A DNA stretch of 64,000 nt. Origin: Pontiella desulfatans (GTDB taxonomy: Bacteria > Verrucomicrobiota > Kiritimatiellia > Kiritimatiellales > Pontiellaceae). The position numbers and the translations under genes were made by a program. The notes beneath the pieces are model-generated. The model had not been told where the DNA came from. It saw only the letters and a program-made list of their open reading frames with translations, and did not search any database. The stretch is from positions 372,001-436,000 of the forward strand of contig NZ_CAAHFG010000001.1 of the NCBI RefSeq assembly GCF_900890425.1. The letters are read 5' to 3'. Positions 1-64,000 of the stretch are shown one piece after another; within the stretch, counting starts at the first letter, position 1; each line of letters begins with the position of its first letter.

Positions 1-1
1 G

Positions 2-3000
2 GTGCGGGCAGCCAACATCTATTGGGATAACAGTGCCGGGGATAATGTCTATACCAATGCTTCGAACTGGGTGGGTGATTCGTTCCCGGCTTCGGAAAAT
101 ATGTACATCAATCTCGGAGGAAACGATAAAGCGGTCGTTGGTCCGGGACAAACCACGCTGAACGCCGATACGCTGCGCATCGGCTATTCCGGTGCCGGTG
201 CCGAACTGGAGCAGACCGGTGGCACGCTGCAGGCCACCTCCAATTCCGGAGCGGTCAGCCGCTTCGGCAATGGCAGCGGGAATTCCGGCACGCTGACCAT
301 CAAGGCCGGGTCGGCTTCGATTAATGCGATACAGCTGGGGCTCTCCGGCGGTTCCGGCCATATCACCATCTCCGACGGCGGCCTGAATGTTTCGCGGGCG
401 GTTTCGGACTACAGTCTCATCATTGACAACGACAGCGGTTCCTCGGCGGGGAATTTCGAGATTTCGGGTGGATCATTGATTACCCGCGCAGGGGTGAAGA
501 TCGGTAATAACGGCACTTTTAAAGTGGTTGGGAATGCGGCAACGCAGATCGGAATTGGTTCTTCCGGCACCTCGGTTGACGGCCGCTGGGTTCAGGATTC
601 CGGCGGAACGCTGGCCGTTCGTGTGGCCGCCACCGCGACCGGCCTGACCAAAATCGTTGTGGACGACCAGGAGGCTTCGACCGACTGGAATGGCGACGTT
701 ACCTTCGCGGCCGGCTCGCTGCTGGAGGTGGACTTTGCCGGGGCGTTCACCAACGGCGGCACATTCACGGTGATGGAATGGGAGGGGGCCCTGCTGGAGA
801 ATGGCTTGGCTTTGGCCCCGGGCGTCGATACCTCGATCTGGAGTTTCAATGTGGATGAAACCAACAAGCGACTGACGGTCACCGCCGCCGGTGCGCCGTT
901 TTACAGCACCAATGTAACGGTGAACAGTATTTCGGAATTGCGCCAGTATGCCGGCGAGTCCGGTTATGCCATCACCATGGCGCCGGGAACCTATTGGTTG
1001 ACCGGCACGACGGATCCCTACCTGCTCAATTTCAGCGGATCGAACAACACCTTCAATCTGACCGGCGTCCACATCAAGGTCGATACGGCGGAGCTGGCCG
1101 GATTCGGCTCCACAACCCTGGTGAATGTGCTGAATATCGGCGGGGACGGCGTGGTGGTGGACGGGCTTACGCTCAGCATGGAAAAGCTGGCCTACAACGG
1201 CACCGATGCCTTCGGAAACCCGAAGGAATACTGTGCCGATAAAAGCAGCGTGGTGGTTGTGGTGACGGGATCGGACACCGTAATTAAAAACTGCGAATTC
1301 ACCACGGGCGGATCCTATCCCTACGGCTATGGCGATGCGTTCGGAAAAGGGGCACGGCCGAATGTGGATGGAGTCACCAGCGCGGCCTTCATCAGCCACA
1401 AGAAGCAGAGCGGTTTTTTGATTACGGGCGGAGCCGGAAACGTGACGGTTGAGAATGTCACGTTGAACATGCGCAGCTTCGGCCACGGGTTCTTTTTCCA
1501 GCAGGGGGCGCACGACCTCTTCTTTAACAACTGCCAGGTGCTCGGCGACACGATGGCGGATAGCGACGACATCATCGCCCATCCCGAATACCAGGCATGG
1601 GGGTCTGCCACCTACAAGGAGCCCATTCCTGCGGACATCCGGATTTCCAAGCATGAGGGCGGGTTCCGCTCCTATGGAAACGACCCTGAGTCCAACGGCT
1701 ACAACCAATATATCGAAAACGTCACCATCACCAACTGCCGGGTGGAGCGCATGCGCACCGGAGTGGCCGCCGGGGCGAATGCCGGAACCCTGAACGTCTA
1801 TGACATGGAGATCGTGGAGTGTGAATACGGCTTTGGAGCCAACGCCTATGGCACCACCCTGTACAAAAACTGTAAGGGCGATGCGCTCAACGGCCCGTTG
1901 ATCTATTTCCAGTATGGGGTTGATTATCCGGCCACCTACGAGGTGGAGCTGACCGGCGACACGCCCGGCCACGGCGTTTGGCCGATCGCCTTGATCAGCG
2001 GTGTCGGCAACCACATCACGCTGACCAGCTCCGCGGCACCGGGCGTCTATTCAAAGGAGGCCTATGTGAACACCTCCCAAAAATGGCGCGAATGGCGGCA
2101 CCGGCCTTCCGGCGATCTCGATGAACTGTCCACCGGGAACTATGCCAGTTACACCACCGGCAACTTCATCACCAACCTGACCGACCAGATTCTGGTGTTC
2201 GGCAAGAACGCGACCGGCAACAGCGGTTGCGTCTCCACCGGCGGGGTCATCAACAAGGGAACCAACAACGAGTATGTCGGTGAAACACTCGTTCCGGCCC
2301 CGATCATCGTGCAGGACACCTGGTCGTATCCGCCCAACCCGACCAACGTGCCCTGGGCGCAGTGGGACTCCGAAGGCAACCTGATCCTGCCGACGCCCCC
2401 GGTCACCATCTTTGACGGCACACTGTACATCGACGATGCCGATGCACTCGGCGGGTCGCCCGCCGGCGATGGCGGAACCACGGTCAGCAACGGCACGCTC
2501 GAGGTTGCATCCGGTTTTGCACTGCAGGGCGAAGACCTGGTGCTTTCCGGCAGCGGCACGGCCGGGCAGGGCGCGATTTATTCCGATGGCGCCGTCGCCA
2601 ACTCCACCCGCCTCAGCTCCGGCTCCGGCTCGATCACCCTCGCGGGCGACACCTCCATCGGTGTGGGTGTTTCAGGCAATCAGCTGCTGGTCGGCCCGAT
2701 TGGCGGAACCGGGAATCTCACCAAAACCGGCGCGGGCCAGCTGACCTTGGAAGGAGGAGCCAACTCGTTCGTCGGTACATTTACCGTTGCGGAAGGCAAG
2801 GTGCTCGCCCGATCCAACAAGGCACTGAACGATCTGATCATTCTGGCAGGAACAACCTTCTCGCAGAATGGGAACCTTGCCTTGAACCAGGATAGCGCTG
2901 AGCAAACAACAGTGGATGGAACGCTTAACCTGAATAGCCGTGGCGTGGCGGATACGGGGGCGTTCAGCGTAAATATCGGATCGCTTTCAGGAGCTGGCTT

Positions 3001-3979
3001 GATCACCGCAACGAGTACGGCGGCGACACAAACCGTCAACGTTAACAGTACAACCACAGACAGCAGCTTTGACGGAACCATTGCCGGCCGGCTCGCGGTT
3101 GTGAAGAACGGTGCAGGCACCACGCTGGCGCTCAACGGCAGTTGCTCCCACTCCGAAGGCACCTTCGTCAATGCCGGATGGCTCGGCGGAACGGGCTCCA
3201 TCAACGGCGCGGTGACGGTGGCCCCCGGCGCAGGCATTGCCCCCGGCAACGGCGTTGGCACGCTGACCACCGGCCCGCAAACCTGGAACGGTGGGGCGAT
3301 GCTCGATGTTGAAGTGGATGCTTCAAGCCACGATGTGTTGGTGGTGAATGGAGCACTCGCACTCGGCGGGGTTTCCTGCGCCATCCATCTATCGGCACCG
3401 GACATCGGATTCGATGCCCGCGCGTCCCGTTCGTGGTTGATTGTGGATGCCGCGAGTGTGTCGGGATTCTCCCCCGGAAAATTCACGGTCGATGCCTCGG
3501 CCTTCGCGGCGAACAACCCGTTGGACGGGGGCACGTTTTCCGTCTCTGAATCCGGCGGGGAACTCCATCTCGATTTTACGCCGGTTCCCTACACGGCGCT
3601 GGAGGAATGGCGCTTCCAAAAGTTCGGCACCTATTCCAACGCGGGCGATGCGGCGGATGGCGCCAACCCCGACGGCGATGCGCGCGACAACCTGCTCGAA
3701 TACGGCACCGGCTCGAACCCGAATGTGTTCAATAGCAATTCGGTTGCGACCCTCGGAACCACGCCCGACGGCACGAAGGCCACCATCACCTTTGACCGCA
3801 TCGCCGACCCTGCGCTGACCTATTGGGTGGAAGCCGGAACCAATCTGCTTTCCAATGATTGGAACACGATCTGGACGAGCACCGGTTCTTCCAATACGGC
3901 GGGCCCGGTGACGGTGGAAGATACGCAATCGATTTCCAGCCCTTGGAACCGGTTCCTGCAAATGAAGCTGATGCATTGA
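2..3979 (+). CDS. Secreted multidomain parallel beta-helix protein with autotransporter-type repeats (5' end outside window)
   Basis: The frame is open from base 2, and its first residues (VRAANIYWD) look like the end of a signal peptide, so the true start lies upstream. Residues 1-295 form a Gly/Ser/Thr-rich beta-strand stalk shared with the next two genes. Residues about 300-690 form a right-handed parallel beta-helix of pectate-lyase type, with many short turns containing NNT, NC and GHG. It is closely related to the truncated gene at the right edge of the window. Residues about 790-1180 contain autotransporter-associated beta-strand repeats (GTGNLTKTGAGQLTLEGGAN type). A calcium-binding-like segment (NPDGDARDNLLEYGTGSNPN) and a C-terminal module ending FLQMKLMH follow. 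I infer an extracellular polysaccharide lyase or hydrolase. The substrate cannot be read from the sequence and no catalytic residue is assigned. Confidence 0.8.
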   Translation: MRAANIYWDNSAGDNVYTNASNWVGDSFPASENMYINLGGNDKAVVGPGQTTLNADTLRIGYSGAGAELEQTGGTLQATSNSGAVSRFGNGSGNSGTLTIKAGSASINAIQLGLSGGSGHITISDGGLNVSRAVSDYSLIIDNDSGSSAGNFEISGGSLITRAGVKIGNNGTFKVVGNAATQIGIGSSGTSVDGRWVQDSGGTLAVRVAATATGLTKIVVDDQEASTDWNGDVTFAAGSLLEVDFAGAFTNGGTFTVMEWEGALLENGLALAPGVDTSIWSFNVDETNKRLTVTAAGAPFYSTNVTVNSISELRQYAGESGYAITMAPGTYWLTGTTDPYLLNFSGSNNTFNLTGVHIKVDTAELAGFGSTTLVNVLNIGGDGVVVDGLTLSMEKLAYNGTDAFGNPKEYCADKSSVVVVVTGSDTVIKNCEFTTGGSYPYGYGDAFGKGARPNVDGVTSAAFISHKKQSGFLITGGAGNVTVENVTLNMRSFGHGFFFQQGAHDLFFNNCQVLGDTMADSDDIIAHPEYQAWGSATYKEPIPADIRISKHEGGFRSYGNDPESNGYNQYIENVTITNCRVERMRTGVAAGANAGTLNVYDMEIVECEYGFGANAYGTTLYKNCKGDALNGPLIYFQYGVDYPATYEVELTGDTPGHGVWPIALISGVGNHITLTSSAAPGVYSKEAYVNTSQKWREWRHRPSGDLDELSTGNYASYTTGNFITNLTDQILVFGKNATGNSGCVSTGGVINKGTNNEYVGETLVPAPIIVQDTWSYPPNPTNVPWAQWDSEGNLILPTPPVTIFDGTLYIDDADALGGSPAGDGGTTVSNGTLEVASGFALQGEDLVLSGSGTAGQGAIYSDGAVANSTRLSSGSGSITLAGDTSIGVGVSGNQLLVGPIGGTGNLTKTGAGQLTLEGGANSFVGTFTVAEGKVLARSNKALNDLIILAGTTFSQNGNLALNQDSAEQTTVDGTLNLNSRGVADTGAFSVNIGSLSGAGLITATSTAATQTVNVNSTTTDSSFDGTIAGRLAVVKNGAGTTLALNGSCSHSEGTFVNAGWLGGTGSINGAVTVAPGAGIAPGNGVGTLTTGPQTWNGGAMLDVEVDASSHDVLVVNGALALGGVSCAIHLSAPDIGFDARASRSWLIVDAASVSGFSPGKFTVDASAFAANNPLDGGTFSVSESGGELHLDFTPVPYTALEEWRFQKFGTYSNAGDAADGANPDGDARDNLLEYGTGSNPNVFNSNSVATLGTTPDGTKATITFDRIADPALTYWVEAGTNLLSNDWNTIWTSTGSSNTAGPVTVEDTQSISSPWNRFLQMKLMH

Positions 3980-4011
3980 GCGGGGTACGCACAGGAAGGT
4001 CAAAAAACACT

Positions 4012-7000
4012 ATGCTAAACCGGAATGGAATAAGAACCGTGGTTGAACTCTGCCTGTTGCTGGGTGCGGGGTTTTCGTATGCGGCGGAAGTCAGCTATAC
4101 GGGCGCTTCCGGAGGGGACTGGGCCACCGGTTCAAACTGGAGCAGCGGTTCGTACCCGAATCCGGGTGACTTAGCCTCCCTGAATGAAACTGCCCATCTA
4201 AACAGCGGGGTGCCGAACAACGTGGATGCAATTCGGATTGGTTCCGGCGGCACAGGGGTTCTGAACGTTGTCGAAGGCGGCGTGTTGACGGCAACAGCGA
4301 ATGCTGGTTGGGACAGTCATCTCGGGGCAGGCTCCGGCAACAGCGGAACGATCAGCCAATCGGGTGGGAGTGTAACGATCAATACGCTTGAAGTCGGACG
4401 CGGCGGTACGGGGCTCTATACCCTTGCCGGGGGCGATTTTATTGTTTCAAGGGAAAGGGGCGGCAATTCCCTCAGTCTTGGAACGGATGACACGGCAACG
4501 GTTGCGAATGGCGATGGAACGCTTGAGATCAGCGGTGGTTCGTTTACAACCCGCGCGGGTGTCCAGCTTGGGTCTGTCGATGGCTCGGGGGTGGGCACGT
4601 TCAGTGTACTCGGTTCAGCCATCTCTCAAATTGGAATCGGTTCCAGCGGATCATTGGACGGCTCCTGGGTGCAACGCTCCAACTCGGTGTTGCGTGTTCG
4701 TGTCGATGCAACCGTCTTTGGATTGTCCTCCATCTTGATTGATGAAGTCGGGGGCAATGGCGGGGGCGATGTAACGTTCGAAGCCGGCGCGTTGCTGGAT
4801 GTCGGTTTTGCCGGCGCCTTCACGAACGGCGGCACCTACACGGTGATGGAGTGGGAGGGGACACTCACCGATAGCGGCCTGCAGTTTGCGCCGGGCGTTG
4901 ATACGGACTTCTGGAGCTTTAACCTCGATGCCGTGAACAAAAAACTTGAGATCACGGCGGCAGGCGCCCCTTTGAATCTTCCGAGTTTTGTTCACCCAGG
5001 CATAACGCATAAATTAAGCGATCTGGACCGGATGAAGCATATGGTCGAGGCGCAGCTCGAGCCCTGGTATTCGTCCTATCAGGAAATGGCGGCCGATTCG
5101 AAGGCCAGCTATAGCTACAGCGTGCGGGGCGATCATTCTTTTACCGAACTCGGGAGAGACAGCGGGGTCAACTACAGTGCCTGGAACAGCGATATCCGGG
5201 CCGCGTACTACAATGCCATCCGCTGGTATATTACGGGCGACTCCCGGCATGCCGATAAAGCCGTGGAGATTTTCAATGCCTGGACCAACCTGACCTCCGT
5301 TACCAGTGGCGGGACCGACTCGTTGAGCGGAGGAGTCGGCTACATCATGATCGAGGCGGCTGAAATCATTAAAAGCACCTACAGCGGATGGTCTGCAGGC
5401 GATATCCAGGCATTTCAGGACATGCTGGTCTATCCCGGCTACTCCACAACCGCAGAACCATCCGGCGAAACCACGTTCTACTGGATGGCCTATCAGGGCG
5501 ATGCCGACCGGCATGGAAACCAAGGCCTGTCCGGATGGCGGACCGTGATGGCCATGGGCATCTTTTTGGATAATGAAATCATGTATGACCGGGCGCTCAG
5601 GCACCTCAAAGGGCTGCCGCACCGGCCCGACGATTTGGCCTATCCCTCAGGACCCCGGACCCGCGGCTCGTTGATTTCCTCCACGGACTATGCCGACAGC
5701 TACAGCACCACGGCGGGCAGCTCCATTGAAGACTATGGATTCAATGGAGTGATGACGCACTATATCTGGGAGAACGGCCAGTGTCAGGAAAGTTCGCGGG
5801 ACCAGCAGCACACCTTTTTCGGAATCGGGCTGATTTGTTCCATGGCCGAAATGGCATGGAACCAGGGCGAGGATGTATACAGCCATGAAAACGACCGGCT
5901 GTTGCTGGGGCTCGAATATAACATGCGGTACAATGTGACCAATTCCTTTCCGGATCAATTGACCCCCTGGGAACCTACCGTAGCTTCCGGCGAATTCATC
6001 CAGCGGGATGACCGGACGCTGCGCTGGTTTTCCAAGGCCATCAGCCCGGATGGGCGCGCGGGTTACAGCGGTAAGCGGCCTGTGTTTGAAATGCCCGTTG
6101 CGCACTATCTGGGACGGGGATTCAAAACGGAGGCAGAGGTGAAATGGACGCTCCGCGCCCGGGAACAGGCGATCGTGGAATCCGGATATGAAGTGGCTGG
6201 CTGGTCGAACGATGCCATCGGCTGGGGCGGGCTCAGCGCACGTCGTCCCGACTATTGTTATGGAGACCCCATCGAAGGGTTGCATTTCAATGGAGTTCCC
6301 AAATTTAAAATGAATGTGCTGCCCGGCCTGATGGAGCTGGAAAACTATGATCACTTTGCGGTGAAAGGGGAAGGGCACACCTATCATGATCTGACACCGA
6401 CCAATTCCGGCGGCCACTATCGGTTGTCGGACGGCGTGGATATCACGACCTGTTCCGAGGGAGGATATGCTCTAACCGATCTGGAAGAGGGGGAATGGAT
6501 CAGCTACACCATCCATGTGGCGGAAACAGGGATGTACAGCTTCGATGTGCGCTATGCGGCCGAAGCAGACGGGGGCATACGGTTGTCGGTGGCCGGCAAC
6601 GACATTACCGATGATGTCATTCTGCCTGCGACCGGCGGCATCTCCAGCTGGGCGACGGCGCGGGTCACCCAGGGTGTTGTGCTGGATGAAGGCGTCCAGA
6701 ATCTGCGCGTACATATTCCTGGAACCTCCGGTGCGTATCGCTTAAGCAGGCTCACGGTTAACCTGGATGGATCGACCCCCGGGGGATCGTTGCAGCATAT
6801 TGAGGCGGAGACGCATAATGCCCAAAGCGGTACGCAGCTCGAAACATGTTCCGATACGGGAGGCGGCCAGAATGTGGCCTATATCTCGGACGGAAACTGG
6901 TGCAGGTACGACCGTCTTACACTGGGAACGAACACCACCTTCCGCGCCCGGGTGGCCCGTCCATCCGGCAAGTCCGACAGCACGATTGAGGTGCGTCTCG

Positions 7001-7725
7001 GCAGCCCGTCGGGAACGCTGGTCGGTTTCGTCGACATACCATTAACCGGCGGGTGGCAGAACTGGGCAACGGTGGAGGCGCAACTCGATCCGGTTGCCGG
7101 TATTCACGACGTATATCTGGTTTTTGTGGAATCCGGTGCCACTGGAGTATCCCTGTTTAACCTCAACTGGTTTGAGCTGGAAACGCCGGCAAGTCCAGGC
7201 ATTCCCAGCGGGCTGGAGGCCAGTCCTCTCGGTGCTTCGGCGGTTGGTTTGCTATGGGATGGCCTGGCTGATGTCTCCGGCTATCACCTGAAGCGCTCCA
7301 GCATCAGCGGCGGACCCTATCAGACGTTGGCATTCGGGCCGCTCACGACGAACTATACCGATACGGGCCTGCTCGAGGGGACCAACTATTATTATGTAAT
7401 CAGTTCGTTTCTCAACGGGTTGGAAGGTGCCGATTCGACTGAAGTTTCTGCTCGACCGTCCGCACCGATTAATCCGGAGGATGTCGTTATCGGACCCTTG
7501 GTGATCGGCGATGATGGAAACGGGGGGCAACAGGTTGGAATCACGATTGCGGAATCCGGGCTTGGTCATTATTACCATGTCATTTCGAGTGACCGTCTGA
7601 TCGACCCAGACTGGCAGGAAGCCTCAGGAACCTATGTGGGAACCGGTGGAGAATTGATGATTGATTTGCCGAATGTGAATGCACTGACCAATCAGTTCTA
7701 CAAGTTGGAATCCTGGCGGCAGTAA
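4012..7725 (+). CDS. Secreted alginate-lyase-superfamily enzyme with stalk, two CBM6-like domains and FnIII
   Basis: The product is 1237 aa. ATG 4012 is chosen because it begins a clear signal peptide (MLNRNG... ending SYAAE); an in-frame extension upstream overlaps the previous gene. Residues 25-320 are the stalk shared with both neighbouring large genes. Residues about 327-770 form an alpha-helical barrel-like domain with the signature ENGQCQESSRDQQH at residues 587-600, typical of the Alginate_lyase superfamily (PL5/PL38-like). Its conserved Asn, Arg and His are candidate active-site residues. Two CBM6-like beta-sandwiches follow (about 775-915 and 925-1060; motifs IEAET, DGNWCRY, NLNWFELE), then FnIII (1063-1155) and a C-terminal module ending FYKLESWRQ. 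It probably depolymerises a uronic-acid-containing polysaccharide outside the cell. The exact PL family is not resolved. Confidence 0.85.
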   Translation: MLNRNGIRTVVELCLLLGAGFSYAAEVSYTGASGGDWATGSNWSSGSYPNPGDLASLNETAHLNSGVPNNVDAIRIGSGGTGVLNVVEGGVLTATANAGWDSHLGAGSGNSGTISQSGGSVTINTLEVGRGGTGLYTLAGGDFIVSRERGGNSLSLGTDDTATVANGDGTLEISGGSFTTRAGVQLGSVDGSGVGTFSVLGSAISQIGIGSSGSLDGSWVQRSNSVLRVRVDATVFGLSSILIDEVGGNGGGDVTFEAGALLDVGFAGAFTNGGTYTVMEWEGTLTDSGLQFAPGVDTDFWSFNLDAVNKKLEITAAGAPLNLPSFVHPGITHKLSDLDRMKHMVEAQLEPWYSSYQEMAADSKASYSYSVRGDHSFTELGRDSGVNYSAWNSDIRAAYYNAIRWYITGDSRHADKAVEIFNAWTNLTSVTSGGTDSLSGGVGYIMIEAAEIIKSTYSGWSAGDIQAFQDMLVYPGYSTTAEPSGETTFYWMAYQGDADRHGNQGLSGWRTVMAMGIFLDNEIMYDRALRHLKGLPHRPDDLAYPSGPRTRGSLISSTDYADSYSTTAGSSIEDYGFNGVMTHYIWENGQCQESSRDQQHTFFGIGLICSMAEMAWNQGEDVYSHENDRLLLGLEYNMRYNVTNSFPDQLTPWEPTVASGEFIQRDDRTLRWFSKAISPDGRAGYSGKRPVFEMPVAHYLGRGFKTEAEVKWTLRAREQAIVESGYEVAGWSNDAIGWGGLSARRPDYCYGDPIEGLHFNGVPKFKMNVLPGLMELENYDHFAVKGEGHTYHDLTPTNSGGHYRLSDGVDITTCSEGGYALTDLEEGEWISYTIHVAETGMYSFDVRYAAEADGGIRLSVAGNDITDDVILPATGGISSWATARVTQGVVLDEGVQNLRVHIPGTSGAYRLSRLTVNLDGSTPGGSLQHIEAETHNAQSGTQLETCSDTGGGQNVAYISDGNWCRYDRLTLGTNTTFRARVARPSGKSDSTIEVRLGSPSGTLVGFVDIPLTGGWQNWATVEAQLDPVAGIHDVYLVFVESGATGVSLFNLNWFELETPASPGIPSGLEASPLGASAVGLLWDGLADVSGYHLKRSSISGGPYQTLAFGPLTTNYTDTGLLEGTNYYYVISSFLNGLEGADSTEVSARPSAPINPEDVVIGPLVIGDDGNGGQQVGITIAESGLGHYYHVISSDRLIDPDWQEASGTYVGTGGELMIDLPNVNALTNQFYKLESWRQ

Positions 7726-7770
7726 ATCGCTGCCAGCGAGGTCAAAGCGGCTCCTCGCGACCGGTTGGTG

Positions 7771-7898
7771 ATTATTGGATCTCTTCCAATGAGTGGAACG
7801 TCGGGGTATCCAACACGGCGGGCTCGGTGACGGTGGAGGATACTGAATCGATTTCCAACCATTGGAACCGGTTTCTTCAGCTGAAGCTGATGTATTGA
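7771..7898 (+). pseudogene. Orphan C-terminal module fragment, copy of the tail of the first gene
   Basis: From 7794 the + strand reads WNVGVSNTAGSVTVEDTESI and then SNHWNRFLQLKLMY stop. This closely matches the last 30 or so residues of the protein ending at 3979 (SNTAGPVTVEDTQSI, then WNRFLQMKLMH). The similarity seems to start around 7771 with a frame slip. There is no start codon or ribosome-binding site, and the preceding gene (ending 7725) carries a different C-terminal module. I read this as a leftover of a C-terminal exchange or partial duplication. Confidence 0.75.
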
Positions 7899-8121
7899 TT
7901 CAAATATACCGTTGTATTTCCAATATCTGGATTTTTTGTTCCTGTTGTTTGTTAGTTGTTAACAGGGTAACTCCTCTTGTTCTAGTAAAAATTGCTACAT
8001 GTGCGTATATCTGTCTGTTAACTGAACAACAAAGAGGACGTCCAAACGTAGATGCATGGGTACGCGTTACTGCGCGGGGCGGAGGTTTTTTTTCCTTAAC
8101 TGGAATGATGGAGATCTGAAG
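7899..8121 (+). promoter_or_regulatory. AT-rich intergenic leader upstream of the third large gene
   Basis: About 220 bases without a credible gene, noticeably more AT-rich than its surroundings. It contains GTTAGTTGTTAACAGGGTAAC-like repeats of GTTA/TAAC around 7950-7972 and further GTTAAC around 8017. This is a plausible place for a promoter and operators, but no -35/-10 pair is convincing. A GGAG-type ribosome-binding site lies about 8 bases before ATG 8122. Confidence 0.3.
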
Positions 8122-11100
8122 ATGATAAATACATTTATTAAGACAAGTCTGGTTTTGGTGCTCGTGGCATTCGGAGGCGTTGCGCAGGCGGAGGTGTGGA
8201 CTGGGGCCGGGGATGGAACGAGCTACGAAGACCCGCTCAACTGGGATCCGTCCACCAATGCGTTCGCAGGCACCACGCGCATCATCGATGGTGCCTTCAC
8301 CGTGACCCGCGATGTTACGGCCAACCCAGACCGCACCTTTGTGCAGGGCGGGGCAACACTCAATATTCCTTCGGGGGCGCATTCCGATGGCAAGTCGGGC
8401 AACACGATCCGGAACTTTATCGGCAACGGCTCCCTAGGTACGGTCAATATGTCGGGCGGCACCTACGGGATCGGCCACGTGCTGGCCATCGCCCACTCCA
8501 GCAACAGCGACGGCACCTTCAACCTCACGGGCGGCGACCTGAATGTGTTCCGCGGCGGCAACTCGCTGATTGGCGGGTATGGTGGAATCTTCTCCCGAGG
8601 CCATTCGGTCACCATCGGCGGCAACAACAGCAACACCGGCGTGACCGGTCTGATGGAAATTTCGGGTGGTTCGCTCAATACCCGGGTCGGCATGGCGGTG
8701 GGCAAGAACGGCACCTTCAGCATCGTGGGTTCCGGTGCGTCCGCCATTCGCCTGGGCGGTTCCGGCGATGATACCGGCTGGTTTGCCTTGAGTGCCGACG
8801 GGCTGCTGAAGGCCTCTGTCGATGCCGGGGGCATCACCAAAATCTTCGTCGAAGACAAAGACAACACCTCCACCCTCATTCCAATGGCAGAACTTCAAGC
8901 CGGTTCGTTGCTTGAGGTGACCAACACGACCGCATACGGGGGTACCTGGACGTTGCTCGAAGTTGAGAATGGAGGTATCACCAACAATGGCCTGGCCTTC
9001 GCGCCGGGCGTGGATACGAATGTCTGGTCGTTCGCGGTCGACAACTCGGGCTCCAACGGGATCCTGACGATTACCGCTCAGGGAGATCCGATCCCGGTGG
9101 TAACCCCCGAACTGATCGGTCACTGGCAGTTTGAAGGCGGTTCGGCAACGAATTCGGCTTCCAGTGGCAGTGCATACGACGGAACCATTATGGGCAGCCC
9201 CGCCGTGGTCGGCGGCGTTGAGGACGGTACGTCTGCGCTGGAGTTTGACGGCAATGCCGCCAACTACGTCAGCATTCCCGCAGGCGTGTTCGACACGGTC
9301 AGTAACGAGATCACTATTGCGATGTGGACCTTCGGCGATCCGGACATCTTGGGCGACGGCTCGACGCCAAACAGTTCGTTCGGCTGCAACATCCGCGACA
9401 TGCTGCACTCCCATACGCCGTGGAACAACGGAAACCTGTATTGGGATGCCGGCAATGTTCGGCATAACTACAACATTGCGGAGGCATCCAAGTATGAAGG
9501 GCAATGGAACCATTGCATCTTCACCATGAACGTCACGAGTGGCGTGAAGCGGGTATACATCAACGGGGTGCAGGACAGTCCCGAATGGAGCAGTACGTTG
9601 TCGCCGATCTCCGGGATCACCGCCTTCAACATCGGCCGGGCGGCGCATGATGCAATACCCTACCACGGCAAGATTGACGATTTCCGGCTGTATAACTACG
9701 AAATCTCCGCCGATGAAATTTTTGCAATCTCCCGGCCGGCATGGCATGTGGAAGCCGAGGATTATGACGCCCATTACGGGTTGAAGCTCGAAGGCACTGC
9801 CGATGTCGGCGGCGGAACGAATGTTGGATGGATCGATAACGGCGACTGGGGGGAGTACACCATCAACGTTGAAACCACCGGGCTGCATAAAATTGATTTT
9901 CGCGTGGCCTCCAACAACGGCGACGGCTCCATCGATATCGTAAGCGGCGGCTCAAGCATCGGTTCCGTATATGTTGGCGGCTCCGGTGGCTGGCAGACCT
10001 GGAAGACGGTCAGCGCCTATGTGAACTTTACATCCACCGGAACCCAGACCTTGCGTCTGGAATTTGTCGTTCCAACCGCCGGTTTTAATGTGAACTGGTT
10101 CTCCTATGAGCCGGCGGGTGATCCGATCGCGATTACCGTAGGCAATACGCGTAAGCAGCAGATGCGCTACGGCATCGACTACGAGCGCCTCTGGTTTTGG
10201 TCGGGAGCCGATTCGGTCAAGGACCGGTTCGCGGAATGGTCAGTGGATGATTGCGATGTCGACTATGTCCGCGTGGCGGTCAGCGCCAAATACGAATTGA
10301 ACGAAGGAACCTACAGGGAAGATGCCTACTTCGATATGGACGACCTTGAAGACGGTCAGCATAATAACGACCGAATTATTCCCATGATGCAGGACATGCA
10401 GGCTGCCAATCCGGACATCAAGTTCTTCGCCAGCCCACGCCCGCTTAATGAAGCATTTGAAACCATAGGTATTGCAAAAAATGATATCAAATGGCAGCCC
10501 TATCCGATCTGGATAACCGGTGCTCCGAGTTATACCAACAGCACTTTCAGTTTCAACGAAGTTAAATGCTCGGAGTATCTGCTCCGCTATCTGATCCTGA
10601 TGAAGGCTAAAGGTTTAAAGATCTCCTATATGGATCTGAGCAATGAGTGGAATTATGTCAACGCCCAGGACGTCAGGGATATCAGTGCGCTCTTCGACGA
10701 TTACCTGGACGGCACCAAGCCGGTTGTCCACCCCGATTATCCGACCGTCACGCTTACGGCTGATGATATTCCGCAACTGGTGGCTCCCTCAGCCTGGAAT
10801 TACACGCAGGGCGCGTCATGGATGGGTGGCGTTCTCTTCAACAGTTACAGAGAAGCTCTGGACATTGCTTCCTGCCATAACACCGACAAAGGTGGAACCG
10901 CAGCGGACTTCGCCGACAAGGTCAACGAAATGTATGACGGCCAACCACAACCTGTTCCTGAAATCTGGAACACAGAGGTTCACGGATGGAAGAGCACCTC
11001 AAACGCCGACGAAGTGCTGACCTTTGCCTACATGTTGGAATGCATCAATGCGGGCTTCTCCGGCCTCAATGGCTGGCTGGCTGTCGGCTACAGTGATCAG

Positions 11101-12462
11101 GGCCACTGCTATATCGTCAACAAACAACGCAGTGTGAAATATTACATTTTCGAGAAGCTGACGACCACCTCCAATCGCGGCTACGCTTTGGATGTCAATG
11201 AACCCGATGAGTTTAAGGAATATTGGGATGCTGATCCCGATCAGGCCGATGCGGACTCCGCAGTATCTGCACTGATTCGCGGCAACTTGATGACGGTCTG
11301 GGTGCTCAACCACTCCGACACGGACTACCCGGTCGCGATCAACCCAACCGGGCGGACGATCAGCGATGAACCGATCAAGTTCACGCGCTGGAGTCAAGTC
11401 GACGGCCTCTCTTCGGAAGGCGAGACGGGAAGTGTCGCTAAGTATTCCGACACTTCAGTATTCACCATCGTCAAAGACAACTCCGCCTATTGCTTCGAGA
11501 TCCTGCTCGAACCGGAAACGGTACCTTACGTTCGTGTTGAAGCGGAGTCTTATGACGGAAGCAGCCCCGTTAGCCATAGTACTGAAGCCTGTGCCGACAT
11601 AGGAGGCGGACTCAACCTTTCAAGCATCAACGACGGCAACTGGACCCGCTATGATGATATCGACCTGGATCATGCGGAGTCCATCCGTTTGCGTGTGGCC
11701 GCCCCGGCGGGACAGGCGGATGGCAAGATCGAGATTCGTACCGGAACTCCTTTTGGAACCTTGATCGGCAAAGTCGCTGTTCCGGTGACGGGGGGATGGC
11801 AAGACTGGTGCACTATTGAAACACCACTCGATCCAACAAACGGCACGCATGATCTCTACCTGGTATACGTGGAGGCCGATTCCAACGAAGCCGCTTCCAG
11901 CGTCATGTTCAACCTGAACTGGTTTGAACTCACTCAGACGGAAACCCCATCTTCCATCACCGAGTCTCCGGTTAGCGGCACCCAGGTTACGCTCACCTGG
12001 AATGCAGTCCCTGGTGCGATCGGTTACACCGTCAAGCGCTCCACGACCCAGGGCGGGGCCTACGCCATCGTTGATGACACGATCACCGAAACGACCTACA
12101 CCGACACGGGGCTCACGCCCGGCGTTACCTACTACTATGTCATTGTCGCCCGCTACGGAAACGGAGACGAGAGTGACGAGTCAGGCGAAGTGGTTGCCGT
12201 GCCTTCGGATCCGATCGTGGTCGAAGACCTGAACTTTGAATCCCCTGAAATGAACCTGGCGGGAGATAATGTAGACATCGAACTCCTGAATTCCGTGCCG
12301 GGGCACATCTACCAAGGGCAAGAGAAAAAAGATCTCACCACGGGCGATTGGATGGATGTCGGCGCGCCGAAGCCGGGCAATGGTGGCGTCATCATATTCG
12401 ACTTCCCCGTCGGCCCGACCGATGCCGAATGCTTCTATCGTATTACAATCGAAAGGCAGTAA
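8122..12462 (+). CDS. Secreted clan GH-A glycoside hydrolase with stalk, LamG-like, two CBM6-like and FnIII domains
   Basis: The product is 1446 aa. ATG 8122 gives a signal peptide (MINTFIKTS... ending AQAE) and lies about 8 bases after GGAG; a longer in-frame start at 8056 adds no signal. The order is shared stalk (about 25-310), concanavalin/LamG-like domain (330-535, LIGHWQFEGG...YHGKIDDFRLYN), CBM6-like (540-670), TIM-barrel catalytic domain (about 675-1130), CBM6-like (1135-1270), FnIII (1275-1365) and a C-terminal module ending FYRITIERQ. In the barrel, LSNEW places a candidate acid/base at Glu842 and WNTEVHG a candidate nucleophile at Glu952, a spacing normal for clan GH-A. It resembles GH30 or GH86-type agarase/porphyranase-like enzymes, but the family is not certain. 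Confidence 0.85.
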   Translation: MINTFIKTSLVLVLVAFGGVAQAEVWTGAGDGTSYEDPLNWDPSTNAFAGTTRIIDGAFTVTRDVTANPDRTFVQGGATLNIPSGAHSDGKSGNTIRNFIGNGSLGTVNMSGGTYGIGHVLAIAHSSNSDGTFNLTGGDLNVFRGGNSLIGGYGGIFSRGHSVTIGGNNSNTGVTGLMEISGGSLNTRVGMAVGKNGTFSIVGSGASAIRLGGSGDDTGWFALSADGLLKASVDAGGITKIFVEDKDNTSTLIPMAELQAGSLLEVTNTTAYGGTWTLLEVENGGITNNGLAFAPGVDTNVWSFAVDNSGSNGILTITAQGDPIPVVTPELIGHWQFEGGSATNSASSGSAYDGTIMGSPAVVGGVEDGTSALEFDGNAANYVSIPAGVFDTVSNEITIAMWTFGDPDILGDGSTPNSSFGCNIRDMLHSHTPWNNGNLYWDAGNVRHNYNIAEASKYEGQWNHCIFTMNVTSGVKRVYINGVQDSPEWSSTLSPISGITAFNIGRAAHDAIPYHGKIDDFRLYNYEISADEIFAISRPAWHVEAEDYDAHYGLKLEGTADVGGGTNVGWIDNGDWGEYTINVETTGLHKIDFRVASNNGDGSIDIVSGGSSIGSVYVGGSGGWQTWKTVSAYVNFTSTGTQTLRLEFVVPTAGFNVNWFSYEPAGDPIAITVGNTRKQQMRYGIDYERLWFWSGADSVKDRFAEWSVDDCDVDYVRVAVSAKYELNEGTYREDAYFDMDDLEDGQHNNDRIIPMMQDMQAANPDIKFFASPRPLNEAFETIGIAKNDIKWQPYPIWITGAPSYTNSTFSFNEVKCSEYLLRYLILMKAKGLKISYMDLSNEWNYVNAQDVRDISALFDDYLDGTKPVVHPDYPTVTLTADDIPQLVAPSAWNYTQGASWMGGVLFNSYREALDIASCHNTDKGGTAADFADKVNEMYDGQPQPVPEIWNTEVHGWKSTSNADEVLTFAYMLECINAGFSGLNGWLAVGYSDQGHCYIVNKQRSVKYYIFEKLTTTSNRGYALDVNEPDEFKEYWDADPDQADADSAVSALIRGNLMTVWVLNHSDTDYPVAINPTGRTISDEPIKFTRWSQVDGLSSEGETGSVAKYSDTSVFTIVKDNSAYCFEILLEPETVPYVRVEAESYDGSSPVSHSTEACADIGGGLNLSSINDGNWTRYDDIDLDHAESIRLRVAAPAGQADGKIEIRTGTPFGTLIGKVAVPVTGGWQDWCTIETPLDPTNGTHDLYLVYVEADSNEAASSVMFNLNWFELTQTETPSSITESPVSGTQVTLTWNAVPGAIGYTVKRSTTQGGAYAIVDDTITETTYTDTGLTPGVTYYYVIVARYGNGDESDESGEVVAVPSDPIVVEDLNFESPEMNLAGDNVDIELLNSVPGHIYQGQEKKDLTTGDWMDVGAPKPGNGGVIIFDFPVGPTDAECFYRITIERQ

Positions 12463-12512
12463 CCGGCCGATACGGCCTACTGCTGCATCATCCTCGAAGA
12501 CTAGCTGTAAAC

Positions 12513-12562
12513 GGAGCGGGGACATTCCTGTCCCCGATTGGGGGCTGGCAAGCCCCCGCTCC
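12513..12562. repeat. GGAG...CTCC double-hairpin repeat (class C)
   Basis: A 50-base element bounded by GGAGCGGG and CCCGCTCC. It contains two inner hairpins, GGGGacattcctgTCCCC and GGGGGctggcaaGCCCCC. A related but longer copy with the same ends lies at 32583-32679. GGAG or GTAG next to a hairpin is the known hallmark of REP sequences mobilised by RAYT proteins. It could also act as a transcription-attenuating hairpin between the large gene and the sigma factor. Confidence 0.6.
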
Positions 12563-12608
12563 ATTTATTGGGTTCCAATCTGCCCGGAAATAGTTAAACC
12601 TGTGCTTC

Positions 12609-13205
12609 ATGGGTGAATTCGACCAAACGCGCTACACGCTGCTGCAACGCGCCTGCGATCTTCATGACGAGCAGGCGTGGGAGGAGTTTGTCGGCCACTA
12701 CCGCCGCTTCATTTTCTACATCCTGAACGAGCTGGGCGTGGCGGCGTGCGATATCGAAGACGTTGCCCAGCAGGTGCTGCTTTCGCTTACCAAGGATTTG
12801 CCGGGCTACGACCGCGCCCGTGCCCGCTTCCGCACCTGGCTCAGTACGGTCATCCGCAATGCCGCCTTTGCCCATTTCAGGAAACAAAAGAACCGCCAGG
12901 CGCGCATCAGTGTTTTTGGCGAGGAACAAAGCCTGGAGGCCATGGCGCAACCCTCGGAGATCGACCAGCGGATCGAGCAGGAATGGGCGGCCTATGTGGC
13001 AAACCTCGCCATGGAGCGGGTGAAGGGGGTTTTCCAAGGGCAGGCCATCGAGGTGTTCGAGTTGGGGTTGGATGGGTTGCCCACCGCCGATATCGCCGAA
13101 AAGACCGGCCTTAGCACGGCATCGGTCTACACCCTCCGGAAACGAGTGAAGAAGCGCCTCTATCTGGAAATCCGCGCCTTGGTCGCCGAGCTGGAGCCCT
13201 CATGA
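12609..13205 (+). CDS. ECF-type RNA polymerase sigma factor
   Basis: The product is 198 aa. Sigma region 2 lies at about residues 12-90 (AWEEFVGHYRRFIFYIL, DIEDVAQQVLLSL, FRTWLSTVIRNAAF), and region 4 at about 135-190 with a helix-turn-helix (IAEKTGLSTASVYTLRKRVKKRL). No extracytoplasmic or anti-sigma domain is attached. Its stop codon overlaps the start of the kinase gene by 4 bases (ATGA), so the two are translationally coupled. Pairing of an ECF factor with a Ser/Thr kinase is known in planctomycetes and relatives, where the kinase can control the sigma factor. That it regulates this locus is inference from position only. Confidence 0.9.
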   Translation: MGEFDQTRYTLLQRACDLHDEQAWEEFVGHYRRFIFYILNELGVAACDIEDVAQQVLLSLTKDLPGYDRARARFRTWLSTVIRNAAFAHFRKQKNRQARISVFGEEQSLEAMAQPSEIDQRIEQEWAAYVANLAMERVKGVFQGQAIEVFELGLDGLPTADIAEKTGLSTASVYTLRKRVKKRLYLEIRALVAELEPS

Positions 13206-15214
13206 CGTTTAAACCCGACCATCGGTTGATCGACGCATACGAAGAGGCAACCCTGCTCGATGAAAAGGGGCTGGAAGGACTTTGCCCATCCTACACCGAA
13301 CTGACCGAAGCCGATACGCGCTACCGCGACGGGGAGCTGCTGGGCAAGGGGGCGGTCAAGGAGGTGTACAGAACCTTCAACAACCACACCAAGCGCTGGA
13401 TCGCCATGGCGCGCCTGCGCGCCGACCGCGGCGCGGAGTTCTACGACCTGTTTGTACACGAAGCCTGGCTGACCGCCTCCCTGAGCCACCCGAACATCAT
13501 CACCGTCCACGACGCAGGGATCGATCGCGACGGCCGCCCGTTCTTCACCATGGACCTGAAGGGAAAATCCAACCTGGCCGACCGGGCGACCGGGAAGGCC
13601 GCCGCCGGGCGCCGCGAGTTGCTGGAAATCTTCATGAAGGTGTGCGATGCCGTCGCCTATGCCCATTCCCGCGGCGTCGTCCATCTCGACCTCAAGCCGG
13701 AAAACATCCAGACCGACGAATTCGGCGAGGTGCTCGTTTGCGACTGGGGCCTGGCCAAGATGGTGGGCGAAACCGAGGAGGGGGAGGACGAGATGCCTGC
13801 CGCGCTGCGGCCGATCGACAACATGACGCTGATGGGGCAGATCAAAGGAAGCCTTGGCTACATGTCGCCGGAGCAGGTGGTGCCCGGTTCCGTGAAAGAC
13901 CACCGCAGCGACATTTTCGCTTTGGGGTGCATCCTTCACCTGATCCTGACGGGGAAGCCGCCCTTTCTCGGGACGCAGGAGGAAATCCTCAAGGCCACGC
14001 GGGGCGCGGAAATGGTTCCGCCCCGCAACCGCTATCCCGACCGTCATATTCCAGCCGCGCTCGAGGCGGTGGTGCTCAAGGCCACCGCTCTTGCCCCCGA
14101 CGGCCGCTATGCTTCGGTGCCGGCGTTGCGGCACGAAATCTCCAACTTCCTTGAGGGCTATTCCACGCTCGCGGAGCAACCCGGATTCTTCCGCGAAGCC
14201 CGCCTGTTTATCACCCGCAACCGGCTGCCCGCCGCCATTGTGCTGTTTTCCATCGTCGCGCTTTCGGTGGTGAGCGTACTGTTTATCCAACATCTGGAAC
14301 GGCAGCAGCGGGTTACCGCCATCGAACGGGAGCGGGCGGAACTGTTTGAAACCGAGGCCGAAGTGGCCACAACGCTTTATCACGATGAACTCGAACGCTC
14401 CGAACAGGAGCGGATCGACCTAGCCAGAAAATTGGCAACGTCGGCCAGCGATCTCAAGAAGCTTGGCATATTTGTCCGGCCGTTCGAAACCGTCCGCGAG
14501 GCCCGTAAACTGGTTGACTCGGCCTATGCGTTGAACAGCGACAGCGCCAATGTTCAGCTGCAACGCTTTTCGCTGGACTGTATCTGCTTGAATTTCAGGG
14601 ATGCGCTGGCTGATCCGGTGCAGCCTCAAAGCGATTTGGCCGATTATCTGCTTTTTGCAAAGGCCTTCCCTGATTTTGATTTCACCGAGGACCATCGCCC
14701 ATCTACCGGGCAACTCCACGGATTTCTTGAACGGGCACGGGAAATCAACCCGAACCGCAAGGCCCTGATGGAGCGGATGGTTGCATATGACTATGCCGCC
14801 CGGAGCGTTGTTGAAAATTATGCTCCGGTGGTCGAAGCCTTGCTTGAATATGTGAATCAACGGAAGAGTGCCGCTGAACTCGATCATCATCCTGAGGGCT
14901 CTTCATTGGTTTTGAGATCCGGCCAAAACATACGGCTCGCCATTTGGGACAAGTGGGGGTCCAACGAATGCCTGCTGCGCTTTCTGCCCTTCCGCACCTT
15001 CAAGGCCGTGGTGGACGGCCGGTTTTATCCCGGCGATCTTCAGGGCCTTCAGGTTGAGACCCTCGATCTGAGCGAATGTAAAACGCTGGTGTTTAATCAT
15101 CCGGTCGATTTGCCCCTGTTGCGGAAAGTCGTGATCCGCCCCGGACAGATTGAAGCGCAGACCCTGCGCGATTCCATCCATGCAAACGGCCGCTTCGAGA
15201 TTGTTGAGCCGTAG
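13202..15214 (+). CDS. Membrane-bound serine/threonine protein kinase-like protein
   Basis: The product is 670 aa. The kinase domain spans about residues 41-320, with glycine-loop-like LLGKGAVKEVY, catalytic loop HLDLKPEN (Asp163, Asn168), DWG in place of DFG (181-183), APE-like MSPEQ and HRSDIFALGC. HLD and DWG are common in this bacterial kinase group. The usual beta3 VAIK lysine is not evident: the segment reads WIAMARL (about 66-72). A single transmembrane helix lies at about 342-364, a charged coiled-coil-like stretch at 365-415, and a C-terminal domain of unknown fold follows. The stop codon TAG lies inside a REP element. It is probably coupled to the upstream sigma factor. Activity is uncertain because of the missing lysine. 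Confidence 0.88.
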   Translation: MTFKPDHRLIDAYEEATLLDEKGLEGLCPSYTELTEADTRYRDGELLGKGAVKEVYRTFNNHTKRWIAMARLRADRGAEFYDLFVHEAWLTASLSHPNIITVHDAGIDRDGRPFFTMDLKGKSNLADRATGKAAAGRRELLEIFMKVCDAVAYAHSRGVVHLDLKPENIQTDEFGEVLVCDWGLAKMVGETEEGEDEMPAALRPIDNMTLMGQIKGSLGYMSPEQVVPGSVKDHRSDIFALGCILHLILTGKPPFLGTQEEILKATRGAEMVPPRNRYPDRHIPAALEAVVLKATALAPDGRYASVPALRHEISNFLEGYSTLAEQPGFFREARLFITRNRLPAAIVLFSIVALSVVSVLFIQHLERQQRVTAIERERAELFETEAEVATTLYHDELERSEQERIDLARKLATSASDLKKLGIFVRPFETVREARKLVDSAYALNSDSANVQLQRFSLDCICLNFRDALADPVQPQSDLADYLLFAKAFPDFDFTEDHRPSTGQLHGFLERAREINPNRKALMERMVAYDYAARSVVENYAPVVEALLEYVNQRKSAAELDHHPEGSSLVLRSGQNIRLAIWDKWGSNECLLRFLPFRTFKAVVDGRFYPGDLQGLQVETLDLSECKTLVFNHPVDLPLLRKVVIRPGQIEAQTLRDSIHANGRFEIVEP

Positions 15215-15300
15215 CTCGCATATCCGATGCGAGTTCCCGCACGCAGGGTACGCGGATCGGATATCCGCGCCACGCCGTAGCTCGCATATCCGATGCGAGT
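15211..15300. repeat. REP/BIME element, class A (GTAG-bounded)
   Basis: Starts with GTAG. It contains hairpin A (CTCGCAT atccg ATGCGAG) twice, at 15215-15233 and 15281-15299, with hairpin B (GCGGAT cggat ATCCGC) at 15251-15267 between them. The TAG of the first GTAG is the stop codon of the kinase gene. The element abuts the stop codon of the RAYT gene on the opposite strand, as expected for REPs that flank their own transposase. Confidence 0.85.
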
Positions 15301-15302
15301 TA

Positions 15303-15405
15303 TCAGTCGTCGAGCCAGTCCGCCCGGTAGAGTGAAAACCGCCCGACCGGGAGTTTCGCCTTCTCCGGGTTTTCCCGGATATATTTCCTGATACGCACCA
15401 ACTCT
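15303..15405 (-). pseudogene. RAYT (REP-associated tyrosine transposase), C-terminal piece cut off by IS66
   Basis: The - strand encodes VRIRKYIRENPEKAKL and then PVGRFSLYRADWLDD stop. It joins in frame to the N-terminal piece at 17745-18319 when the IS66 element and one copy of the 8-bp duplication are removed (...NREEL + VRIRKYIREN...). The KYIRENP segment is where IS200-like enzymes keep their catalytic tyrosine, so the insertion separates Tyr from the HUH motif. The reconstructed protein is about 225 aa. Confidence 0.85.
15398..15405. repeat. Left target-site duplication of IS66 (CCAACTCT)
   Basis: CCAACTCT immediately precedes the IS end beginning GTATACGCC and recurs at 17737-17744 right after the other end. 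Eight bases is the duplication length expected for the IS66 family. Confidence 0.9.
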
Positions 15406-15465
15406 GTATACGCCTCTTCCTCCTCCCCGTAGTCAGCTCGGGGGAAGCCTGATAATTTGTCGGGC

Positions 15466-15795
15466 ATGGATACGAATGAAAGCAATGGAATGGGGCGAGC
15501 CTCTTATACAGAGGAGGAACGCCGGGAGTTGATCGAAGAGTTCAATGGTGCCGGGCTAACTCAGGCGGCATTCTGCCGGGAATGGAATATTAATCCGAAA
15601 ACGCTGGCTCGTTGGTTGCGCCTTGAACGACAGGAGCAGGAACCTGCTTTTTACGAGGTGGAGTTGCGGCCTGATGCCGCCGAGCCGGATGAGGTGCGGA
15701 TCTGTCTGCCGAACCGGATTGAGGTGATGGTGCCGGTTGCATCGCCGAAAGAACTCGGTGCTGTTCTGCGGGAGGCGGCCGGATGTTTGGATTAA
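15466..15795 (+). CDS. tnpA: IS66 family accessory protein TnpA-like
   Basis: The product is 109 aa from ATG 15466; a TTG start at 15457 would add three residues. An N-terminal helix-turn-helix (about 15-50; RRELIEEFNGAGLTQAAFCREW, then NPKTLARWLR) is typical of the IS66 OrfA/transposase-8-like protein that binds DNA. The C-terminal part (VRICLPNRIEVMVPV) matches the usual short beta segment of this family. It overlaps tnpB by 13 bases, which supports coupled translation. Confidence 0.85.
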   Translation: MDTNESNGMGRASYTEEERRELIEEFNGAGLTQAAFCREWNINPKTLARWLRLERQEQEPAFYEVELRPDAAEPDEVRICLPNRIEVMVPVASPKELGAVLREAAGCLD

Positions 15796-16130
15796 GCAAC
15801 TCTATCCGGGTGTACCTGGCGGTGGAGCCGGTGGACCTGCGAAAAAGTTTTAACGGCCTTCATGGCGTTGTGCTGGATCGGTTGAATGAAGATCCGTGTT
15901 CAGGGGCGTTGTATGTGTTTACGAATCGTCGTCGGAACCGGATCAAGACGCTGTACTGGGACGGCACCGGTATGTGGGTGGCCATCAAGCGGCTGGAGAA
16001 AGGATGCTTTAGCTGGCCGAAGGGCGTTGCCGCGAACGAGAAGCTTGATCTCGCGCCCGAGGCGCTGGCGCTGCTGCTCGATGGAGTCGATCTGAAACAG
16101 GGATCGTTTAAGCCGTGGTATCAGCGCTGA
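15783..16130 (+). CDS. tnpB: IS66 family accessory protein TnpB
   Basis: The product is 115 aa, the normal length for IS66 OrfB. Diagnostic motifs are seen: VYLAVEPVDLRKSFNGLHGVV near the N-terminus, then LYVFTNRRRNRIKTLYWDG, and FSWPK towards the C-terminus. The protein is required together with TnpA and TnpC for transposition of IS66 elements, though its biochemical role is not well defined. A gap of 66 bases separates it from tnpC. Confidence 0.92.
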   Translation: MFGLSNSIRVYLAVEPVDLRKSFNGLHGVVLDRLNEDPCSGALYVFTNRRRNRIKTLYWDGTGMWVAIKRLEKGCFSWPKGVAANEKLDLAPEALALLLDGVDLKQGSFKPWYQR

Positions 16131-16196
16131 TTTTTTTTGCATTTTTCCTGCTCTTGATGCCGCCATTTTCCGGTCGGTTTTGGTATAATATACGGC

Positions 16197-17702
16197 ATGG
16201 AATTCAACCGGGAAAATTTTGATAAGCTGCTTGCGCAAAACACCGATCAGCAGGTTGAAATACGCCTTCTGCATGAGAAGGTCCGTTATCTGATGAATAA
16301 GATATTCGGGCGCAGCAGTGAAAAACTGACCCCGGACCAGATGGAACTGGCGTTTGAAGAGCTTCGCGAGATGCAGGATGCTCTCGACGAAGCCGAAGAA
16401 AAACTCGAAGAGCTCGACGAAAAAAAGGAATCCCGGCGCGGTAAGCGCAAACCGCTTAAAGAGCGTATCCCTGAAGATCTCCCGACCGAGCGCGTCGTTA
16501 TCGTTCCGGATGAAGTGCAGGCGGATCCGCAGAGCTATAAAAAGATTGGCGAGGAAACCGTTGAGGAACTCGACGTTACGCCGACTCAATACTTCCGCCG
16601 CATCATCGTCCGCGAAAAATATATCAAAGTAGATGACCGCAACGTCGCACCGCTCATTGCTCCTGCCCCGAAGCGGCTGATCCCGAACAGCTATGCTTCC
16701 GCCGGACTGATCCGGAGCATCATTCTGAACAAATACTGTGACCATCTTCCGCTTTACCGGCAGGAGATGACGCTGAAATACCGCCACGATATTGAAATCA
16801 GCCGCAAAACCATGGGCAACTGGATGTATCTGGTCGCCGATTGGCTGACTCTGATTTATGAAGCGCTCCGCAATGAAATCCGGCAAAGCGGATACATGCA
16901 GATCGATGAAACATTCATAAAATACCAGGACACGGAAAAGGACCATTGTCCCAATGGATACCTATGGGCCTATCACAGTCCCGGGGCCGGCGTGCTGTTT
17001 GAATGGTTCCCGAGCCGGGCCGCCGAATGCCTGGATCCGATGCTCACCGATTATGAAGGATATATTCAGACCGATGGGTATGCCGCCTATCCGGCGTGGC
17101 TGAACCGTCCGGAACATCAAAAAGAAAAAGAGACCATCATTCACGCCGCCTGCTGGGCGCATACCCGTCGGAACTTCGTGGAAGTGCCTGACAACTCGAA
17201 CGCCCGGAAAGTCGTAAAGCTGATCGCCAAACTCTACCGCACTGAAACAGAACTTCGAAACAATCCTGAACTTGAACGCGCGGCCTACCGCCGGAAACAT
17301 GCGGCTCCGGTTCTGGATAAAATTAAAACGATCCTCGATAAAGAACAGGCGCGCCAGTTGCCAAAGAGCAACTTTGGAAAAGCCATAACCTATGCGCTTG
17401 ATCGCTGGGAAGCGCTTAATCTTTACCTCGAACACGGAACATTCGAAATCGACAACAACCTGGTCGAGAACGCCATTCGTCCGACCGCGCTGGGCAAAAA
17501 GAACTTCCTGTTCTTCGGCAGCCCGAACTCCGGGCAGACCAGTGCCGTCATCTACAGCCTGGTGGAAACCTGCCGTAAACTCGGCCTTAACCCCGCCGAG
17601 TATCTCAAAGACCTACTCGACGCCCTGCCGACCATGCAACAGTCCGAAGCTGCGAACTGGACACCTGCCCGCTGGTCCACCGCTCGCACTCAAACGGCAT
17701 AG
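16197..17702 (+). CDS. tnpC: IS66 family DDE transposase TnpC
   Basis: The product is 501 aa. The N-terminus has a coiled coil (about residues 20-80) and an acidic/basic linker. The DDE core is visible as QIDETF (Asp237), IQTDGYAAY (Asp293) and DNNLVENAIRP (Glu424), ending with the conserved AANWTP region just before the right end of the element. The zinc-knuckle cysteines found in many IS66 transposases before the DDE domain are absent; the corresponding stretch is VQADPQSYKKIGEE. The protein is apparently intact. Confidence 0.93.
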   Translation: MEFNRENFDKLLAQNTDQQVEIRLLHEKVRYLMNKIFGRSSEKLTPDQMELAFEELREMQDALDEAEEKLEELDEKKESRRGKRKPLKERIPEDLPTERVVIVPDEVQADPQSYKKIGEETVEELDVTPTQYFRRIIVREKYIKVDDRNVAPLIAPAPKRLIPNSYASAGLIRSIILNKYCDHLPLYRQEMTLKYRHDIEISRKTMGNWMYLVADWLTLIYEALRNEIRQSGYMQIDETFIKYQDTEKDHCPNGYLWAYHSPGAGVLFEWFPSRAAECLDPMLTDYEGYIQTDGYAAYPAWLNRPEHQKEKETIIHAACWAHTRRNFVEVPDNSNARKVVKLIAKLYRTETELRNNPELERAAYRRKHAAPVLDKIKTILDKEQARQLPKSNFGKAITYALDRWEALNLYLEHGTFEIDNNLVENAIRPTALGKKNFLFFGSPNSGQTSAVIYSLVETCRKLGLNPAEYLKDLLDALPTMQQSEAANWTPARWSTARTQTA

Positions 17703-17736
17703 CCGTTGTCAATGAGGTGATCGAAAAGACGCATAC

Positions 17737-17744
17737 CCAACTCT
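17737..17744. repeat. Right target-site duplication of IS66 (CCAACTCT)
   Basis: Identical to 15398-15405 and directly adjoining the right IS end (...GACGCATAC). Confidence 0.9.
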
Positions 17745-18319
17745 TCCCGGTTGCGGATAATATGGTCGTGGCTTTCGCTCTGCCACAGGTGTCCGCCTTC
17801 GTGCAGGCCGAGTTTGGTCAGCCTGGTTGAAGAAAAGCGCTTGATAGACTGGAGGCTTGTTTCGAGCGGATGGCCATGCATGGGCTGCACAATCCAATGC
17901 ACATGGTTAGGCATGATTACGAAGTCGCCCGCCCAATACCGCTCGCCGTCGAAATGCAGCATGCTTTTCCGCAGTACTGCACGGCAATCCGGTTCTTGAA
18001 AAAGGCAGCGGCCATGGCATTGGTCGAGTTCCGTGAAGAGGTGCCGAGTTTGGTCGCGCTCAAAATTACGACGTCGCTTCCTGTCGATTTTGGCATAGGC
18101 TTCGGCTCGCTCCCGTTTGTCCATCGAGTCGAGTACACCATTCGCCGCGAGCCATGCTTTCCGCTCATGGTTCCATTGGTTGAGTATCGGGCGTGGAATT
18201 GAATCGGCCAAGCGGAAGGTTGCAAAGTAGGTGGCGCCTTCCTGCCGCCAATGGGGCAGGTTCCGGTGGTAGACCTTCACCGTGGCATGCTTGTTGAATG
18301 CCTTTAAACTTGGTTCCAT
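17745..18319 (-). pseudogene. RAYT (REP-associated tyrosine transposase), N-terminal piece
   Basis: The - strand frame starts at ATG 18319 (MEPSLKAFNKHATVKVYHRN) and runs to ...HDHIIRNREEL at the IS66 junction, about 194 aa. It then reads a few residues into the IS and stops at 17690. The Y1 transposase domain is recognised by ATYFATFRLADS, the HUH pair in VIMPNHVHWIVQP, and GGHLWQSESHDHIIR. REP elements lie on both sides of the ancestral gene (15211-15300 and 18367-18849), the usual layout of a RAYT with its REPs. The insertion makes this copy non-functional, because the candidate catalytic Tyr is on the other fragment. Confidence 0.9.
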
Positions 18320-18366
18320 GGGAAAAGAGTAGCCAAGGGGCTGGGGCGAGGCAAGCGCGGGACGAC

Positions 18367-18849
18367 GCGGATCGGATATCCGCGCCACGCCGTCCGCCAC
18401 GCCGTAGCTCGCTTATCCGATGCGAGTTCCCGCACGCAGGGTACGCGGATCGGATATCCGCGCCACGCCGTCCGCCGTGCCGTAGCTCGCATATCCGATG
18501 CGAGTTCCCGCTCGCAGGGTACGCGGATCGGATATCCGCGCCACGCCGTCCGCCGTGCCGTAGCTCGCATATCCGATGCGAGTTCCCGCACGCAGGGTAT
18601 GCGGATCGGATATCCGCGCCACGCCGTCCGCCGTGCCGTAGCTCGCATATCCGATGCGAGTTCCCGCACGCAGGGTATGCGGATCGGATATCCGCGCCAC
18701 GCCGTCCGCCACGCCGTAGCTCGCATATCCGATGCGAGTTCCCGCACGCAGGGTACGCGGATCGGATATCCGCGCCACGCCGTCCGCCACGCCGTAGCTC
18801 GCATATCCGATTCGAGTTCCCGTTGCACAGAAAAACGCGGATCGGATAT
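18367..18849. repeat. Array of REP/BIME units, class A, with 78-bp period
   Basis: Six TAGCTCGC landmarks begin at 18405, 18483, 18561, 18639, 18717 and 18795, exactly 78 bases apart. Each unit has hairpin A (CTCGCAT/ATGCGAG, loop ATCCG), a linker (ttcccgcacgcagggta), hairpin B (GCGGAT/ATCCGC, loop CGGAT) and a GC-rich spacer (cgccacgccgtccgcc). The loops of A and B are reverse complements, as is the 9-mer ATATCCGAT/ATCGGATAT, so each unit can fold in two ways. The last unit degenerates (TTCGAG; aaaaacgcgg). Open frames across it encode only repeat peptides. Confidence 0.92.
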
Positions 18850-19052
18850 GAACCGAGACTTCGTCTCTTTTTCCTTCGGCAAATATCGGTCGCTTCGCTA
18901 GCGGCGCGCCACGCGGAAAAAAAATCAACATCAACTGTCCCAATCCCAACTTGGGATGTTCATAAGTACACATGTACGTGTATTTGTGGGAATTTTAGCC
19001 CATTCGATGGGTGTACATGAAATTCGGAAAATAAACTGAAAAGGTAAATGAG
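18850..19052 (+). promoter_or_regulatory. Leader region upstream of the PEP-CTERM gene, with palindromes
   Basis: No gene is seen. It contains TCCCAACTTGGGA (18944-18956, perfect palindrome) inside a 35-base stretch starting TGTCCCAAT (18936). A same-length, partly matching stretch lies at 32754-32788 upstream of another FDG-module gene. TACAC ATGTAC GTGTA follows (about 18966-18981). These are candidate operator or activator sites. The translation start at 19053 is preceded by AAGG at a normal distance. Confidence 0.4.
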
Positions 19053-19784
19053 ATGAAAAAAATAACATGTAAATGGGTCGCAGGACTTGCGCTTATGGTT
19101 GGCGTGTCCGGAGCGTCAGCGGCTATTATATTTGACTTTGTTGACGACACCGATCCCAACAGCGCGGATCCTCTTGATGGAGGAGGTGTGGGCGCCATGA
19201 TGACGGAAACCGACGGCTCCGATACCGTGACGCTCACCACCATCGATATTCTCTTTCCTGAGTATGAAGATCCCGGCACCGGATGGGTAGCTACGGGGAA
19301 CACCTTGAGCGCAAAGGACGGCGATGGAGGAAGCTCCAATATTGCCGGTACTGCTGACGCGCTGGGCCTCAATAATCCCAGCATCGGGAACACCGACTTC
19401 CTCACCATCGGAGGCGGTTCAGAGTCGGGTGATTTCAACACCGGAGAGGCCTGGATCTTTTCGTTCGATGAAGACGTTACCTTCGCTAACATTGAGTTTG
19501 AATCCGCAGTTTCCGGCAATCTCTTCAGCGTTCTGGTTGGAGGAAGCAACATCGTGACCCTCGATGCCCCGGATGGCAATGTCTCCGGCACAGGCCTTGG
19601 TGGACTCAACGGGCTCACCATTTCCTCAGGCACTGAGATCACATTCCTGGCTGGTGGTCCCGTGCTCGACACGGACTACCGGATCGAGTCCTTGACCGTC
19701 AACGTGGTTCCGGAACCGGCTACGTTGGGTTTGCTCAGCGCATGTGCAGTCGGGGCATTCATCATTCGCCGTTTCCGCGTCTAA
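19053..19784 (+). CDS. PEP-CTERM-anchored protein consisting of one FDG module
   Basis: The product is 243 aa. A signal peptide (MKKITCKWVAGLAL... ASAA) is followed by one copy of the FDG module (about 26-215; FDFVDDTD, TTIDILFP, NTGEAWIFSFDEDV, SGTEITFLAG, IESLTVNV). It ends with a PEP-CTERM sorting signal: VPEPATLGLL, a hydrophobic segment, then RRFRV. PEP-CTERM proteins are recognised by an exosortase and processed at the cytoplasmic membrane. No exosortase gene is in the window. Because the protein is only module plus anchor, while later genes carry the same module on enzymes, a structural or docking role is an attractive inference. No enzymatic motif was seen. Confidence 0.88.
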   Translation: MKKITCKWVAGLALMVGVSGASAAIIFDFVDDTDPNSADPLDGGGVGAMMTETDGSDTVTLTTIDILFPEYEDPGTGWVATGNTLSAKDGDGGSSNIAGTADALGLNNPSIGNTDFLTIGGGSESGDFNTGEAWIFSFDEDVTFANIEFESAVSGNLFSVLVGGSNIVTLDAPDGNVSGTGLGGLNGLTISSGTEITFLAGGPVLDTDYRIESLTVNVVPEPATLGLLSACAVGAFIIRRFRV

Positions 19785-19807
19785 GGGACCGAAATTTAAA
19801 TCTGTGT

Positions 19808-19837
19808 GGGTCTCCGGTTTCGGAGGCCCATTTATTT
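19808..19837 (+). terminator. Rho-independent terminator-like hairpin
   Basis: GGGTCTCCG gttt CGGAGGCCC (one G-T pair) is followed by ATTTATTT. It lies between the PEP-CTERM gene (ends 19784) and the next start codon at 19856. It would terminate or attenuate transcription after the anchor-protein gene. Confidence 0.65.
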
Positions 19838-19855
19838 GTCCTGTTGGAGAGAGAT

Positions 19856-22063
19856 ATGTTTGATCGTACACGTCCAATCGCCCTTTGTTTTGCGGCTGCG
19901 TTAGCCCTTTGCGCAGAAGTATCGGCCAATGCGGTGTTTTCCTTTACCGATGGAACTGCATTTGATGGCAGCACCGGCATCGGCGTTTCCATGACGCAGA
20001 CGGATGCCGTCTCCTCCGTGATCGTGAACATGACGACCGTGGATATTATTGACTGGGAAGGCGACCTGGCCTCGGAAGGCGGGCCGGATGTCCCGACACT
20101 GAATATTGGCGGAAGCGGTGGATTGGCTGTGAACAGCACGCCGAATACGAACTGGAGTAATGAAGCGACAAGCATTAATCCGGGTGAAGGCTGGGTGTTT
20201 AAGTTTGATGTCGATGTTAATCTGGTTGAGCTGGATTTTGCCAGCCAGGGCACTGACGTTGTTGTCGTTCTTTCCAGTCCGGCATTTGCTGACAAAACGC
20301 TGGATTATGCCCATGGCGATGCAAACAACACCCATAGCCTGGACGACGCCTTTGTGGAGGCAGGAACAGAGATAACCCTCCAGTTTACTTCATATATCGC
20401 GGATGACGTTCTGCGGCTTTCGAGTTTCACGATAGAGGCGTTGGCAACCACCAATACAACCGGTACGGCCATTTTCAACTTTGTCGATGGCGGCGAGTTC
20501 GACAATCCGGCGGCGATCGGCTCCAGCATGACCCGCAGCGATATCACCATCACCACGATTGATCTGATCGGTCAGGATGGATCGCTGAATTCCACGGGTG
20601 CTGCGCATCGGCTGAACATTTACGGCAGTTATAATGCGCTGGGTTTGAATGATGCTATTGATCTGCTGGGGATCGGCACCACTGAATTGCGCGATTTTAA
20701 TCCCGGTGAGGGCTGGGTGATGAGTTTTGACCGGAATGTCCATCTGGTTGAACTGGATATGTTCGGCCAGGACGCGGGGGCTGAAATGACCGTTTCGTCA
20801 TCGGCCTTTTCCGACTTCGTGCTGGCAGACGGCGTTAATGCAGAGGACATCCACTCTCTGGCAAATACGTTTGTTGCGGCGGGAACAGAAATTACCTTCC
20901 GGATGACGAGCGCCACAAACGCCGCCGACACAGGTCTTAGTATCAGTTCGCTTACCGTGGTGCTGGCAACGAACCAGCCTGCTGCAACGGAGACGATCCA
21001 TGGAACTCCCTACGTTTGGCTGGATCAGTTTTTCCAGGGATTGGAAACAGAAGCCGATTATCTTAATGCTGATGAAAGCGACAGCGACGGAGATTCGATG
21101 CTGACGTGGAAGGAATACCTTGCCGGAACCATTCCGACGAATTCCGCCTCTTTGCTGGAAGTCAACGCCACGGAGCTCGCCGATACCAACTGCATTGTTT
21201 CCTGGCAGTCTGTAACCGGAAAGTATTACAGCGTGATGGTTGAAACCAACCTGGTTGCTTTTTCCAATGGTTGGAAAACGGTCGCGAATAATATCCAGGG
21301 ATTGGAAACCGAAACGGCGTACACCACAACCGTTGCTTCCGCGAGTGCCGCCTTTTATAAGGTCGGCATCGAGAAGCGCGCCATCTATCTGCTGATCGGG
21401 CAGTCGAACATGGCCGGGCGTGCTCCGATCGAAACACAGGACGAAGCGCCGGTCGTGGGATGCGAGCTGTTCAACAGTTCCAATGGCTGGGAGACGGCGA
21501 CCAATCCGCTCAACCGCTATTCCACCATCCGGAAAGATATCAGCCTGCAAAACCTGGGGCCTGGCTATGGTTTTGCGCAGCGCATGCGCGAAGTGCAGCC
21601 CGAAATCCATCTGGGACTGGTGGTGAACGCGCGCGGCGGGACGAGTATTTCCGAGTGGGAAAAAGGCACGACCTATTATAATGAGGCGATCAGCCGCGTG
21701 CAGTCGGCGCTGAAGGATGGGAACAGCCGCCTGGCGGGCATCCTCTGGCATCAGGGCGAAGGCAACAGCAGCCAGACCACCTCCTATCTGAATTCGCTCG
21801 CCCAACTGGTCGCGGATTTCCGCGCCGACCTCGGTGATCCGGATCTGCCCTTTGTTGCCGGGCAGCTGGAGCAGGATGATGTCACCCCCGAAGTAAAAGA
21901 ACGCCCGGTCAATGACTACATCATCCTGCTGCCGACCGTCAGTTCAAACACGGCAGTCGCAACGACCGAAGGCTTGCTCACGATGGACGGCACCCATTTC
22001 GATTCGGCCGGCCAGCGCGAACTGGGCCGTCGCTATGCCGAGGCCCTGCTTAGTCTGGAGTAG
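19856..22063 (+). CDS. Secreted SGNH/SASA-type carbohydrate esterase with two FDG modules
   Basis: The product is 735 aa. ATG 19856 follows GGAGAGAG and starts a signal peptide (MFDRTRPIALCFAAALAL... SANA). Two FDG modules occupy about residues 26-195 and 199-375 (FSFTDG, FNFVDG; NPGEGWVF, NPGEGWVM). An EF-hand-like segment (DSDGDSMLTWKEYLAG, about 400-425) and a short STNL-type module follow. The catalytic domain is about 507-735: GQSNMAG (nucleophile Ser block), ARGGTSISEW, WHQGEGN and DGTHFD, which is the sialate O-acetylesterase-like (SASA) pattern. It probably removes acetyl groups from polysaccharide. The stop codon TAG is part of a REP element. Confidence 0.88.
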   Translation: MFDRTRPIALCFAAALALCAEVSANAVFSFTDGTAFDGSTGIGVSMTQTDAVSSVIVNMTTVDIIDWEGDLASEGGPDVPTLNIGGSGGLAVNSTPNTNWSNEATSINPGEGWVFKFDVDVNLVELDFASQGTDVVVVLSSPAFADKTLDYAHGDANNTHSLDDAFVEAGTEITLQFTSYIADDVLRLSSFTIEALATTNTTGTAIFNFVDGGEFDNPAAIGSSMTRSDITITTIDLIGQDGSLNSTGAAHRLNIYGSYNALGLNDAIDLLGIGTTELRDFNPGEGWVMSFDRNVHLVELDMFGQDAGAEMTVSSSAFSDFVLADGVNAEDIHSLANTFVAAGTEITFRMTSATNAADTGLSISSLTVVLATNQPAATETIHGTPYVWLDQFFQGLETEADYLNADESDSDGDSMLTWKEYLAGTIPTNSASLLEVNATELADTNCIVSWQSVTGKYYSVMVETNLVAFSNGWKTVANNIQGLETETAYTTTVASASAAFYKVGIEKRAIYLLIGQSNMAGRAPIETQDEAPVVGCELFNSSNGWETATNPLNRYSTIRKDISLQNLGPGYGFAQRMREVQPEIHLGLVVNARGGTSISEWEKGTTYYNEAISRVQSALKDGNSRLAGILWHQGEGNSSQTTSYLNSLAQLVADFRADLGDPDLPFVAGQLEQDDVTPEVKERPVNDYIILLPTVSSNTAVATTEGLLTMDGTHFDSAGQRELGRRYAEALLSLE

Positions 22064-22120
22064 CTCGCATATCTGATGCGAGTTCCCGGACGGAGGGTAC
22101 GCGGATCGGATATCCGCACC
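22060..22120. repeat. REP/BIME element, class A
   Basis: GTAG, hairpin A (CTCGCAT atctg ATGCGAG), linker, then hairpin B (GCGGATCGGATATCCGC). The TAG of GTAG is the stop codon of the upstream esterase gene (GAG TAG). It lies just before the ribosome-binding site of the GH29 gene. Confidence 0.85.
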
Positions 22121-22153
22121 AAGATGCAGAACCGCCGCTACAAAGGAGAAGGA

Positions 22154-23836
22154 ATGAACTATAAGATACTGTTGTTTGGATTATTTGTGGTCATCGGGGC
22201 GGGAACCGCATTTGCCGCTGATGCAAATTTGGCGGATGCCATTAAAGAAGCCAATGCGGCGGATGATGTCGGCAAGGTGGGCGAGCTGGGCAACAAGCCC
22301 GAACGGTTGGAATGGCTGCGGGATAACGGATTCGGCATGTTCCTGCATTGGGGCGTGGATGCGCAGCTGGGGTCGGTGATCAGCCATTCGATGGTGGGGG
22401 CCGATGAGGCCTATCTGGATCGATATTTCAACGAACTCCCGCAAACCTTCTATCCGAAAAAGTGGGATGCGGAGGAATATGTGCTGCTGGCGAAGACCGC
22501 TGGGATGAAATATGTGGCGCTGACCACCAAGCACCATTCCGGCTTCTGCCTGTGGGATACCCGGACGACCGGTTTCAATGTGATGAACACGCCGTATGGA
22601 AAGGACATCGTCCGCGAGTTTGTCGATGCCTGCCGGAAGTTTGATATGGCGGTCGGGCTGTACTATTCCCCGGAGGATTTTTCCTACAGCCACAAACGCG
22701 GAAAAACCATCCGGCGGCTCGGGCACCAGCCGAGTCCGGACAGCGACCCGGAGTATGTCGCGTATATCAAAGCGCAGGTGACGGAGCTCATGACCCAGTA
22801 TGGCGACGTGAATGTGTTCTTTATCGACGGCAAGGGTAAGCCGGCCACGAAGGAAGTCGTCTGGACGCTGCAACCGGATTGCATGATTACCCGCGGGGCC
22901 ATCCAGAGTCCGGAACAGACCGTACCCGGCCTGCCGCCGAAAGAGGTGTGGGAAACCTGCATGACGCTCGGAACGCAGTGGCAGTATATGCCGCAGCAGC
23001 TCGATCATCTGAAGGATGGTAACCGTGTGGTGGAAATCCTGGTCGAAACGCGCGCCAAGGGCGGGGCGCTGCTGCTGAACCTGGGGCCGCGCCCCGATGG
23101 AAGCATTACCGAGCTGCAGGAAGACATCATGCGGGAAGTGGCGCTCTGGAATTTTGTCAACCGCGAGTCGGTGCTGGGGGTTCGCCCATGGATTGTGACG
23201 AACGAGGGCAACACCTGGTTTACCAAAGCCAAGGATGAGGACACCGTTTATATCTTCCTGACCAAACAGCAGGACTGGAGCCGGAAGTCGCGCCGCGATT
23301 TCGTGGTCGGATCGGTGGAGGCAACGGACAAGACGGAAATCAGCGTGGTGGGTTATACCGGTAAACTTGTTGAGTACAGCAAAATGAAGACGGAAGAAGT
23401 GGCTCCGCGATTTGAGCAGAAGCAGGATGGGCTGCACCTCTCGATCATGCCGGGTCAGCGCCTGCTGAACCACACCGACTGGCGGAACCCCATTGTCGTG
23501 AAGCTGACGAATGTGAAGGCTTCCTGCAAACCGCCGCTGGTGATGAACGGCAAAGCCAAAGGCAAAGACGGGCAGGTGTCCTTCAACGGCGAGCTGAAGG
23601 ATCTGGGTGATGCGAAGGAGGTGCTCGTCGGCTTTGAATATCAGGAATATCTCGGTTTTGCCGAAAACATGTACAACGACGAATGGTTCTCAACCGAGCT
23701 GACTGAGATGACGGAACCGGGCGAGTTTGCCAAAACCATCGAAGTGCCGAACGATAAAACCTACCAGTGGCGCGCCGTGGTCAAACACCCCCGCGTAAAA
23801 ATGACCGGAGATCACAGTAAAGTATCCGTGAAATGA
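22154..23836 (+). CDS. Secreted GH29 alpha-L-fucosidase
   Basis: The product is 560 aa. ATG 22154 follows AAAGGAGAAGG and starts a signal peptide (MNYKILLFGL... AFAA). GH29 features are RLEWLRDNGFGMFLHWGV (53-70), KYVALTTKHHSGFCLWD (119-135), GLYYSPEDF and VFFIDGKG, with Asp225 at the usual nucleophile position. FID replaces the more common WFD. MGxTW-like and LLNLGPRPDG motifs mark the end of the barrel. A beta-sandwich tail follows. It hydrolyses terminal alpha-L-fucose from glycans. Its stop overlaps the start of the following sulfatase gene (ATGATGA), indicating coupling. It is the only gene between 19.0 and 37.3 kb without an FDG module. Confidence 0.92.
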   Translation: MNYKILLFGLFVVIGAGTAFAADANLADAIKEANAADDVGKVGELGNKPERLEWLRDNGFGMFLHWGVDAQLGSVISHSMVGADEAYLDRYFNELPQTFYPKKWDAEEYVLLAKTAGMKYVALTTKHHSGFCLWDTRTTGFNVMNTPYGKDIVREFVDACRKFDMAVGLYYSPEDFSYSHKRGKTIRRLGHQPSPDSDPEYVAYIKAQVTELMTQYGDVNVFFIDGKGKPATKEVVWTLQPDCMITRGAIQSPEQTVPGLPPKEVWETCMTLGTQWQYMPQQLDHLKDGNRVVEILVETRAKGGALLLNLGPRPDGSITELQEDIMREVALWNFVNRESVLGVRPWIVTNEGNTWFTKAKDEDTVYIFLTKQQDWSRKSRRDFVVGSVEATDKTEISVVGYTGKLVEYSKMKTEEVAPRFEQKQDGLHLSIMPGQRLLNHTDWRNPIVVKLTNVKASCKPPLVMNGKAKGKDGQVSFNGELKDLGDAKEVLVGFEYQEYLGFAENMYNDEWFSTELTEMTEPGEFAKTIEVPNDKTYQWRAVVKHPRVKMTGDHSKVSVK

Positions 23837-26526
23837 TGAGACGCTTAAACCTAGTGGCTGTGTTTCTGGTGTCCGCAATGGTGTGTTTCGGGCAGCAGCC
23901 GAACGTCCTGTTTATTGCGGTGGACGATCTGAATGATTGGACGGGCTTTGCGGGCGACCCGAATGCGATCACGCCCAACATGGATCAGCTGGCCGGCGAG
24001 GGGGTTCATTTTTCGCGTGCGTATTGTGCGTATCCGTTGTGCGGGCCTTCGCGGGCAAGCCTCATGAGCGGCGTTTATTTTTCGGAACTCAACGCGAGTG
24101 CAACGCAGCCAGAGGATGAAGAGGTTGAAGAAAAAATCGAAGCGTTGGGCTCGTCCCTGCTGCACACGTATTTGGGCAATCATGGCTATAAAACCATGGC
24201 GGTGGGAAAAATCCTTCACAGCCATGTTCCGGATTTCAGTGTGGATCTGTCGGGAGGAAGAGAAGGGTGGGATTTTAACGAGGATGCTGCCGGGAACCGG
24301 ATCCGCAGTAATTGGCCGCCTGATCTGAATCCGGATACGGCCAGCACCTTGACCGACTGGGGCATCTATGTCGGCGACAACGGCACGGGCACTGAGGCCG
24401 ATATGAGCGACTCAATAGCAGCCGCATGGGCGGTGGATCGCTTGCAGGAAACGCACTCGGAACCCTTTATGCTGATGGTCGGCTTCCTGCATCCCCATGT
24501 ACCGTGGTATGTGCCTCAAAGCTATTACGATATGTACGATCATGAAAACCTGATCATGCCTCCGTATAATCCGGATGACTGGGATGACATTCCGTCTGCC
24601 GGGCTTGATAACATCAACGATGGATATCCCCGAACCGAATGGGCGATCGCTAATAATCAATGGACGAATATGGTGCATGCCTATCTGGCCAACATTACCT
24701 ATGCCGACGCCAAGATCGGGCTGGTGCTGGATGCGTTGGAGGCGAGTCCATACAGCACGAACACCATTGTGGTGCTGTGGAGCGATCACGGCTACCACAT
24801 GGGTGAAAAGAACACCTTCCAGAAACATACCCTTTGGGATCGGTCGGGGGTGGCGCCGCTGATCATCAAGGCGCCCGGCATGGCCACCAATTCGACGTGC
24901 AACCGGGTGGTGAGCCTGCTCGATATTTACCCGACGCTGCTGGATCTATGCGGTTTGCCTGCTAATGAGTTGAACCGGGGCCAAACCTTAAGACCCCTGT
25001 TGGAAAACCCTGCGCTCCCGTGGGATGTTCCCGCATTTAACTATAAGCACGGCATCGAAGCCGTACAGGTTGGCGATCTGCGGCATATAGAATATGAAGA
25101 TGGTTCACAGGAACTGTATGACCATTCAAACGACCCCGATGAATGGACGAATCTGGTGAATGATGTGAATTATGCGGAGATTATCATTGCGCTTAAAAAC
25201 ATGTCCCCCTTTCAGGAAGAGCCTCCGAGTTCGGCGAAGGTATTTGAATTTGTCGATGGATCTGCGCTGGACGCGGCGGGAATCGGAGGCGGTATGACCG
25301 TTGGGGATGTAACCATCACGACGCTGGATGTTATCGGGCAGGATGGCACCCGGGCCTCCGGCGGGGTGGGCCATGGTACCAATGTCGGGACTAATGACGG
25401 TTTAGGCATTAACTCCGCTGATTCCGACAAGGCCAATAACTTTGATTCGGGTGAAGGATGGGAATTTTCATTCGATACCGATGTCTATCTGCAGAGCATT
25501 GATCTGTTGGAAACGGTTGCTGGCGGCACGCTGGCCATTTCGTCATCCAGCTTTACGGATATCGTCATTAGCGGCGCCCAGGATGGAGCATCTGGTTTGG
25601 GGAATGTGTTCGTGCCCTCCAATGCCCTGATCGGCATCACCTTCAGCCACACCAATGGGCCGGGTATGGACGGGCCGAAAATCATGAGTCTTACTGTGAT
25701 GCCCCCTCCGGCGGCTTCTTCCGAGCTGTTTGCCGATGGCTTTGAGGGGGGCTTTACCCCGATCTGGGCCAGCACGGCCTACCTTTCATCAACGTCGTAT
25801 GAAGGAGCAAAAGCCGCAAAAATGAACAATGCCGACTATGTTGAAACGGGCGTAGACACGACCGGTTATTCCGGCATTCGGATCTCGTATGCCCGGAAGA
25901 CCGACGGCCTGTCGGCCGGAAGCTCCTTTACCAGCGAGTGGTACGATGGAACCGGTTGGAACACCATCGAGAACCTTTCAAGCGGATTTACCCCGTGGCA
26001 AGTGGTTTCGCAGATTGGTTTGCCGGCCGGCGCCGACCATAATCCAAACTTCAGGATTCGCTTCCGGGTCAATGCCGGATCCGACTACGGTTATGTTGAC
26101 TCGGTGGTGGTTGAAGGGGCTCCGGATACGCTAGGTTATGGCGATTGGGCTGTGGAGCAGGGACTCGGGGTGAATGATGCGTATGACGATGATCCCGATG
26201 GGGACGGCATGGTCAATCTGGTTGAATATGCCATCGGTGCAAATTCACTGAGCAACGATGCAGCATTCTATCGACCCCATGCCACGTCTTCAAAGCAGAA
26301 TGGAACCAACTATCTAAACCTCGTGTATCGGCGGCGTATGGATGCCCCATACCGGGGGCTGGACTATCAGGTCGGTTCGGCCACCAATCTGCTGGAGGAA
26401 CGGACGAATGCTACGCAGGAGGCGGGGGCGGTCGCGCTGGGCGATGGATTTGAACTCGTTACGAACCGGATTCCGACGGATGTAGAGGTGCAGCAGTTCA
26501 TGGAGCTCAGAATTTCGGCAGACTAG
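23833..26526 (+). CDS. Secreted S1-family sulfatase with FDG and C-terminal modules
   Basis: The product is 897 aa. A signal peptide (MMRRLNLVAVFLVSAMVCFG) precedes a sulfatase domain at about 22-460. Metal ligands are in AVDDLNDW; the formylglycine motif is CGPSRAS with Cys70; later motifs include VLWSDHGYHMGEKNTF. The start resembles the iduronate-2-sulfatase-like group (DDLNDW). Residues about 469-622 are an FDG module (FEFVDGSAL, TITTLDVIGQDG, DSGEGWEFSFDTDVYL). Residues about 632-760 are a jelly-roll-like beta domain. Residues about 765-897 are a C-terminal module with DDDPDGDGMVNLVEYAIGAN and terminal FMELRISAD. This is unusually long for a sulfatase (normally 450-600 aa). It needs formylglycine maturation by an enzyme not encoded here. 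Confidence 0.92.
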   Translation: MMRRLNLVAVFLVSAMVCFGQQPNVLFIAVDDLNDWTGFAGDPNAITPNMDQLAGEGVHFSRAYCAYPLCGPSRASLMSGVYFSELNASATQPEDEEVEEKIEALGSSLLHTYLGNHGYKTMAVGKILHSHVPDFSVDLSGGREGWDFNEDAAGNRIRSNWPPDLNPDTASTLTDWGIYVGDNGTGTEADMSDSIAAAWAVDRLQETHSEPFMLMVGFLHPHVPWYVPQSYYDMYDHENLIMPPYNPDDWDDIPSAGLDNINDGYPRTEWAIANNQWTNMVHAYLANITYADAKIGLVLDALEASPYSTNTIVVLWSDHGYHMGEKNTFQKHTLWDRSGVAPLIIKAPGMATNSTCNRVVSLLDIYPTLLDLCGLPANELNRGQTLRPLLENPALPWDVPAFNYKHGIEAVQVGDLRHIEYEDGSQELYDHSNDPDEWTNLVNDVNYAEIIIALKNMSPFQEEPPSSAKVFEFVDGSALDAAGIGGGMTVGDVTITTLDVIGQDGTRASGGVGHGTNVGTNDGLGINSADSDKANNFDSGEGWEFSFDTDVYLQSIDLLETVAGGTLAISSSSFTDIVISGAQDGASGLGNVFVPSNALIGITFSHTNGPGMDGPKIMSLTVMPPPAASSELFADGFEGGFTPIWASTAYLSSTSYEGAKAAKMNNADYVETGVDTTGYSGIRISYARKTDGLSAGSSFTSEWYDGTGWNTIENLSSGFTPWQVVSQIGLPAGADHNPNFRIRFRVNAGSDYGYVDSVVVEGAPDTLGYGDWAVEQGLGVNDAYDDDPDGDGMVNLVEYAIGANSLSNDAAFYRPHATSSKQNGTNYLNLVYRRRMDAPYRGLDYQVGSATNLLEERTNATQEAGAVALGDGFELVTNRIPTDVEVQQFMELRISAD

Positions 26527-26551
26527 CTGCCACAAAACGGAAGAGATCTAA

Positions 26552-29260
26552 ATGTCAAAAATTATTAAACCGCCTTGTGTCATTCTATTCTGCTTGCTGG
26601 CCTGCAGTTCGCTTCGGGCGGCGCCCCTGATGGTCAGTCCCGATGGGCCGATTTCAACTCTGGAAGAGGCCCGGTTGCAGGTCAGGGAACTGAAGAAAAA
26701 GCAGGCCGGTCAACCGATTGAGGTTTTGATTAAGGGCGGGGTTTATCCGTTGCGGGAAACGGTAGTTTTCGGACTCGAGGATTCGGGGGCTGAAGGTGCT
26801 CCAGTCGTATACAAAGCGGCCCCTGGAGAGGAGCCGGTATTCACAGGCGGAGTTCCAATCATTGGATGGAAAAAAGTGTCGGCGTATCCAAAGGGTGTTT
26901 CCAAGGAAGCGCGTGGCAACCTGTGGGTGGCTAAGGTTCCAAAGGTTGGAAAAAAGAACTGGGTCATCCGATCTCTCTATGACGGGGATGAGCTGCTGAA
27001 GCGTGCCCGGTCGGATGGTTTTAAATATGCGGCGGAAGCGGCCGAAAAAGAAAACGACTCGAACCGGCAGGGTAAAAAACTGACGAGTGTATTGGAATAC
27101 GAGGGCGAACCCGTTGCGCCGTTTGACCGCACGGTTCATTACCGGAACGATGACATAAAGGATTGGCCAAACCCTTCCGATATCGAACTCATCCTTAAGG
27201 ATCGCCCGTGGTTGGCTAATATTATTGCTCTTGATCGCATCGAAACAAAAAAGAAGATTGCCTATCTGGCGGTGGATCCGACGTATCAGGCGATCAATCC
27301 GAACAATCGGTACTGGGTGGAGAATGCGATTGAATATTTGGATGAGCCGGGCGAATGGGTGGTGAATACCCGCGAAGGGCTCATTTACATGTGGCCGAAG
27401 AAGGATATGGCCGACATGAATGTGATGGCTCCGTATCTGCAGGAGTTCATCCGGGTTGAAGGCTCGGAAAACGGGCCGTTTGCATCGCACCTCCGTTTCG
27501 AGGGCCTGACCTTCACCCATGGTGTGCGCGATACCCTGCTTGAGGACGACAAGGGCTTGCAGCACGACTGGGAAATGTATGACAAGGCCAATGCCGTGAT
27601 TCGGTTCCGCTTTGCGGAAGACTGCGCTGTCGATTCGTGCGTCATAAAATCAAGCAGCGGCACGGGCATCCGCCTGGATCTGCATTGTCAGCGCATCAAA
27701 ATTACTCGCAACCATCTGCATCATCTCGGCGGGGGAGGCATTGTGCTCAGCGGCTATAGTCCGGGTACGAAAGATGTGAATAAAAACAATGTGGTGCACG
27801 ATAACTATATCCATCACATCGGCGAACTGCTGATGCACTCCTGCGCTATTTTTATTGCGCAAAGCGGGCATAATGAAATCAGTCACAATACCATTCATGA
27901 TGTTCCGTATAACGGCATTGTGGTGAGCGGTTGCCGTCCGCATGAGTTTTATCTGGTAAAGCGGATTCCATTCCGCCGTGCCTGGGTTTCGTCAATCCGT
28001 TTCGAGGAATGCGAACCCTACATCAAGAAGGGGCTCGAAGCGAAATCTCAGAACCGCCTTGAACATTTTCTGCCGCTGCTGCACGCCCGCGAAAACCGGA
28101 TCGTGATGAATGATATTTCGCGCACGCTGCTGAAGCTGCATGACGGCAATGCGATCTATTTTTCCGCCATGGGCGAGGATAATGTGGTTGAGCGCAACTA
28201 TCTTCACGAGAATCATGATACAGCAGGGGCTATACGTTTGGATGATAACCCGAGCTTTACCATTATTCGGGAAAACGTGATCACAACATCGGAGCGGGGC
28301 CTGGGCCTCAAGGGGCCGGCGGATGTGATCAATAACTTTATTTTCACGGAAACGTTCCTGCGCGGGCGCAGTACTCCGGGCTGGCTGGGCGGCACCAAAC
28401 AAGCCCTGCCAAAGGGGAATATCTTTATGCCGCCGGCGTCGTCCAAATCGAGTAACGGCCTCTATCTGACCGACGACCGCGCTACGGATAAGCCGTTCTA
28501 TGAGAATCTCCCGCTAATGGAAAACTCGATTTATTTCACAGAAAACGAGAGCAAACCGTATGTACCCAAAACAGCACTCGGCAATGATCTGTTCACGGGA
28601 AAACCGGTAACGCCCGGCAGGGATCCGGTGAAGTTGCTGTATGCCGATCCCCTATTTGATGAAGAGGCGATGAAGGAAGGCCTCTATCGTTTCAAAAAAG
28701 GCTCGCCGGCGGAAGCGCTGGGAATCAAGCCGATCGACCTGCGCGAGGTGGGTTCCTCTCTGTCAAATCCCCGGACTGCCGGAGGCAATCAGGTGGTTTT
28801 TGAATTCACCGATGGTTCCGCGCTGGATGGAAAAGCGGGCATCGTTGGGGCGAGCATGACGGTCAAAGGAATCACCCTGACAACCCGCGGGATCATCGGC
28901 AGCGATGGGACCGAAGAGGGCAATACGACCACCATTTTTAAGCATTTTGATTCGCTCAGTATCAATACGGGATCGGTGAGCGGAAATGAATATCAGAATA
29001 TGGATCCCGGCGAAGCATGGGTGTTTGATTTTGATACGGATGTGATGCTGAGCCGGATTCATTTTGACGGCCTGGGAAGCGGCGAAACCATGGAAGTAAG
29101 TATTCTTGATGGCAGTAATGGCGGAGCGGGAACCACGATGACGGTTACCGATGCGGGTAACCTGGTTCTCGAAAAAAAGGTTTCCGCCGGAACGGACATC
29201 CGGATTGAGCAAATTGCAGGCAAAGCGCGAATCGAGTCGATTTCGGTTGTCAGCGAATAA
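26552..29260 (+). CDS. Secreted parallel beta-helix glycosidase-like protein (GH141-like) with C-terminal FDG module
   Basis: The product is 902 aa. A signal peptide (MSKIIKPPCVILFCLLACSSLRAA) is followed by a region with ISTLEEARLQVRELKK and VLIKGGVYPLRETVVFG, typical of large bacterial right-handed beta-helix glycosidases such as GH141 (fucosidase/xylanase). The helix proper runs over about residues 300-640, with repeated NNVVHDNYIHHIGE and NEISHNTIHDVPYNGIV turns. Residues 749-902 are an FDG module (FEFTDGSALDG, DPGEAWVFDFDTDV, IESISVVSE) that forms the very C-terminus. Family assignment is by overall pattern, and catalytic residues are not identified. Position next to GH29 and sulfatase genes fits fucan breakdown. 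Confidence 0.8.
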   Translation: MSKIIKPPCVILFCLLACSSLRAAPLMVSPDGPISTLEEARLQVRELKKKQAGQPIEVLIKGGVYPLRETVVFGLEDSGAEGAPVVYKAAPGEEPVFTGGVPIIGWKKVSAYPKGVSKEARGNLWVAKVPKVGKKNWVIRSLYDGDELLKRARSDGFKYAAEAAEKENDSNRQGKKLTSVLEYEGEPVAPFDRTVHYRNDDIKDWPNPSDIELILKDRPWLANIIALDRIETKKKIAYLAVDPTYQAINPNNRYWVENAIEYLDEPGEWVVNTREGLIYMWPKKDMADMNVMAPYLQEFIRVEGSENGPFASHLRFEGLTFTHGVRDTLLEDDKGLQHDWEMYDKANAVIRFRFAEDCAVDSCVIKSSSGTGIRLDLHCQRIKITRNHLHHLGGGGIVLSGYSPGTKDVNKNNVVHDNYIHHIGELLMHSCAIFIAQSGHNEISHNTIHDVPYNGIVVSGCRPHEFYLVKRIPFRRAWVSSIRFEECEPYIKKGLEAKSQNRLEHFLPLLHARENRIVMNDISRTLLKLHDGNAIYFSAMGEDNVVERNYLHENHDTAGAIRLDDNPSFTIIRENVITTSERGLGLKGPADVINNFIFTETFLRGRSTPGWLGGTKQALPKGNIFMPPASSKSSNGLYLTDDRATDKPFYENLPLMENSIYFTENESKPYVPKTALGNDLFTGKPVTPGRDPVKLLYADPLFDEEAMKEGLYRFKKGSPAEALGIKPIDLREVGSSLSNPRTAGGNQVVFEFTDGSALDGKAGIVGASMTVKGITLTTRGIIGSDGTEEGNTTTIFKHFDSLSINTGSVSGNEYQNMDPGEAWVFDFDTDVMLSRIHFDGLGSGETMEVSILDGSNGGAGTTMTVTDAGNLVLEKKVSAGTDIRIEQIAGKARIESISVVSE

Positions 29261-29279
29261 GAAAGAGGAAGTGGTGAGG

Positions 29280-32200
29280 ATGATGAGACGTTTTCAGCAT
29301 ATGATGTTGGCGGCAAGCGTAAGCCTGTCGTGCTTTGCAACGGACTACTATGTGAGCACTCAGACTGAATTTGATGCTGTTGCAAATGCGGTGCTGCAAC
29401 CCGGCGATGCCATTTTGCTGGAGCGCGGGCAACAGTTTATCGGTATGCTGTCGCCGACCGGAAGAGGAACGGAAGGTGCCCCGATTCGAATTCGTGCATA
29501 TGGAGAGGGAGATCGCCCGCTGATTGATGCCCAGGGGTTGAATGAGGCCGGTGTGCTTCTGGAGGGAGACATTGCCTTCTGGGAAGTATCGGGGTTGGAA
29601 ATCATCAATAACGATGGAACGGATAATGATGATAACTATTTTTTTGGCGTTCTCGTTGTCGTAAGCGGTCCCGATGATACCGTCTATGAGCATATTTATA
29701 TCGATGATGTTTTTATTCATCATGTGAATGGCGGGGTGGAAGGTAAAGACCGGGGTGGAATACATGTGTATATGGAGGGTTTGGATAATTCTATCGTCGA
29801 TGACCTTCGCATAACGAATAATCGGATCGAAGATATAGGCGGGGTCGGGATCGCCACCAAGTCAAGCTGTGGGAATGTGACGGTGCATGAAGCTGGTGGG
29901 TATACGGCAGAATACCTGTGGACCGGAGTGTATATCGGTGGAAACTATGTGAATCGAACCGGGCGAAACAGTATCATTATTCGCGCCAGTCAGGATCCGA
30001 TGGTTGAGTATAACGTTGTCGCGTACCCCGGTCGCCATAGTCAGGGGAATAGTATTTTCTGTTTCGATACCGTTGGTTGTATAATGCAGTACAACGAAGC
30101 CTATGGAAACACAGTCGAAGGTTCCACGCACGTCAGCTATGCCGATCGCGGTGGGTTTGATGCAGATTACACCTGCGTGGATACCTATATTCAATATAAC
30201 TACAGCCATGGCAATGAATATTTCTGTGCCATTATGAAGAAAATTCAACGCAATGTGACCATTCGATACAATGTGACTCAGGACGAGAAGCGGGGCTTCT
30301 ATTTCTATGGCTTTGACAGCAGTTCGGCAGTTGAAAATGTGCATATCTACGGCAATACGCATTATGTGAGCGCCGGGAACAGTGCCGTTGTGTTTGTAGA
30401 GGGTCGAAAACCGCATGATACCCTGCTTGAAAATAATATCTTCTACTTTGAGGATGCGGCTGATGCCTCATACGGAACGGGTAATCAGAGTGGCGCTACG
30501 TTTAACAACAATATCTACTACAATATTACGCCGCATTCGTCGGACACGAACCCAATGGTTGGAGACCCGCTGTTCACAAAGCCCGGCATTGCCGGAACAG
30601 ATATTGACCTGACGACGATGGGAGGGTTGCGCGGCTATCAATTACTAACCGGCTCGCCGGCAATTGATGCGGCGACTGTGATTCCGGGGGCTTTGGCGTC
30701 GGATATTGTAGGGTATCCGATAAATGACGGCGCTCGCGATATCGGTGCCTTTGAGTATCAGGGGCCGGTCTCCAGAGTCACGTTTGATTTTCTTGGAGAT
30801 TCGGTCTGGGACGGCGGTGCCGGTGGAGGCGGGATCGGCTCGAACGTGACGTTGACAAACTCTTTGACAGACGAGCATGTAAAACTAACGACTATCGATA
30901 TTATTGGGCAGGATGGCAGCCTGGCTTCTGAGGGCGGAGGGCATACGTTGAATGTGTTTGGTTCTGTCGATTATCTGGGCGTCAACGATGAAAGCGGAAA
31001 CCCCGGCGGCTACGACTCGGAAACCCGTTTTTTTAATCCGAACGAAGGCTGGGTCTTCTCCTTTGATGTGGATGTCTATCTCGAAAATATACAGCTCGGC
31101 AGCCAGACGTCTGATGCGGAGCTGACCCTGTCGTCGGATGTATTTGACGATATTGTTCTTGCGGACGGGAAACCGAATGATGTTCACGATCTGGAATATC
31201 GCTTTATTCCGGCTGGAACCGAACTAACCTTGATGATGACCACGCCGACCAATGGTGTCGATACCGGTCTTGGAGTGACGAGCATCACCGTTTCTGCCGT
31301 TCCTTTCCTCGCGGAGGGAACAACCGTGGTGCAGGCGGAGTTATACGACGATGCCATGGGTGTGGTGACCCAGCCGAGCTCCGATGACGGTGGTGGTGAG
31401 GTGGTGGCTTTTGATGCGACGGGCGATGAAATCTCCTACGAGGTGAATGTGCCGGCAGCTGGAACCTATTTAGTCGGCTTCCGTGTGGCCTCCGACACAG
31501 GGTTGCTGAATCTGGAGTTGGCTCAGAATGGAACACCGCTCACCACGCTTAATCGGCTGGTTGACGCAGGTGAAACCTGGACCACCGTGTATAAGATGAT
31601 CACGCTTTCTGCAGGTAATAGTACCCTCACGGTTTCTGCAACCGATGGAGAGGCGCAACTATTAAACTGGTTTGAATTAACCGCTTCAGATGGCTACTTT
31701 GAGTCGTCCGTTCCGACGGATTCAATCAATATCGCGCTGAATCAGGCGGCGAGTGCGAGCAGTGTGCATAGCTCCTCCTACACAGCGGTTAAATCGTTCG
31801 ATGGAGATCTCAATACCCGTTGGGCATCTACGGAGTTAACGCCTTGGCTCGAGGTGGATTTCGGCTCGATCGTTTCGGTCAATGGCGTTCGCATCATTGA
31901 AACGAGGGATCGCATTCGCTCGTATGAAATTCAGGTGTATACCGACAGTTGGGAAACCGTTTTTGTGGGGGCCAATCCCAGTGATGATCCGATCGAGTGG
32001 TTTACAGCCGTGACCGGATCCAGATTCCGGTTGCAGATTATGTCGGCGACAGCCAATCCGACGATCGAGGAAGTTGAGTTCTACGGACTTTCTGACCTGT
32101 CGCCTTCCATGGCAATGAATGCCGATTCGATTTCATTCGAGTGGCCCAATACGCCGGGCGCGATCTATGCCGTGCAACGTTCAACCAACCTGGTGGCGGA

Positions 32201-32312
32201 TGCCTTCTCTGAGACCATTGAATCAGGCATTCCTGCCTTAACACAGACTAATGCCATCACACTGGAGCTACCGAGCGAACCCTCTGCATTCTACCGAATC
32301 ATTGCTGAATAA
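29280..32312 (+). CDS. Secreted parallel beta-helix protein with FDG, CBM6-like and F5/8-type domains
   Basis: The product is 1010 aa. ATG 29280 (or 29283) follows GAGGAAGTGG; the longer frame lies inside the previous gene. After a signal peptide, residues about 25-495 form a right-handed beta-helix (PGDAILLERGQQF, GVGIATKSSCGNVTV, GGFDADYTCVDTYIQYNYSH). They are closely similar over their whole length to the protein encoded at 38724-40289. Next come an FDG module (500-672; GQDGSLASEGGGHTLNVFG, NPNEGWVFSFDVDVYL), a CBM6-like sandwich (680-800) and an F5/8 type C (CBM32-like) domain (814-935; ALNQAASASS, FDGDLNTRWAS). A C-terminal module ends FYRIIAE. Probably an extracellular polysaccharide lyase or hydrolase; no catalytic residue is assigned. 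Confidence 0.83.
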   Translation: MMRRFQHMMLAASVSLSCFATDYYVSTQTEFDAVANAVLQPGDAILLERGQQFIGMLSPTGRGTEGAPIRIRAYGEGDRPLIDAQGLNEAGVLLEGDIAFWEVSGLEIINNDGTDNDDNYFFGVLVVVSGPDDTVYEHIYIDDVFIHHVNGGVEGKDRGGIHVYMEGLDNSIVDDLRITNNRIEDIGGVGIATKSSCGNVTVHEAGGYTAEYLWTGVYIGGNYVNRTGRNSIIIRASQDPMVEYNVVAYPGRHSQGNSIFCFDTVGCIMQYNEAYGNTVEGSTHVSYADRGGFDADYTCVDTYIQYNYSHGNEYFCAIMKKIQRNVTIRYNVTQDEKRGFYFYGFDSSSAVENVHIYGNTHYVSAGNSAVVFVEGRKPHDTLLENNIFYFEDAADASYGTGNQSGATFNNNIYYNITPHSSDTNPMVGDPLFTKPGIAGTDIDLTTMGGLRGYQLLTGSPAIDAATVIPGALASDIVGYPINDGARDIGAFEYQGPVSRVTFDFLGDSVWDGGAGGGGIGSNVTLTNSLTDEHVKLTTIDIIGQDGSLASEGGGHTLNVFGSVDYLGVNDESGNPGGYDSETRFFNPNEGWVFSFDVDVYLENIQLGSQTSDAELTLSSDVFDDIVLADGKPNDVHDLEYRFIPAGTELTLMMTTPTNGVDTGLGVTSITVSAVPFLAEGTTVVQAELYDDAMGVVTQPSSDDGGGEVVAFDATGDEISYEVNVPAAGTYLVGFRVASDTGLLNLELAQNGTPLTTLNRLVDAGETWTTVYKMITLSAGNSTLTVSATDGEAQLLNWFELTASDGYFESSVPTDSINIALNQAASASSVHSSSYTAVKSFDGDLNTRWASTELTPWLEVDFGSIVSVNGVRIIETRDRIRSYEIQVYTDSWETVFVGANPSDDPIEWFTAVTGSRFRLQIMSATANPTIEEVEFYGLSDLSPSMAMNADSISFEWPNTPGAIYAVQRSTNLVADAFSETIESGIPALTQTNAITLELPSEPSAFYRIIAE

Positions 32313-32343
32313 ACGGAGGATAGGATCCCTTCGAATACAGGGT

Positions 32344-32541
32344 ATGATCAAAGGATCTGTTGCGTTGGATCGGCCCAATGCGCCCGGCGCAAGCTATGCG
32401 GTGCAAAGCTCGACCAATCTGGCAACCGATCCGTTTTCCACCACCATTGAGTCCGGAATTCCTTCCCAGGAAGAGGGCAACCGGATCGTGATTGAACTTC
32501 CGGGCGCAGATGCGGCCTTTTACCGGATTATTGCGGAATAA
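32344..32541 (+). pseudogene. Orphan C-terminal module, near-duplicate of the tail of the preceding gene
   Basis: The + strand reads MIKGSVALDRPNAPGASYAV, continues with SSTNL and IESGIPS, and ends AAFYRIIAE stop. The last 65 or so residues of the preceding protein have the same layout (FEWPNTPGAIYAVQRSTNL, IESGIPA, SAFYRIIAE). The fragment has no signal peptide and no credible start. It is in a different frame from the intact gene, which ends 32 bases upstream. It looks like a tandem partial duplication or a displaced C-terminal cassette. Confidence 0.8.
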
Positions 32542-32582
32542 AGAGCGTGGCAGCGATGACCTATCCGCATGCGCCAAAAAAA

Positions 32583-32679
32583 GGAGCGGGGAATTGCCAC
32601 TCCCTATTGGTCGTTGCTTTCTTCCAGAAAGCCTCGCTTCGCGTATTGTCCCCGTCGGGGGCAGGAAAGCCCCCGCTCC
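32583..32679. repeat. GGAG...CTCC repeat (class C, long form)
   Basis: The ends match the 12513-12562 element (GGAGCGGGGA at left, GGGGGCAGGAAAGCCCCCGCTCC-type hairpin at right). About 47 extra bases in the middle contain a second, weaker inverted repeat (CTTTCTTCCAGAAAG). It lies between the orphan module and the next gene. Confidence 0.55.
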
Positions 32680-32849
32680 AACAGGGGACTTTTACCGGGG
32701 ATTTCGTCGGTCGTGCGGTCTCTGTGTGAATAAAGCAGAAAAAACTGCCGAAGTGTCCCAATTGCCTTCCGGGAAGATCATAGGTGTAAAAGCCGATTGT
32801 GTGGGGAGTGCATGGTCGGGGAGTGCAATGCATAACAGGAGAGAGCAAA
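32680..32849 (+). promoter_or_regulatory. Leader region upstream of the Ig/cadherin-like gene
   Basis: No gene is seen. A 35-base stretch at 32754-32788 starts TGTCCCAAT and contains the palindrome CTTCCGGGAAG (32765-32775). It matches the 18936 stretch at about 23 of 35 positions without gaps. An AGGAGAGAG ribosome-binding site precedes ATG 32850. Confidence 0.35.
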
Positions 32850-34976
32850 ATGAGAGAAAGAGCATGCAAATTGGGAGCGGTTACGTTGGCGGTAGCGGCT
32901 TTTGGTGTTGTGGTCGTTCATGCGGATACCTTCATTACCTATGGCAAGGTAGACTACCCCGGTGCCGCCGAAGTCGTGACGGTTCCTGCGGCTGATGCTG
33001 GCTTTGGAGACGATGCGAACGTATCACTAGCGCAGACGTTTAGTGTGTCCAATGCATTTTCCCTTGGAACAATTTATATTCCTTACGAGAATGATACCGG
33101 TGGAAGTACGGCTGATTGGAGCATGACGGTGCGCATTTTTCCAGTTGCTGATGTATCGGCAAGCAATGTGGTGGCATCGGGTGCCGATGTGTATACGAAT
33201 ACATTCACGTTTCCCTATGTGGGCGGTTCAGATACCACGGCTGAAATTAATCTGACGACCCCGGTAGTATTGGCTGCCAGTGTGGGAACCTCAGGTTATG
33301 CGTTGCAAATTACCGAATCTTCCGGCGGGGACTTTCTACCTGGCTGGGAGTGGCTGCGGTCCTCCACGGCCGATCCCTATGCCGGCGGAGATATGTATGA
33401 AGACGGTACTATTAAGGGGACCGGTACGTCTGCAAGGGATTTGTCGATTGCGCTTGCCCCTCCACTACCGCCGACCGCCCGCGACGATGAATATATCCTG
33501 CCGGCTGGAAGCATCAGTACGAATGTGGCCGCTCCCGGTGTGCTTGCCAATGATGCGTCGTATGATTCCGCCATACTGGCCACCAATATTTCCTCGGGCT
33601 CGTTGACCTTGAATCCCGATGGAAGCTTCTCCTGTTCCGGCTTGGTGAATGGCTTGAACACCTTCAGCTATGCGGTGGTCGGTGGGTCCGTGACCAGTGC
33701 TCCGGCAACGGTTTCGCTGCTTGTTACGCTTACAGAAGATCCCCCTACGGCCGTAGACGATAGCTACTCGATGGATTTTGGACTCGGGGACTCGAATATT
33801 GTGGGTAACGTGCTTGATAATGATATTAACAACTCACTCGTCTACGGGTTATCTGCGATGGAAGACGACTATACGGTCGCGAATGGCACGCTAAATGTGT
33901 CGACTAATGGAGACTTTACCTACACGCCAAATGCTGGATTCACTGGTATCGAGACCTTCACCTATAAGGCCTATACACCATTAGCAACCAGTGTCGTGGC
34001 CACCGTCACCCTGACTGTTGAGGATAATGAACCTGCCCGGGAAGCCACGCTCTTTGATTTTAATGAAGGCACCGAGTTTGATGATAAAAGTTATAACGTC
34101 TCTATGACACGATCCAATAACCTGGGTGAAGCACTAACCATTACGACGGTTGATGTTATTGGTCAGGACGGCTCAAGTGCTACGAATGGAGTGAATAATA
34201 AGACCAATATTCAATCGAGTTCTAATTCGCTGGGTATCAATTCGGCTGACGATATCTGGGGCGTCGGAAGCGAGTCCCGCGACTTTAATCCCGGCGAAGC
34301 GTGGATCATCTCCTTTGACAAGGATGTGGTGATGAACTTCATTGATTTAAGCTCCCAGGGAGTGGATACAGAGATGACGGTTTCCTCTTCGGCCTTTGAT
34401 GATATTGTACTTCTGGGAACCGGTGATGGAAGTGGTGGATTTACACTTGGCGATGTTGTTGTCCCTGCCGGTACAAACGTAATGTTCCAGATGACCAGCA
34501 CAACAAATGCTGCCGACTGGCAATTGCGCATTGCAGAACTCTATGTCTTCAGCACGAACATAGTCGCAACGACGCCTTATGAAGATTGGATGGCAGAGCA
34601 GGGACTCACCAACGGGGTCAATGCAGCCTATGGCGACGATCCGGACGGCGACGACATGGATAACCTGCTCGAATATGCGCTGGGCGGTAATGCGCTATTG
34701 AACGATGCGTCCACTTTCCTGCCGGGGTATGCGGTTGCCGAGGATGGCAGCACCAACTACCTGAACTATGTCTACCGCCGCCGCATCGACTATGCCGCCC
34801 GCGGCATGACCTATGCAGTGGGTGCGGGGGGCAATTTGGTTCACGAACCGATGACCAATGCCACGCAGCAGCTCCCTGCCGGTGCCATTGACGCCGATTT
34901 TGAATCGGTCACCAACCGCGTCTCAATGGACGGCAAAGATGCGCAGTTCATGGAGCTCAAGGTCACGATCGACTAA
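32850..34976 (+). CDS. Secreted protein with Ig/cadherin-like repeats, FDG module and C-terminal module
   Basis: The product is 708 aa. ATG 32850 follows AGGAGAGAGC and gives a signal peptide (MRERACKLGAVTL... VVVHA). Residues 25-205 are a beta-rich domain of unknown family. Residues about 209-300 and 300-395 are two cadherin/Ig-like repeats of the bacterial tandem type (PPTARDDEY, GVLANDAS; PPTAVDDSYS, NVLDNDINN). Residues 400-570 are an FDG module (FDFNEGTEFD, TVDVIGQDG, NPGEAWIISFDKDV). Residues 575-708 are a C-terminal module (DDPDGDDMDNLLEYALGGNAL, final FMELKVTID) very like that of the sulfatase ending at 26526. No catalytic domain is recognised, so it is probably a surface or matrix adhesion protein. 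A strong terminator follows. Confidence 0.82.
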   Translation: MRERACKLGAVTLAVAAFGVVVVHADTFITYGKVDYPGAAEVVTVPAADAGFGDDANVSLAQTFSVSNAFSLGTIYIPYENDTGGSTADWSMTVRIFPVADVSASNVVASGADVYTNTFTFPYVGGSDTTAEINLTTPVVLAASVGTSGYALQITESSGGDFLPGWEWLRSSTADPYAGGDMYEDGTIKGTGTSARDLSIALAPPLPPTARDDEYILPAGSISTNVAAPGVLANDASYDSAILATNISSGSLTLNPDGSFSCSGLVNGLNTFSYAVVGGSVTSAPATVSLLVTLTEDPPTAVDDSYSMDFGLGDSNIVGNVLDNDINNSLVYGLSAMEDDYTVANGTLNVSTNGDFTYTPNAGFTGIETFTYKAYTPLATSVVATVTLTVEDNEPAREATLFDFNEGTEFDDKSYNVSMTRSNNLGEALTITTVDVIGQDGSSATNGVNNKTNIQSSSNSLGINSADDIWGVGSESRDFNPGEAWIISFDKDVVMNFIDLSSQGVDTEMTVSSSAFDDIVLLGTGDGSGGFTLGDVVVPAGTNVMFQMTSTTNAADWQLRIAELYVFSTNIVATTPYEDWMAEQGLTNGVNAAYGDDPDGDDMDNLLEYALGGNALLNDASTFLPGYAVAEDGSTNYLNYVYRRRIDYAARGMTYAVGAGGNLVHEPMTNATQQLPAGAIDADFESVTNRVSMDGKDAQFMELKVTID

Positions 34977-35003
34977 GCAACGCCGGATAGTTTCATGACG
35001 GAA

Positions 35004-35033
35004 ACGCCCCGCAGGGATGCGGGGCGTCTTTTA
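35004..35033 (+). terminator. Rho-independent terminator
   Basis: Perfect 9-bp stem ACGCCCCGC / GCGGGGCGT with loop AGGGAT, followed by CTTTTAT. It lies 27 bases after the Ig/cadherin-like gene and before ATG 35058, so that gene probably has its own downstream transcription start. Confidence 0.85.
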
Positions 35034-35057
35034 TACCGCATGAGGCTCAGGAAAAAT

Positions 35058-37274
35058 ATGAAACCGAAAATCTCCAGCACCTTACTGATTCCAATGATGG
35101 TCATGGCGGTCGCGTTCTGCGCGCACGGCGTGGTCTTCGACTTTGTTGACGGGTCGGATGCCGAAGCCATTAACGGAGGTCCCGGCCAGAGCTGGACGAT
35201 AGTGGGTACAAGCAACTCCGTTACGTTAACAACGGTCGATGTCATTGGGGATGATGGCTCCAGCGCGCTGGATGGATCGAACAATACGGTCAATGTGGAT
35301 GCCTGGGATTCCCTGACCGTCGATAGCTGGAACACAAACGATTGGGAACGGGGAATTGACGCCTCGGAAGGGTGGGTCTTCAACTTTGATCGGGATGTCA
35401 CATTGACGGAGTTGGAATTCGAGTCGTTGGACGAGGGCTATGAAGTCACGCTCTCTTCACCCGCTTTTACAACCGCAGTTCAGACGAATGATACCCTTCG
35501 GACGGGAGAAGGACGGTGGGCGCTGAATCTGGATGTCCCGGCAGGAACCCCAATTACACTTATAAATACAGGGTTCGGAGAATTTCGTATCGAGTCCGTA
35601 ACCATTCTTTCCGACGAACCGCCGAATGAGGATGTCGGGGAACGGGCCTATGACTTTGAGCTGGTGGCCGACGGCGCGGTCATTGCCGACCAATCGACCG
35701 GAAGATCCGCCAACGCATCGGTGATCCGCGTGCCGGATTGGATTCCCCCCGGACAGCGCGCCGCCACCAATGCGAACTATTACATGTATTACGGGCAGCA
35801 CAGCGGCCCATATATCCAGATGAAATGGGCGGAAACGCTGGACGGCCCCTGGATGGAGTTCAACCTGGGCGGAACCTACAACGGCCAAGACCGGAGAGGG
35901 GTGTTCGATACCGATGCGGATGCCACCCGCGAAGACTATGATCATGTCTTTTCCCCGGATGTCCATGTGGATGACATCAATCAGCAGATTGTCATGTACT
36001 ACCACGGGCAGAATCAGCCCTCCACCACGACATTGACGACAGGCCAGAAGGTTCCCAATCGGCACGCTAATTTTGTGGCTACGAGCCATTATGGACTGAA
36101 TTTCAACGATCCGGATGAGGCCGGTGGAGACCCCGGGCATGGACCGATCGAGGTGACGTTTGACGGAATCACGCGCGAGGTGTTCCTTGGGGATGTTTAC
36201 CAACGCGTATTTGAATTCAGGGGCAACTATTATTCGCTCTCCAAGCGTGCCATCATGGCCATGGCACCCGATCCCTCAGATCCGTGGGCACCGCCTGCTG
36301 ATGATCCCGGAACGTCAACGGCAGAGCCGTTCAATATGGCGTGGGTGGAAGAAAATACGCCCTCCGACCTCTGGATAAACGACGCGAATCCGGGTGGGCA
36401 GGATAGTTATTTTTCACCGGCGGCGACCTTCCTCGCCTCCTCCGCCTTTGCAGTCCATCCGAACAATCCGCATCCCGGTAGGCGCATCTTCAGTGAGGGT
36501 GAGCACGATGACGGCCTGCGTTTGAACCATTGCAGTTTGAACCTGCTGGCAGAGCAAGAGCAGCTGGAGGTCTTTTTCTATGTGCGCGCGGATGTTGAGA
36601 CGGACTTGTACGATGATGAGTACCGGATTGTTCTAGATATCAGCCATCCCGATTTCCAGCAATGGACGGTGGCGACCAACGGCGACGGGCTCCATCTGTT
36701 CGATGTGGTGGTGACGGACGACGAAATCGCGGCGGCGGTGCAGGCGGCGAATCCCGGCGCCGACCCGGATGTTTACGCCGATCCGAGTTCCATGGGGATG
36801 GGAGCCGTGTTTGTGGACGATGACGGCGGAAAATATCTGTTCTGCACCTATTATTCGGCTGTGAACGGCGGCAGTTCCGGAACCTCCGAAGGCCAGATTA
36901 CTGCCATCAGGCTCTTCCCTGCGTATGACGGTCATGATGCCTGGGTTTCGACGAATTTCCCGTCAGGCTATCCCGGTCGTATGGTGGATAGTGATTTGGA
37001 CGGGTTTGATAATTTTTCCGAGTTTATTGCCGGAACCGACCCGAATGACCAAAATGAAAAATTCGTGGTTAACGGAGTCAGCTCTCAGCCCGATGTTACG
37101 GTTGACTGGCACTCCGTTTCCGGGCGCGTATACAGCGTCTATTGGACGGATCAGTTAACCAACAACTGGCAGATGGTGACCAATGGACTGCCCTATCCCC
37201 AAAACAGTTGGACGGATACCGGCCATTCAGGCGATGATGCCGGATTCTATAGAATTACCGTTGAAATGGACTAA
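35058..37274 (+). CDS. Secreted FDG module fused to a probable beta-propeller glycosidase
   Basis: The product is 738 aa. ATG 35058 begins a signal peptide (MKPKISSTLLIPMMVMAVAFCAHG). The FDG module (24-188; FDFVDGSD, VTLTTVDVIGDDG, DASEGWVFNFDRDV) is N-terminal here, unlike in neighbouring enzymes. Residues about 195-640 contain repeated WD-type beta blades (YYMYYGQHSGPYIQMKWAET, HVFSPDVHVDD, IVMYYHGQNQ, YFSPAATFLASS), resembling five-bladed propeller enzymes of the GH43/GH117 type. The assignment is by pattern only. The C-terminus has DSDLDGFDNFSEFIAGTDPND and a module ending FYRITVEMD. It probably acts on an exposed glycan outside the cell. Confidence 0.75.
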   Translation: MKPKISSTLLIPMMVMAVAFCAHGVVFDFVDGSDAEAINGGPGQSWTIVGTSNSVTLTTVDVIGDDGSSALDGSNNTVNVDAWDSLTVDSWNTNDWERGIDASEGWVFNFDRDVTLTELEFESLDEGYEVTLSSPAFTTAVQTNDTLRTGEGRWALNLDVPAGTPITLINTGFGEFRIESVTILSDEPPNEDVGERAYDFELVADGAVIADQSTGRSANASVIRVPDWIPPGQRAATNANYYMYYGQHSGPYIQMKWAETLDGPWMEFNLGGTYNGQDRRGVFDTDADATREDYDHVFSPDVHVDDINQQIVMYYHGQNQPSTTTLTTGQKVPNRHANFVATSHYGLNFNDPDEAGGDPGHGPIEVTFDGITREVFLGDVYQRVFEFRGNYYSLSKRAIMAMAPDPSDPWAPPADDPGTSTAEPFNMAWVEENTPSDLWINDANPGGQDSYFSPAATFLASSAFAVHPNNPHPGRRIFSEGEHDDGLRLNHCSLNLLAEQEQLEVFFYVRADVETDLYDDEYRIVLDISHPDFQQWTVATNGDGLHLFDVVVTDDEIAAAVQAANPGADPDVYADPSSMGMGAVFVDDDGGKYLFCTYYSAVNGGSSGTSEGQITAIRLFPAYDGHDAWVSTNFPSGYPGRMVDSDLDGFDNFSEFIAGTDPNDQNEKFVVNGVSSQPDVTVDWHSVSGRVYSVYWTDQLTNNWQMVTNGLPYPQNSWTDTGHSGDDAGFYRITVEMD

Positions 37275-37287
37275 CGCAGGACGAGGA

Positions 37288-38712
37288 ATGATGAAACAAC
37301 TTAACAAACGAACGATGGCATGCATGGTCGGAGCGCTATGCCTGCCGCTGCTTTCCTTGGCGGCACCGAAAACGCCCAACATCATCATGATCATGAGCGA
37401 TGACCAGGGGTGGGGCGATGTCGGGTTCAATGGGCATCCGGAGCTGAAGACGCCGCATCTCGACGACATGGCCAAAAGCGGGGTTCGCTTCGACCGCTTC
37501 TATGCCGCGGCGCCGCTCTGTTCGCCCACGCGCGGCAGCTGCCTGACCGGTCGCTATCCCTTCCGCTACGGCATCCTGGCCGCCCACACCGCCGGTATGC
37601 GGGTCGGCGAAACCACCGTGGCCGAAATGCTCCGGAAGCAGGGCTATGCCACCGGCTTCTTCGGAAAGTGGCACCTCGGATGGGTCCGCATGGAGGATTC
37701 CGGAGACCGTGGGTTTTATTCGCCGCCTTCGCTGCATGGCTACGACGAATGGTTCGCCACCACCAGCGCCGTGCCGACGTGGGATCCGGGCATCACGCCC
37801 AAGGGCTGGAAAGGGTTTGGTTCCGGCAAGACCGATCTGGGCGGACAACCGTGGAAAGGCGGCTTCCCCTATGTCCACAACGGCGATGAAGTCCGCGAAA
37901 ACCTGAAGGGCGACGACAGCCGCGTCATCATGGACCGGGTGCTTCCGTTCATCCAAAAGAACAAAGGCCAGCCCTTCCTGGCCACGGTCTGGTTCCATAC
38001 GCCGCACGAGCCGTGCGTGGCCGGCGAGGAATATAAAAAACTATATCCGAAGGGGGGGAATGCGCGGCAGAATTATTACGGCTGCATCACCGCGATGGAT
38101 GAGCAGATCGGCCGGTTGCGCGCCGAGCTGCGGAAAATGGGCATCGAGAAAAACACCGTTCTGTTCTTCTGTTCCGACAACGGCCCCTCCGACGGACTGG
38201 CCAAGAAAGGCATTGCCTCCGCCGGCCCCTTTAAGGGGCACAAGCACACGATGTACGAGGGGGGGCTACTGGTGCCGGCCTGCGCCGAATGGCCGGGCAC
38301 CATCAAGCCGGGCACCGTCTCGGACGTCCGCTGCTCGACCGTCGATTATGTTCCAACCATCGCAAACCTTTCCGGCTATAAGCTGAAGTCCAGCCTGCCG
38401 ATCGACGGCATCGACCTCCTTCCGGTGATCCGTGGCGAGGTTTCCGGGCGCGGGCAGGATCTTTACTTCGGATACCGCCGCCTGATCCAAGGCACCGATG
38501 GCAAGGCCCTCATCAGCGGCAACTTCAAGCTGATGACCACCGCCGACAAGGGCGGCGGAAAAACCTACTTGTTCGATCTGGAAAAAGATCCCGGGGAAAC
38601 CACCGACCTCTCTAAAAGCATGCCCGAAAAATTCAAGGTGCTCTCCGAAAGGCTGGCCGAAATCGAAATGAGCTGCCAGCTCAGCCGCGACGGCGCGGAC
38701 TACAAATACTAG
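37288..38712 (+). CDS. Secreted S1-family sulfatase (arylsulfatase A-like)
   Basis: The product is 474 aa. ATG 37288 follows ACGAGGA and starts a signal peptide (MMKQLNKRTMACMV... SLAA). The sulfatase core has metal-binding IMSDDQGWGDVG, formylglycine motif CSPTRGSCLTGRY with Cys78, GKWHLG (second signature) and FFCSDNGPSDG. The C-terminal part ends with the usual DLEKDPGETTDLS. Length is typical for single-domain S1 sulfatases, with no FDG or C-terminal module. It lies directly after the propeller gene with only 13 bases between. It hydrolyses sulfate esters on a polysaccharide; the position specificity cannot be read. Confidence 0.93.
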   Translation: MMKQLNKRTMACMVGALCLPLLSLAAPKTPNIIMIMSDDQGWGDVGFNGHPELKTPHLDDMAKSGVRFDRFYAAAPLCSPTRGSCLTGRYPFRYGILAAHTAGMRVGETTVAEMLRKQGYATGFFGKWHLGWVRMEDSGDRGFYSPPSLHGYDEWFATTSAVPTWDPGITPKGWKGFGSGKTDLGGQPWKGGFPYVHNGDEVRENLKGDDSRVIMDRVLPFIQKNKGQPFLATVWFHTPHEPCVAGEEYKKLYPKGGNARQNYYGCITAMDEQIGRLRAELRKMGIEKNTVLFFCSDNGPSDGLAKKGIASAGPFKGHKHTMYEGGLLVPACAEWPGTIKPGTVSDVRCSTVDYVPTIANLSGYKLKSSLPIDGIDLLPVIRGEVSGRGQDLYFGYRRLIQGTDGKALISGNFKLMTTADKGGGKTYLFDLEKDPGETTDLSKSMPEKFKVLSERLAEIEMSCQLSRDGADYKY

Positions 38713-38723
38713 CAGGAATAAAA

Positions 38724-40289
38724 ATGGCCACGAAAAGGCGTAGGAAACACATAGAAAGAAGTCGCACAGGTCTTTGTGCTTCTTGTGCCTTTTTGTGGCT
38801 ATCCGTCCTAATGCTCCTGTTGGTCGCTTCGCCTGCTGTTGCGCGGGACTACCATGTGGATTCGCAGCGGAAGTTCGAGGCCATCAGCCAGATTGAAATG
38901 CAGCCGGGCGATGCCATCCTCCTCAAACGTGGCATGCAGTTTTCAGGTATGCTTGCTCCCTTGGGAAACGGATCGGAAGAGGCTCCTGTTCGTATTGATT
39001 CGTATGGCCGCGGTAAACGCCCGCAAATCCATGCAAGGGGAAAAGAGATCGCCGGCCTGCTGCTGAAAAATCCCTCTTTCTGGGAAGTCCAGGGATTGGA
39101 AATCACCAATACGGATGGATCGGACAAGGATCAGGGTGATCTGTTCGGGATCTATGTGCTGGCCGAGGGCGAGGAAGGCACCTACCGGAATGTCTACATT
39201 AACGACTGCCATATCCACGATGTGAACGGCATGGTGGCCGGCAAAAAACGTGGCGGTATCCATGTCCATATCAAAAAGCTCAAGAACTCCAGCTTCGATG
39301 ATCTGCGCATCACGAACAACCGGATTGAAAACATCGGCGGGGTCGGGATTGGAAATGATTCCTCCTGCGGCGGGGTCAAGTTGCTTGAAGACGGTTTCGA
39401 GAGTGAAAACCTCTGGACGCGCGTCTATGTGGCCGGCAACCGGGTGGATACGACCGGGCGGAACAACATCATTGCGCGTGTCAGCAAGGATGCGGTCTAT
39501 GAGCATAATATCCTGGCGAACAGCAGCCGCCGCGATACCGGGCACAGCATCTTCTGCTTCAATACCGAAGGCATCAGGATCCAGTTCAACGAGGCCTATG
39601 GAAATGTGGGCGATACCAAGAACAAGGACGGGGGCGGCGAGTCGGACCGCGGCGGCTTCGATGCGGACTACAACTGTATCAACACCTTTATCCAATACAA
39701 CTACAGCCACGACAACCTGTGGTTCTGCGGGATCATGAAGAGGCCGACCCGCAACGTGGTCATCCGTTACAACCTCAGCCAGAACGATCGCGCGGGCATC
39801 TACTTTTATGGGTTCGATCGAAACAAGCAGGCCGAAAATGTACACATCTACAACAACACCCACTTTGTTCGGCGGGGGTTGGAGGTGGAGGTCTTTGCGG
39901 AAGGGCGGACCCCGCTGAATTCAACCTTTGAAAACAATATTTTCTATTTCGAAGGCCGGGGGAAATGGGGAGTTCACGCGGAAGGCATCAACACCGTCTT
40001 CCGCAACAACCTCTACTTTAATATCGAACCGCATCCTTCGGAAACGGTTCCCATCGTTGCGAACCCCGGATTCATCAATCCGGGCGATGTTGGAACGGAT
40101 ATTGATCTGAAAACCATGGCTGCGCTCGGGGGGTACCGGCTCCGGTCGGGATCGCCCTGTGTGGATGCCGGGCTTAAAATCGTTGGAAACGGCGGGGTGG
40201 ATATGCTGAAGACCGCCATTGATTCTGAGGGCGCAGACGTGGGCGCCTTCGAGTTGCCAAAAACATCATTAACCATGGGCACGAAGTAG
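38724..40289 (+). CDS. Secreted parallel beta-helix protein, paralogue of the 29280 gene
   Basis: The product is 521 aa from ATG 38724. Residues about 42-515 match the beta-helix of the 1010-aa protein (PGDAILLKRGMQFSGML, GVGIGNDSSCGGVKLL, GGFDADYNCINTFIQYNYSH, GIYFYGFD). It has no FDG, CBM or C-terminal modules. The first 30 or so codons (MATKRRRKHIERSRTG...) lie within an inverted repeat (38726-38799), so the N-terminus appears to have been supplied or rewritten by a repeat. An alternative start, ATG 38811 (MLLLVASPAVARD), would give a very short signal peptide. The stop TAG belongs to a REP element. Likely an extracellular polysaccharide lyase or glycosidase; family not resolved. Confidence 0.8.
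   Translation: MATKRRRKHIERSRTGLCASCAFLWLSVLMLLLVASPAVARDYHVDSQRKFEAISQIEMQPGDAILLKRGMQFSGMLAPLGNGSEEAPVRIDSYGRGKRPQIHARGKEIAGLLLKNPSFWEVQGLEITNTDGSDKDQGDLFGIYVLAEGEEGTYRNVYINDCHIHDVNGMVAGKKRGGIHVHIKKLKNSSFDDLRITNNRIENIGGVGIGNDSSCGGVKLLEDGFESENLWTRVYVAGNRVDTTGRNNIIARVSKDAVYEHNILANSSRRDTGHSIFCFNTEGIRIQFNEAYGNVGDTKNKDGGGESDRGGFDADYNCINTFIQYNYSHDNLWFCGIMKRPTRNVVIRYNLSQNDRAGIYFYGFDRNKQAENVHIYNNTHFVRRGLEVEVFAEGRTPLNSTFENNIFYFEGRGKWGVHAEGINTVFRNNLYFNIEPHPSETVPIVANPGFINPGDVGTDIDLKTMAALGGYRLRSGSPCVDAGLKIVGNGGVDMLKTAIDSEGADVGAFELPKTSLTMGTK
38726..38799. repeat. Imperfect inverted repeat overlapping the start of the beta-helix gene
   Basis: Left arm 38726-38754 (GGCCACGAAAAGGCGTAGG...) and right arm 38772-38799 (CTTTGTGCTTCTTGTGCC...) are reverse complements at about 22 of 28 positions, with a 17-base spacer. 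Similar 'GCCACAAAAAGGCACAA' repeats are scattered in other PVC genomes, from general knowledge. The chosen start codon ATGGCC overlaps its edge. Confidence 0.55.
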
Positions 40290-40347
40290 CTCGCATATCT
40301 GATGCGAGTTTTCGCGCACGGGAACGCGGAACGGATATCCGCGCTAC
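40286..40347. repeat. REP/BIME element, class A
   Basis: GTAG, hairpin A (CTCGCAT atctg ATGCGAG), linker, diverged hairpin B (GCGGAacggatATCCGC), ending GCGCTAC, so the unit is bounded by GTAG...CTAC. The TAG is the stop codon of the beta-helix gene (AAG TAG). Confidence 0.85.
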
Positions 40348-40371
40348 AATTGAAAACAAGGAAGAAGCAGG

Positions 40372-42744
40372 ATGACGAAAACAGGTTTGGTGTTGGTTTG
40401 TGCCGCGGCGGCTTTGTCCGCCGGAGCGGAGGGCATTTATCACGAAGGGTGGATCGACCGGAACAAGAACGGGGAAATGGATCCGTATGAAAATCCCACG
40501 CTATCGGTGGATGAGCGCGTCGCCGATCTGCTGGGCCGCATGAACCTGGAGGAAAAGACCTGCCAGATGGGCACCATCTATGGCTACAAGCGCGTGTTGA
40601 AGCAGATCCATCCGACGGCAGAGTGGAAAACCCGCGTCTGGAAGGATGGCGTCGCCAACATCGATGAACATTGCAACGGCGTGCGCGGGGCGAACGAGCT
40701 GACCGGGCATGTGGAGCACGGCGAGTTGCTCAACGAAATCCAACGCTGGTTCATCGAGGAAACCCGGCTGGGCATTCCGGTGGATTTCACCAACGAAGGC
40801 ATTCGCGGCCTGGCCCACTGGCGCGCCAGCAACTTCCCGAGCCAGCTCGGCATCGGCGCCACCTTCGACAAGGAACTGGTGCGCCGCATTGGCGAAATTA
40901 CCGGCAAGGAGGGCAAGGCGCTGGGCTACACCAATGTCTATTCGCCGATCCTCGATACCGTGCGCGATCCGCGCTGGGGGCGCACGGTGGAGTGTTATGG
41001 CGAGTCGCCGTATCTGGTCGGCGAGCTGGGCAAACAGCAGGTGCTGGGCATCCAGTCGCAGGGGATGGCCTCGACCCCGAAGCATTTCGCGGCCTACAGC
41101 AATCCGAACGGCGGGCGCGATGCCCGTGGCCGCACCGACCCGCAGATCCCGTTCCGCGACCTGCAGGAAATCCTGCTGCATCCTTTCCAGAAGGTGTTCA
41201 CCGAAGCTTCGCCGATGTGCACGATGAGTTCATACAACACCTATGACGGCATTCCGGTGACGGGCAGCCCCTACTTCCTGACGGAGCTGCTGCGCAACGA
41301 GTATGGCTTCGAGGGCTACGTCGTTTCCGACAGCGGTGCGGTTGAGCGGCTCTACAAGCAACATGGCGTCGCCGTGGATTTCAAGGACGCGATTGTGCAG
41401 GCGGTCAATGCCGGGCTGAATGTGCGCACCAATTTCCGGTCGATGGAGCATTTCGTGGAACCGCTTCGGGAACTGGTCGTGGAAGGGCGCATCAGCGAGG
41501 AAACCATCAATTCGCGGGTGGGCGATGTGCTGCGGTATAAATTCCAGCTCGGCCTGTTCGATGCCCCGTTCGTTGATCCGGCGGCGGCCCCGTCCATCGT
41601 TCACCAGGCCTCGCACGAAGCCGCGACGCTGGAGGCGGCGCGCAAGGCGATGGTCTTGCTGAAGAACGAGGGGAACGTGTTGCCGCTGGATCCGGAAAAG
41701 ATCGGAACCCTGCTGGTGACCGGCCCCGGTGCGGACGATTTCCACCCGATGATCAGCCGCTACGGCCCGGGAACCTCGGATGTGATTACGCCGTTGGCCG
41801 GGATCAAGGCGCTGGTGGGCGACCGGGTGCAGGTGCTGCATGCGAAAGGGGTTGACTTCAAGGATGCCCGCTTCCCGGGGTCGGACTTGATTCCCATGCC
41901 GCCCAATGCGGAGGAGCAGGCGGGCCTCGATGAAGCCGTGAGCCTGGCAAAACAGGCCGATGCCCTGGTGGTCGTGCTGGGCGACGACCACAATACGATC
42001 GGGGAATCGCTTTCCCGCACATCGTTGGATCTCCCCGGATATCAAACCCTGCTCGCGCAGGAAATGGTGAAGACCGGCAAGCCGGTGGTGGTGGTCTTGA
42101 TGGCAGGCCGCGCGGCATCGATCAACTGGATCAAGCAGCAGGTGCCCGGCATCCTGGTCTGCTGGCATGGCGGGGAAAAGGTGGGCCAGGCCGTGGCGGA
42201 AACCCTGTTCGGCGACAACAATCCCGGAGGCAGGCTTCCGTTGACGTTCCCGCAGACCGCCGGCCAGATTCCGCTTTGCATTCCCCACCGGAAAGGGGCC
42301 TGGGGCGCCCAGAATAAATCGGCCGATGAAAACGGATGGGGCGCCACCCGTGCCGTCGATCCGCTCTACCATTTCGGCCATGGCCTGAGCTACACCTCCT
42401 TTGAATACAGCAACTTGAAAATCGCCGAAGGGGAAACAATCACTGTCAGTTGCGATGTTTCCAATGTCGGGAAAGTGGACGGCGACGAAGTGGTGCAGCT
42501 CTACATCACGGACGAGGTTGCTTCCGTCGCCCCGTTCGATCAGGTGCTCCGCGGCTTTGAGCGCGTTCCGCTCAAGCCCGGCGAAACCAAGACCGTCACG
42601 TTCAAGCTCGAACCGAAGCGCGATCTTAAAATGCTGAATCGTGAAAATGAATGGGTCGTCGAACCCGGTCGGTTCGAGGTTAAAGTGGGCACCTCCTCGG
42701 CACCGGAAGGCATAAAGCTGACCGGCGGATTTAACATCCGGTAA
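40372..42744 (+). CDS. Secreted GH3 beta-glycosidase
   Basis: The product is 790 aa. A signal peptide (MTKTGLVLVCAAAALSAGAE) is followed by GH3 motifs: DPYENPTLSVDERVADLLGRM, GIPVDFTNEGIRG, YSPILDTVRDPRWGRTVECY, STPKHFAAYS and GFEGYVVSDSG with nucleophile Asp320. The C-terminal alpha/beta domain (about 390-640) contains VVVLGDDHNTIGES and the acid/base loop region. A fibronectin-like domain closes the protein (FGHGLSYTSFEYSNL, GDEVVQLYITD). The family includes beta-glucosidases and beta-xylosidases, and the substrate here is not determinable. It probably trims oligosaccharides released by the endo-enzymes nearby. Confidence 0.93.
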   Translation: MTKTGLVLVCAAAALSAGAEGIYHEGWIDRNKNGEMDPYENPTLSVDERVADLLGRMNLEEKTCQMGTIYGYKRVLKQIHPTAEWKTRVWKDGVANIDEHCNGVRGANELTGHVEHGELLNEIQRWFIEETRLGIPVDFTNEGIRGLAHWRASNFPSQLGIGATFDKELVRRIGEITGKEGKALGYTNVYSPILDTVRDPRWGRTVECYGESPYLVGELGKQQVLGIQSQGMASTPKHFAAYSNPNGGRDARGRTDPQIPFRDLQEILLHPFQKVFTEASPMCTMSSYNTYDGIPVTGSPYFLTELLRNEYGFEGYVVSDSGAVERLYKQHGVAVDFKDAIVQAVNAGLNVRTNFRSMEHFVEPLRELVVEGRISEETINSRVGDVLRYKFQLGLFDAPFVDPAAAPSIVHQASHEAATLEAARKAMVLLKNEGNVLPLDPEKIGTLLVTGPGADDFHPMISRYGPGTSDVITPLAGIKALVGDRVQVLHAKGVDFKDARFPGSDLIPMPPNAEEQAGLDEAVSLAKQADALVVVLGDDHNTIGESLSRTSLDLPGYQTLLAQEMVKTGKPVVVVLMAGRAASINWIKQQVPGILVCWHGGEKVGQAVAETLFGDNNPGGRLPLTFPQTAGQIPLCIPHRKGAWGAQNKSADENGWGATRAVDPLYHFGHGLSYTSFEYSNLKIAEGETITVSCDVSNVGKVDGDEVVQLYITDEVASVAPFDQVLRGFERVPLKPGETKTVTFKLEPKRDLKMLNRENEWVVEPGRFEVKVGTSSAPEGIKLTGGFNIR

Positions 42745-42775
42745 TTCCAATGGTTGGACAATCGTACGGTGATGT

Positions 42776-42823
42776 GTAGGGCGGGGCCGTGACCCCGCTT
42801 CCGCGATCATGGATCGCGGCTAC
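42776..42823. repeat. REP-like element, class B (GTAG...CTAC)
   Basis: Begins GTAG and ends CTAC, with two hairpins: GCGGGG ccgtga CCCCGC and CCGCGAT catgg ATCGCGG. The architecture is the same as class A but the sequence is different, suggesting another RAYT lineage. It sits between the GH3 gene and the next sulfatase and does not overlap the GH3 stop codon. Confidence 0.6.
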
Positions 42824-42839
42824 AGGTAGGAACGAAGTC

Positions 42840-44381
42840 ATGAAATCTAAAAACACTATTCGAATACTGCTCTTTTCGTTGCTCATTGGCGCGGCGGCAC
42901 AGGCATCCGCCGCGAAAGACAGGATGAACGTGCTGTTCATTGCGGTGGACGACCTCAACGACTGGACGGGATTGCTGGAGGGACATCCGCAGGCCTACAC
43001 GCCCAACCTCGATCGCCTCGCGAAACGGGGCGTCTATTTCACCAATGCACACTGCGCGGCGCCGGTCTGCACAACATCGAGGCAATCGCTGCTCAGTGGA
43101 TTGGCACCGACCACGTCCGGGTGGGTAAACAGCACGCCGAATAACGCAGAGGAATACGACGCCGTGCTGGCGGGGCGGAAACCGCTACCGACCCTTTTCA
43201 GGGACAATGGATACGCGACCATGGCGGCCGGTAAGATTTATCATAAGGGCGTGAAGGATTTTGACTATCCGCTGTGGGATGAAACGCTGTCGAGCAACTA
43301 TGGGTTCAGAAAAGGCGCTCCGTGGTATCGCAACAGCCACTTCAATCCTTTCCCGCCGGACGGCGGAGCCATCTATCAGGCCCATGGAGGCCGGGTTAAA
43401 GGCGACACCCTCTGCTGGGCGGCGCTGGAAAAAGATGAGATGCCGAAGAAAGGCATGCCCGACGAGCAGATTGCGGACTGGGCCATCGGGCAGCTGGGCC
43501 AAAAGCATGAAAAGCCCTTTTTCATGGCGGTGGGTTTTTTGCGTCCACACAATCCGTACACGGCTCCGAAGAAATATTTCGAGCGCTATCCGCTGGAGTC
43601 GATCAAGGTTCCCGAGGTGCCCGCCGATGAGTTCAACGATATTCCGCTGTACGGCAAGGCCATGATTTACGGAACACTGCCGAAGGGCGACCATAAGGAA
43701 GTCCTCGATATCAGCCCGACCTATTGGAAGGAGCTCGTCCGGGCCTATCTCGCCTGTACCACCTTCGTCGATGACCAGATCGGCAGGGTGCTCGACGCGC
43801 TCGATGAGAGCAAGTATGCCGACCATACGATCGTTGTTCTGTGGTCGGATCATGGGCAGCATCTGGGCGAGAAACGGCATTGGCGAAAACAGGCCTTGTG
43901 GGAGGAGTCCACCCGGGTGCCGCTGTTTTTCTCGGTGCCGGGCATGCCCTCGAACGGCGAGCTCCGGAACCAGCCGGTGAGCCTGCTCGATATTTTCCCG
44001 ACCCTCAGCGAACTCTGCGGACTGCCTGGACAGGATCTTGATGGCGTAAGCCTTGTGCCGATGCTGAAGAATGACGAGGCCGAACGGGGGGCTCCGGTGG
44101 TAACCACCCGCTATAACGGAAACCATGCCGTCCGGAGCCGGGACTGGCGCTACATTCGCTATCGCGACGGAACCGAAGAACTGTACGATCATCGCAAGGA
44201 TCCCGGCGAGCACAAGAACCTTGCATCAAACCCCGAGTTTGCCGATGTGCTGAAAGCTCAACGGGAGTGGCTGCTGAGTAACGAAGCCGCTGCCGATGCA
44301 ACTGCGGACTACCCGACGGATAGCTATGACCGATGCGTTGATGATTTTAAAACAAAAGGTGTGCCGGACTGGCTGCAATAA
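42840..44381 (+). CDS. Secreted S1-family sulfatase with atypical CTTSR motif
   Basis: The product is 513 aa. ATG 42840 starts a signal peptide (MKSKNTIRILLFSLLIGAAAQASAA). AVDDLNDWTG, GKIYHKG, VVLWSDHGQHLGEKRHW and DHRKDPGEHKNLA place it in the iduronate-2-sulfatase-like group, like the sulfatase domain at 23833. The formylglycine motif is CTTSRQS (Cys77). The third position is Thr instead of the usual Pro or Ala of CxPxR/CxAxR, so conversion of the cysteine is uncertain, although all other core motifs are intact. It presumably desulfates polysaccharide or oligosaccharide in the periplasm or outside. Confidence 0.9.
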   Translation: MKSKNTIRILLFSLLIGAAAQASAAKDRMNVLFIAVDDLNDWTGLLEGHPQAYTPNLDRLAKRGVYFTNAHCAAPVCTTSRQSLLSGLAPTTSGWVNSTPNNAEEYDAVLAGRKPLPTLFRDNGYATMAAGKIYHKGVKDFDYPLWDETLSSNYGFRKGAPWYRNSHFNPFPPDGGAIYQAHGGRVKGDTLCWAALEKDEMPKKGMPDEQIADWAIGQLGQKHEKPFFMAVGFLRPHNPYTAPKKYFERYPLESIKVPEVPADEFNDIPLYGKAMIYGTLPKGDHKEVLDISPTYWKELVRAYLACTTFVDDQIGRVLDALDESKYADHTIVVLWSDHGQHLGEKRHWRKQALWEESTRVPLFFSVPGMPSNGELRNQPVSLLDIFPTLSELCGLPGQDLDGVSLVPMLKNDEAERGAPVVTTRYNGNHAVRSRDWRYIRYRDGTEELYDHRKDPGEHKNLASNPEFADVLKAQREWLLSNEAAADATADYPTDSYDRCVDDFKTKGVPDWLQ

Positions 44382-44422
44382 ATATGGGGATCTTCGCAGA
44401 TAGGCACACAGAGGCAGGGAAT

Positions 44423-44615
44423 GTGCTGAAAGCACAATACAATTTAGCCCATGGCAAAGCCATGGGGCTGAGAGAAGGCCGCGTTTCTTGCCCTGAAGGG
44501 GCAACACAAACAGCTGTTTTCATCGCGGATTGTGTTGCCCCTTCAGGGCAAATAGAATGGGGTTTCGTCAACCTTGGACTGCGTCCAAGGCTAAGTTGTG
44601 TAGTGCCGTTGGCAC
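44423..44615. repeat. Cluster of consecutive hairpins around a 22-bp perfect inverted repeat
   Basis: In order: GTGCT gaa AGCAC (44423-44435); AGCCCATGG/CCATGGGGCT (44446-44469); a 22-bp arm at 44488-44509 (contains TTGCCC tgaag GGGCAA) and its exact reverse complement at 44530-44551, 20 bases apart; CCTTGGA ctgcg TCCAAGG (44572-44590); GTGCC gtt GGCAC (44603-44615). The whole is roughly symmetric about 44520. It fills the 259-base gap between a sulfatase and a glycosidase gene, and no ORF in it is convincing. Similar TTGCCCTGAAGGGGCAA-like hairpins are known from dispersed repeats in related phyla. Confidence 0.75.
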
Positions 44616-44640
44616 ATGATCGACCTGAGCAGTTATAAAT

Positions 44641-46005
44641 ATGAAAATTAAGCGTCTCATTTTAGCGGGCCTGGCGTATGTGCTGGCTGGCGTCTCGGTT
44701 TCATCGGCAGATACCCTGCGGGTGAAAGCCAAACGCGATCCCGGGCTGGGCTGGAAGCTGGAGGAAACTCGGACGGTTGAATCGCTGAACCGCTTTAAAC
44801 CGAAGCGGATAAAGACCAATGCATTCGGAAGCCGGATGGATTGTCGGCAGAAGAAGACGGGTTTTTTCCATGCGGTCGAGAAAGACGGTCGTTGGTGGCT
44901 GGTCGATCCCGAGGGCTATCTGAATATCAATGTTTCGGTCGTGTCCGTGAATATGGGAAGCGGCCCATCGCAGAAGAAGGCGTTCCCTCGTGCATTCGGT
45001 TCGGAAAAAAAGTGGGCGAACAAAACGGTTGAGCTGCTTCGGGAGAATGGATTCAACGGCACGGGAGCCTGGTCCGACGATGAGCAGTTGAGAGAAGCAA
45101 AGAACCGCATCAACTATTGCGTAAACTGGAAGTTCATGTCCACGTTTGCCCGGGGGCGTACCAAGCTGGGGTCGGGGCATGTTGATTATCCGGCGGACTG
45201 CATTCCGGTGTTCGATCCGGATTGGGAAAGCTTTTGTGAACGCCATGCAAAAATGAAGGTGGCCGGGTTTAAGGACGATCCCTGCCTGGTGGGGCATTTT
45301 TTTGACAATGAGCTTCCGCTGAAGCCGGGCATGATCGAGCGCTTCCTGGAACTGCCGAAGGGGGATGCCGGTTATCTGGCGGCCCGCAACTTTATGGAAT
45401 CCCGCAAGGGAAAGGGGGCCGCAATTGGCGATCTCAAGGCGGCCGAGCGGGACGCGTTCGATGACCTCGTCATGGAAAAATACATGGGCACCATTGCCCG
45501 GGCGATCCGTAAGGTGGATCCAAACCACATGTTGCTCGGCCCCCGTCTCTACTCCCGGAATGCTTCGATGGGCACCATTGGAAAATATGTCGATGCGTTT
45601 GCCTACAACCTCTATGGAAAATGGTCGCCCGCATGGAAAGCCGCGGATTTGGCGGAATCCATCGGGAAGCCTTTGCTGGTGACCGAATTCTACGCCAAAG
45701 GAATGGATGTGGACGGTTTGTCGAATGAGTCCGGCGCCGGGTGGTGCGTGCCGACGCAGGAGGATCGGGGCCTGTTCTACCAGAATTTTGCACTGGACCT
45801 GCTTGAATCCAAAGTCTGCATCGGTTGGCACTGGTTCCGGTATCAGGATAATGACCCCGGGAACACGAAAGTGGATGCATCCAACCTGAATGCGAATAAG
45901 GGGATCGTGAATAACGACTATGAACCGTATGAACCTTTATTGACGAAAATGAAAGAACTCAACACGCAGGTCTATGCGCTCATCGATTACTTCGATCGCC
46001 AATGA
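44641..46005 (+). CDS. Secreted clan GH-A glycosidase, agarase-like (GH50-like)
   Basis: The product is 454 aa. A signal peptide (MKIKRLILAGLAYVLAGVSVSSAD) is followed by the agarase-type opening FFHAVEKDGRWWLVDPEGYL (about residues 75-94). A TIM barrel follows, with FFDNELPL (candidate acid/base Glu224) and LLVTEFYAKG (candidate nucleophile Glu349), 125 residues apart. The phrase RWWLVDPEG is typical of GH50 and related beta-agarase-like proteins. I cannot fix the family. It lies shortly upstream of an SGNH esterase and a sulfatase, consistent with cutting a substituted galactan or related polymer. The AT-rich start region has a usable ribosome-binding site only at a distance. Confidence 0.82.
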   Translation: MKIKRLILAGLAYVLAGVSVSSADTLRVKAKRDPGLGWKLEETRTVESLNRFKPKRIKTNAFGSRMDCRQKKTGFFHAVEKDGRWWLVDPEGYLNINVSVVSVNMGSGPSQKKAFPRAFGSEKKWANKTVELLRENGFNGTGAWSDDEQLREAKNRINYCVNWKFMSTFARGRTKLGSGHVDYPADCIPVFDPDWESFCERHAKMKVAGFKDDPCLVGHFFDNELPLKPGMIERFLELPKGDAGYLAARNFMESRKGKGAAIGDLKAAERDAFDDLVMEKYMGTIARAIRKVDPNHMLLGPRLYSRNASMGTIGKYVDAFAYNLYGKWSPAWKAADLAESIGKPLLVTEFYAKGMDVDGLSNESGAGWCVPTQEDRGLFYQNFALDLLESKVCIGWHWFRYQDNDPGNTKVDASNLNANKGIVNNDYEPYEPLLTKMKELNTQVYALIDYFDRQ

Positions 46006-46030
46006 TCACTTTTATTTATTGAGGAACAAG

Positions 46031-46798
46031 ATGAACAGATGGATAGGAACGACGTTGTGCCATGTCGTGGTTTGGGCATTGGCAACCCACGGGGGAGAGC
46101 GGAAAACCATGGACCTCTATCTGCTGATCGGCCAATCCAACATGGCCGGGCGCGGAAAGGTCGAGGAGCAGGATCGCAAGCCCCATCCGCAGGTGTTCAC
46201 CCTGAACAAGGAGAAGGCGTGGGTGCCGGCCGTGGATCCGATCCATTTCGATAAATCCATTGCGGGGGTCGGGCCGGGCCGGGCCTTCGGGATTGCGATG
46301 GCGGAACACGATCCCGAGGCCAGGATCGGCCTGGTTCCATGTGCGGTGGGTGGAACCTCCATCACCGCCTGGGTTCCGGGGGTTGAACATGCCAAGAGCA
46401 AGAAGCATCTTTACGACGATATGCTCGCCCGTCTGAAGGTTGCGCAGGAAAGCGGGACGGTCAAGGGCATCCTCTGGCACCAGGGGGAGTCGGACGGCAA
46501 GCGAACCAGCCAGTATATGGAGCGGCTTGCGGCGTTGATTGCCGCGCTGCGTGAGGAGCTCGGGAATCCCGGGCTTCCCTTTGTGGCCGGGTTGGTTGAG
46601 ATGGATGATCGCGATGGCAAGGAGCCGCGCGCAATCAATGGCATCCTCCTCAAGCTTCCCGAGGTGGTTCCAAACACGGCCGTTGCTTCTTCGGAAGGGT
46701 TGACGACCCAGGACGGCACCCACTTCGATTCCGCCAGCCAGCGGGAATTGGGAAAACGCTTTGCGGAAAAAATGATTGAATTGCAGGAGAAAAAGTAG
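46031..46798 (+). CDS. Secreted SGNH/SASA-type carbohydrate acetylesterase
   Basis: The product is 255 aa. ATG 46031 follows GAGGAACAAG; the longer frame overlaps the upstream gene. The N-terminus (MNRWIGTTLCHVVVWALATHGGE) is a short signal peptide. The SASA domain covers the rest: LLIGQSNMAGRGK (nucleophile Ser), GPGRAFGIAMAE, PCAVGGTSITAW, LWHQGESDGKRT and TQDGTHFDSASQRELGKRF. It is the stand-alone counterpart of the esterase domain in the 735-aa FDG protein (ending 22063), with which it shares DGTHFDSA and QRELG. Its stop TAG is supplied by a REP element. Confidence 0.9.
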   Translation: MNRWIGTTLCHVVVWALATHGGERKTMDLYLLIGQSNMAGRGKVEEQDRKPHPQVFTLNKEKAWVPAVDPIHFDKSIAGVGPGRAFGIAMAEHDPEARIGLVPCAVGGTSITAWVPGVEHAKSKKHLYDDMLARLKVAQESGTVKGILWHQGESDGKRTSQYMERLAALIAALREELGNPGLPFVAGLVEMDDRDGKEPRAINGILLKLPEVVPNTAVASSEGLTTQDGTHFDSASQRELGKRFAEKMIELQEKK

Positions 46799-46857
46799 CT
46801 CGCATATCTGATGCGAGTTTCCCGATGCAGCGGGAGCGGATCGGATATCCGCGCTAC
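46795..46857. repeat. REP/BIME element, class A
   Basis: GTAG, hairpin A (CTCGCAT atctg ATGCGAG), linker, hairpin B (GCGGATCGGATATCCGC), ending GCTAC. The TAG is the stop codon of the acetylesterase gene (AAG TAG). Confidence 0.85.
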
Positions 46858-46883
46858 GGACGAAAAAATGGAGAACGAGAAAA

Positions 46884-48284
46884 ATGAAAAGTTTTGAAAG
46901 ACGCAATTTTTTAAAGACGGCAACCATGGCCGTAGCCGCTGGAGCTTTAAGCGCGAAGGCCGCAAAGAGCACCAGGCCCAACATCCTGTTCATCACCACC
47001 GACCAGCAGTTTGCCGATGTGATGGGCTGCGCCGGGTCGAAGTGGGTCAAGACTCCGGCGATGGATTCCATTGCGAAGCGGGGCGTCCGTTTCCCCAATG
47101 CCTATGTGAACTATCCCGTCTGCATGCCGGAGCGCTACACGATGTATACCGGACGCCTTCCCTGCCAACGCCATCTGGCCGACAAAGACCACAAGCCGAC
47201 CATTTCGCTGGGCAATCAGGCCAGGACCGCCGGCTACGATACGGCCTACTTCGGGAAGTGGCATGTGCAGGATGAAACCTTTTCCTCGAAGGATCATGCG
47301 AACCACGGGTTTGATCTGCATACGGGCGGCAAAGATAAAACGATGACGAAGAATGCGATCGAGTTTCTTTCCGGAGATCGAAAAAAACCTTTCTTTGCCG
47401 TGGTGTCCTATTACAACCCGCACGATATCTGTGAGTGGGGGCGGAAGAAGGCCGGTCGCACTGAAGGCATTGATATGAAAAACGGCGAGGTCGAAACCGA
47501 TCCGGCGTTGGCGGACTGCCCGCCTTTGCCGGAGAACTATGAAATCAATCCCGATGAATCCGAAGCGGTCGTAACCCGGCGCAGCCTGGTGGATAAAGGG
47601 GTCCCGAACGCGCAAAGAATGGCCATGGATTTTACGGCCGACGAATGGCGTCAATACCGATGGGCCTACAACCGGTTGGTGGAACTGGTCGATGGCCATA
47701 TCGGCGAAGTTCTCCAATCACTGGAAAAAAACGGGCTGGCGGACAATACGGTGATCATTTTTACGAGCGACCACGGCGACGGCTATGGCGCACACCGCTG
47801 GCACCAGAAATCGGTGCTCTACGAAGAGTCCTGCCGCGTCCCGTTCATCGTCAGCTATCCCGGCAAGGGGCGGCAGAACGAGACGGATGACCGGTTGGTT
47901 TCCGTGGGCATCGATTTGATGGCGACCATTTCCGAGCTGGTTGGGGTGGATATGCCGGAAGGACCGTATTACGGGAAGAGCGTGCTCCCCTTTGTGCTCC
48001 ATAAAAACAGCAAGGCGCCGACGCATGAATTCGTGGTTTCGGAGGCCGAGGTCCGGATTGGAAAAAGCAACACCATCGAAGGGCGCGGACTGCGTACGCC
48101 GAAATACAAATACCATCTCTGGAGCAAGGGCGACAACCGCGAGCAGTTGTTCGACATGGCCAACGATCCCGGCGAAACCAAGAACCTGGCCAACAATCCT
48201 GAATATGCCCAGCAGCTGGAGCGCCACCGCAAGCTGTTTGCCGACTGGCTGGAAAAAACGGATGATACCTATGGCGAGGGCTGA
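46884..48284 (+). CDS. S1-family sulfatase with Tat-like signal
   Basis: The product is 466 aa. The N-terminus MKSFERRNFLKTATMAVAAG has the twin-arginine pattern RRNFLK, whereas the other sulfatases here have plain Sec signals. The core has LFITTDQQFADVMG, the formylglycine motif CMPERYTMYTG with Cys80 (CxPxR), FGKWHVQ and IFTSDHGDGYGAHRW. The C-terminus has FDMANDPGETKNLANNPEY. The GYGAHRW form resembles the choline-sulfatase/phosphonate-like and N-sulfoglucosamine-type branch of S1 sulfatases. Length is normal for a single-domain enzyme. An orphan C-terminal module follows in another frame. Confidence 0.92.
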   Translation: MKSFERRNFLKTATMAVAAGALSAKAAKSTRPNILFITTDQQFADVMGCAGSKWVKTPAMDSIAKRGVRFPNAYVNYPVCMPERYTMYTGRLPCQRHLADKDHKPTISLGNQARTAGYDTAYFGKWHVQDETFSSKDHANHGFDLHTGGKDKTMTKNAIEFLSGDRKKPFFAVVSYYNPHDICEWGRKKAGRTEGIDMKNGEVETDPALADCPPLPENYEINPDESEAVVTRRSLVDKGVPNAQRMAMDFTADEWRQYRWAYNRLVELVDGHIGEVLQSLEKNGLADNTVIIFTSDHGDGYGAHRWHQKSVLYEESCRVPFIVSYPGKGRQNETDDRLVSVGIDLMATISELVGVDMPEGPYYGKSVLPFVLHKNSKAPTHEFVVSEAEVRIGKSNTIEGRGLRTPKYKYHLWSKGDNREQLFDMANDPGETKNLANNPEYAQQLERHRKLFADWLEKTDDTYGEG

Positions 48285-48285
48285 C

Positions 48286-48423
48286 GCTTCGGTATATCGG
48301 ACCGATTGTTTGGGCAAACCGTTCGTCCGGATTGCCGGAGGCCTTGCCACGGGCACCTTTACCGACGTTGTCCTGCCGGGATGCTGCTTCTACCGCATCG
48401 AGGTAGAGCTGGATGTCAACTAG
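48286..48423 (+). pseudogene. Orphan C-terminal module fragment downstream of the sulfatase
   Basis: The frame reads ASVYRTDCLGKPFVRIAGGL and continues TGTFTDVVLPGCCFYRIEVE before the stop. This matches the layout of C-terminal modules elsewhere (YSVYWTDQLTNNWQMVTNGL with FYRITVEMD at 37274). It begins just after the sulfatase stop, in a different frame, with no start of its own. It is either a former tail of the sulfatase lost by frameshift, or a relic of module exchange. Confidence 0.7.
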
Positions 48424-48432
48424 GGGGTTTTC

Positions 48433-50187
48433 TTGAATCGCCGGGAATATGGACTTTTGCGCGAGCTGCCGGAGGGGCGGGGCCGTCGCATCGGCGCGGT
48501 GCTGTTCTGGATCATGCTCAAGGGCGCGCCGGTCTGGCTGGGGCCGGTTCTGATGGGGAGGATTATCGACCTCGGAGGCATGGAGGTTCCGGATGTGGGC
48601 AAGCTGGTGCTCTATACCGCCCTGTCGGTGTTCCTGTTTGTGCAGAATATTCCGGCCGCCGTGTGCTACATGGGCAACCTGGTGCACCTCACGCGGGGCA
48701 TCGGGCGGGACTTGCGCATCCGCATCTGCCGCCAGCTCCAGGTGCTTTCGCTCCATTATCACAGCCGTAACAGCATCGGTGCCCTGCATTCCAAGGCGAT
48801 CCGCGATATCGAACTGGTGGAACAGCTGCCGAAGCTGGTGGTGGAGCAGGGGTTCGGGTTTTTCATGGCGCTGCTCATTGCAACGGTTTCGATCCTGGTC
48901 CGGAAGCCGGAGGCGCTGGTCTTTTTCTTTCTGACGGTTCCGGCCTGCGCGCTGGTTTCCAGCCATTTCCGGAAAAGACTCGACGTCAGTGCCAACCGCT
49001 ACCGCAAGAGCATGGAAGGCATGAGCCTGTTCCTCAACGAGATGGTCACCATGATGCCCATCACCCGCGCCCACGGGGTGGAGGAGCAGCAGCTCCGGAC
49101 GGTGGAGAGCGGGATTCACTCCGTCTTCGAGCGAGGTGTCGATTTTGATAAGCTGACCCAGCTTTTCATGGCGATCAGCTGGGTGGTCATGGGCGTTATG
49201 CAGGCGCTGTTTCTGGGCGGTGCCATGTATGCGTGCTTCAAGGGCCACATCTCGGTCGGCGATGTGGTGATGTTCAACCTGTTCTTCGGAACGTTGTCGA
49301 ACAGCCTGGCCAACCTGCTCACCTTTGTGCCGCAGCTGCTGCAGATCCGCGAGTCGCTCGGGTCGATCGCCGAAGTGCTCAGTGCCCCCGATCTGGAGGA
49401 AAACAGCGGCAAGCCGGCATTTGAATCGGTGCGCGGCGACTTCCGCCTGGAGCAGGTCCGCTTCACCTATCCCGGGGCGGAGGCGCCCGCGCTCCGCGAT
49501 CTGTCGCTGCGGATCGATGCCGGAACCTCGCTGGCCATTGTCGGCCCCAGCGGATGCGGGAAATCCACCTTGTTGTCTTTGCTCCTGGGCTTCGTCCGAC
49601 CGGAATCCGGCGTGATTCGGCTGGATGGCCAGGATATGCAGAACATGGATCTGCGCAGCTACCGCAGGCAGGTCGGGGTGGTGACGCAGGATCCCGTGTT
49701 TTTTTCGGGCTCCGTTTTTGAAAACATTGCCTACGGCAGCGAAGACGTAGGCCGGGAACAGGTTTTGCAGGCCTTGGAAAAAGCCCATGCCCGTGGGTTT
49801 GTGGAGGAACTGCCCGACGGGCTGGATACCGTCCTGGGGGTCGGCGGCGCCCGCCTGTCGGGCGGTCAGATGCAACGGCTGTCGATTGCCAGGGCGATTG
49901 TGCGGGACCCCCGGGTATTGATCCTCGACGAAGCAACCAGTGCGCTGGATATGGAATCGGAGCGGGTGATCCAATCGGCCCTCGATGAACTGATGAAAGG
50001 CCGCACGACCCTGATTGTGGCGCATCGCATTTCAACGGTTGAAAACGCCGACCGGATTGCGCTGTTGGAGAACGGACGGTTGGTTGCCTGCGATTCGCCG
50101 CGCGAACTCTTGACGTACGACAATTTCTACAGCCGGGCCGTTTTGAGTCAGAAGGGCAAGGCCCGGGGAACGGGCGGGCAGGGTTAA
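48433..50187 (+). CDS. ABC transporter, fused permease and ATPase (exporter type)
   Basis: The product is 584 aa from TTG 48433, placed by the upstream GGGGG. Six-helix ABC exporter transmembrane domain (about 20-310; GRDLRIRICRQLQVLSLHYH, ISVGDVVMFNLFFGTLSNSL). Nucleotide-binding domain at 335-570, with Walker A GPSGCGKST (about 371-379), Q-loop VTQDP, signature LSGGQMQR (about 474-481), Walker B VLILDEAT and H-loop AHRIST. It probably works as a homodimer exporting a lipid, peptide or hydrophobic compound. It is the only inner-membrane transporter among secreted hydrolases, and nothing in the sequence ties it to polysaccharide use. Confidence 0.92.
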   Translation: MNRREYGLLRELPEGRGRRIGAVLFWIMLKGAPVWLGPVLMGRIIDLGGMEVPDVGKLVLYTALSVFLFVQNIPAAVCYMGNLVHLTRGIGRDLRIRICRQLQVLSLHYHSRNSIGALHSKAIRDIELVEQLPKLVVEQGFGFFMALLIATVSILVRKPEALVFFFLTVPACALVSSHFRKRLDVSANRYRKSMEGMSLFLNEMVTMMPITRAHGVEEQQLRTVESGIHSVFERGVDFDKLTQLFMAISWVVMGVMQALFLGGAMYACFKGHISVGDVVMFNLFFGTLSNSLANLLTFVPQLLQIRESLGSIAEVLSAPDLEENSGKPAFESVRGDFRLEQVRFTYPGAEAPALRDLSLRIDAGTSLAIVGPSGCGKSTLLSLLLGFVRPESGVIRLDGQDMQNMDLRSYRRQVGVVTQDPVFFSGSVFENIAYGSEDVGREQVLQALEKAHARGFVEELPDGLDTVLGVGGARLSGGQMQRLSIARAIVRDPRVLILDEATSALDMESERVIQSALDELMKGRTTLIVAHRISTVENADRIALLENGRLVACDSPRELLTYDNFYSRAVLSQKGKARGTGGQG

Positions 50188-50296
50188 CTTGGTAATCTTT
50201 GCCGTGGTCGGGTGACGCTGCGTGCTTGCGTATCTTACTATTGCATCGGTAGTCTGCCTCGCACGGTACGATGAATCAATTAGCTTGGAGAGATGC

Positions 50297-51826
50297 ATGA
50301 AGAAGAGAACCAGATATGTAGTGAAAGCAGGAATCGTGGCGGCGGCCTTCGTGTCGGCCGCGGCGCAGGCCGCGTTGCAACCCGCCTCGCTCTTCACCGA
50401 CCACATGGTGCTGCAGCGCGATAGGCCGGTTCCGGTTTGGGGCACCGCCGATCCCGGGGCAACGGTTACGGTGGGGTTTGCCGGCCAGATCAAACAGGGG
50501 AAGGCCGACTCCGGCGGAACATGGAACGTGGCCCTGGAACCCCTTTCCGCATCGACCAAGCCCCGGACGATGGAAATTTCCTGTTCCAATCATCCAACGA
50601 TCGCCTATTCCAATGTGGTGGTGGGGGAGGTGTGGATCTGTTCCGGGCAATCCAACATGCAGTTCCCGGTGGCCTCCGTGCCGGAGATCAAGGCGCTGGA
50701 AACCACGGCGGAAAACATCCGTTGTTTCGAGGTGAAGCGAACCGTCGCCTTGACCGGGCAGGATTCCTGCGAAGGCGGGTGGGTCGTGCGGCATCCCAAC
50801 AGCGCCGTGGCGTTTTCCTTCGCCTATTTCCTGGAGCAGGCCGCCGAGGTGCCGGTGGGTATTGTCCTGACCTGCTGGGGCAGCTCGTCGATCGAGGCCT
50901 GGATGCCGCGCGATATGACCGAAACCGTGCCGCACTTCAAGACGATGATGGCGGAGTTCGATGCCGACACCGCAACGCGCGATAAGATTCAGGCCATCCT
51001 CGACGGACCCAAACCCTGGAGCAAGCAGGACGATGTTTTTCTGCGGCGCCAATCGAACATTCTTTATAACGCCATGATGCATCCGCTGGCACCGTACGCC
51101 TGCCGCGGGCTGGTGTGGTACCAGGGCGAGCGCAATACGCAGTCGATGTTTGGCATGATTGACGAACCCTGGTTTTCCCGCAACTCCGGCATGCTCAACT
51201 ATGCCGATACCCTGCAGCAATGGATGAAGCGCCTGCGCTCGGAATGGGGGCAGGATGAGTTTCATTTCCTGGTGGTCATGCTGCCGGGATATTATAAGCA
51301 ACTGCCGACCGGGCCGCAGGAGGGGCCGGAAAGCCCGGTGGCCCATTCATGGGCGTGGATGCGGGAGTCGCAGCTGAAGGCGCTCGACCTGCCGGGGGTC
51401 GGTGTGGCCAACACGATCGATCTGGGCGATGTCAAGAACGTGCACCCCAAGGATAAACTCCCGGTCGGGCAGCGCCTGGCTTTGCTCGCGCAGCGCGATA
51501 CGCTGGGAATGGATGTGGAAGCGCAGGGCCCCGTTTTCCGCGGATTGGAAAGAAAAGGAACAACGCTGGTGCTTTCGTTTGACCATGCCGAGGAACTGAA
51601 AACCACGGACGGCGAAAGGCCGAAAGGATTCTGGCTGACGGATGATTCCGGGAAATGGGTTCCTGCCACTGCGGCCATCAACGGGCAAACCGTTGTGCTC
51701 GAGTCGGCCGGTCTGAAGAAGCCGTTGCATGTTCGATATGCCTTTGCGGGAAAACCCGAAGTCAATCTCGTGAACGGTGCGGGCCTGCCGGCCTACCCGT
51801 TCCGGACGGATCGTTTCGAACCTTAG
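50297..51826 (+). CDS. Secreted sialate O-acetylesterase-type carbohydrate esterase
   Basis: The product is 509 aa. ATG 50297 follows GGAG and gives a signal peptide (MKKRTRYVVKAGIVAAAFVSAAAQAA). The N-terminal beta-domain begins ALQPASLFTDHMVLQRDRPV, diagnostic for the SIAE-like esterases. The SGNH core has EVWICSGQSNMQFPV (nucleophile Ser), TCWGSSSIEAWMP and RGLVWYQGERN. DVKNVHPKDKLPVGQRLA holds the catalytic Asp/His region. This large form differs from the two SASA esterases elsewhere in the window. It deacetylates sugars, probably making the polymer accessible to the glycosidases and sulfatases nearby. Confidence 0.92.
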   Translation: MKKRTRYVVKAGIVAAAFVSAAAQAALQPASLFTDHMVLQRDRPVPVWGTADPGATVTVGFAGQIKQGKADSGGTWNVALEPLSASTKPRTMEISCSNHPTIAYSNVVVGEVWICSGQSNMQFPVASVPEIKALETTAENIRCFEVKRTVALTGQDSCEGGWVVRHPNSAVAFSFAYFLEQAAEVPVGIVLTCWGSSSIEAWMPRDMTETVPHFKTMMAEFDADTATRDKIQAILDGPKPWSKQDDVFLRRQSNILYNAMMHPLAPYACRGLVWYQGERNTQSMFGMIDEPWFSRNSGMLNYADTLQQWMKRLRSEWGQDEFHFLVVMLPGYYKQLPTGPQEGPESPVAHSWAWMRESQLKALDLPGVGVANTIDLGDVKNVHPKDKLPVGQRLALLAQRDTLGMDVEAQGPVFRGLERKGTTLVLSFDHAEELKTTDGERPKGFWLTDDSGKWVPATAAINGQTVVLESAGLKKPLHVRYAFAGKPEVNLVNGAGLPAYPFRTDRFEP

Positions 51827-51839
51827 GAAGAATGAACCT

Positions 51840-53336
51840 ATGAACGTACTGAAAACAGCACTTGCCATCGGGTGGCTCGGAGCGGCCGGCCTGGCTTTGG
51901 CGGCGAACGAAAAACCGAACATCCTCTATATCCTGGCCGACGATCTGGGCTATGGCGACGTGTCGTGCCTGAATCCGGAACTCGGAAAAATCAACACGCC
52001 GCACATGGACCGGTTGGCCCGCGAGGGGATGACCTTTACGGATGCCCACACCAGCTCATCGGTCTGCACCCCGACGCGCTACAGCATTCTGACCGGGCGT
52101 TACAACTGGCGAACGGAGCTGCAGGCCCAGGTGTTGATGGGGTTTGATCAACCGCTGATCACGCCGGATCGATTGACCGTGGCCGGACTCTTGAAGGAAC
52201 AGGGCTACCGCACCGCCTGCATCGGCAAGTGGCACCTGGGGCTGGGGCTGCCGACCATCGGGGGCGAGGCAATGGATACCGAAGGCCTTACCAACGTGGA
52301 CTGGAAAGGCGCCATCGCGGGCGGGCCGGTCGATCTGGGCTTTGACTATTTCTACGGAATCTCGGCCTCGTTGAATATTCCGCCGTATGTCTACATCGAG
52401 AACAACCGCGTTGTCGGCGATGAAATCGTGATGCACAAGAAAGGCCGCAAGGGGCCGAAGGAAAAGAATTTCGACGACGTGCAGACGCTGCCGATCCTGA
52501 CGCGGAAAACCATCGAATACATCCAACGGCAGGACGCCTCCACGCCCTTCTTCATCTACTGCTCCCTGACCTCGCCGCACACGCCGCTGGTGCCGACGGA
52601 CGAATGGAAAGGCAAAAGCGGTATTGGCGACTACGGCGATTTCGTGATGCACACCGATGCCATCATCGGCGAAATCGTCGATGCGCTGGATGCTGCCGGG
52701 CTGGGGGAAAACACCATCGTGGTGGTCACCAGCGACAACGGTTGCTCGAAATGGTGCGGTACGGCTAAGCTCCTCGAACAGGGGCACCACTTCAGTGGAA
52801 TCTATCGCGGCTCAAAAGGCGATCTGTGGGAGGGCGGCCATCGCGTTCCGTTCCTTGTGCGCTGGCCGGCAAAAGTTAAAGCCGGCTCAATGTGCGATCA
52901 GTTGATTTCCCTGAACGACCTGATGGCTACGTGCGCGGAGCTGACGGGCGCTCCCATGCCGGCAACGGCCGGTGAAGACAGCGTCAGTTTCCTGCCGGCC
53001 TTGTCGGGCAAGGCAATCGTCTCCTCCCGCGCCGGGGTGGTGCACCATTCCTTCAGTGGCCACTTCGCTTATCGCATGGACCGATGGAAACTGCTGCTCG
53101 CCAAGGCTTCCGGCGGCTGGACATCGCCCACGGAAGAGGAAGCTCCAGCCGATGCGCTGAAAGCCCAGCTCTACGACATGGAGGCCGATCCCGGCGAAAC
53201 AACCAACCTCTACGCGTCACATCCGGAGGTTGTGGAACGTTTATATAGGCAACTGGAAGCCGATGTGAAGCGCGGCCGCAGCACCGACGGGGCGGCTCAG
53301 CGGAATGATGTCGATGAAATCGTACTTTGGAAGTAG
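51840..53336 (+). CDS. Secreted S1-family sulfatase (arylsulfatase type)
   Basis: The product is 498 aa. ATG 51840 starts a signal peptide (MNVLKTALAIGWLGAAGLALAA); upstream GGAAG lies at a normal distance. Core motifs: YILADDLGYGDVSC (metal ligands), CTPTRYSILTGRY with Cys76, GKWHLGLGLP, and VVTSDNGCSKWCG. The insertion TTxxWRTELQAQVLMGFDQP resembles the arylsulfatase A-type group that acts on carrageenan or other galactans, but this is weak. It ends EADPGETTNLY... EIVLWK, and its stop TAG falls in an inverted REP element. Confidence 0.93.
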   Translation: MNVLKTALAIGWLGAAGLALAANEKPNILYILADDLGYGDVSCLNPELGKINTPHMDRLAREGMTFTDAHTSSSVCTPTRYSILTGRYNWRTELQAQVLMGFDQPLITPDRLTVAGLLKEQGYRTACIGKWHLGLGLPTIGGEAMDTEGLTNVDWKGAIAGGPVDLGFDYFYGISASLNIPPYVYIENNRVVGDEIVMHKKGRKGPKEKNFDDVQTLPILTRKTIEYIQRQDASTPFFIYCSLTSPHTPLVPTDEWKGKSGIGDYGDFVMHTDAIIGEIVDALDAAGLGENTIVVVTSDNGCSKWCGTAKLLEQGHHFSGIYRGSKGDLWEGGHRVPFLVRWPAKVKAGSMCDQLISLNDLMATCAELTGAPMPATAGEDSVSFLPALSGKAIVSSRAGVVHHSFSGHFAYRMDRWKLLLAKASGGWTSPTEEEAPADALKAQLYDMEADPGETTNLYASHPEVVERLYRQLEADVKRGRSTDGAAQRNDVDEIVLWK

Positions 53337-53395
53337 CGTGGATATCCGATCCGCGTCCGTTTCGTCGGGAAACTCGCATCGGATATGCGAGCTAC
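53333..53395. repeat. REP/BIME element, class A, inverted orientation
   Basis: Reads GTAG, hairpin B in reverse (diverged: GTGGATATCCGATCCGC), linker, hairpin A in reverse (CTCGCAT cggat ATGCGAG), CTAC. It is the reverse complement of the other copies. Because both ends carry GTAG on their outward strands, a TAG again supplies the stop codon of the upstream sulfatase gene (AAG TAG). Confidence 0.85.
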
Positions 53396-53428
53396 GGTGG
53401 ATGACCGAGGAATGAGGTGTTGGGGAGT

Positions 53429-54286
53429 ATGAAATTATCGAAGATGACATGGCTGTTGGTGGCATGCCCGTTTTTGGCATTGGGTGATGGGATGACGCCG
53501 GATCGGGAAGTGGCCTACAAAGAGATCGATGGCATTGAACTCAAGATGCACGTTTTTGAGCCGGAAGGAGTCAAGGCCGCCGACAAGCGTCCGGCGATCG
53601 TCTTCTTTTTCGGCGGCGGTTGGAGTGGAGGGGATCCGAAACAGTTTTACCAGCAGGCGCGCGCGTTTGCGGACGAGGGGTTGGTTTGCTTTTCCGCGGA
53701 CTACCGTGTGAAGAGCCGCAACAAGACCACCCCGTTCGAATGCGTCAAGGATGCCAAGTCCGCCGTCCGGTGGATCCGGGAACATGCGGCCGAGCTGGGC
53801 GTTGATCCCAACCGCATCGTTGCGTCCGGTGGTTCGGCGGGCGGCCATATTGCCGGTTGCACGGGAGTGATCGATGGATGCGAGGAGGCGGGCGACAACC
53901 TGGAGGTCAGCTCGAAGCCCAACCTGATGATTCTTTATAATCCGGTGCTGGATACGACGGATAAAGGTTATGGCGCAAAAAACTTTAAACCGGAGCAGCA
54001 AACGGATTTGTCGCTCACGCACCATGTGACGCCCGGCATTGTTCCGACGCTGCTGTTCCATGGCACGGCGGATACGACGGTTCCGTTCGAAAACGCCGAG
54101 CGCTTCGACCGCCTCATGAAAGAGGCCGGGAACGAATGCCGGCTCGTTCCCTTCGAGGGCAAGGGCCACGGCTTTTTCAACGGGGCGTTCTTCCGCAAGA
54201 AAAACGGAGACGAAGCATTCAACAAGACCATGGAGCAGGGCATCGGGTTCCTGGTGCGCCATGGTTTCGCACCTTCAAAAAACTAA
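53429..54286 (+). CDS. Secreted alpha/beta-hydrolase (acetyl-esterase-like)
   Basis: The product is 285 aa. ATG 53429 follows GGGGAG. Signal peptide: MKLSKMTWLLVACPFLALGD. The alpha/beta-hydrolase fold shows an oxyanion loop FFFGGGWSGGDP, nucleophile elbow VASGGSAGGHIAG, acid LLFHGTADTTVPF and catalytic His in GKGHGFF. This is the BD-FAE/acetyl-xylan-esterase-like group (lipase/esterase with HGGGW-type motif). It is related to the protein at 62197. Likely role: removal of acetyl or other acyl groups from glycans. Confidence 0.9.
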   Translation: MKLSKMTWLLVACPFLALGDGMTPDREVAYKEIDGIELKMHVFEPEGVKAADKRPAIVFFFGGGWSGGDPKQFYQQARAFADEGLVCFSADYRVKSRNKTTPFECVKDAKSAVRWIREHAAELGVDPNRIVASGGSAGGHIAGCTGVIDGCEEAGDNLEVSSKPNLMILYNPVLDTTDKGYGAKNFKPEQQTDLSLTHHVTPGIVPTLLFHGTADTTVPFENAERFDRLMKEAGNECRLVPFEGKGHGFFNGAFFRKKNGDEAFNKTMEQGIGFLVRHGFAPSKN

Positions 54287-54298
54287 GGATGGATTGGA

Positions 54299-55762
54299 AT
54301 GCGGTTGATCAAAAAAAACATAGGCGTCGTCGTGCTGTCTGTGGGGATTGCGGGGGTTGCTTGCGCGGGAGCTCCCAATGTCATCGTCATCATGGCGGAT
54401 GATCTGGGATACAACGATTTGGGCTGCTATGGCTGCAAAGATATCCCGACGCCGCATTTGGATAAACTGGCCGGCGAGGGTGTGCGCTTTACCTCCGGCT
54501 ATGTGACCTGGCCGATGTGCGGTCCGTCGCGGGCCGGTTTTCTTACCGGGAAACACCAATCCAAATTTGGGTATTATGAAAATGTGTCGGCACCGTTTGA
54601 TCCGAATCAGGGTTTGCCGAAAATCGAGACGATCGCCAGTCTGCTGCAAAAGCAGGGATACACCACCGGCGGGGTGGGCAAGTGGCACATGGGCACCACC
54701 GATGATCAGCATCCCAATGCCATGGGCTTTGATGACTGGTTCGGTTTTCTGGGCGGAGGACTGATGTATTTCCCGCTCGACCATCCTTCCTATAACGGCC
54801 GCTTTACGCCGATCAAACGCCCGCTGAGTATGAAGTATATGCAGCATACCCTGCCGGTGATCCACAATCGGGAGCCGGTGGAATGGGATCAATACCTGAC
54901 CCGGGAACTGACGGATGCGGGCATTCGCTTCCTGGAAAAGAACGCCGACAAACCGTTTTTCCTGTTTATGTCCTACAACGCTCCGCATCTCGATCTGGAG
55001 GCCCCGGAGGAGACGATTGCCAAGTTTCCTGCGGATCAGATGACCAAGGTGCCCGGCGTGAAGCCGGCGGCCCGCTCCATCTATGGCGCGATGGTCTATG
55101 AAATGGATGCGGGCATCGGGCAACTGTTGGCTAAACTCGATGCGCTGGGGCTTGCGGAGAATACGGTGGTTTGGTTTCTGAGTGATAATGGAGGGATGAA
55201 GCGTACGAGTGATAACCGACCCTTGAACGGAGCGAAAGGTAGCGCTTATGAGGGGGGATTGCGCGTACCCATGTTCGTGAAGTGGCCCGGTAAAACTCCA
55301 TCAGGAAAAGTGCTCGACGCACCGGTCACCTCTCTGGATATCACGGCAACCTCCGTTGCCATGGCCGGCGGTGATCCGATAGCGGAAGGTCTGCACGGGA
55401 AAGATATTCGGCCGTACATGACCCAGCAGTCAACTGAAGCACCGCACGATGTGCTGTATTGGCACACCGCCCGCAGCATAGCTCCGGTAGGCGTTATCCG
55501 TGAAGGGGACTTTAAATTGATCATTGGAATGAAGGGAAAGCTGGAGCTGTATAATTTGAAGGACGACCTGGGTGAGACTAAAAACATCGCGGCAAGTTAT
55601 CCGGAAAAAGCACAGGCAATGAAGGCCCGCTGGTTGGAATGGGATAAGGACAAACAGCCTCCGCTGTGGACGGGCGGTAAAAACATTCAATACGCCGACT
55701 ACGACTGGCTCAAGGACAGTCAGCACTATAAAGCCGCAGATATTAAAAAAGGAAATGAATGA
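54299..55762 (+). CDS. Secreted S1-family sulfatase
   Basis: The product is 487 aa. Signal peptide MRLIKKNIGVVVLSVGIAGV... CAGA. Core: VIMADDLGYNDLGCYG, formylglycine motif CGPSRAGFLTGKH with Cys74, VGKWHMGTTDDQHP, APHLDLEAPEET and WFLSDNGGMKRTSDN. The C-terminus has LYNLKDDLGETKNIAASYPE and a short tail. It starts 12 bases after the upstream hydrolase gene and overlaps the GH172 gene by 4 bases (ATGA), so it belongs to one operon with both. It is a single-domain enzyme of normal length. Confidence 0.93.
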   Translation: MRLIKKNIGVVVLSVGIAGVACAGAPNVIVIMADDLGYNDLGCYGCKDIPTPHLDKLAGEGVRFTSGYVTWPMCGPSRAGFLTGKHQSKFGYYENVSAPFDPNQGLPKIETIASLLQKQGYTTGGVGKWHMGTTDDQHPNAMGFDDWFGFLGGGLMYFPLDHPSYNGRFTPIKRPLSMKYMQHTLPVIHNREPVEWDQYLTRELTDAGIRFLEKNADKPFFLFMSYNAPHLDLEAPEETIAKFPADQMTKVPGVKPAARSIYGAMVYEMDAGIGQLLAKLDALGLAENTVVWFLSDNGGMKRTSDNRPLNGAKGSAYEGGLRVPMFVKWPGKTPSGKVLDAPVTSLDITATSVAMAGGDPIAEGLHGKDIRPYMTQQSTEAPHDVLYWHTARSIAPVGVIREGDFKLIIGMKGKLELYNLKDDLGETKNIAASYPEKAQAMKARWLEWDKDKQPPLWTGGKNIQYADYDWLKDSQHYKAADIKKGNE

Positions 55763-57858
55763 TGAATAAACGATCGAAAACCCTAAGCCTGTTGTGTGCC
55801 TGGACGGTGTTGTCCGCTGTTGCTGTTCAGGCCAATGAACCCGTTACGATTGAATCCCTGTTGACGGAAATGATCGACCGTGATTCGGTCGCCCGTTATC
55901 CTGCAGCGGATTTTCGACTTAAGCAGCACAGCAGCTATAACCGGGCATCTAAAACTCCGGATGAGCCTGAGGGCTGGTTTAACAATAAGGACAACAATAC
56001 GAGCGACAAACATGACAGTTTTATTCGTATTGAAGAAAACAACGGGCAAAAAGAATGGGTCCTGATGGATCATGAAGGTCCCGGGGCCATCGTGCGTACG
56101 TGGATGCCTTGGCGGAATCCCAAAAACGGCGGTACCGACATTAATATGAAGATCTACCTGGATGGTTCCGATACACCGGCGCTTGAGGGTAATATGCTGG
56201 GTATGTTTGATGGAACGGGCGTTATCCCATATCCCTTTGCCCATCCGTCCCTGCGCTCGTCGGTAAACTTTTTTCCGATTCCCTATGCGAAAAGCTGTAA
56301 GGTTACCACAGATAAAATGCCGTTTTTCTTTATCTGTACGTTCCGTGAATATGATGAAGGTACGCCGATCAAAACCTTTACGATGGAAGATTTTGAAGCT
56401 GCTCAGGCCTTGACTGAAACTACAGGCAAGGCGCTTTTGAATCCGGTCGCTTCCGGAGCAGGTGATCCGCTCAGCTTCAAAGCGAAGCTGGGCAACAAGG
56501 AAGAACAATCGATTGAACTTCCGGCTGGTGAGACTGCTGTACGCGAAATTTCAGTAAAACTCGGTAGTTATGAAAATGCGGATGTCACGCGCCAGGTTAT
56601 TCTTAAAATGGAATTTGACGGCAAGGAAACGGTCTGGTGCCCGATCGGCGATTTTTTCGGTTCGGGAATCGGCCTGAATCCTGTGCAGGGTTGGTATCGT
56701 ACGGTTGCAGAAGATGGAACCATGAGTTGCCGCTGGGTCATGCCATACAAAGAAGGGGGTAAAGTAACCCTACAGAACCTCAGCGGTGAGCCGGTGGATG
56801 CCGAGCTGGAAGTTAAAACGGGCGATTGGATCTGGGATGACCATTCCATGTATTTCCACGCCGGATGGCGCGGACAATATCCGGTTCCGACACGTCCGTA
56901 TTCAGATTGGAACTATGTTCACCTCAAAGGACGCGGCGTTTATGTGGGCGACACGCTGACCATCATGAACCCGGTCGAAAAATGGTGGGGCGAGGGGGAT
57001 GAAAAAATTTGGGTTGATGGGGAAGACTTTCCATCCATGTTCGGTACGGGAACGGAGGACTATTATGCCTATTCATGGGGTGGGCAGAGCACGGATTTTT
57101 ATGAGCACCCGTTCCACGCACAGCCCATGTCGTATAAATATAACAAGCTGAACCGTAAAACGGACGAAAGTGAACGGAATTCTATGGGCTATAGTGTAGA
57201 GACCCGGAGTCGCTCGTTGGACACCATGCCTTTCGGGAGTTCGCTTCAGCTTGATATGGAAGTCTGGTCCTGGACGGATTGCGATATGGGCTATGGCGTC
57301 GGGGCGTATTGGTATGGTTTTGCGGACACGACCTCGAACCGCAAACCGGAACCGGAAGAGGTGCTCAACGTGCCGCCGCTACCAAACATGGAGGGTGACG
57401 CACCTGAAACCTCGGCTGATACATTGAAGGGAGCTGTCGAGTTTGAAGAGATGTCGATCGTATCCGGTCCGAAAGGACTGGTAAGAAAGTCGCAAAAACT
57501 GAAAAGCTATAAAGGAAACTGGAACGAAACCGATCATGTTCTATTCAAAGGTGCGCAGGTTGGCAACGTGGTCGAGGTTCGCATTCCGGCATCGAGTCCG
57601 GTGGCGGAAAAGCTCGTGCTGCACGCCACGAAATCGCGGGACTTCGGTATTGTGCGTTTTTCGGTGAACGGAAAGCCTGCCGGGGCGGAGGTCGACCTCT
57701 ATGCCCCCAAGCCGGTTCCGTCCGGCGCGATCGGGCTGGGAGCGTTTGACCCGGTCGATGGCGCCTATCTCCTGCGCGTGGAGGTGAGCGGTAAAAATCC
57801 GAAAAGCATCGGGACTTTCTTCGGCCTCGACTGCGTGGTCCTTCAAGCCAATAAGTGA
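55759..57858 (+). CDS. Secreted GH172 (DUF2961) family glycoside hydrolase
   Basis: The product is 699 aa. Signal peptide MMNKRSKTLSLLCAWTVLSAVAVQA. The DUF2961/GH172 double jelly-roll domain (about 30-560) is recognised by NGQKEWVLMDHEGPGAIVRTW, the typical FxxDGSxTP-like IYLDGSDTPAL, WCPIGDFFGSG and EGDEKIWVDGEDFPSMFGTG followed by TEDYYAYSWG. Acidic residues of the DGE and GTGTEDYY motifs are the likely catalytic ones, as in characterised GH172 enzymes, which act on fructo- or arabinofuranosides. A C-terminal beta-domain (about 580-699) follows. Its start overlaps the sulfatase gene upstream, so translation is coupled. Confidence 0.9.
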   Translation: MMNKRSKTLSLLCAWTVLSAVAVQANEPVTIESLLTEMIDRDSVARYPAADFRLKQHSSYNRASKTPDEPEGWFNNKDNNTSDKHDSFIRIEENNGQKEWVLMDHEGPGAIVRTWMPWRNPKNGGTDINMKIYLDGSDTPALEGNMLGMFDGTGVIPYPFAHPSLRSSVNFFPIPYAKSCKVTTDKMPFFFICTFREYDEGTPIKTFTMEDFEAAQALTETTGKALLNPVASGAGDPLSFKAKLGNKEEQSIELPAGETAVREISVKLGSYENADVTRQVILKMEFDGKETVWCPIGDFFGSGIGLNPVQGWYRTVAEDGTMSCRWVMPYKEGGKVTLQNLSGEPVDAELEVKTGDWIWDDHSMYFHAGWRGQYPVPTRPYSDWNYVHLKGRGVYVGDTLTIMNPVEKWWGEGDEKIWVDGEDFPSMFGTGTEDYYAYSWGGQSTDFYEHPFHAQPMSYKYNKLNRKTDESERNSMGYSVETRSRSLDTMPFGSSLQLDMEVWSWTDCDMGYGVGAYWYGFADTTSNRKPEPEEVLNVPPLPNMEGDAPETSADTLKGAVEFEEMSIVSGPKGLVRKSQKLKSYKGNWNETDHVLFKGAQVGNVVEVRIPASSPVAEKLVLHATKSRDFGIVRFSVNGKPAGAEVDLYAPKPVPSGAIGLGAFDPVDGAYLLRVEVSGKNPKSIGTFFGLDCVVLQANK

Positions 57859-57896
57859 CGGACTGATTGAACGAAAAAGCAGTTGAGGAGAAACCG

Positions 57897-59387
57897 ATGA
57901 AACAAAGCCCTTTCCCCCTGAAACCGTTTGCCATGCTGGTGGTATTTGCCTTGGCGGCTCCCCTTGCCAGCCATGCCGGTTCGGAGAATAGACCGAACAT
58001 TGTCTTCCTGATGACCGACGACCAGCGCTGGGATACGCTCGGTTGCTACGGCCGGACCGACGTCATAACTCCAAATATCGACAAGCTCGCCACCCAGGGG
58101 GTTATTTTTGATAATGCCTATTATGCGGTCGCGATCTGCATGCCGAGCCGCGCTACGATATTTACCGGGCGCTACTTTTCGGATCACCAATCCGGGTTTA
58201 CCTATCCCTACAACCGGACACTGTCGGTAGCGGAGTTTTCCGACAGCTATCCGGCCAGGCTGAGAGCGTCGGGCTACCGCACCGGCTTTGTTGGGAAATT
58301 CGGGATCCGCTTGGAAAATTGGTCGAATACAGCCCGCGAGCACTTCGATTTCTTCGTCGTCGGAGGGACGCGTTGGCCGGAGGATGATCCGGGCTTGAAT
58401 CACATTTATCGTCGTGACCGCCCGCGGGAAGAGCGAACGTTGAAGAAGGGGGACGCGATGATTCGTTTCCTTGAAACCCAACCGGAGGGGCAGCCTTTCT
58501 GTCTCTCGATCAGCTTCGATGCGGTGAAAAACGATCGGGACCAAGACATGTATGCACCGCATGTGGAGATTTTTAAGGACAAGCAAATGTGGGTTCCTGA
58601 AAACTGGGTGGAGGGTAGGAATGAACGGTTGCCGAAGGTGCTCGACCATTGCCGGGGCACCTACCTGCATGTCGCGCGAACCTCAACACCCGAGCTGTAT
58701 CAAAAGCTCGCGCGTCGTTTCGCAACACAAGGCTACACCGTCGATACGCAGGTCGGGCGGTTGATGGCGAAGCTGGAGGAGATGGACGTGCTGGACAACA
58801 CCATTGTGATCTACACCAGCGACAATGGCCGCTTCCATGGTTCGCAGGGGCTTTATGACAAGGCGATCCTTTACGACGAATCCATGAAGGCGCCATTGAT
58901 TGTATTCGATGGAAGAGTCGATAAGAAGAGTCGGGGACGCAGGGAGGATGCGATGGTTTCCTCTGCCGATGTGGCGCCCACCATCCTTTCCCTTGCCGGT
59001 GAAAAGGTTCCGGAAAGCATGAGGGGGCGCGACTTGTGCGGGATACTGGCAGGCTCCCAGGATATGGCCCAATGGCGCGATGCGGTTCTGATGGAAAACC
59101 TTTTCCTGCAGGAGATTCATTCGGCAGGTGTGAAAAAACATGAGGATATCCCTGGGTTGAACAGCGAGATCATCGCGAATAACCGATCCTATCGTTCGCG
59201 AGGTGTACGGACGGAGCGCTACAAATATTTCATCTACTTCGAGCACGATCCTGTGATCGAGGAACTCTACGATTTGAAGGCCGATCCGTACGAGCAGGAC
59301 AACCTGGTCAACAACCCGGAACATGCCGAGCTGCTGAAGAAGCTGCGCAAGCGGACGGATGAGTTGCATGCAGACGCGATTCGGTAG
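57897..59387 (+). CDS. Secreted S1-family sulfatase
   Basis: The product is 496 aa. ATG 57897 follows TTGAGGAGAAA. Signal peptide MKQSPFPLKPFAMLVVFALAAPLASHA. Core: VFLMTDDQRWDTLGCYG, CMPSRATIFTGRY with Cys81, VGKFGIRLENW in place of the usual GKWH, and VIYTSDNGRFHGSQGLYDK. The GKFG variant replaces the second-signature Trp-His pair, as in some N-acetylglucosamine- or heparan-type sulfatases. The C-terminus has LYDLKADPYEQDNLVNNPEH. It lies 38 bases after the GH172 gene. Confidence 0.92.
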   Translation: MKQSPFPLKPFAMLVVFALAAPLASHAGSENRPNIVFLMTDDQRWDTLGCYGRTDVITPNIDKLATQGVIFDNAYYAVAICMPSRATIFTGRYFSDHQSGFTYPYNRTLSVAEFSDSYPARLRASGYRTGFVGKFGIRLENWSNTAREHFDFFVVGGTRWPEDDPGLNHIYRRDRPREERTLKKGDAMIRFLETQPEGQPFCLSISFDAVKNDRDQDMYAPHVEIFKDKQMWVPENWVEGRNERLPKVLDHCRGTYLHVARTSTPELYQKLARRFATQGYTVDTQVGRLMAKLEEMDVLDNTIVIYTSDNGRFHGSQGLYDKAILYDESMKAPLIVFDGRVDKKSRGRREDAMVSSADVAPTILSLAGEKVPESMRGRDLCGILAGSQDMAQWRDAVLMENLFLQEIHSAGVKKHEDIPGLNSEIIANNRSYRSRGVRTERYKYFIYFEHDPVIEELYDLKADPYEQDNLVNNPEHAELLKKLRKRTDELHADAIR

Positions 59388-59416
59388 AATGTGCAGGGCA
59401 ATCTTAAGATGGGCAT

Positions 59417-59425
59417 TAACCGTTA
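59417..59425. promoter_or_regulatory. Candidate LacI-type operator TAAC-C-GTTA
   Basis: TAACCGTTA, a perfect odd palindrome, lies 12 bases before the start codon of the 59438 gene and overlaps its GTTAGGAG ribosome-binding region. A nearly identical arrangement (TAAC GG GTTAGGAG) lies at 62175-62184 upstream of the hydrolase gene. The two sites flank the LacI-type regulator gene. Confidence 0.35.
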
Positions 59426-59437
59426 GGAGCTGAATGT

Positions 59438-60997
59438 ATGAAAGCATGTATACGAACGTCGTTGCTCGGGGCACTCTCCCTGTGCGGATGCACATGGGCG
59501 CAAGAGACGTGGACGATTGAATCGCAGGGGGACTGGAAGGAAAATGCCGCAACGCAGTCGAACCTGACCTATGAAGCCGGAAAAGCCATTCCCACGGACG
59601 TTGAAGCCACGTTTCTGAGCGTGATGAAGCGCTACCCCAAAAAGCGTTCCGCGCAAACGATCAGCATCTCGCAGTCGCCCGAATGGCTGAACTGGAACCC
59701 GGTTCCAAACGTTGGCCCCGGGAATCTGGGAGACGCCCCGGTTGCCCTGCAAATGGGCGACGGGAACTACTGGATGTTCGGGCGCTACAGCAAACATAAG
59801 AGCCAGAAGGATGGAACGTTCAAGGCCGAACCGGCAACGTTGGACGGGTTTGATGTTGAGCTGAAAACCTCCCCGCATAAAAACCAGTTCGATGCGCCGG
59901 GGGGCGTGGCTGCGGGCGACGGGGGATATCATGCCTGGCAGAGTCGGGATATGGTGAACTGGGTGTATCATGGAGCGATCACCGATCCCAAAGGCAAATG
60001 GATGACCACGGCGGAGTATGCCGACGGCAAAGCCTATTTCTACTACGACTTCCCGAACGATCAGGATCCGCACCTCTTCATCGATGACGATCTGTTCGAC
60101 GGCAAACCGGGCAAGGATATGGGAATGGCATTTCAGGATCCGACGCACGGTTCGGATTGTGCGTTTATTCGGGACCTCGATGGTAATTTCCACGTGATCG
60201 CCGAAGACTGGAGCCCGATCGATGCATCGACCCATGCGTGGGATTCGCCGCTTGCGGTTCACGCGGTCAGTCCGGATGGGATTGGGGATTTCAAGATTCT
60301 CGGGCCGCCGGTTGATGAACGAACGAAGCCCACCGGCCGGTTTGCCGAATATGTTCATCCGCACTGGCACTCTGAGGATCCCGCAAACTATCCGGGCAAG
60401 ACGGCCACGCTAGATGTTCCGCAACACCGGGTCAAAAAAGGTCAAACACGGGCGTACGGAACCTACGAAATCCACGAGCCGGAACAGAATGCCTACGGCG
60501 ACTGGGCGGCGATTTCGATCGGCGGGCAATACTATCTGTTCGCGGATTTCGACCCCGCCGGTGGGCATGGACGCGATAGCATGAGCGCGGCCTGGTTCAC
60601 GGCCGACGATATCAACAAACCGTTTAAATTTTGCGGAAACATCGGGAAGGGGCATCCCGATCCGGAAATCCTCTTTGCAGAGGGCCGGTTCTATCTGCTC
60701 ACCCAGATGAAGACCGACTACGTTAGCCCCGGCCCGTGGGTGGAATCCGTCCAGGTGCGCGTCGGTGTTGATACGTCCAACGATGGGAACGTGGACCAAT
60801 GGTCTGATTGGCAGACGGTTTCCGAGCAGTACGACTATATCGAAGGCTTCGCAAAACAGATTGCGAAAACTGCGGCTCAGATGGACTTGTCCGACCTGCC
60901 GGAAGGATACGGTTTCCAGTTTGAAGTCAAACTGACGGATACCACCGAGAACATCTCGAAGCCGATCCTCGATAAGATCGTCGTTTCGTTTGAATGA
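59438..60997 (+). CDS. Secreted beta-propeller glycosidase-like protein (GH117/GH43-like)
   Basis: The product is 519 aa. Signal sequence MKACIRTSLLGALSLCGCTWAQ; LCGC could be a lipobox, so it may be a lipoprotein. The five-bladed propeller pattern (about 55-430) includes GNYWMFGRYS, HAWQSRDMVNWVYHGAI, AYFYYDFPNDQDPHLFIDDD, HGSDCAFIRDLDGNFHVIAEDWSP and HAWDSPLAVHAVSPDG. The last two motifs resemble GH117-like or related GH43-clan enzymes of marine bacteria (anhydrogalactosidase type). A small beta-domain follows (about 430-519; WVESVQVRVGVDTS, LDKIVVSFE). It is convergent with the LacI gene, whose stop is only 10 bases away. Confidence 0.78.
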   Translation: MKACIRTSLLGALSLCGCTWAQETWTIESQGDWKENAATQSNLTYEAGKAIPTDVEATFLSVMKRYPKKRSAQTISISQSPEWLNWNPVPNVGPGNLGDAPVALQMGDGNYWMFGRYSKHKSQKDGTFKAEPATLDGFDVELKTSPHKNQFDAPGGVAAGDGGYHAWQSRDMVNWVYHGAITDPKGKWMTTAEYADGKAYFYYDFPNDQDPHLFIDDDLFDGKPGKDMGMAFQDPTHGSDCAFIRDLDGNFHVIAEDWSPIDASTHAWDSPLAVHAVSPDGIGDFKILGPPVDERTKPTGRFAEYVHPHWHSEDPANYPGKTATLDVPQHRVKKGQTRAYGTYEIHEPEQNAYGDWAAISIGGQYYLFADFDPAGGHGRDSMSAAWFTADDINKPFKFCGNIGKGHPDPEILFAEGRFYLLTQMKTDYVSPGPWVESVQVRVGVDTSNDGNVDQWSDWQTVSEQYDYIEGFAKQIAKTAAQMDLSDLPEGYGFQFEVKLTDTTENISKPILDKIVVSFE

Positions 60998-61006
60998 CTC
61001 TTCCTG

Positions 61007-62059
61007 TCAGGGCTTGATATCCGGAAGTAAACGGTTCGGCAGCATCGAGCCTTCCGTCCAGCGGCCTTCAACGAGGATCTCCCTCGGGGTTGCGGGAATG
61101 CCATAACTGTTTTCGTTGAGTTGGGAGACCAGCGTCAGGATGGCTGTGCGCCCGATCTCCACGGGGTTTTGGTCGATGCCGGCATCGATGGGATTGTCTT
61201 GTTTGCTCATGGAGGCCAATCCGAGATCGGCCGGGATGCGATAACCCAGCTCCTTCAGCATATTCAATAGGCATGGGGCGCCGCAGATGAGGGCGTCGGG
61301 CCGCTGTTGCTTCAACCATTTTTCAAGCTGCCCATGCCGACCGGTCTCTTGGTTGTTCAGGAAGAGCGGCGCCAGCTGACGGGAGCGGGGCAGGGCCTGC
61401 TGGGCCCATAGGTATCCCGCGCTGAAAAGATGCTGGCGGCGATATTCGCCGGCATAGCCGATGCGTCGATATCCTTTCTTCTGCATTTCCTCAAAGGCCA
61501 GGATGGTGTTGGAAACCTGGGCGCCGGAGACAACGTTCACCTTCAGCGACCGCAGGCTTTCGCCGAACCGCACCAGGGCATAATCCTTCCAGGGAAAGGT
61601 TGCCAGCTCGGCGGCCGAGGGTTCTTCGTCCTGGGGCGTCGGGGTCAGTAGCAGGCCGCGAATGCCGCGCGCTTTAAAGATGCCGTGCATGCGATGCAGC
61701 GGGAGCTCGCTCAGCCTGAATTCCTCCAGATGGAACCCCAGCTGGCGGGCCATTTCGTAGGCGCCTTTCCAGTATAGGTTGAAGACCTCTTTTTCCCGTT
61801 GCTTGTCCGGATGCCGATGGAAGTTGAGCCAGGCCAAGGAGGCCTTCGCTGCTTTTTCCTTGGTTTCATGGCGATAGTTCGAGAGCGCCGAGAGCATGGG
61901 GTCTGGCTGATAACCCATTGCCTTGGCTTTTTGCTGAACGCGTTTCCGGGTGGCTTCGGAAATGCGCGGATCATTGCGCAGGCTGTAGGAGACCGTCATC
62001 TTGGATATGCCCAGTGCCTTTGCGATATCGCTATAAGTAATTCTTTGCTTGCTGCCCAT
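61007..62059 (-). CDS. LacI-family transcriptional regulator
   Basis: The product is 350 aa. The N-terminal helix-turn-helix has ITYSDIAKALGISKMTVSYS and LRNDPRISEATRKRVQQKAK (about residues 7-47), the classic LacI signature, with the hinge MGYQPDPMLSAL. A periplasmic-binding-protein-like sensor domain (about 70-335) follows (GIRGLLLTPTP, DALICGAP, GLASMSKQDNPIDAGIDQNP). It is the only gene of this size on the - strand. It is divergent from the 62197 hydrolase gene and convergent with the 59438 gene. A ligand is not predictable, but a sugar from the degraded polymer is likely. Candidate operators are seen upstream of both neighbours. Confidence 0.93.
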   Translation of the reverse strand: MGSKQRITYSDIAKALGISKMTVSYSLRNDPRISEATRKRVQQKAKAMGYQPDPMLSALSNYRHETKEKAAKASLAWLNFHRHPDKQREKEVFNLYWKGAYEMARQLGFHLEEFRLSELPLHRMHGIFKARGIRGLLLTPTPQDEEPSAAELATFPWKDYALVRFGESLRSLKVNVVSGAQVSNTILAFEEMQKKGYRRIGYAGEYRRQHLFSAGYLWAQQALPRSRQLAPLFLNNQETGRHGQLEKWLKQQRPDALICGAPCLLNMLKELGYRIPADLGLASMSKQDNPIDAGIDQNPVEIGRTAILTLVSQLNENSYGIPATPREILVEGRWTEGSMLPNRLLPDIKP

Positions 62060-62174
62060 GCTCTCTTTCTGTGTTTGGAAAAGTCGTAAATTCGGGGTTT
62101 GTACTGGTAAAACAAAATAGGGCTGTCAAATTGCCGGGACAAGTCTATTTCTAGGTCGCAGTAGGTTTTTGGTT

Positions 62175-62184
62175 TAACGGGTTA
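62175..62184. promoter_or_regulatory. Candidate LacI-type operator TAAC-GG-GTTA
   Basis: TAACGGGTTA (arms TAAC/GTTA) followed by GGAGAGG. It lies in the divergent region between the LacI gene and the hydrolase gene, directly next to the ribosome-binding site. It is paired with the similar site at 59417-59425. Confidence 0.35.
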
Positions 62185-62196
62185 GGAGAGGTGAGG

Positions 62197-63159
62197 ATGT
62201 TGATTATGGTGGGCAGGTTGTTCAGGTGTATCTTCGCGGTTCTGTTGTTGGGCGGCGTTTCCTCCGGATACGGGCAGAAGGCGGCCGAGCAGGACGTGCT
62301 CGATGCCTTCGAGTATGAAAAGGGCATCGTATACAAAATGGCCGGTGGCCAAAAACTGGATATGGTCTATTTCAAACCGCGGAACCCCAAGGCGGGGGAA
62401 CAGGTGCCCTGGATGCTTTTTGTGCATGGCGGCGGCTGGCGCGGAGGAAATAAATTCAATGTGCTCCGGTCGGCGTTCTCCGGGACCTTGCAGCAGTTGA
62501 CGGAGAATGGCATTGCCTGTTTCACCATTGAATATCGGTTAACCAAGAACCATGTCACCGCGTTTGATTCGGTGGTGGACTGCAAGGATGCGGCGCGTTT
62601 CCTGCTCAAGAATGCTTCCACCTATAATCTCGATCCGGAGCGCTACGGCGTGTGGGGCGGGTCGGCCGGCGGGCATCTCAGTTTAATGACGGCGCTGGGG
62701 CGGAATGAAGATTTTCCAGGGGATGCGGCGCTGGCGGAATACCAACCCTCGTTCAAGTGTGTGGCCTCCTATTTCCCGCTCACCTCGCTGGTGAATCCGG
62801 AGGTGCTGTCGGGATCGAAGTTCGAGGATCCGGAAGTGCTGCGCCATGTTTTGGATGGATTGTTTTCGGAAAAACCGCAACTGGCCCGCCTGCTCAGCCC
62901 GACCGAATATCTCACCAAGGATTCCCCGCCAATCCTGCTGCTGCATGGTGAAAAGGATACAACGCTATCCATCAAAAACTCACGCTACATGATGGACGTC
63001 GCCCAGGAAAAAGGGGCGGATGTGCAGTTGCTGTCGGTTAAAAACGCCGGGCATAGTTTTGGCGGAAAAAATATTTCGCCCTCCATGGAGGAGATTAATG
63101 CGGCGGCGGCCCAATTCATTCTTTCGAAGCTGACCGGAATATCAGCGGGGTCTGAATGA
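62197..63159 (+). CDS. Secreted alpha/beta-hydrolase (acetyl-esterase-like)
   Basis: The product is 320 aa from ATG 62197, chosen by the preceding GGAGAGGTGAGG; GTG 62191 and ATG 62206 are alternatives. Signal peptide with hydrophobic CIFAVLLLGGVSSGYG. Catalytic motifs: oxyanion LFVHGGGWRGG, nucleophile GVWGGSAGGHLSL, acid LLLHGEKDTTLS and His in NAGHSFGG. It is a relative of the 285-aa hydrolase at 53429. It overlaps the next gene by up to 4 bases and is probably an esterase on acylated glycans. Divergent from the LacI gene. Confidence 0.9.
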   Translation: MLIMVGRLFRCIFAVLLLGGVSSGYGQKAAEQDVLDAFEYEKGIVYKMAGGQKLDMVYFKPRNPKAGEQVPWMLFVHGGGWRGGNKFNVLRSAFSGTLQQLTENGIACFTIEYRLTKNHVTAFDSVVDCKDAARFLLKNASTYNLDPERYGVWGGSAGGHLSLMTALGRNEDFPGDAALAEYQPSFKCVASYFPLTSLVNPEVLSGSKFEDPEVLRHVLDGLFSEKPQLARLLSPTEYLTKDSPPILLLHGEKDTTLSIKNSRYMMDVAQEKGADVQLLSVKNAGHSFGGKNISPSMEEINAAAAQFILSKLTGISAGSE

Positions 63160-64000
63160 TGAATAAAGCAGGATTTGTTTTAGCGATCGGTTTGGGCATC
63201 GCGGTTGCCGATGCTTATGCGGCAAAGGTAAAAGGCATCACGTCGGTGGCGCAGCTGGCTCATTATGCGGGCCAGAGCGGGAATGCCATCAAGATGAAGC
63301 CGGGCGTCTATCGGATGGAGGACTATCTGACGCCGCAAGTGATCAGCAATACCGTTCCGCACGAGGTGATGGGGGCGGCCATGATTACGTTCAGCGGAAG
63401 CAATAACACCTTTGATCTCACCGGGGTAACCATCGAGGTGAACACCGAGCTGCTGAACGATTTCCGAACGACCGTCATGGAGTTTTTTGTGACCGGCAGC
63501 AACAACCGGATCACGGGCCTGACGGTTACCGATGTCGGGAATGCCCCGACGGCCAAGGGCGGACAGTCGTTTGTGGTGGATGGCCAACGAAATGCCATTA
63601 TGGAGGTGACGCTGAACATGAGCGGCTCTGCGCCCTATGGCTATGGCGATCTGCTGGGCAAGGGCGGCGGCAGCCTGGCCCGCCTGCAGAAGCACAGCGG
63701 CCTGCTGGTGACGGGGGAGGATATTGTGATCCGCGACTGCTCCATTTATTCCCGATCTTTTGGTCACCTCTTTTTTGTGCAGGGCGGACGGAAGGTCCGT
63801 TTCGAAAACTGCTATGCCGAGGCCGTAACCCGTACCACCGATGAAATGCTGGCGGAAACCTCGGGCCCGGCCTTTGACGCCAATTTTGCGGCGGTTTACA
63901 AAAATTATGACGGCGAAAAAATCATCTCGCCGGGCTACACGAAATCCCTCAGCGAATGCGGCTTCCGCAACTATGGATCCGGCGGTCCGGAACGGCGCTC
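63156..64000 (+). CDS. Secreted parallel beta-helix protein, 3' end outside window
   Basis: The frame opens at ATG 63156 (or 63159), overlapping the stop of the hydrolase gene, and stays open to the window end (about 281 residues). Signal peptide MMNKAGFVLAIGLGIAVADAYA. The remaining part is a beta-helix matching residues about 300-570 of the first gene in the window: SVAQLAHYAGQSG versus SISELRQYAGESG; TFSGSNNTFDLTGVTIEV versus NFSGSNNTFNLTGVHIKV; PYGYGD; SFGHLFFVQGG versus SFGHGFFFQQGA; FRNYGS. Here the helix starts directly after the signal peptide, without the stalk. Likely a polysaccharide lyase or glycosidase. Confidence 0.85.
   Translation, partial: MMNKAGFVLAIGLGIAVADAYAAKVKGITSVAQLAHYAGQSGNAIKMKPGVYRMEDYLTPQVISNTVPHEVMGAAMITFSGSNNTFDLTGVTIEVNTELLNDFRTTVMEFFVTGSNNRITGLTVTDVGNAPTAKGGQSFVVDGQRNAIMEVTLNMSGSAPYGYGDLLGKGGGSLARLQKHSGLLVTGEDIVIRDCSIYSRSFGHLFFVQGGRKVRFENCYAEAVTRTTDEMLAETSGPAFDANFAAVYKNYDGEKIISPGYTKSLSECGFRNYGSGGPERR

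Follow-up and report, generated by a model that had tools for sequence, protein, structure and literature searches.

The window analysed here, a stretch of 64,000 nucleotides (56.15% G+C) from Pontiella desulfatans, contains a locus in which secreted enzymes share an accessory module, FDG, with a small protein that consists of the same module and a surface anchor. What does such a module do at the cell surface without an enzyme attached to it? The first-pass annotation suggested that it docks the enzymes through contacts between modules, in a cellulosome-like arrangement using a single domain type. We favour a different reading, to which we assign a probability of about one half: the protein may be a surface-displayed, single-module glycan-binding protein, the modules on the enzymes may be CBM-like targeting domains, and expression of the two may be coupled through a promoter specific to the locus.

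A single FDG module with a PEP-CTERM tail

The gene and its parts are as follows.
19053-19784, + strand: module-only PEP-CTERM gene, 243 amino acids (translation and domain profiles)
19053-19121, + strand: signal peptide, residues 1-23 (inspection of the translation)
19122-19709, + strand: FDG module, residues 24-219, of the anchored-type clade; net charge -29, two Lys/Arg residues
19707-19781, + strand: PEP-CTERM tail (profile match and tail comparison)

The signal peptide, recognised by eye, is MKKITCKWVAGLALMVGVSGASA. The C-terminal tail, VPEPATLGLLSACAVGAFIIRRFRV, carries the hallmarks of PEP-CTERM proteins, namely the PEP motif, a hydrophobic stretch and a basic cluster. The protein scores 19.6 bits against the NCBIfam model TIGR02595 (PEP_CTERM), above the cut-off of 16, and 20.3 bits against Pfam PF07589, slightly below the cut-off of 20.7. 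A domain profile scan found no enzymatic domain in the product, and the earlier description of the gene as signal peptide, one module and PEP-CTERM anchor is borne out. The module (~170-200 residues) abuts the PEP motif with no linker between them. The genome (8.66 Mb) has 26 PEP-CTERM matches and encodes an exosortase (PF09721, E = 2e-50, at C1:4372379). The signal peptide, the tripartite tail and the genomic exosortase are the same as in known PEP-CTERM/exosortase proteins (TIGR02595), and the product would be an exosortase-dependent surface protein. Single-gene operons are common among PEP-CTERM genes (PMC1569441), a habit seen here too; the difference lies in the ectodomain, which in this case is an undescribed module that also occurs on secreted enzymes. 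A literature search on PEP-CTERM in Kiritimatiell- organisms returned no relevant paper.

No Pfam or NCBIfam model covers the FDG module, and none of 34 FDG modules matched a Pfam CBM family. There are eight copies in seven genes of the genome, all in this locus, with E values of 1e-45 to 1e-65 against an eight-row profile built from these same copies; the same search of 8.66 Mb found a single distant relative elsewhere (E = 2e-9). Near-invariant positions are few (F, L, E, W, F) and appear structural. All modules in the window are strongly acidic, with net charges of -13 to -29. The loop motif GQDG/H/N, found in the enzyme modules, is mostly missing from the anchored module, which may for this reason have no ligand in common with them.

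The locus and its expression signals

The surroundings of the module-only gene comprise the following features (the source of an assignment is given in brackets).
12609-13205, + strand: ECF sigma factor, candidate user of the promoter-like motif
13202-15214, + strand: Ser/Thr protein kinase, paired with the sigma factor gene
18936-18964, + strand: promoter-like motif TGTCCYAAT-N15-TCATA, copy 1, 5' of the module-only gene
19806-19831, + strand: terminator- or attenuator-like hairpin 3' of the module-only gene (11 pairs, T-rich tail)
19856-22063, + strand: SASA-type esterase with two N-terminal FDG modules, 19931-20440 and 20468-20965 (domain and FDG profiles)
22154-23836, + strand: alpha-L-fucosidase-like (GH29-like) protein without FDG (domain profiles)
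23833-26526, + strand: sulfatase SULF1 with FDG (25237-25704) and a generic C-terminal domain (26131-26523) (domain and FDG profiles)
26552-29260, + strand: GH141-like beta-helix enzyme with C-terminal FDG, 28790-29254 (domain and FDG profiles)
29280-32312, + strand: beta-helix protein with FDG (30777-31298), CBM6 and F5/8C (domain and FDG profiles)
32754-32782, + strand: promoter-like motif, copy 2, 5' of the operon that starts with BIG (the second FDG operon)
32799-34976, + strand: BIG, with an N-terminal domain, two Big_9, FDG (34047-34553) and the generic C-terminal domain (34569-34973)
34995-37274, + strand: secreted protein with N-terminal FDG, 35130-35612 (domain and FDG profiles)
37183-38712: second sulfatase, without FDG
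38724-40289: second beta-helix protein, without FDG
40372-42744: GH3 protein, without FDG

The esterase probably starts at 19856, an open reading frame start at 19742 being less likely. No catalytic domain was recognised in BIG, and the middle region of the 34995-37274 product has no Pfam match and no sequence match in the PDB. The substrate of the locus would be a sulfated, probably fucose-rich polysaccharide. Strain F1 has 521 sulfatase genes (PMC6388578); in a profile search of the present genome, one sulfatase carries an FDG module.

The secreted proteins that follow the module-only gene had been described as bearing the module and lacking an anchor. Six genes do encode it, but the GH29-like fucosidase, the second sulfatase, the second beta-helix protein and the GH3 protein do not. 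The enzymes indeed have no PEP-CTERM or transmembrane tails; SULF1 and BIG, however, share a C-terminal domain for which the genome has at least 109 matches. This domain may serve generally in sorting or retention, and the idea that the module is the enzymes' sole means of retention was dropped after it was found. In proteins that bear the module, the catalytic region is mostly acidic, with a net charge of -4 to -11 per 100 residues (-1.0 in the GH141 enzyme); in enzymes without the module it is near neutral (-2.9 to +0.9). This charge difference hints at an extracellular role for the module-bearing proteins and a periplasmic one for the others.

The promoter-like motif occurs twice in the 8.66 Mb genome, both times in this locus, and a reversed control pattern has no match; it is also present at comparable positions in three relatives (G016, G008 and G001). 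Because the pattern was derived from these sites, its presence there is by construction, and the informative evidence is its absence elsewhere in the genome together with the second site, which turned up unprompted 5' of BIG. The ECF sigma factor encoded nearby probably recognises the motif, which would couple expression of the anchored protein to that of the enzymes. In G016, the module-only gene has a homologous sigma-kinase pair as its immediate 5' neighbour; here, the interval between the kinase and the PEP-CTERM gene (16197-18900) is occupied by an IS66 transposase, an IS200-like open reading frame (Y1_Tnp match below cut-off) and an array of five repeats with 78 bp spacing.

The terminator-like hairpin reported earlier after the module-only gene is confirmed (folding z of the region, -2.7). 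In G016 and G008 it is kept, with its T-rich tail, 3' of the counterpart of this gene; the anchored gene of G001 is followed by a strong hairpin of different sequence, also with a T-rich tail. The hairpin would set expression of the anchored protein apart from that of the enzymes. At the level of sequence, then, the domain layout, the confinement to one locus, the common promoter-like motif and the conserved hairpin are evident.

Distribution and ancestry of the module

The full system is found in four genomes of the genus, including this one, among 146 relatives. In all four, the gene for the module-bearing esterase has a module-only gene as its immediate 5' neighbour, at a position that we call the slot, and the earlier assignment of the anchored gene to the FDG enzymes is thereby upheld, as it is by the locus-only motif. 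Both facts also fit docking, in which the anchored module would bind the enzymes' modules, homotypically or heterotypically, as a monovalent surface anchor. A similar pair of anchored module and module protein exists in an unrelated verrucomicrobium (L110), and genomes that encode a large module protein mostly have an anchored module-only gene as well. The co-occurrence that docking calls for nevertheless fails in both directions: in the planctomycete CA13 the only module detected is that of a GH141-FDG enzyme, and Adhaeretor mobilis has an anchored module and no FDG enzymes. These absences hold at the thresholds used, and several of the genomes are MAGs. The PEP tail of the slot gene is intact in this genome and in G016, the G008 gene is divided over two contig ends and was joined by inference, and in G001 the anchor is truncated, a loss that would be hard on docking.

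Matches to FDG were found in 13 of 388 Verrucomicrobiota genomes; in a sample of 392 Planctomycetota, only the centre genome matched. SASA esterases, sulfatases and GH141 enzymes carry the module in this second phylum too. A Mariniblastus MAG has proteins with the module and a dockerin-like domain, a PEP-CTERM form and a GH141-FDG enzyme; its esterase and its sulfatase each combine the module with a dockerin-like domain, the dockerin matches straddling the Pfam cut-off of 22.9 bits (18.1-24.9 bits). Enzymes that already have dockerins speak against docking through FDG. In certain verrucomicrobia, PEP-CTERM modules are paired with autotransporter-repeat proteins. Since several anchors carry the module (PEP-CTERM, dockerin-like), it looks like displayed cargo. 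The modules of the relatives resemble XDP1 (NF041927) weakly, scoring 23-25 bits, far under the cut-off of 125. In another genus, a sulfatase (L052:1462-3345) carries a distantly related FDG-like module, which forms a long branch of the tree.

In a tree of 74 FDG modules, a clade with 99/94 support unites the anchored module of the window with other modules that carry an anchor, from an Akkermansiaceae MAG, a Phycisphaera MAG and Mariniblastus. The enzyme modules cluster by host protein across species, and the GH141 modules do so across phyla, as expected if each module serves its own enzyme. The slot genes of G001 and G008 cluster with the first modules of the esterases. The tree rules out an origin of the anchored module as a recent copy of one of its neighbours' enzyme modules. 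Simple orthology of the slot genes is also ruled out, the tails being conserved and the modules not: the tail of the 19053-19784 product is identical at 20/24 and 18/24 positions to slot tails in two relatives and at 6-13/24 to the remaining 25 detected in the genome. The slot thus retains its tail while the ectodomain is swapped. Relic FDG modules lie beside the esterase gene at the end of L066 (G008:C237) and at L065:10104-10430, suggesting recombination at the slot.

The non-orthologous slot modules and the nearby relic in G008 would suit a generic ectodomain or spacer, exported without a specific ligand and spread by recombination. We consider this very unlikely: the confinement to the locus, the recurrence on one set of enzyme classes in different phyla, the locus-specific motif and the hairpin kept among relatives are suggestive of selection for a function at this locus. 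For docking, the tree is mostly unfavourable: the slot modules are not orthologous, the enzyme modules diverge independently, and few positions are conserved overall. An anchored clade without the enzyme-type loop motif would fit a heterotypic pair, in which a promoter-proximal anchored subfamily captures the enzymes through a second module subfamily and the conserved hairpin sets the anchor level; this version strikes us as distinctly unlikely.

What the module may bind

The enzyme-type FDG module is predicted to be a beta-sandwich (pLDDT 89.8), and its listed fold neighbours are largely CBM6, CBM35, CBM36, CBM29, CBM86 and esterase accessory domains (Z = 8-10). For the anchored protein (pLDDT 70.6), the best match is 9q5u (Z = 10.9 across 153 residues), an entry whose title names a putative carbohydrate-binding module and for which we found no relevant paper; an acyltransferase and the CBM6 of an agarase follow (Z = 8.6-8.9). 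Because a profile search of solved structures with FDG gave matches at chance level only, the fold reading depends on the predicted models, and the best Z values of 8-11 exceed only modestly the 7-8 that models without a clear match typically reach. The models are suggestive, not proof, of a CBM6/35/36-like sandwich, and a CBM-like fold by itself reveals no function, as this fold also mediates protein-protein contacts. FDG shares with CBM6, CBM35 and CBM36 the predicted sandwich and the attachment to carbohydrate-active enzymes; it differs in having no Pfam CBM sequence match, in being very acidic and in occurring alone with a surface anchor. Cohesin is absent among the fold matches listed, which does not exclude a cohesin fold.

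Cellulosomes hold several enzymes on a scaffoldin, and monovalent cohesin anchors such as ScaE also exist. The locus resembles these systems in combining an anchored domain with secreted enzymes that share its domain type. It differs in that no cohesin or dockerin was matched by Pfam in ten locus proteins, in using one domain type with one copy per anchor, and in that other genomes do not always have both partners. One module without a linker ahead of the PEP motif cannot hold several enzymes, and the proposed cellulosome-like scaffold is reduced to a monovalent anchor at best. Both partners would moreover be strongly negative. Docking itself, weakened by the partner-free genomes, the lost anchor in G001, the dockerin-bearing enzymes elsewhere and an anchored module that is not nearest to the enzyme modules, is in our view unlikely.

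Glycan binding appears likelier because partners are missing in both directions, module-bearing enzymes have independent anchors, the anchored module shares no close ancestry with its neighbours' modules, the charges are alike and the predicted fold is of the CBM type. It is also favoured by the presence of FDG on the same three enzyme classes across phyla, even beside a dockerin on esterase and sulfatase, by the solitary GH141-FDG enzyme of CA13, and by a second gene in G001, whose slot-like PEP tail displays an unrelated accessory domain otherwise seen at the N-terminus of BIG-type proteins. At L064:11950-12627, a PEP-CTERM gene encodes a domain like the BIG N-terminus, with a signal peptide and tail resembling those of the G016 module-only gene. 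Several points weigh against glycan binding: acidic modules are ill-suited to a polyanionic sulfated glycan, unless binding is calcium-mediated or uncharged parts are targeted; the invariant positions look structural and no ligand site is mapped; and the anchored module lacks most of the enzyme-type loop motif.

The glycan might instead be the cell's own exopolysaccharide, which would retain enzymes and displayed module without protein docking. In nine genomes of the genus (L035, L040-L044, L046, L048, L051), a distant relative with a single module has a GDP-L-fucose synthase homologue as its neighbour, and in three of these nine loci a second FDG-like gene with PEP-CTERM adjoins. Together with the GH29- and GH141-like genes of the window, these neighbours tie the fold loosely to fucose glycans. 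PEP-CTERM systems have been linked to exopolysaccharide (PMC1569441), and the title of PMC7356697 refers to sulfated exopolymers made by Pontiella. Retention by the matrix nonetheless seems rather unlikely, as the close modules are limited to one degradation locus, which suits the substrate better than a general matrix, and a sulfated matrix would repel them by charge.

We return to the target glycan as the most likely ligand. Exosortase-dependent sorting would place the module on the cell surface, where it would most likely bind the target glycan as the cell's surface glycan-binding protein, and the same fold on the secreted enzymes would serve as a CBM-like targeting domain. In Bacteroidota polysaccharide utilisation loci, surface glycan-binding proteins with a lipoprotein anchor are encoded with the degrading enzymes and SusC/SusD. 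The proposed role as a displayed glycan binder is alike; the differences are the PEP-CTERM anchor and the absence of a SusC/SusD pair, or any SusC/SusD-type match, among 19 locus proteins scanned. The FDG family, missing from Pfam and NCBIfam, occurs in Verrucomicrobiota and Planctomycetota and rides on esterases, sulfatases and GH141 enzymes, or stands alone with several surface anchors. With its own promoter motif and one anchored module, the locus makes enzyme-substrate-cell cohesion in sulfatase-rich bacteria testable with few purified proteins.
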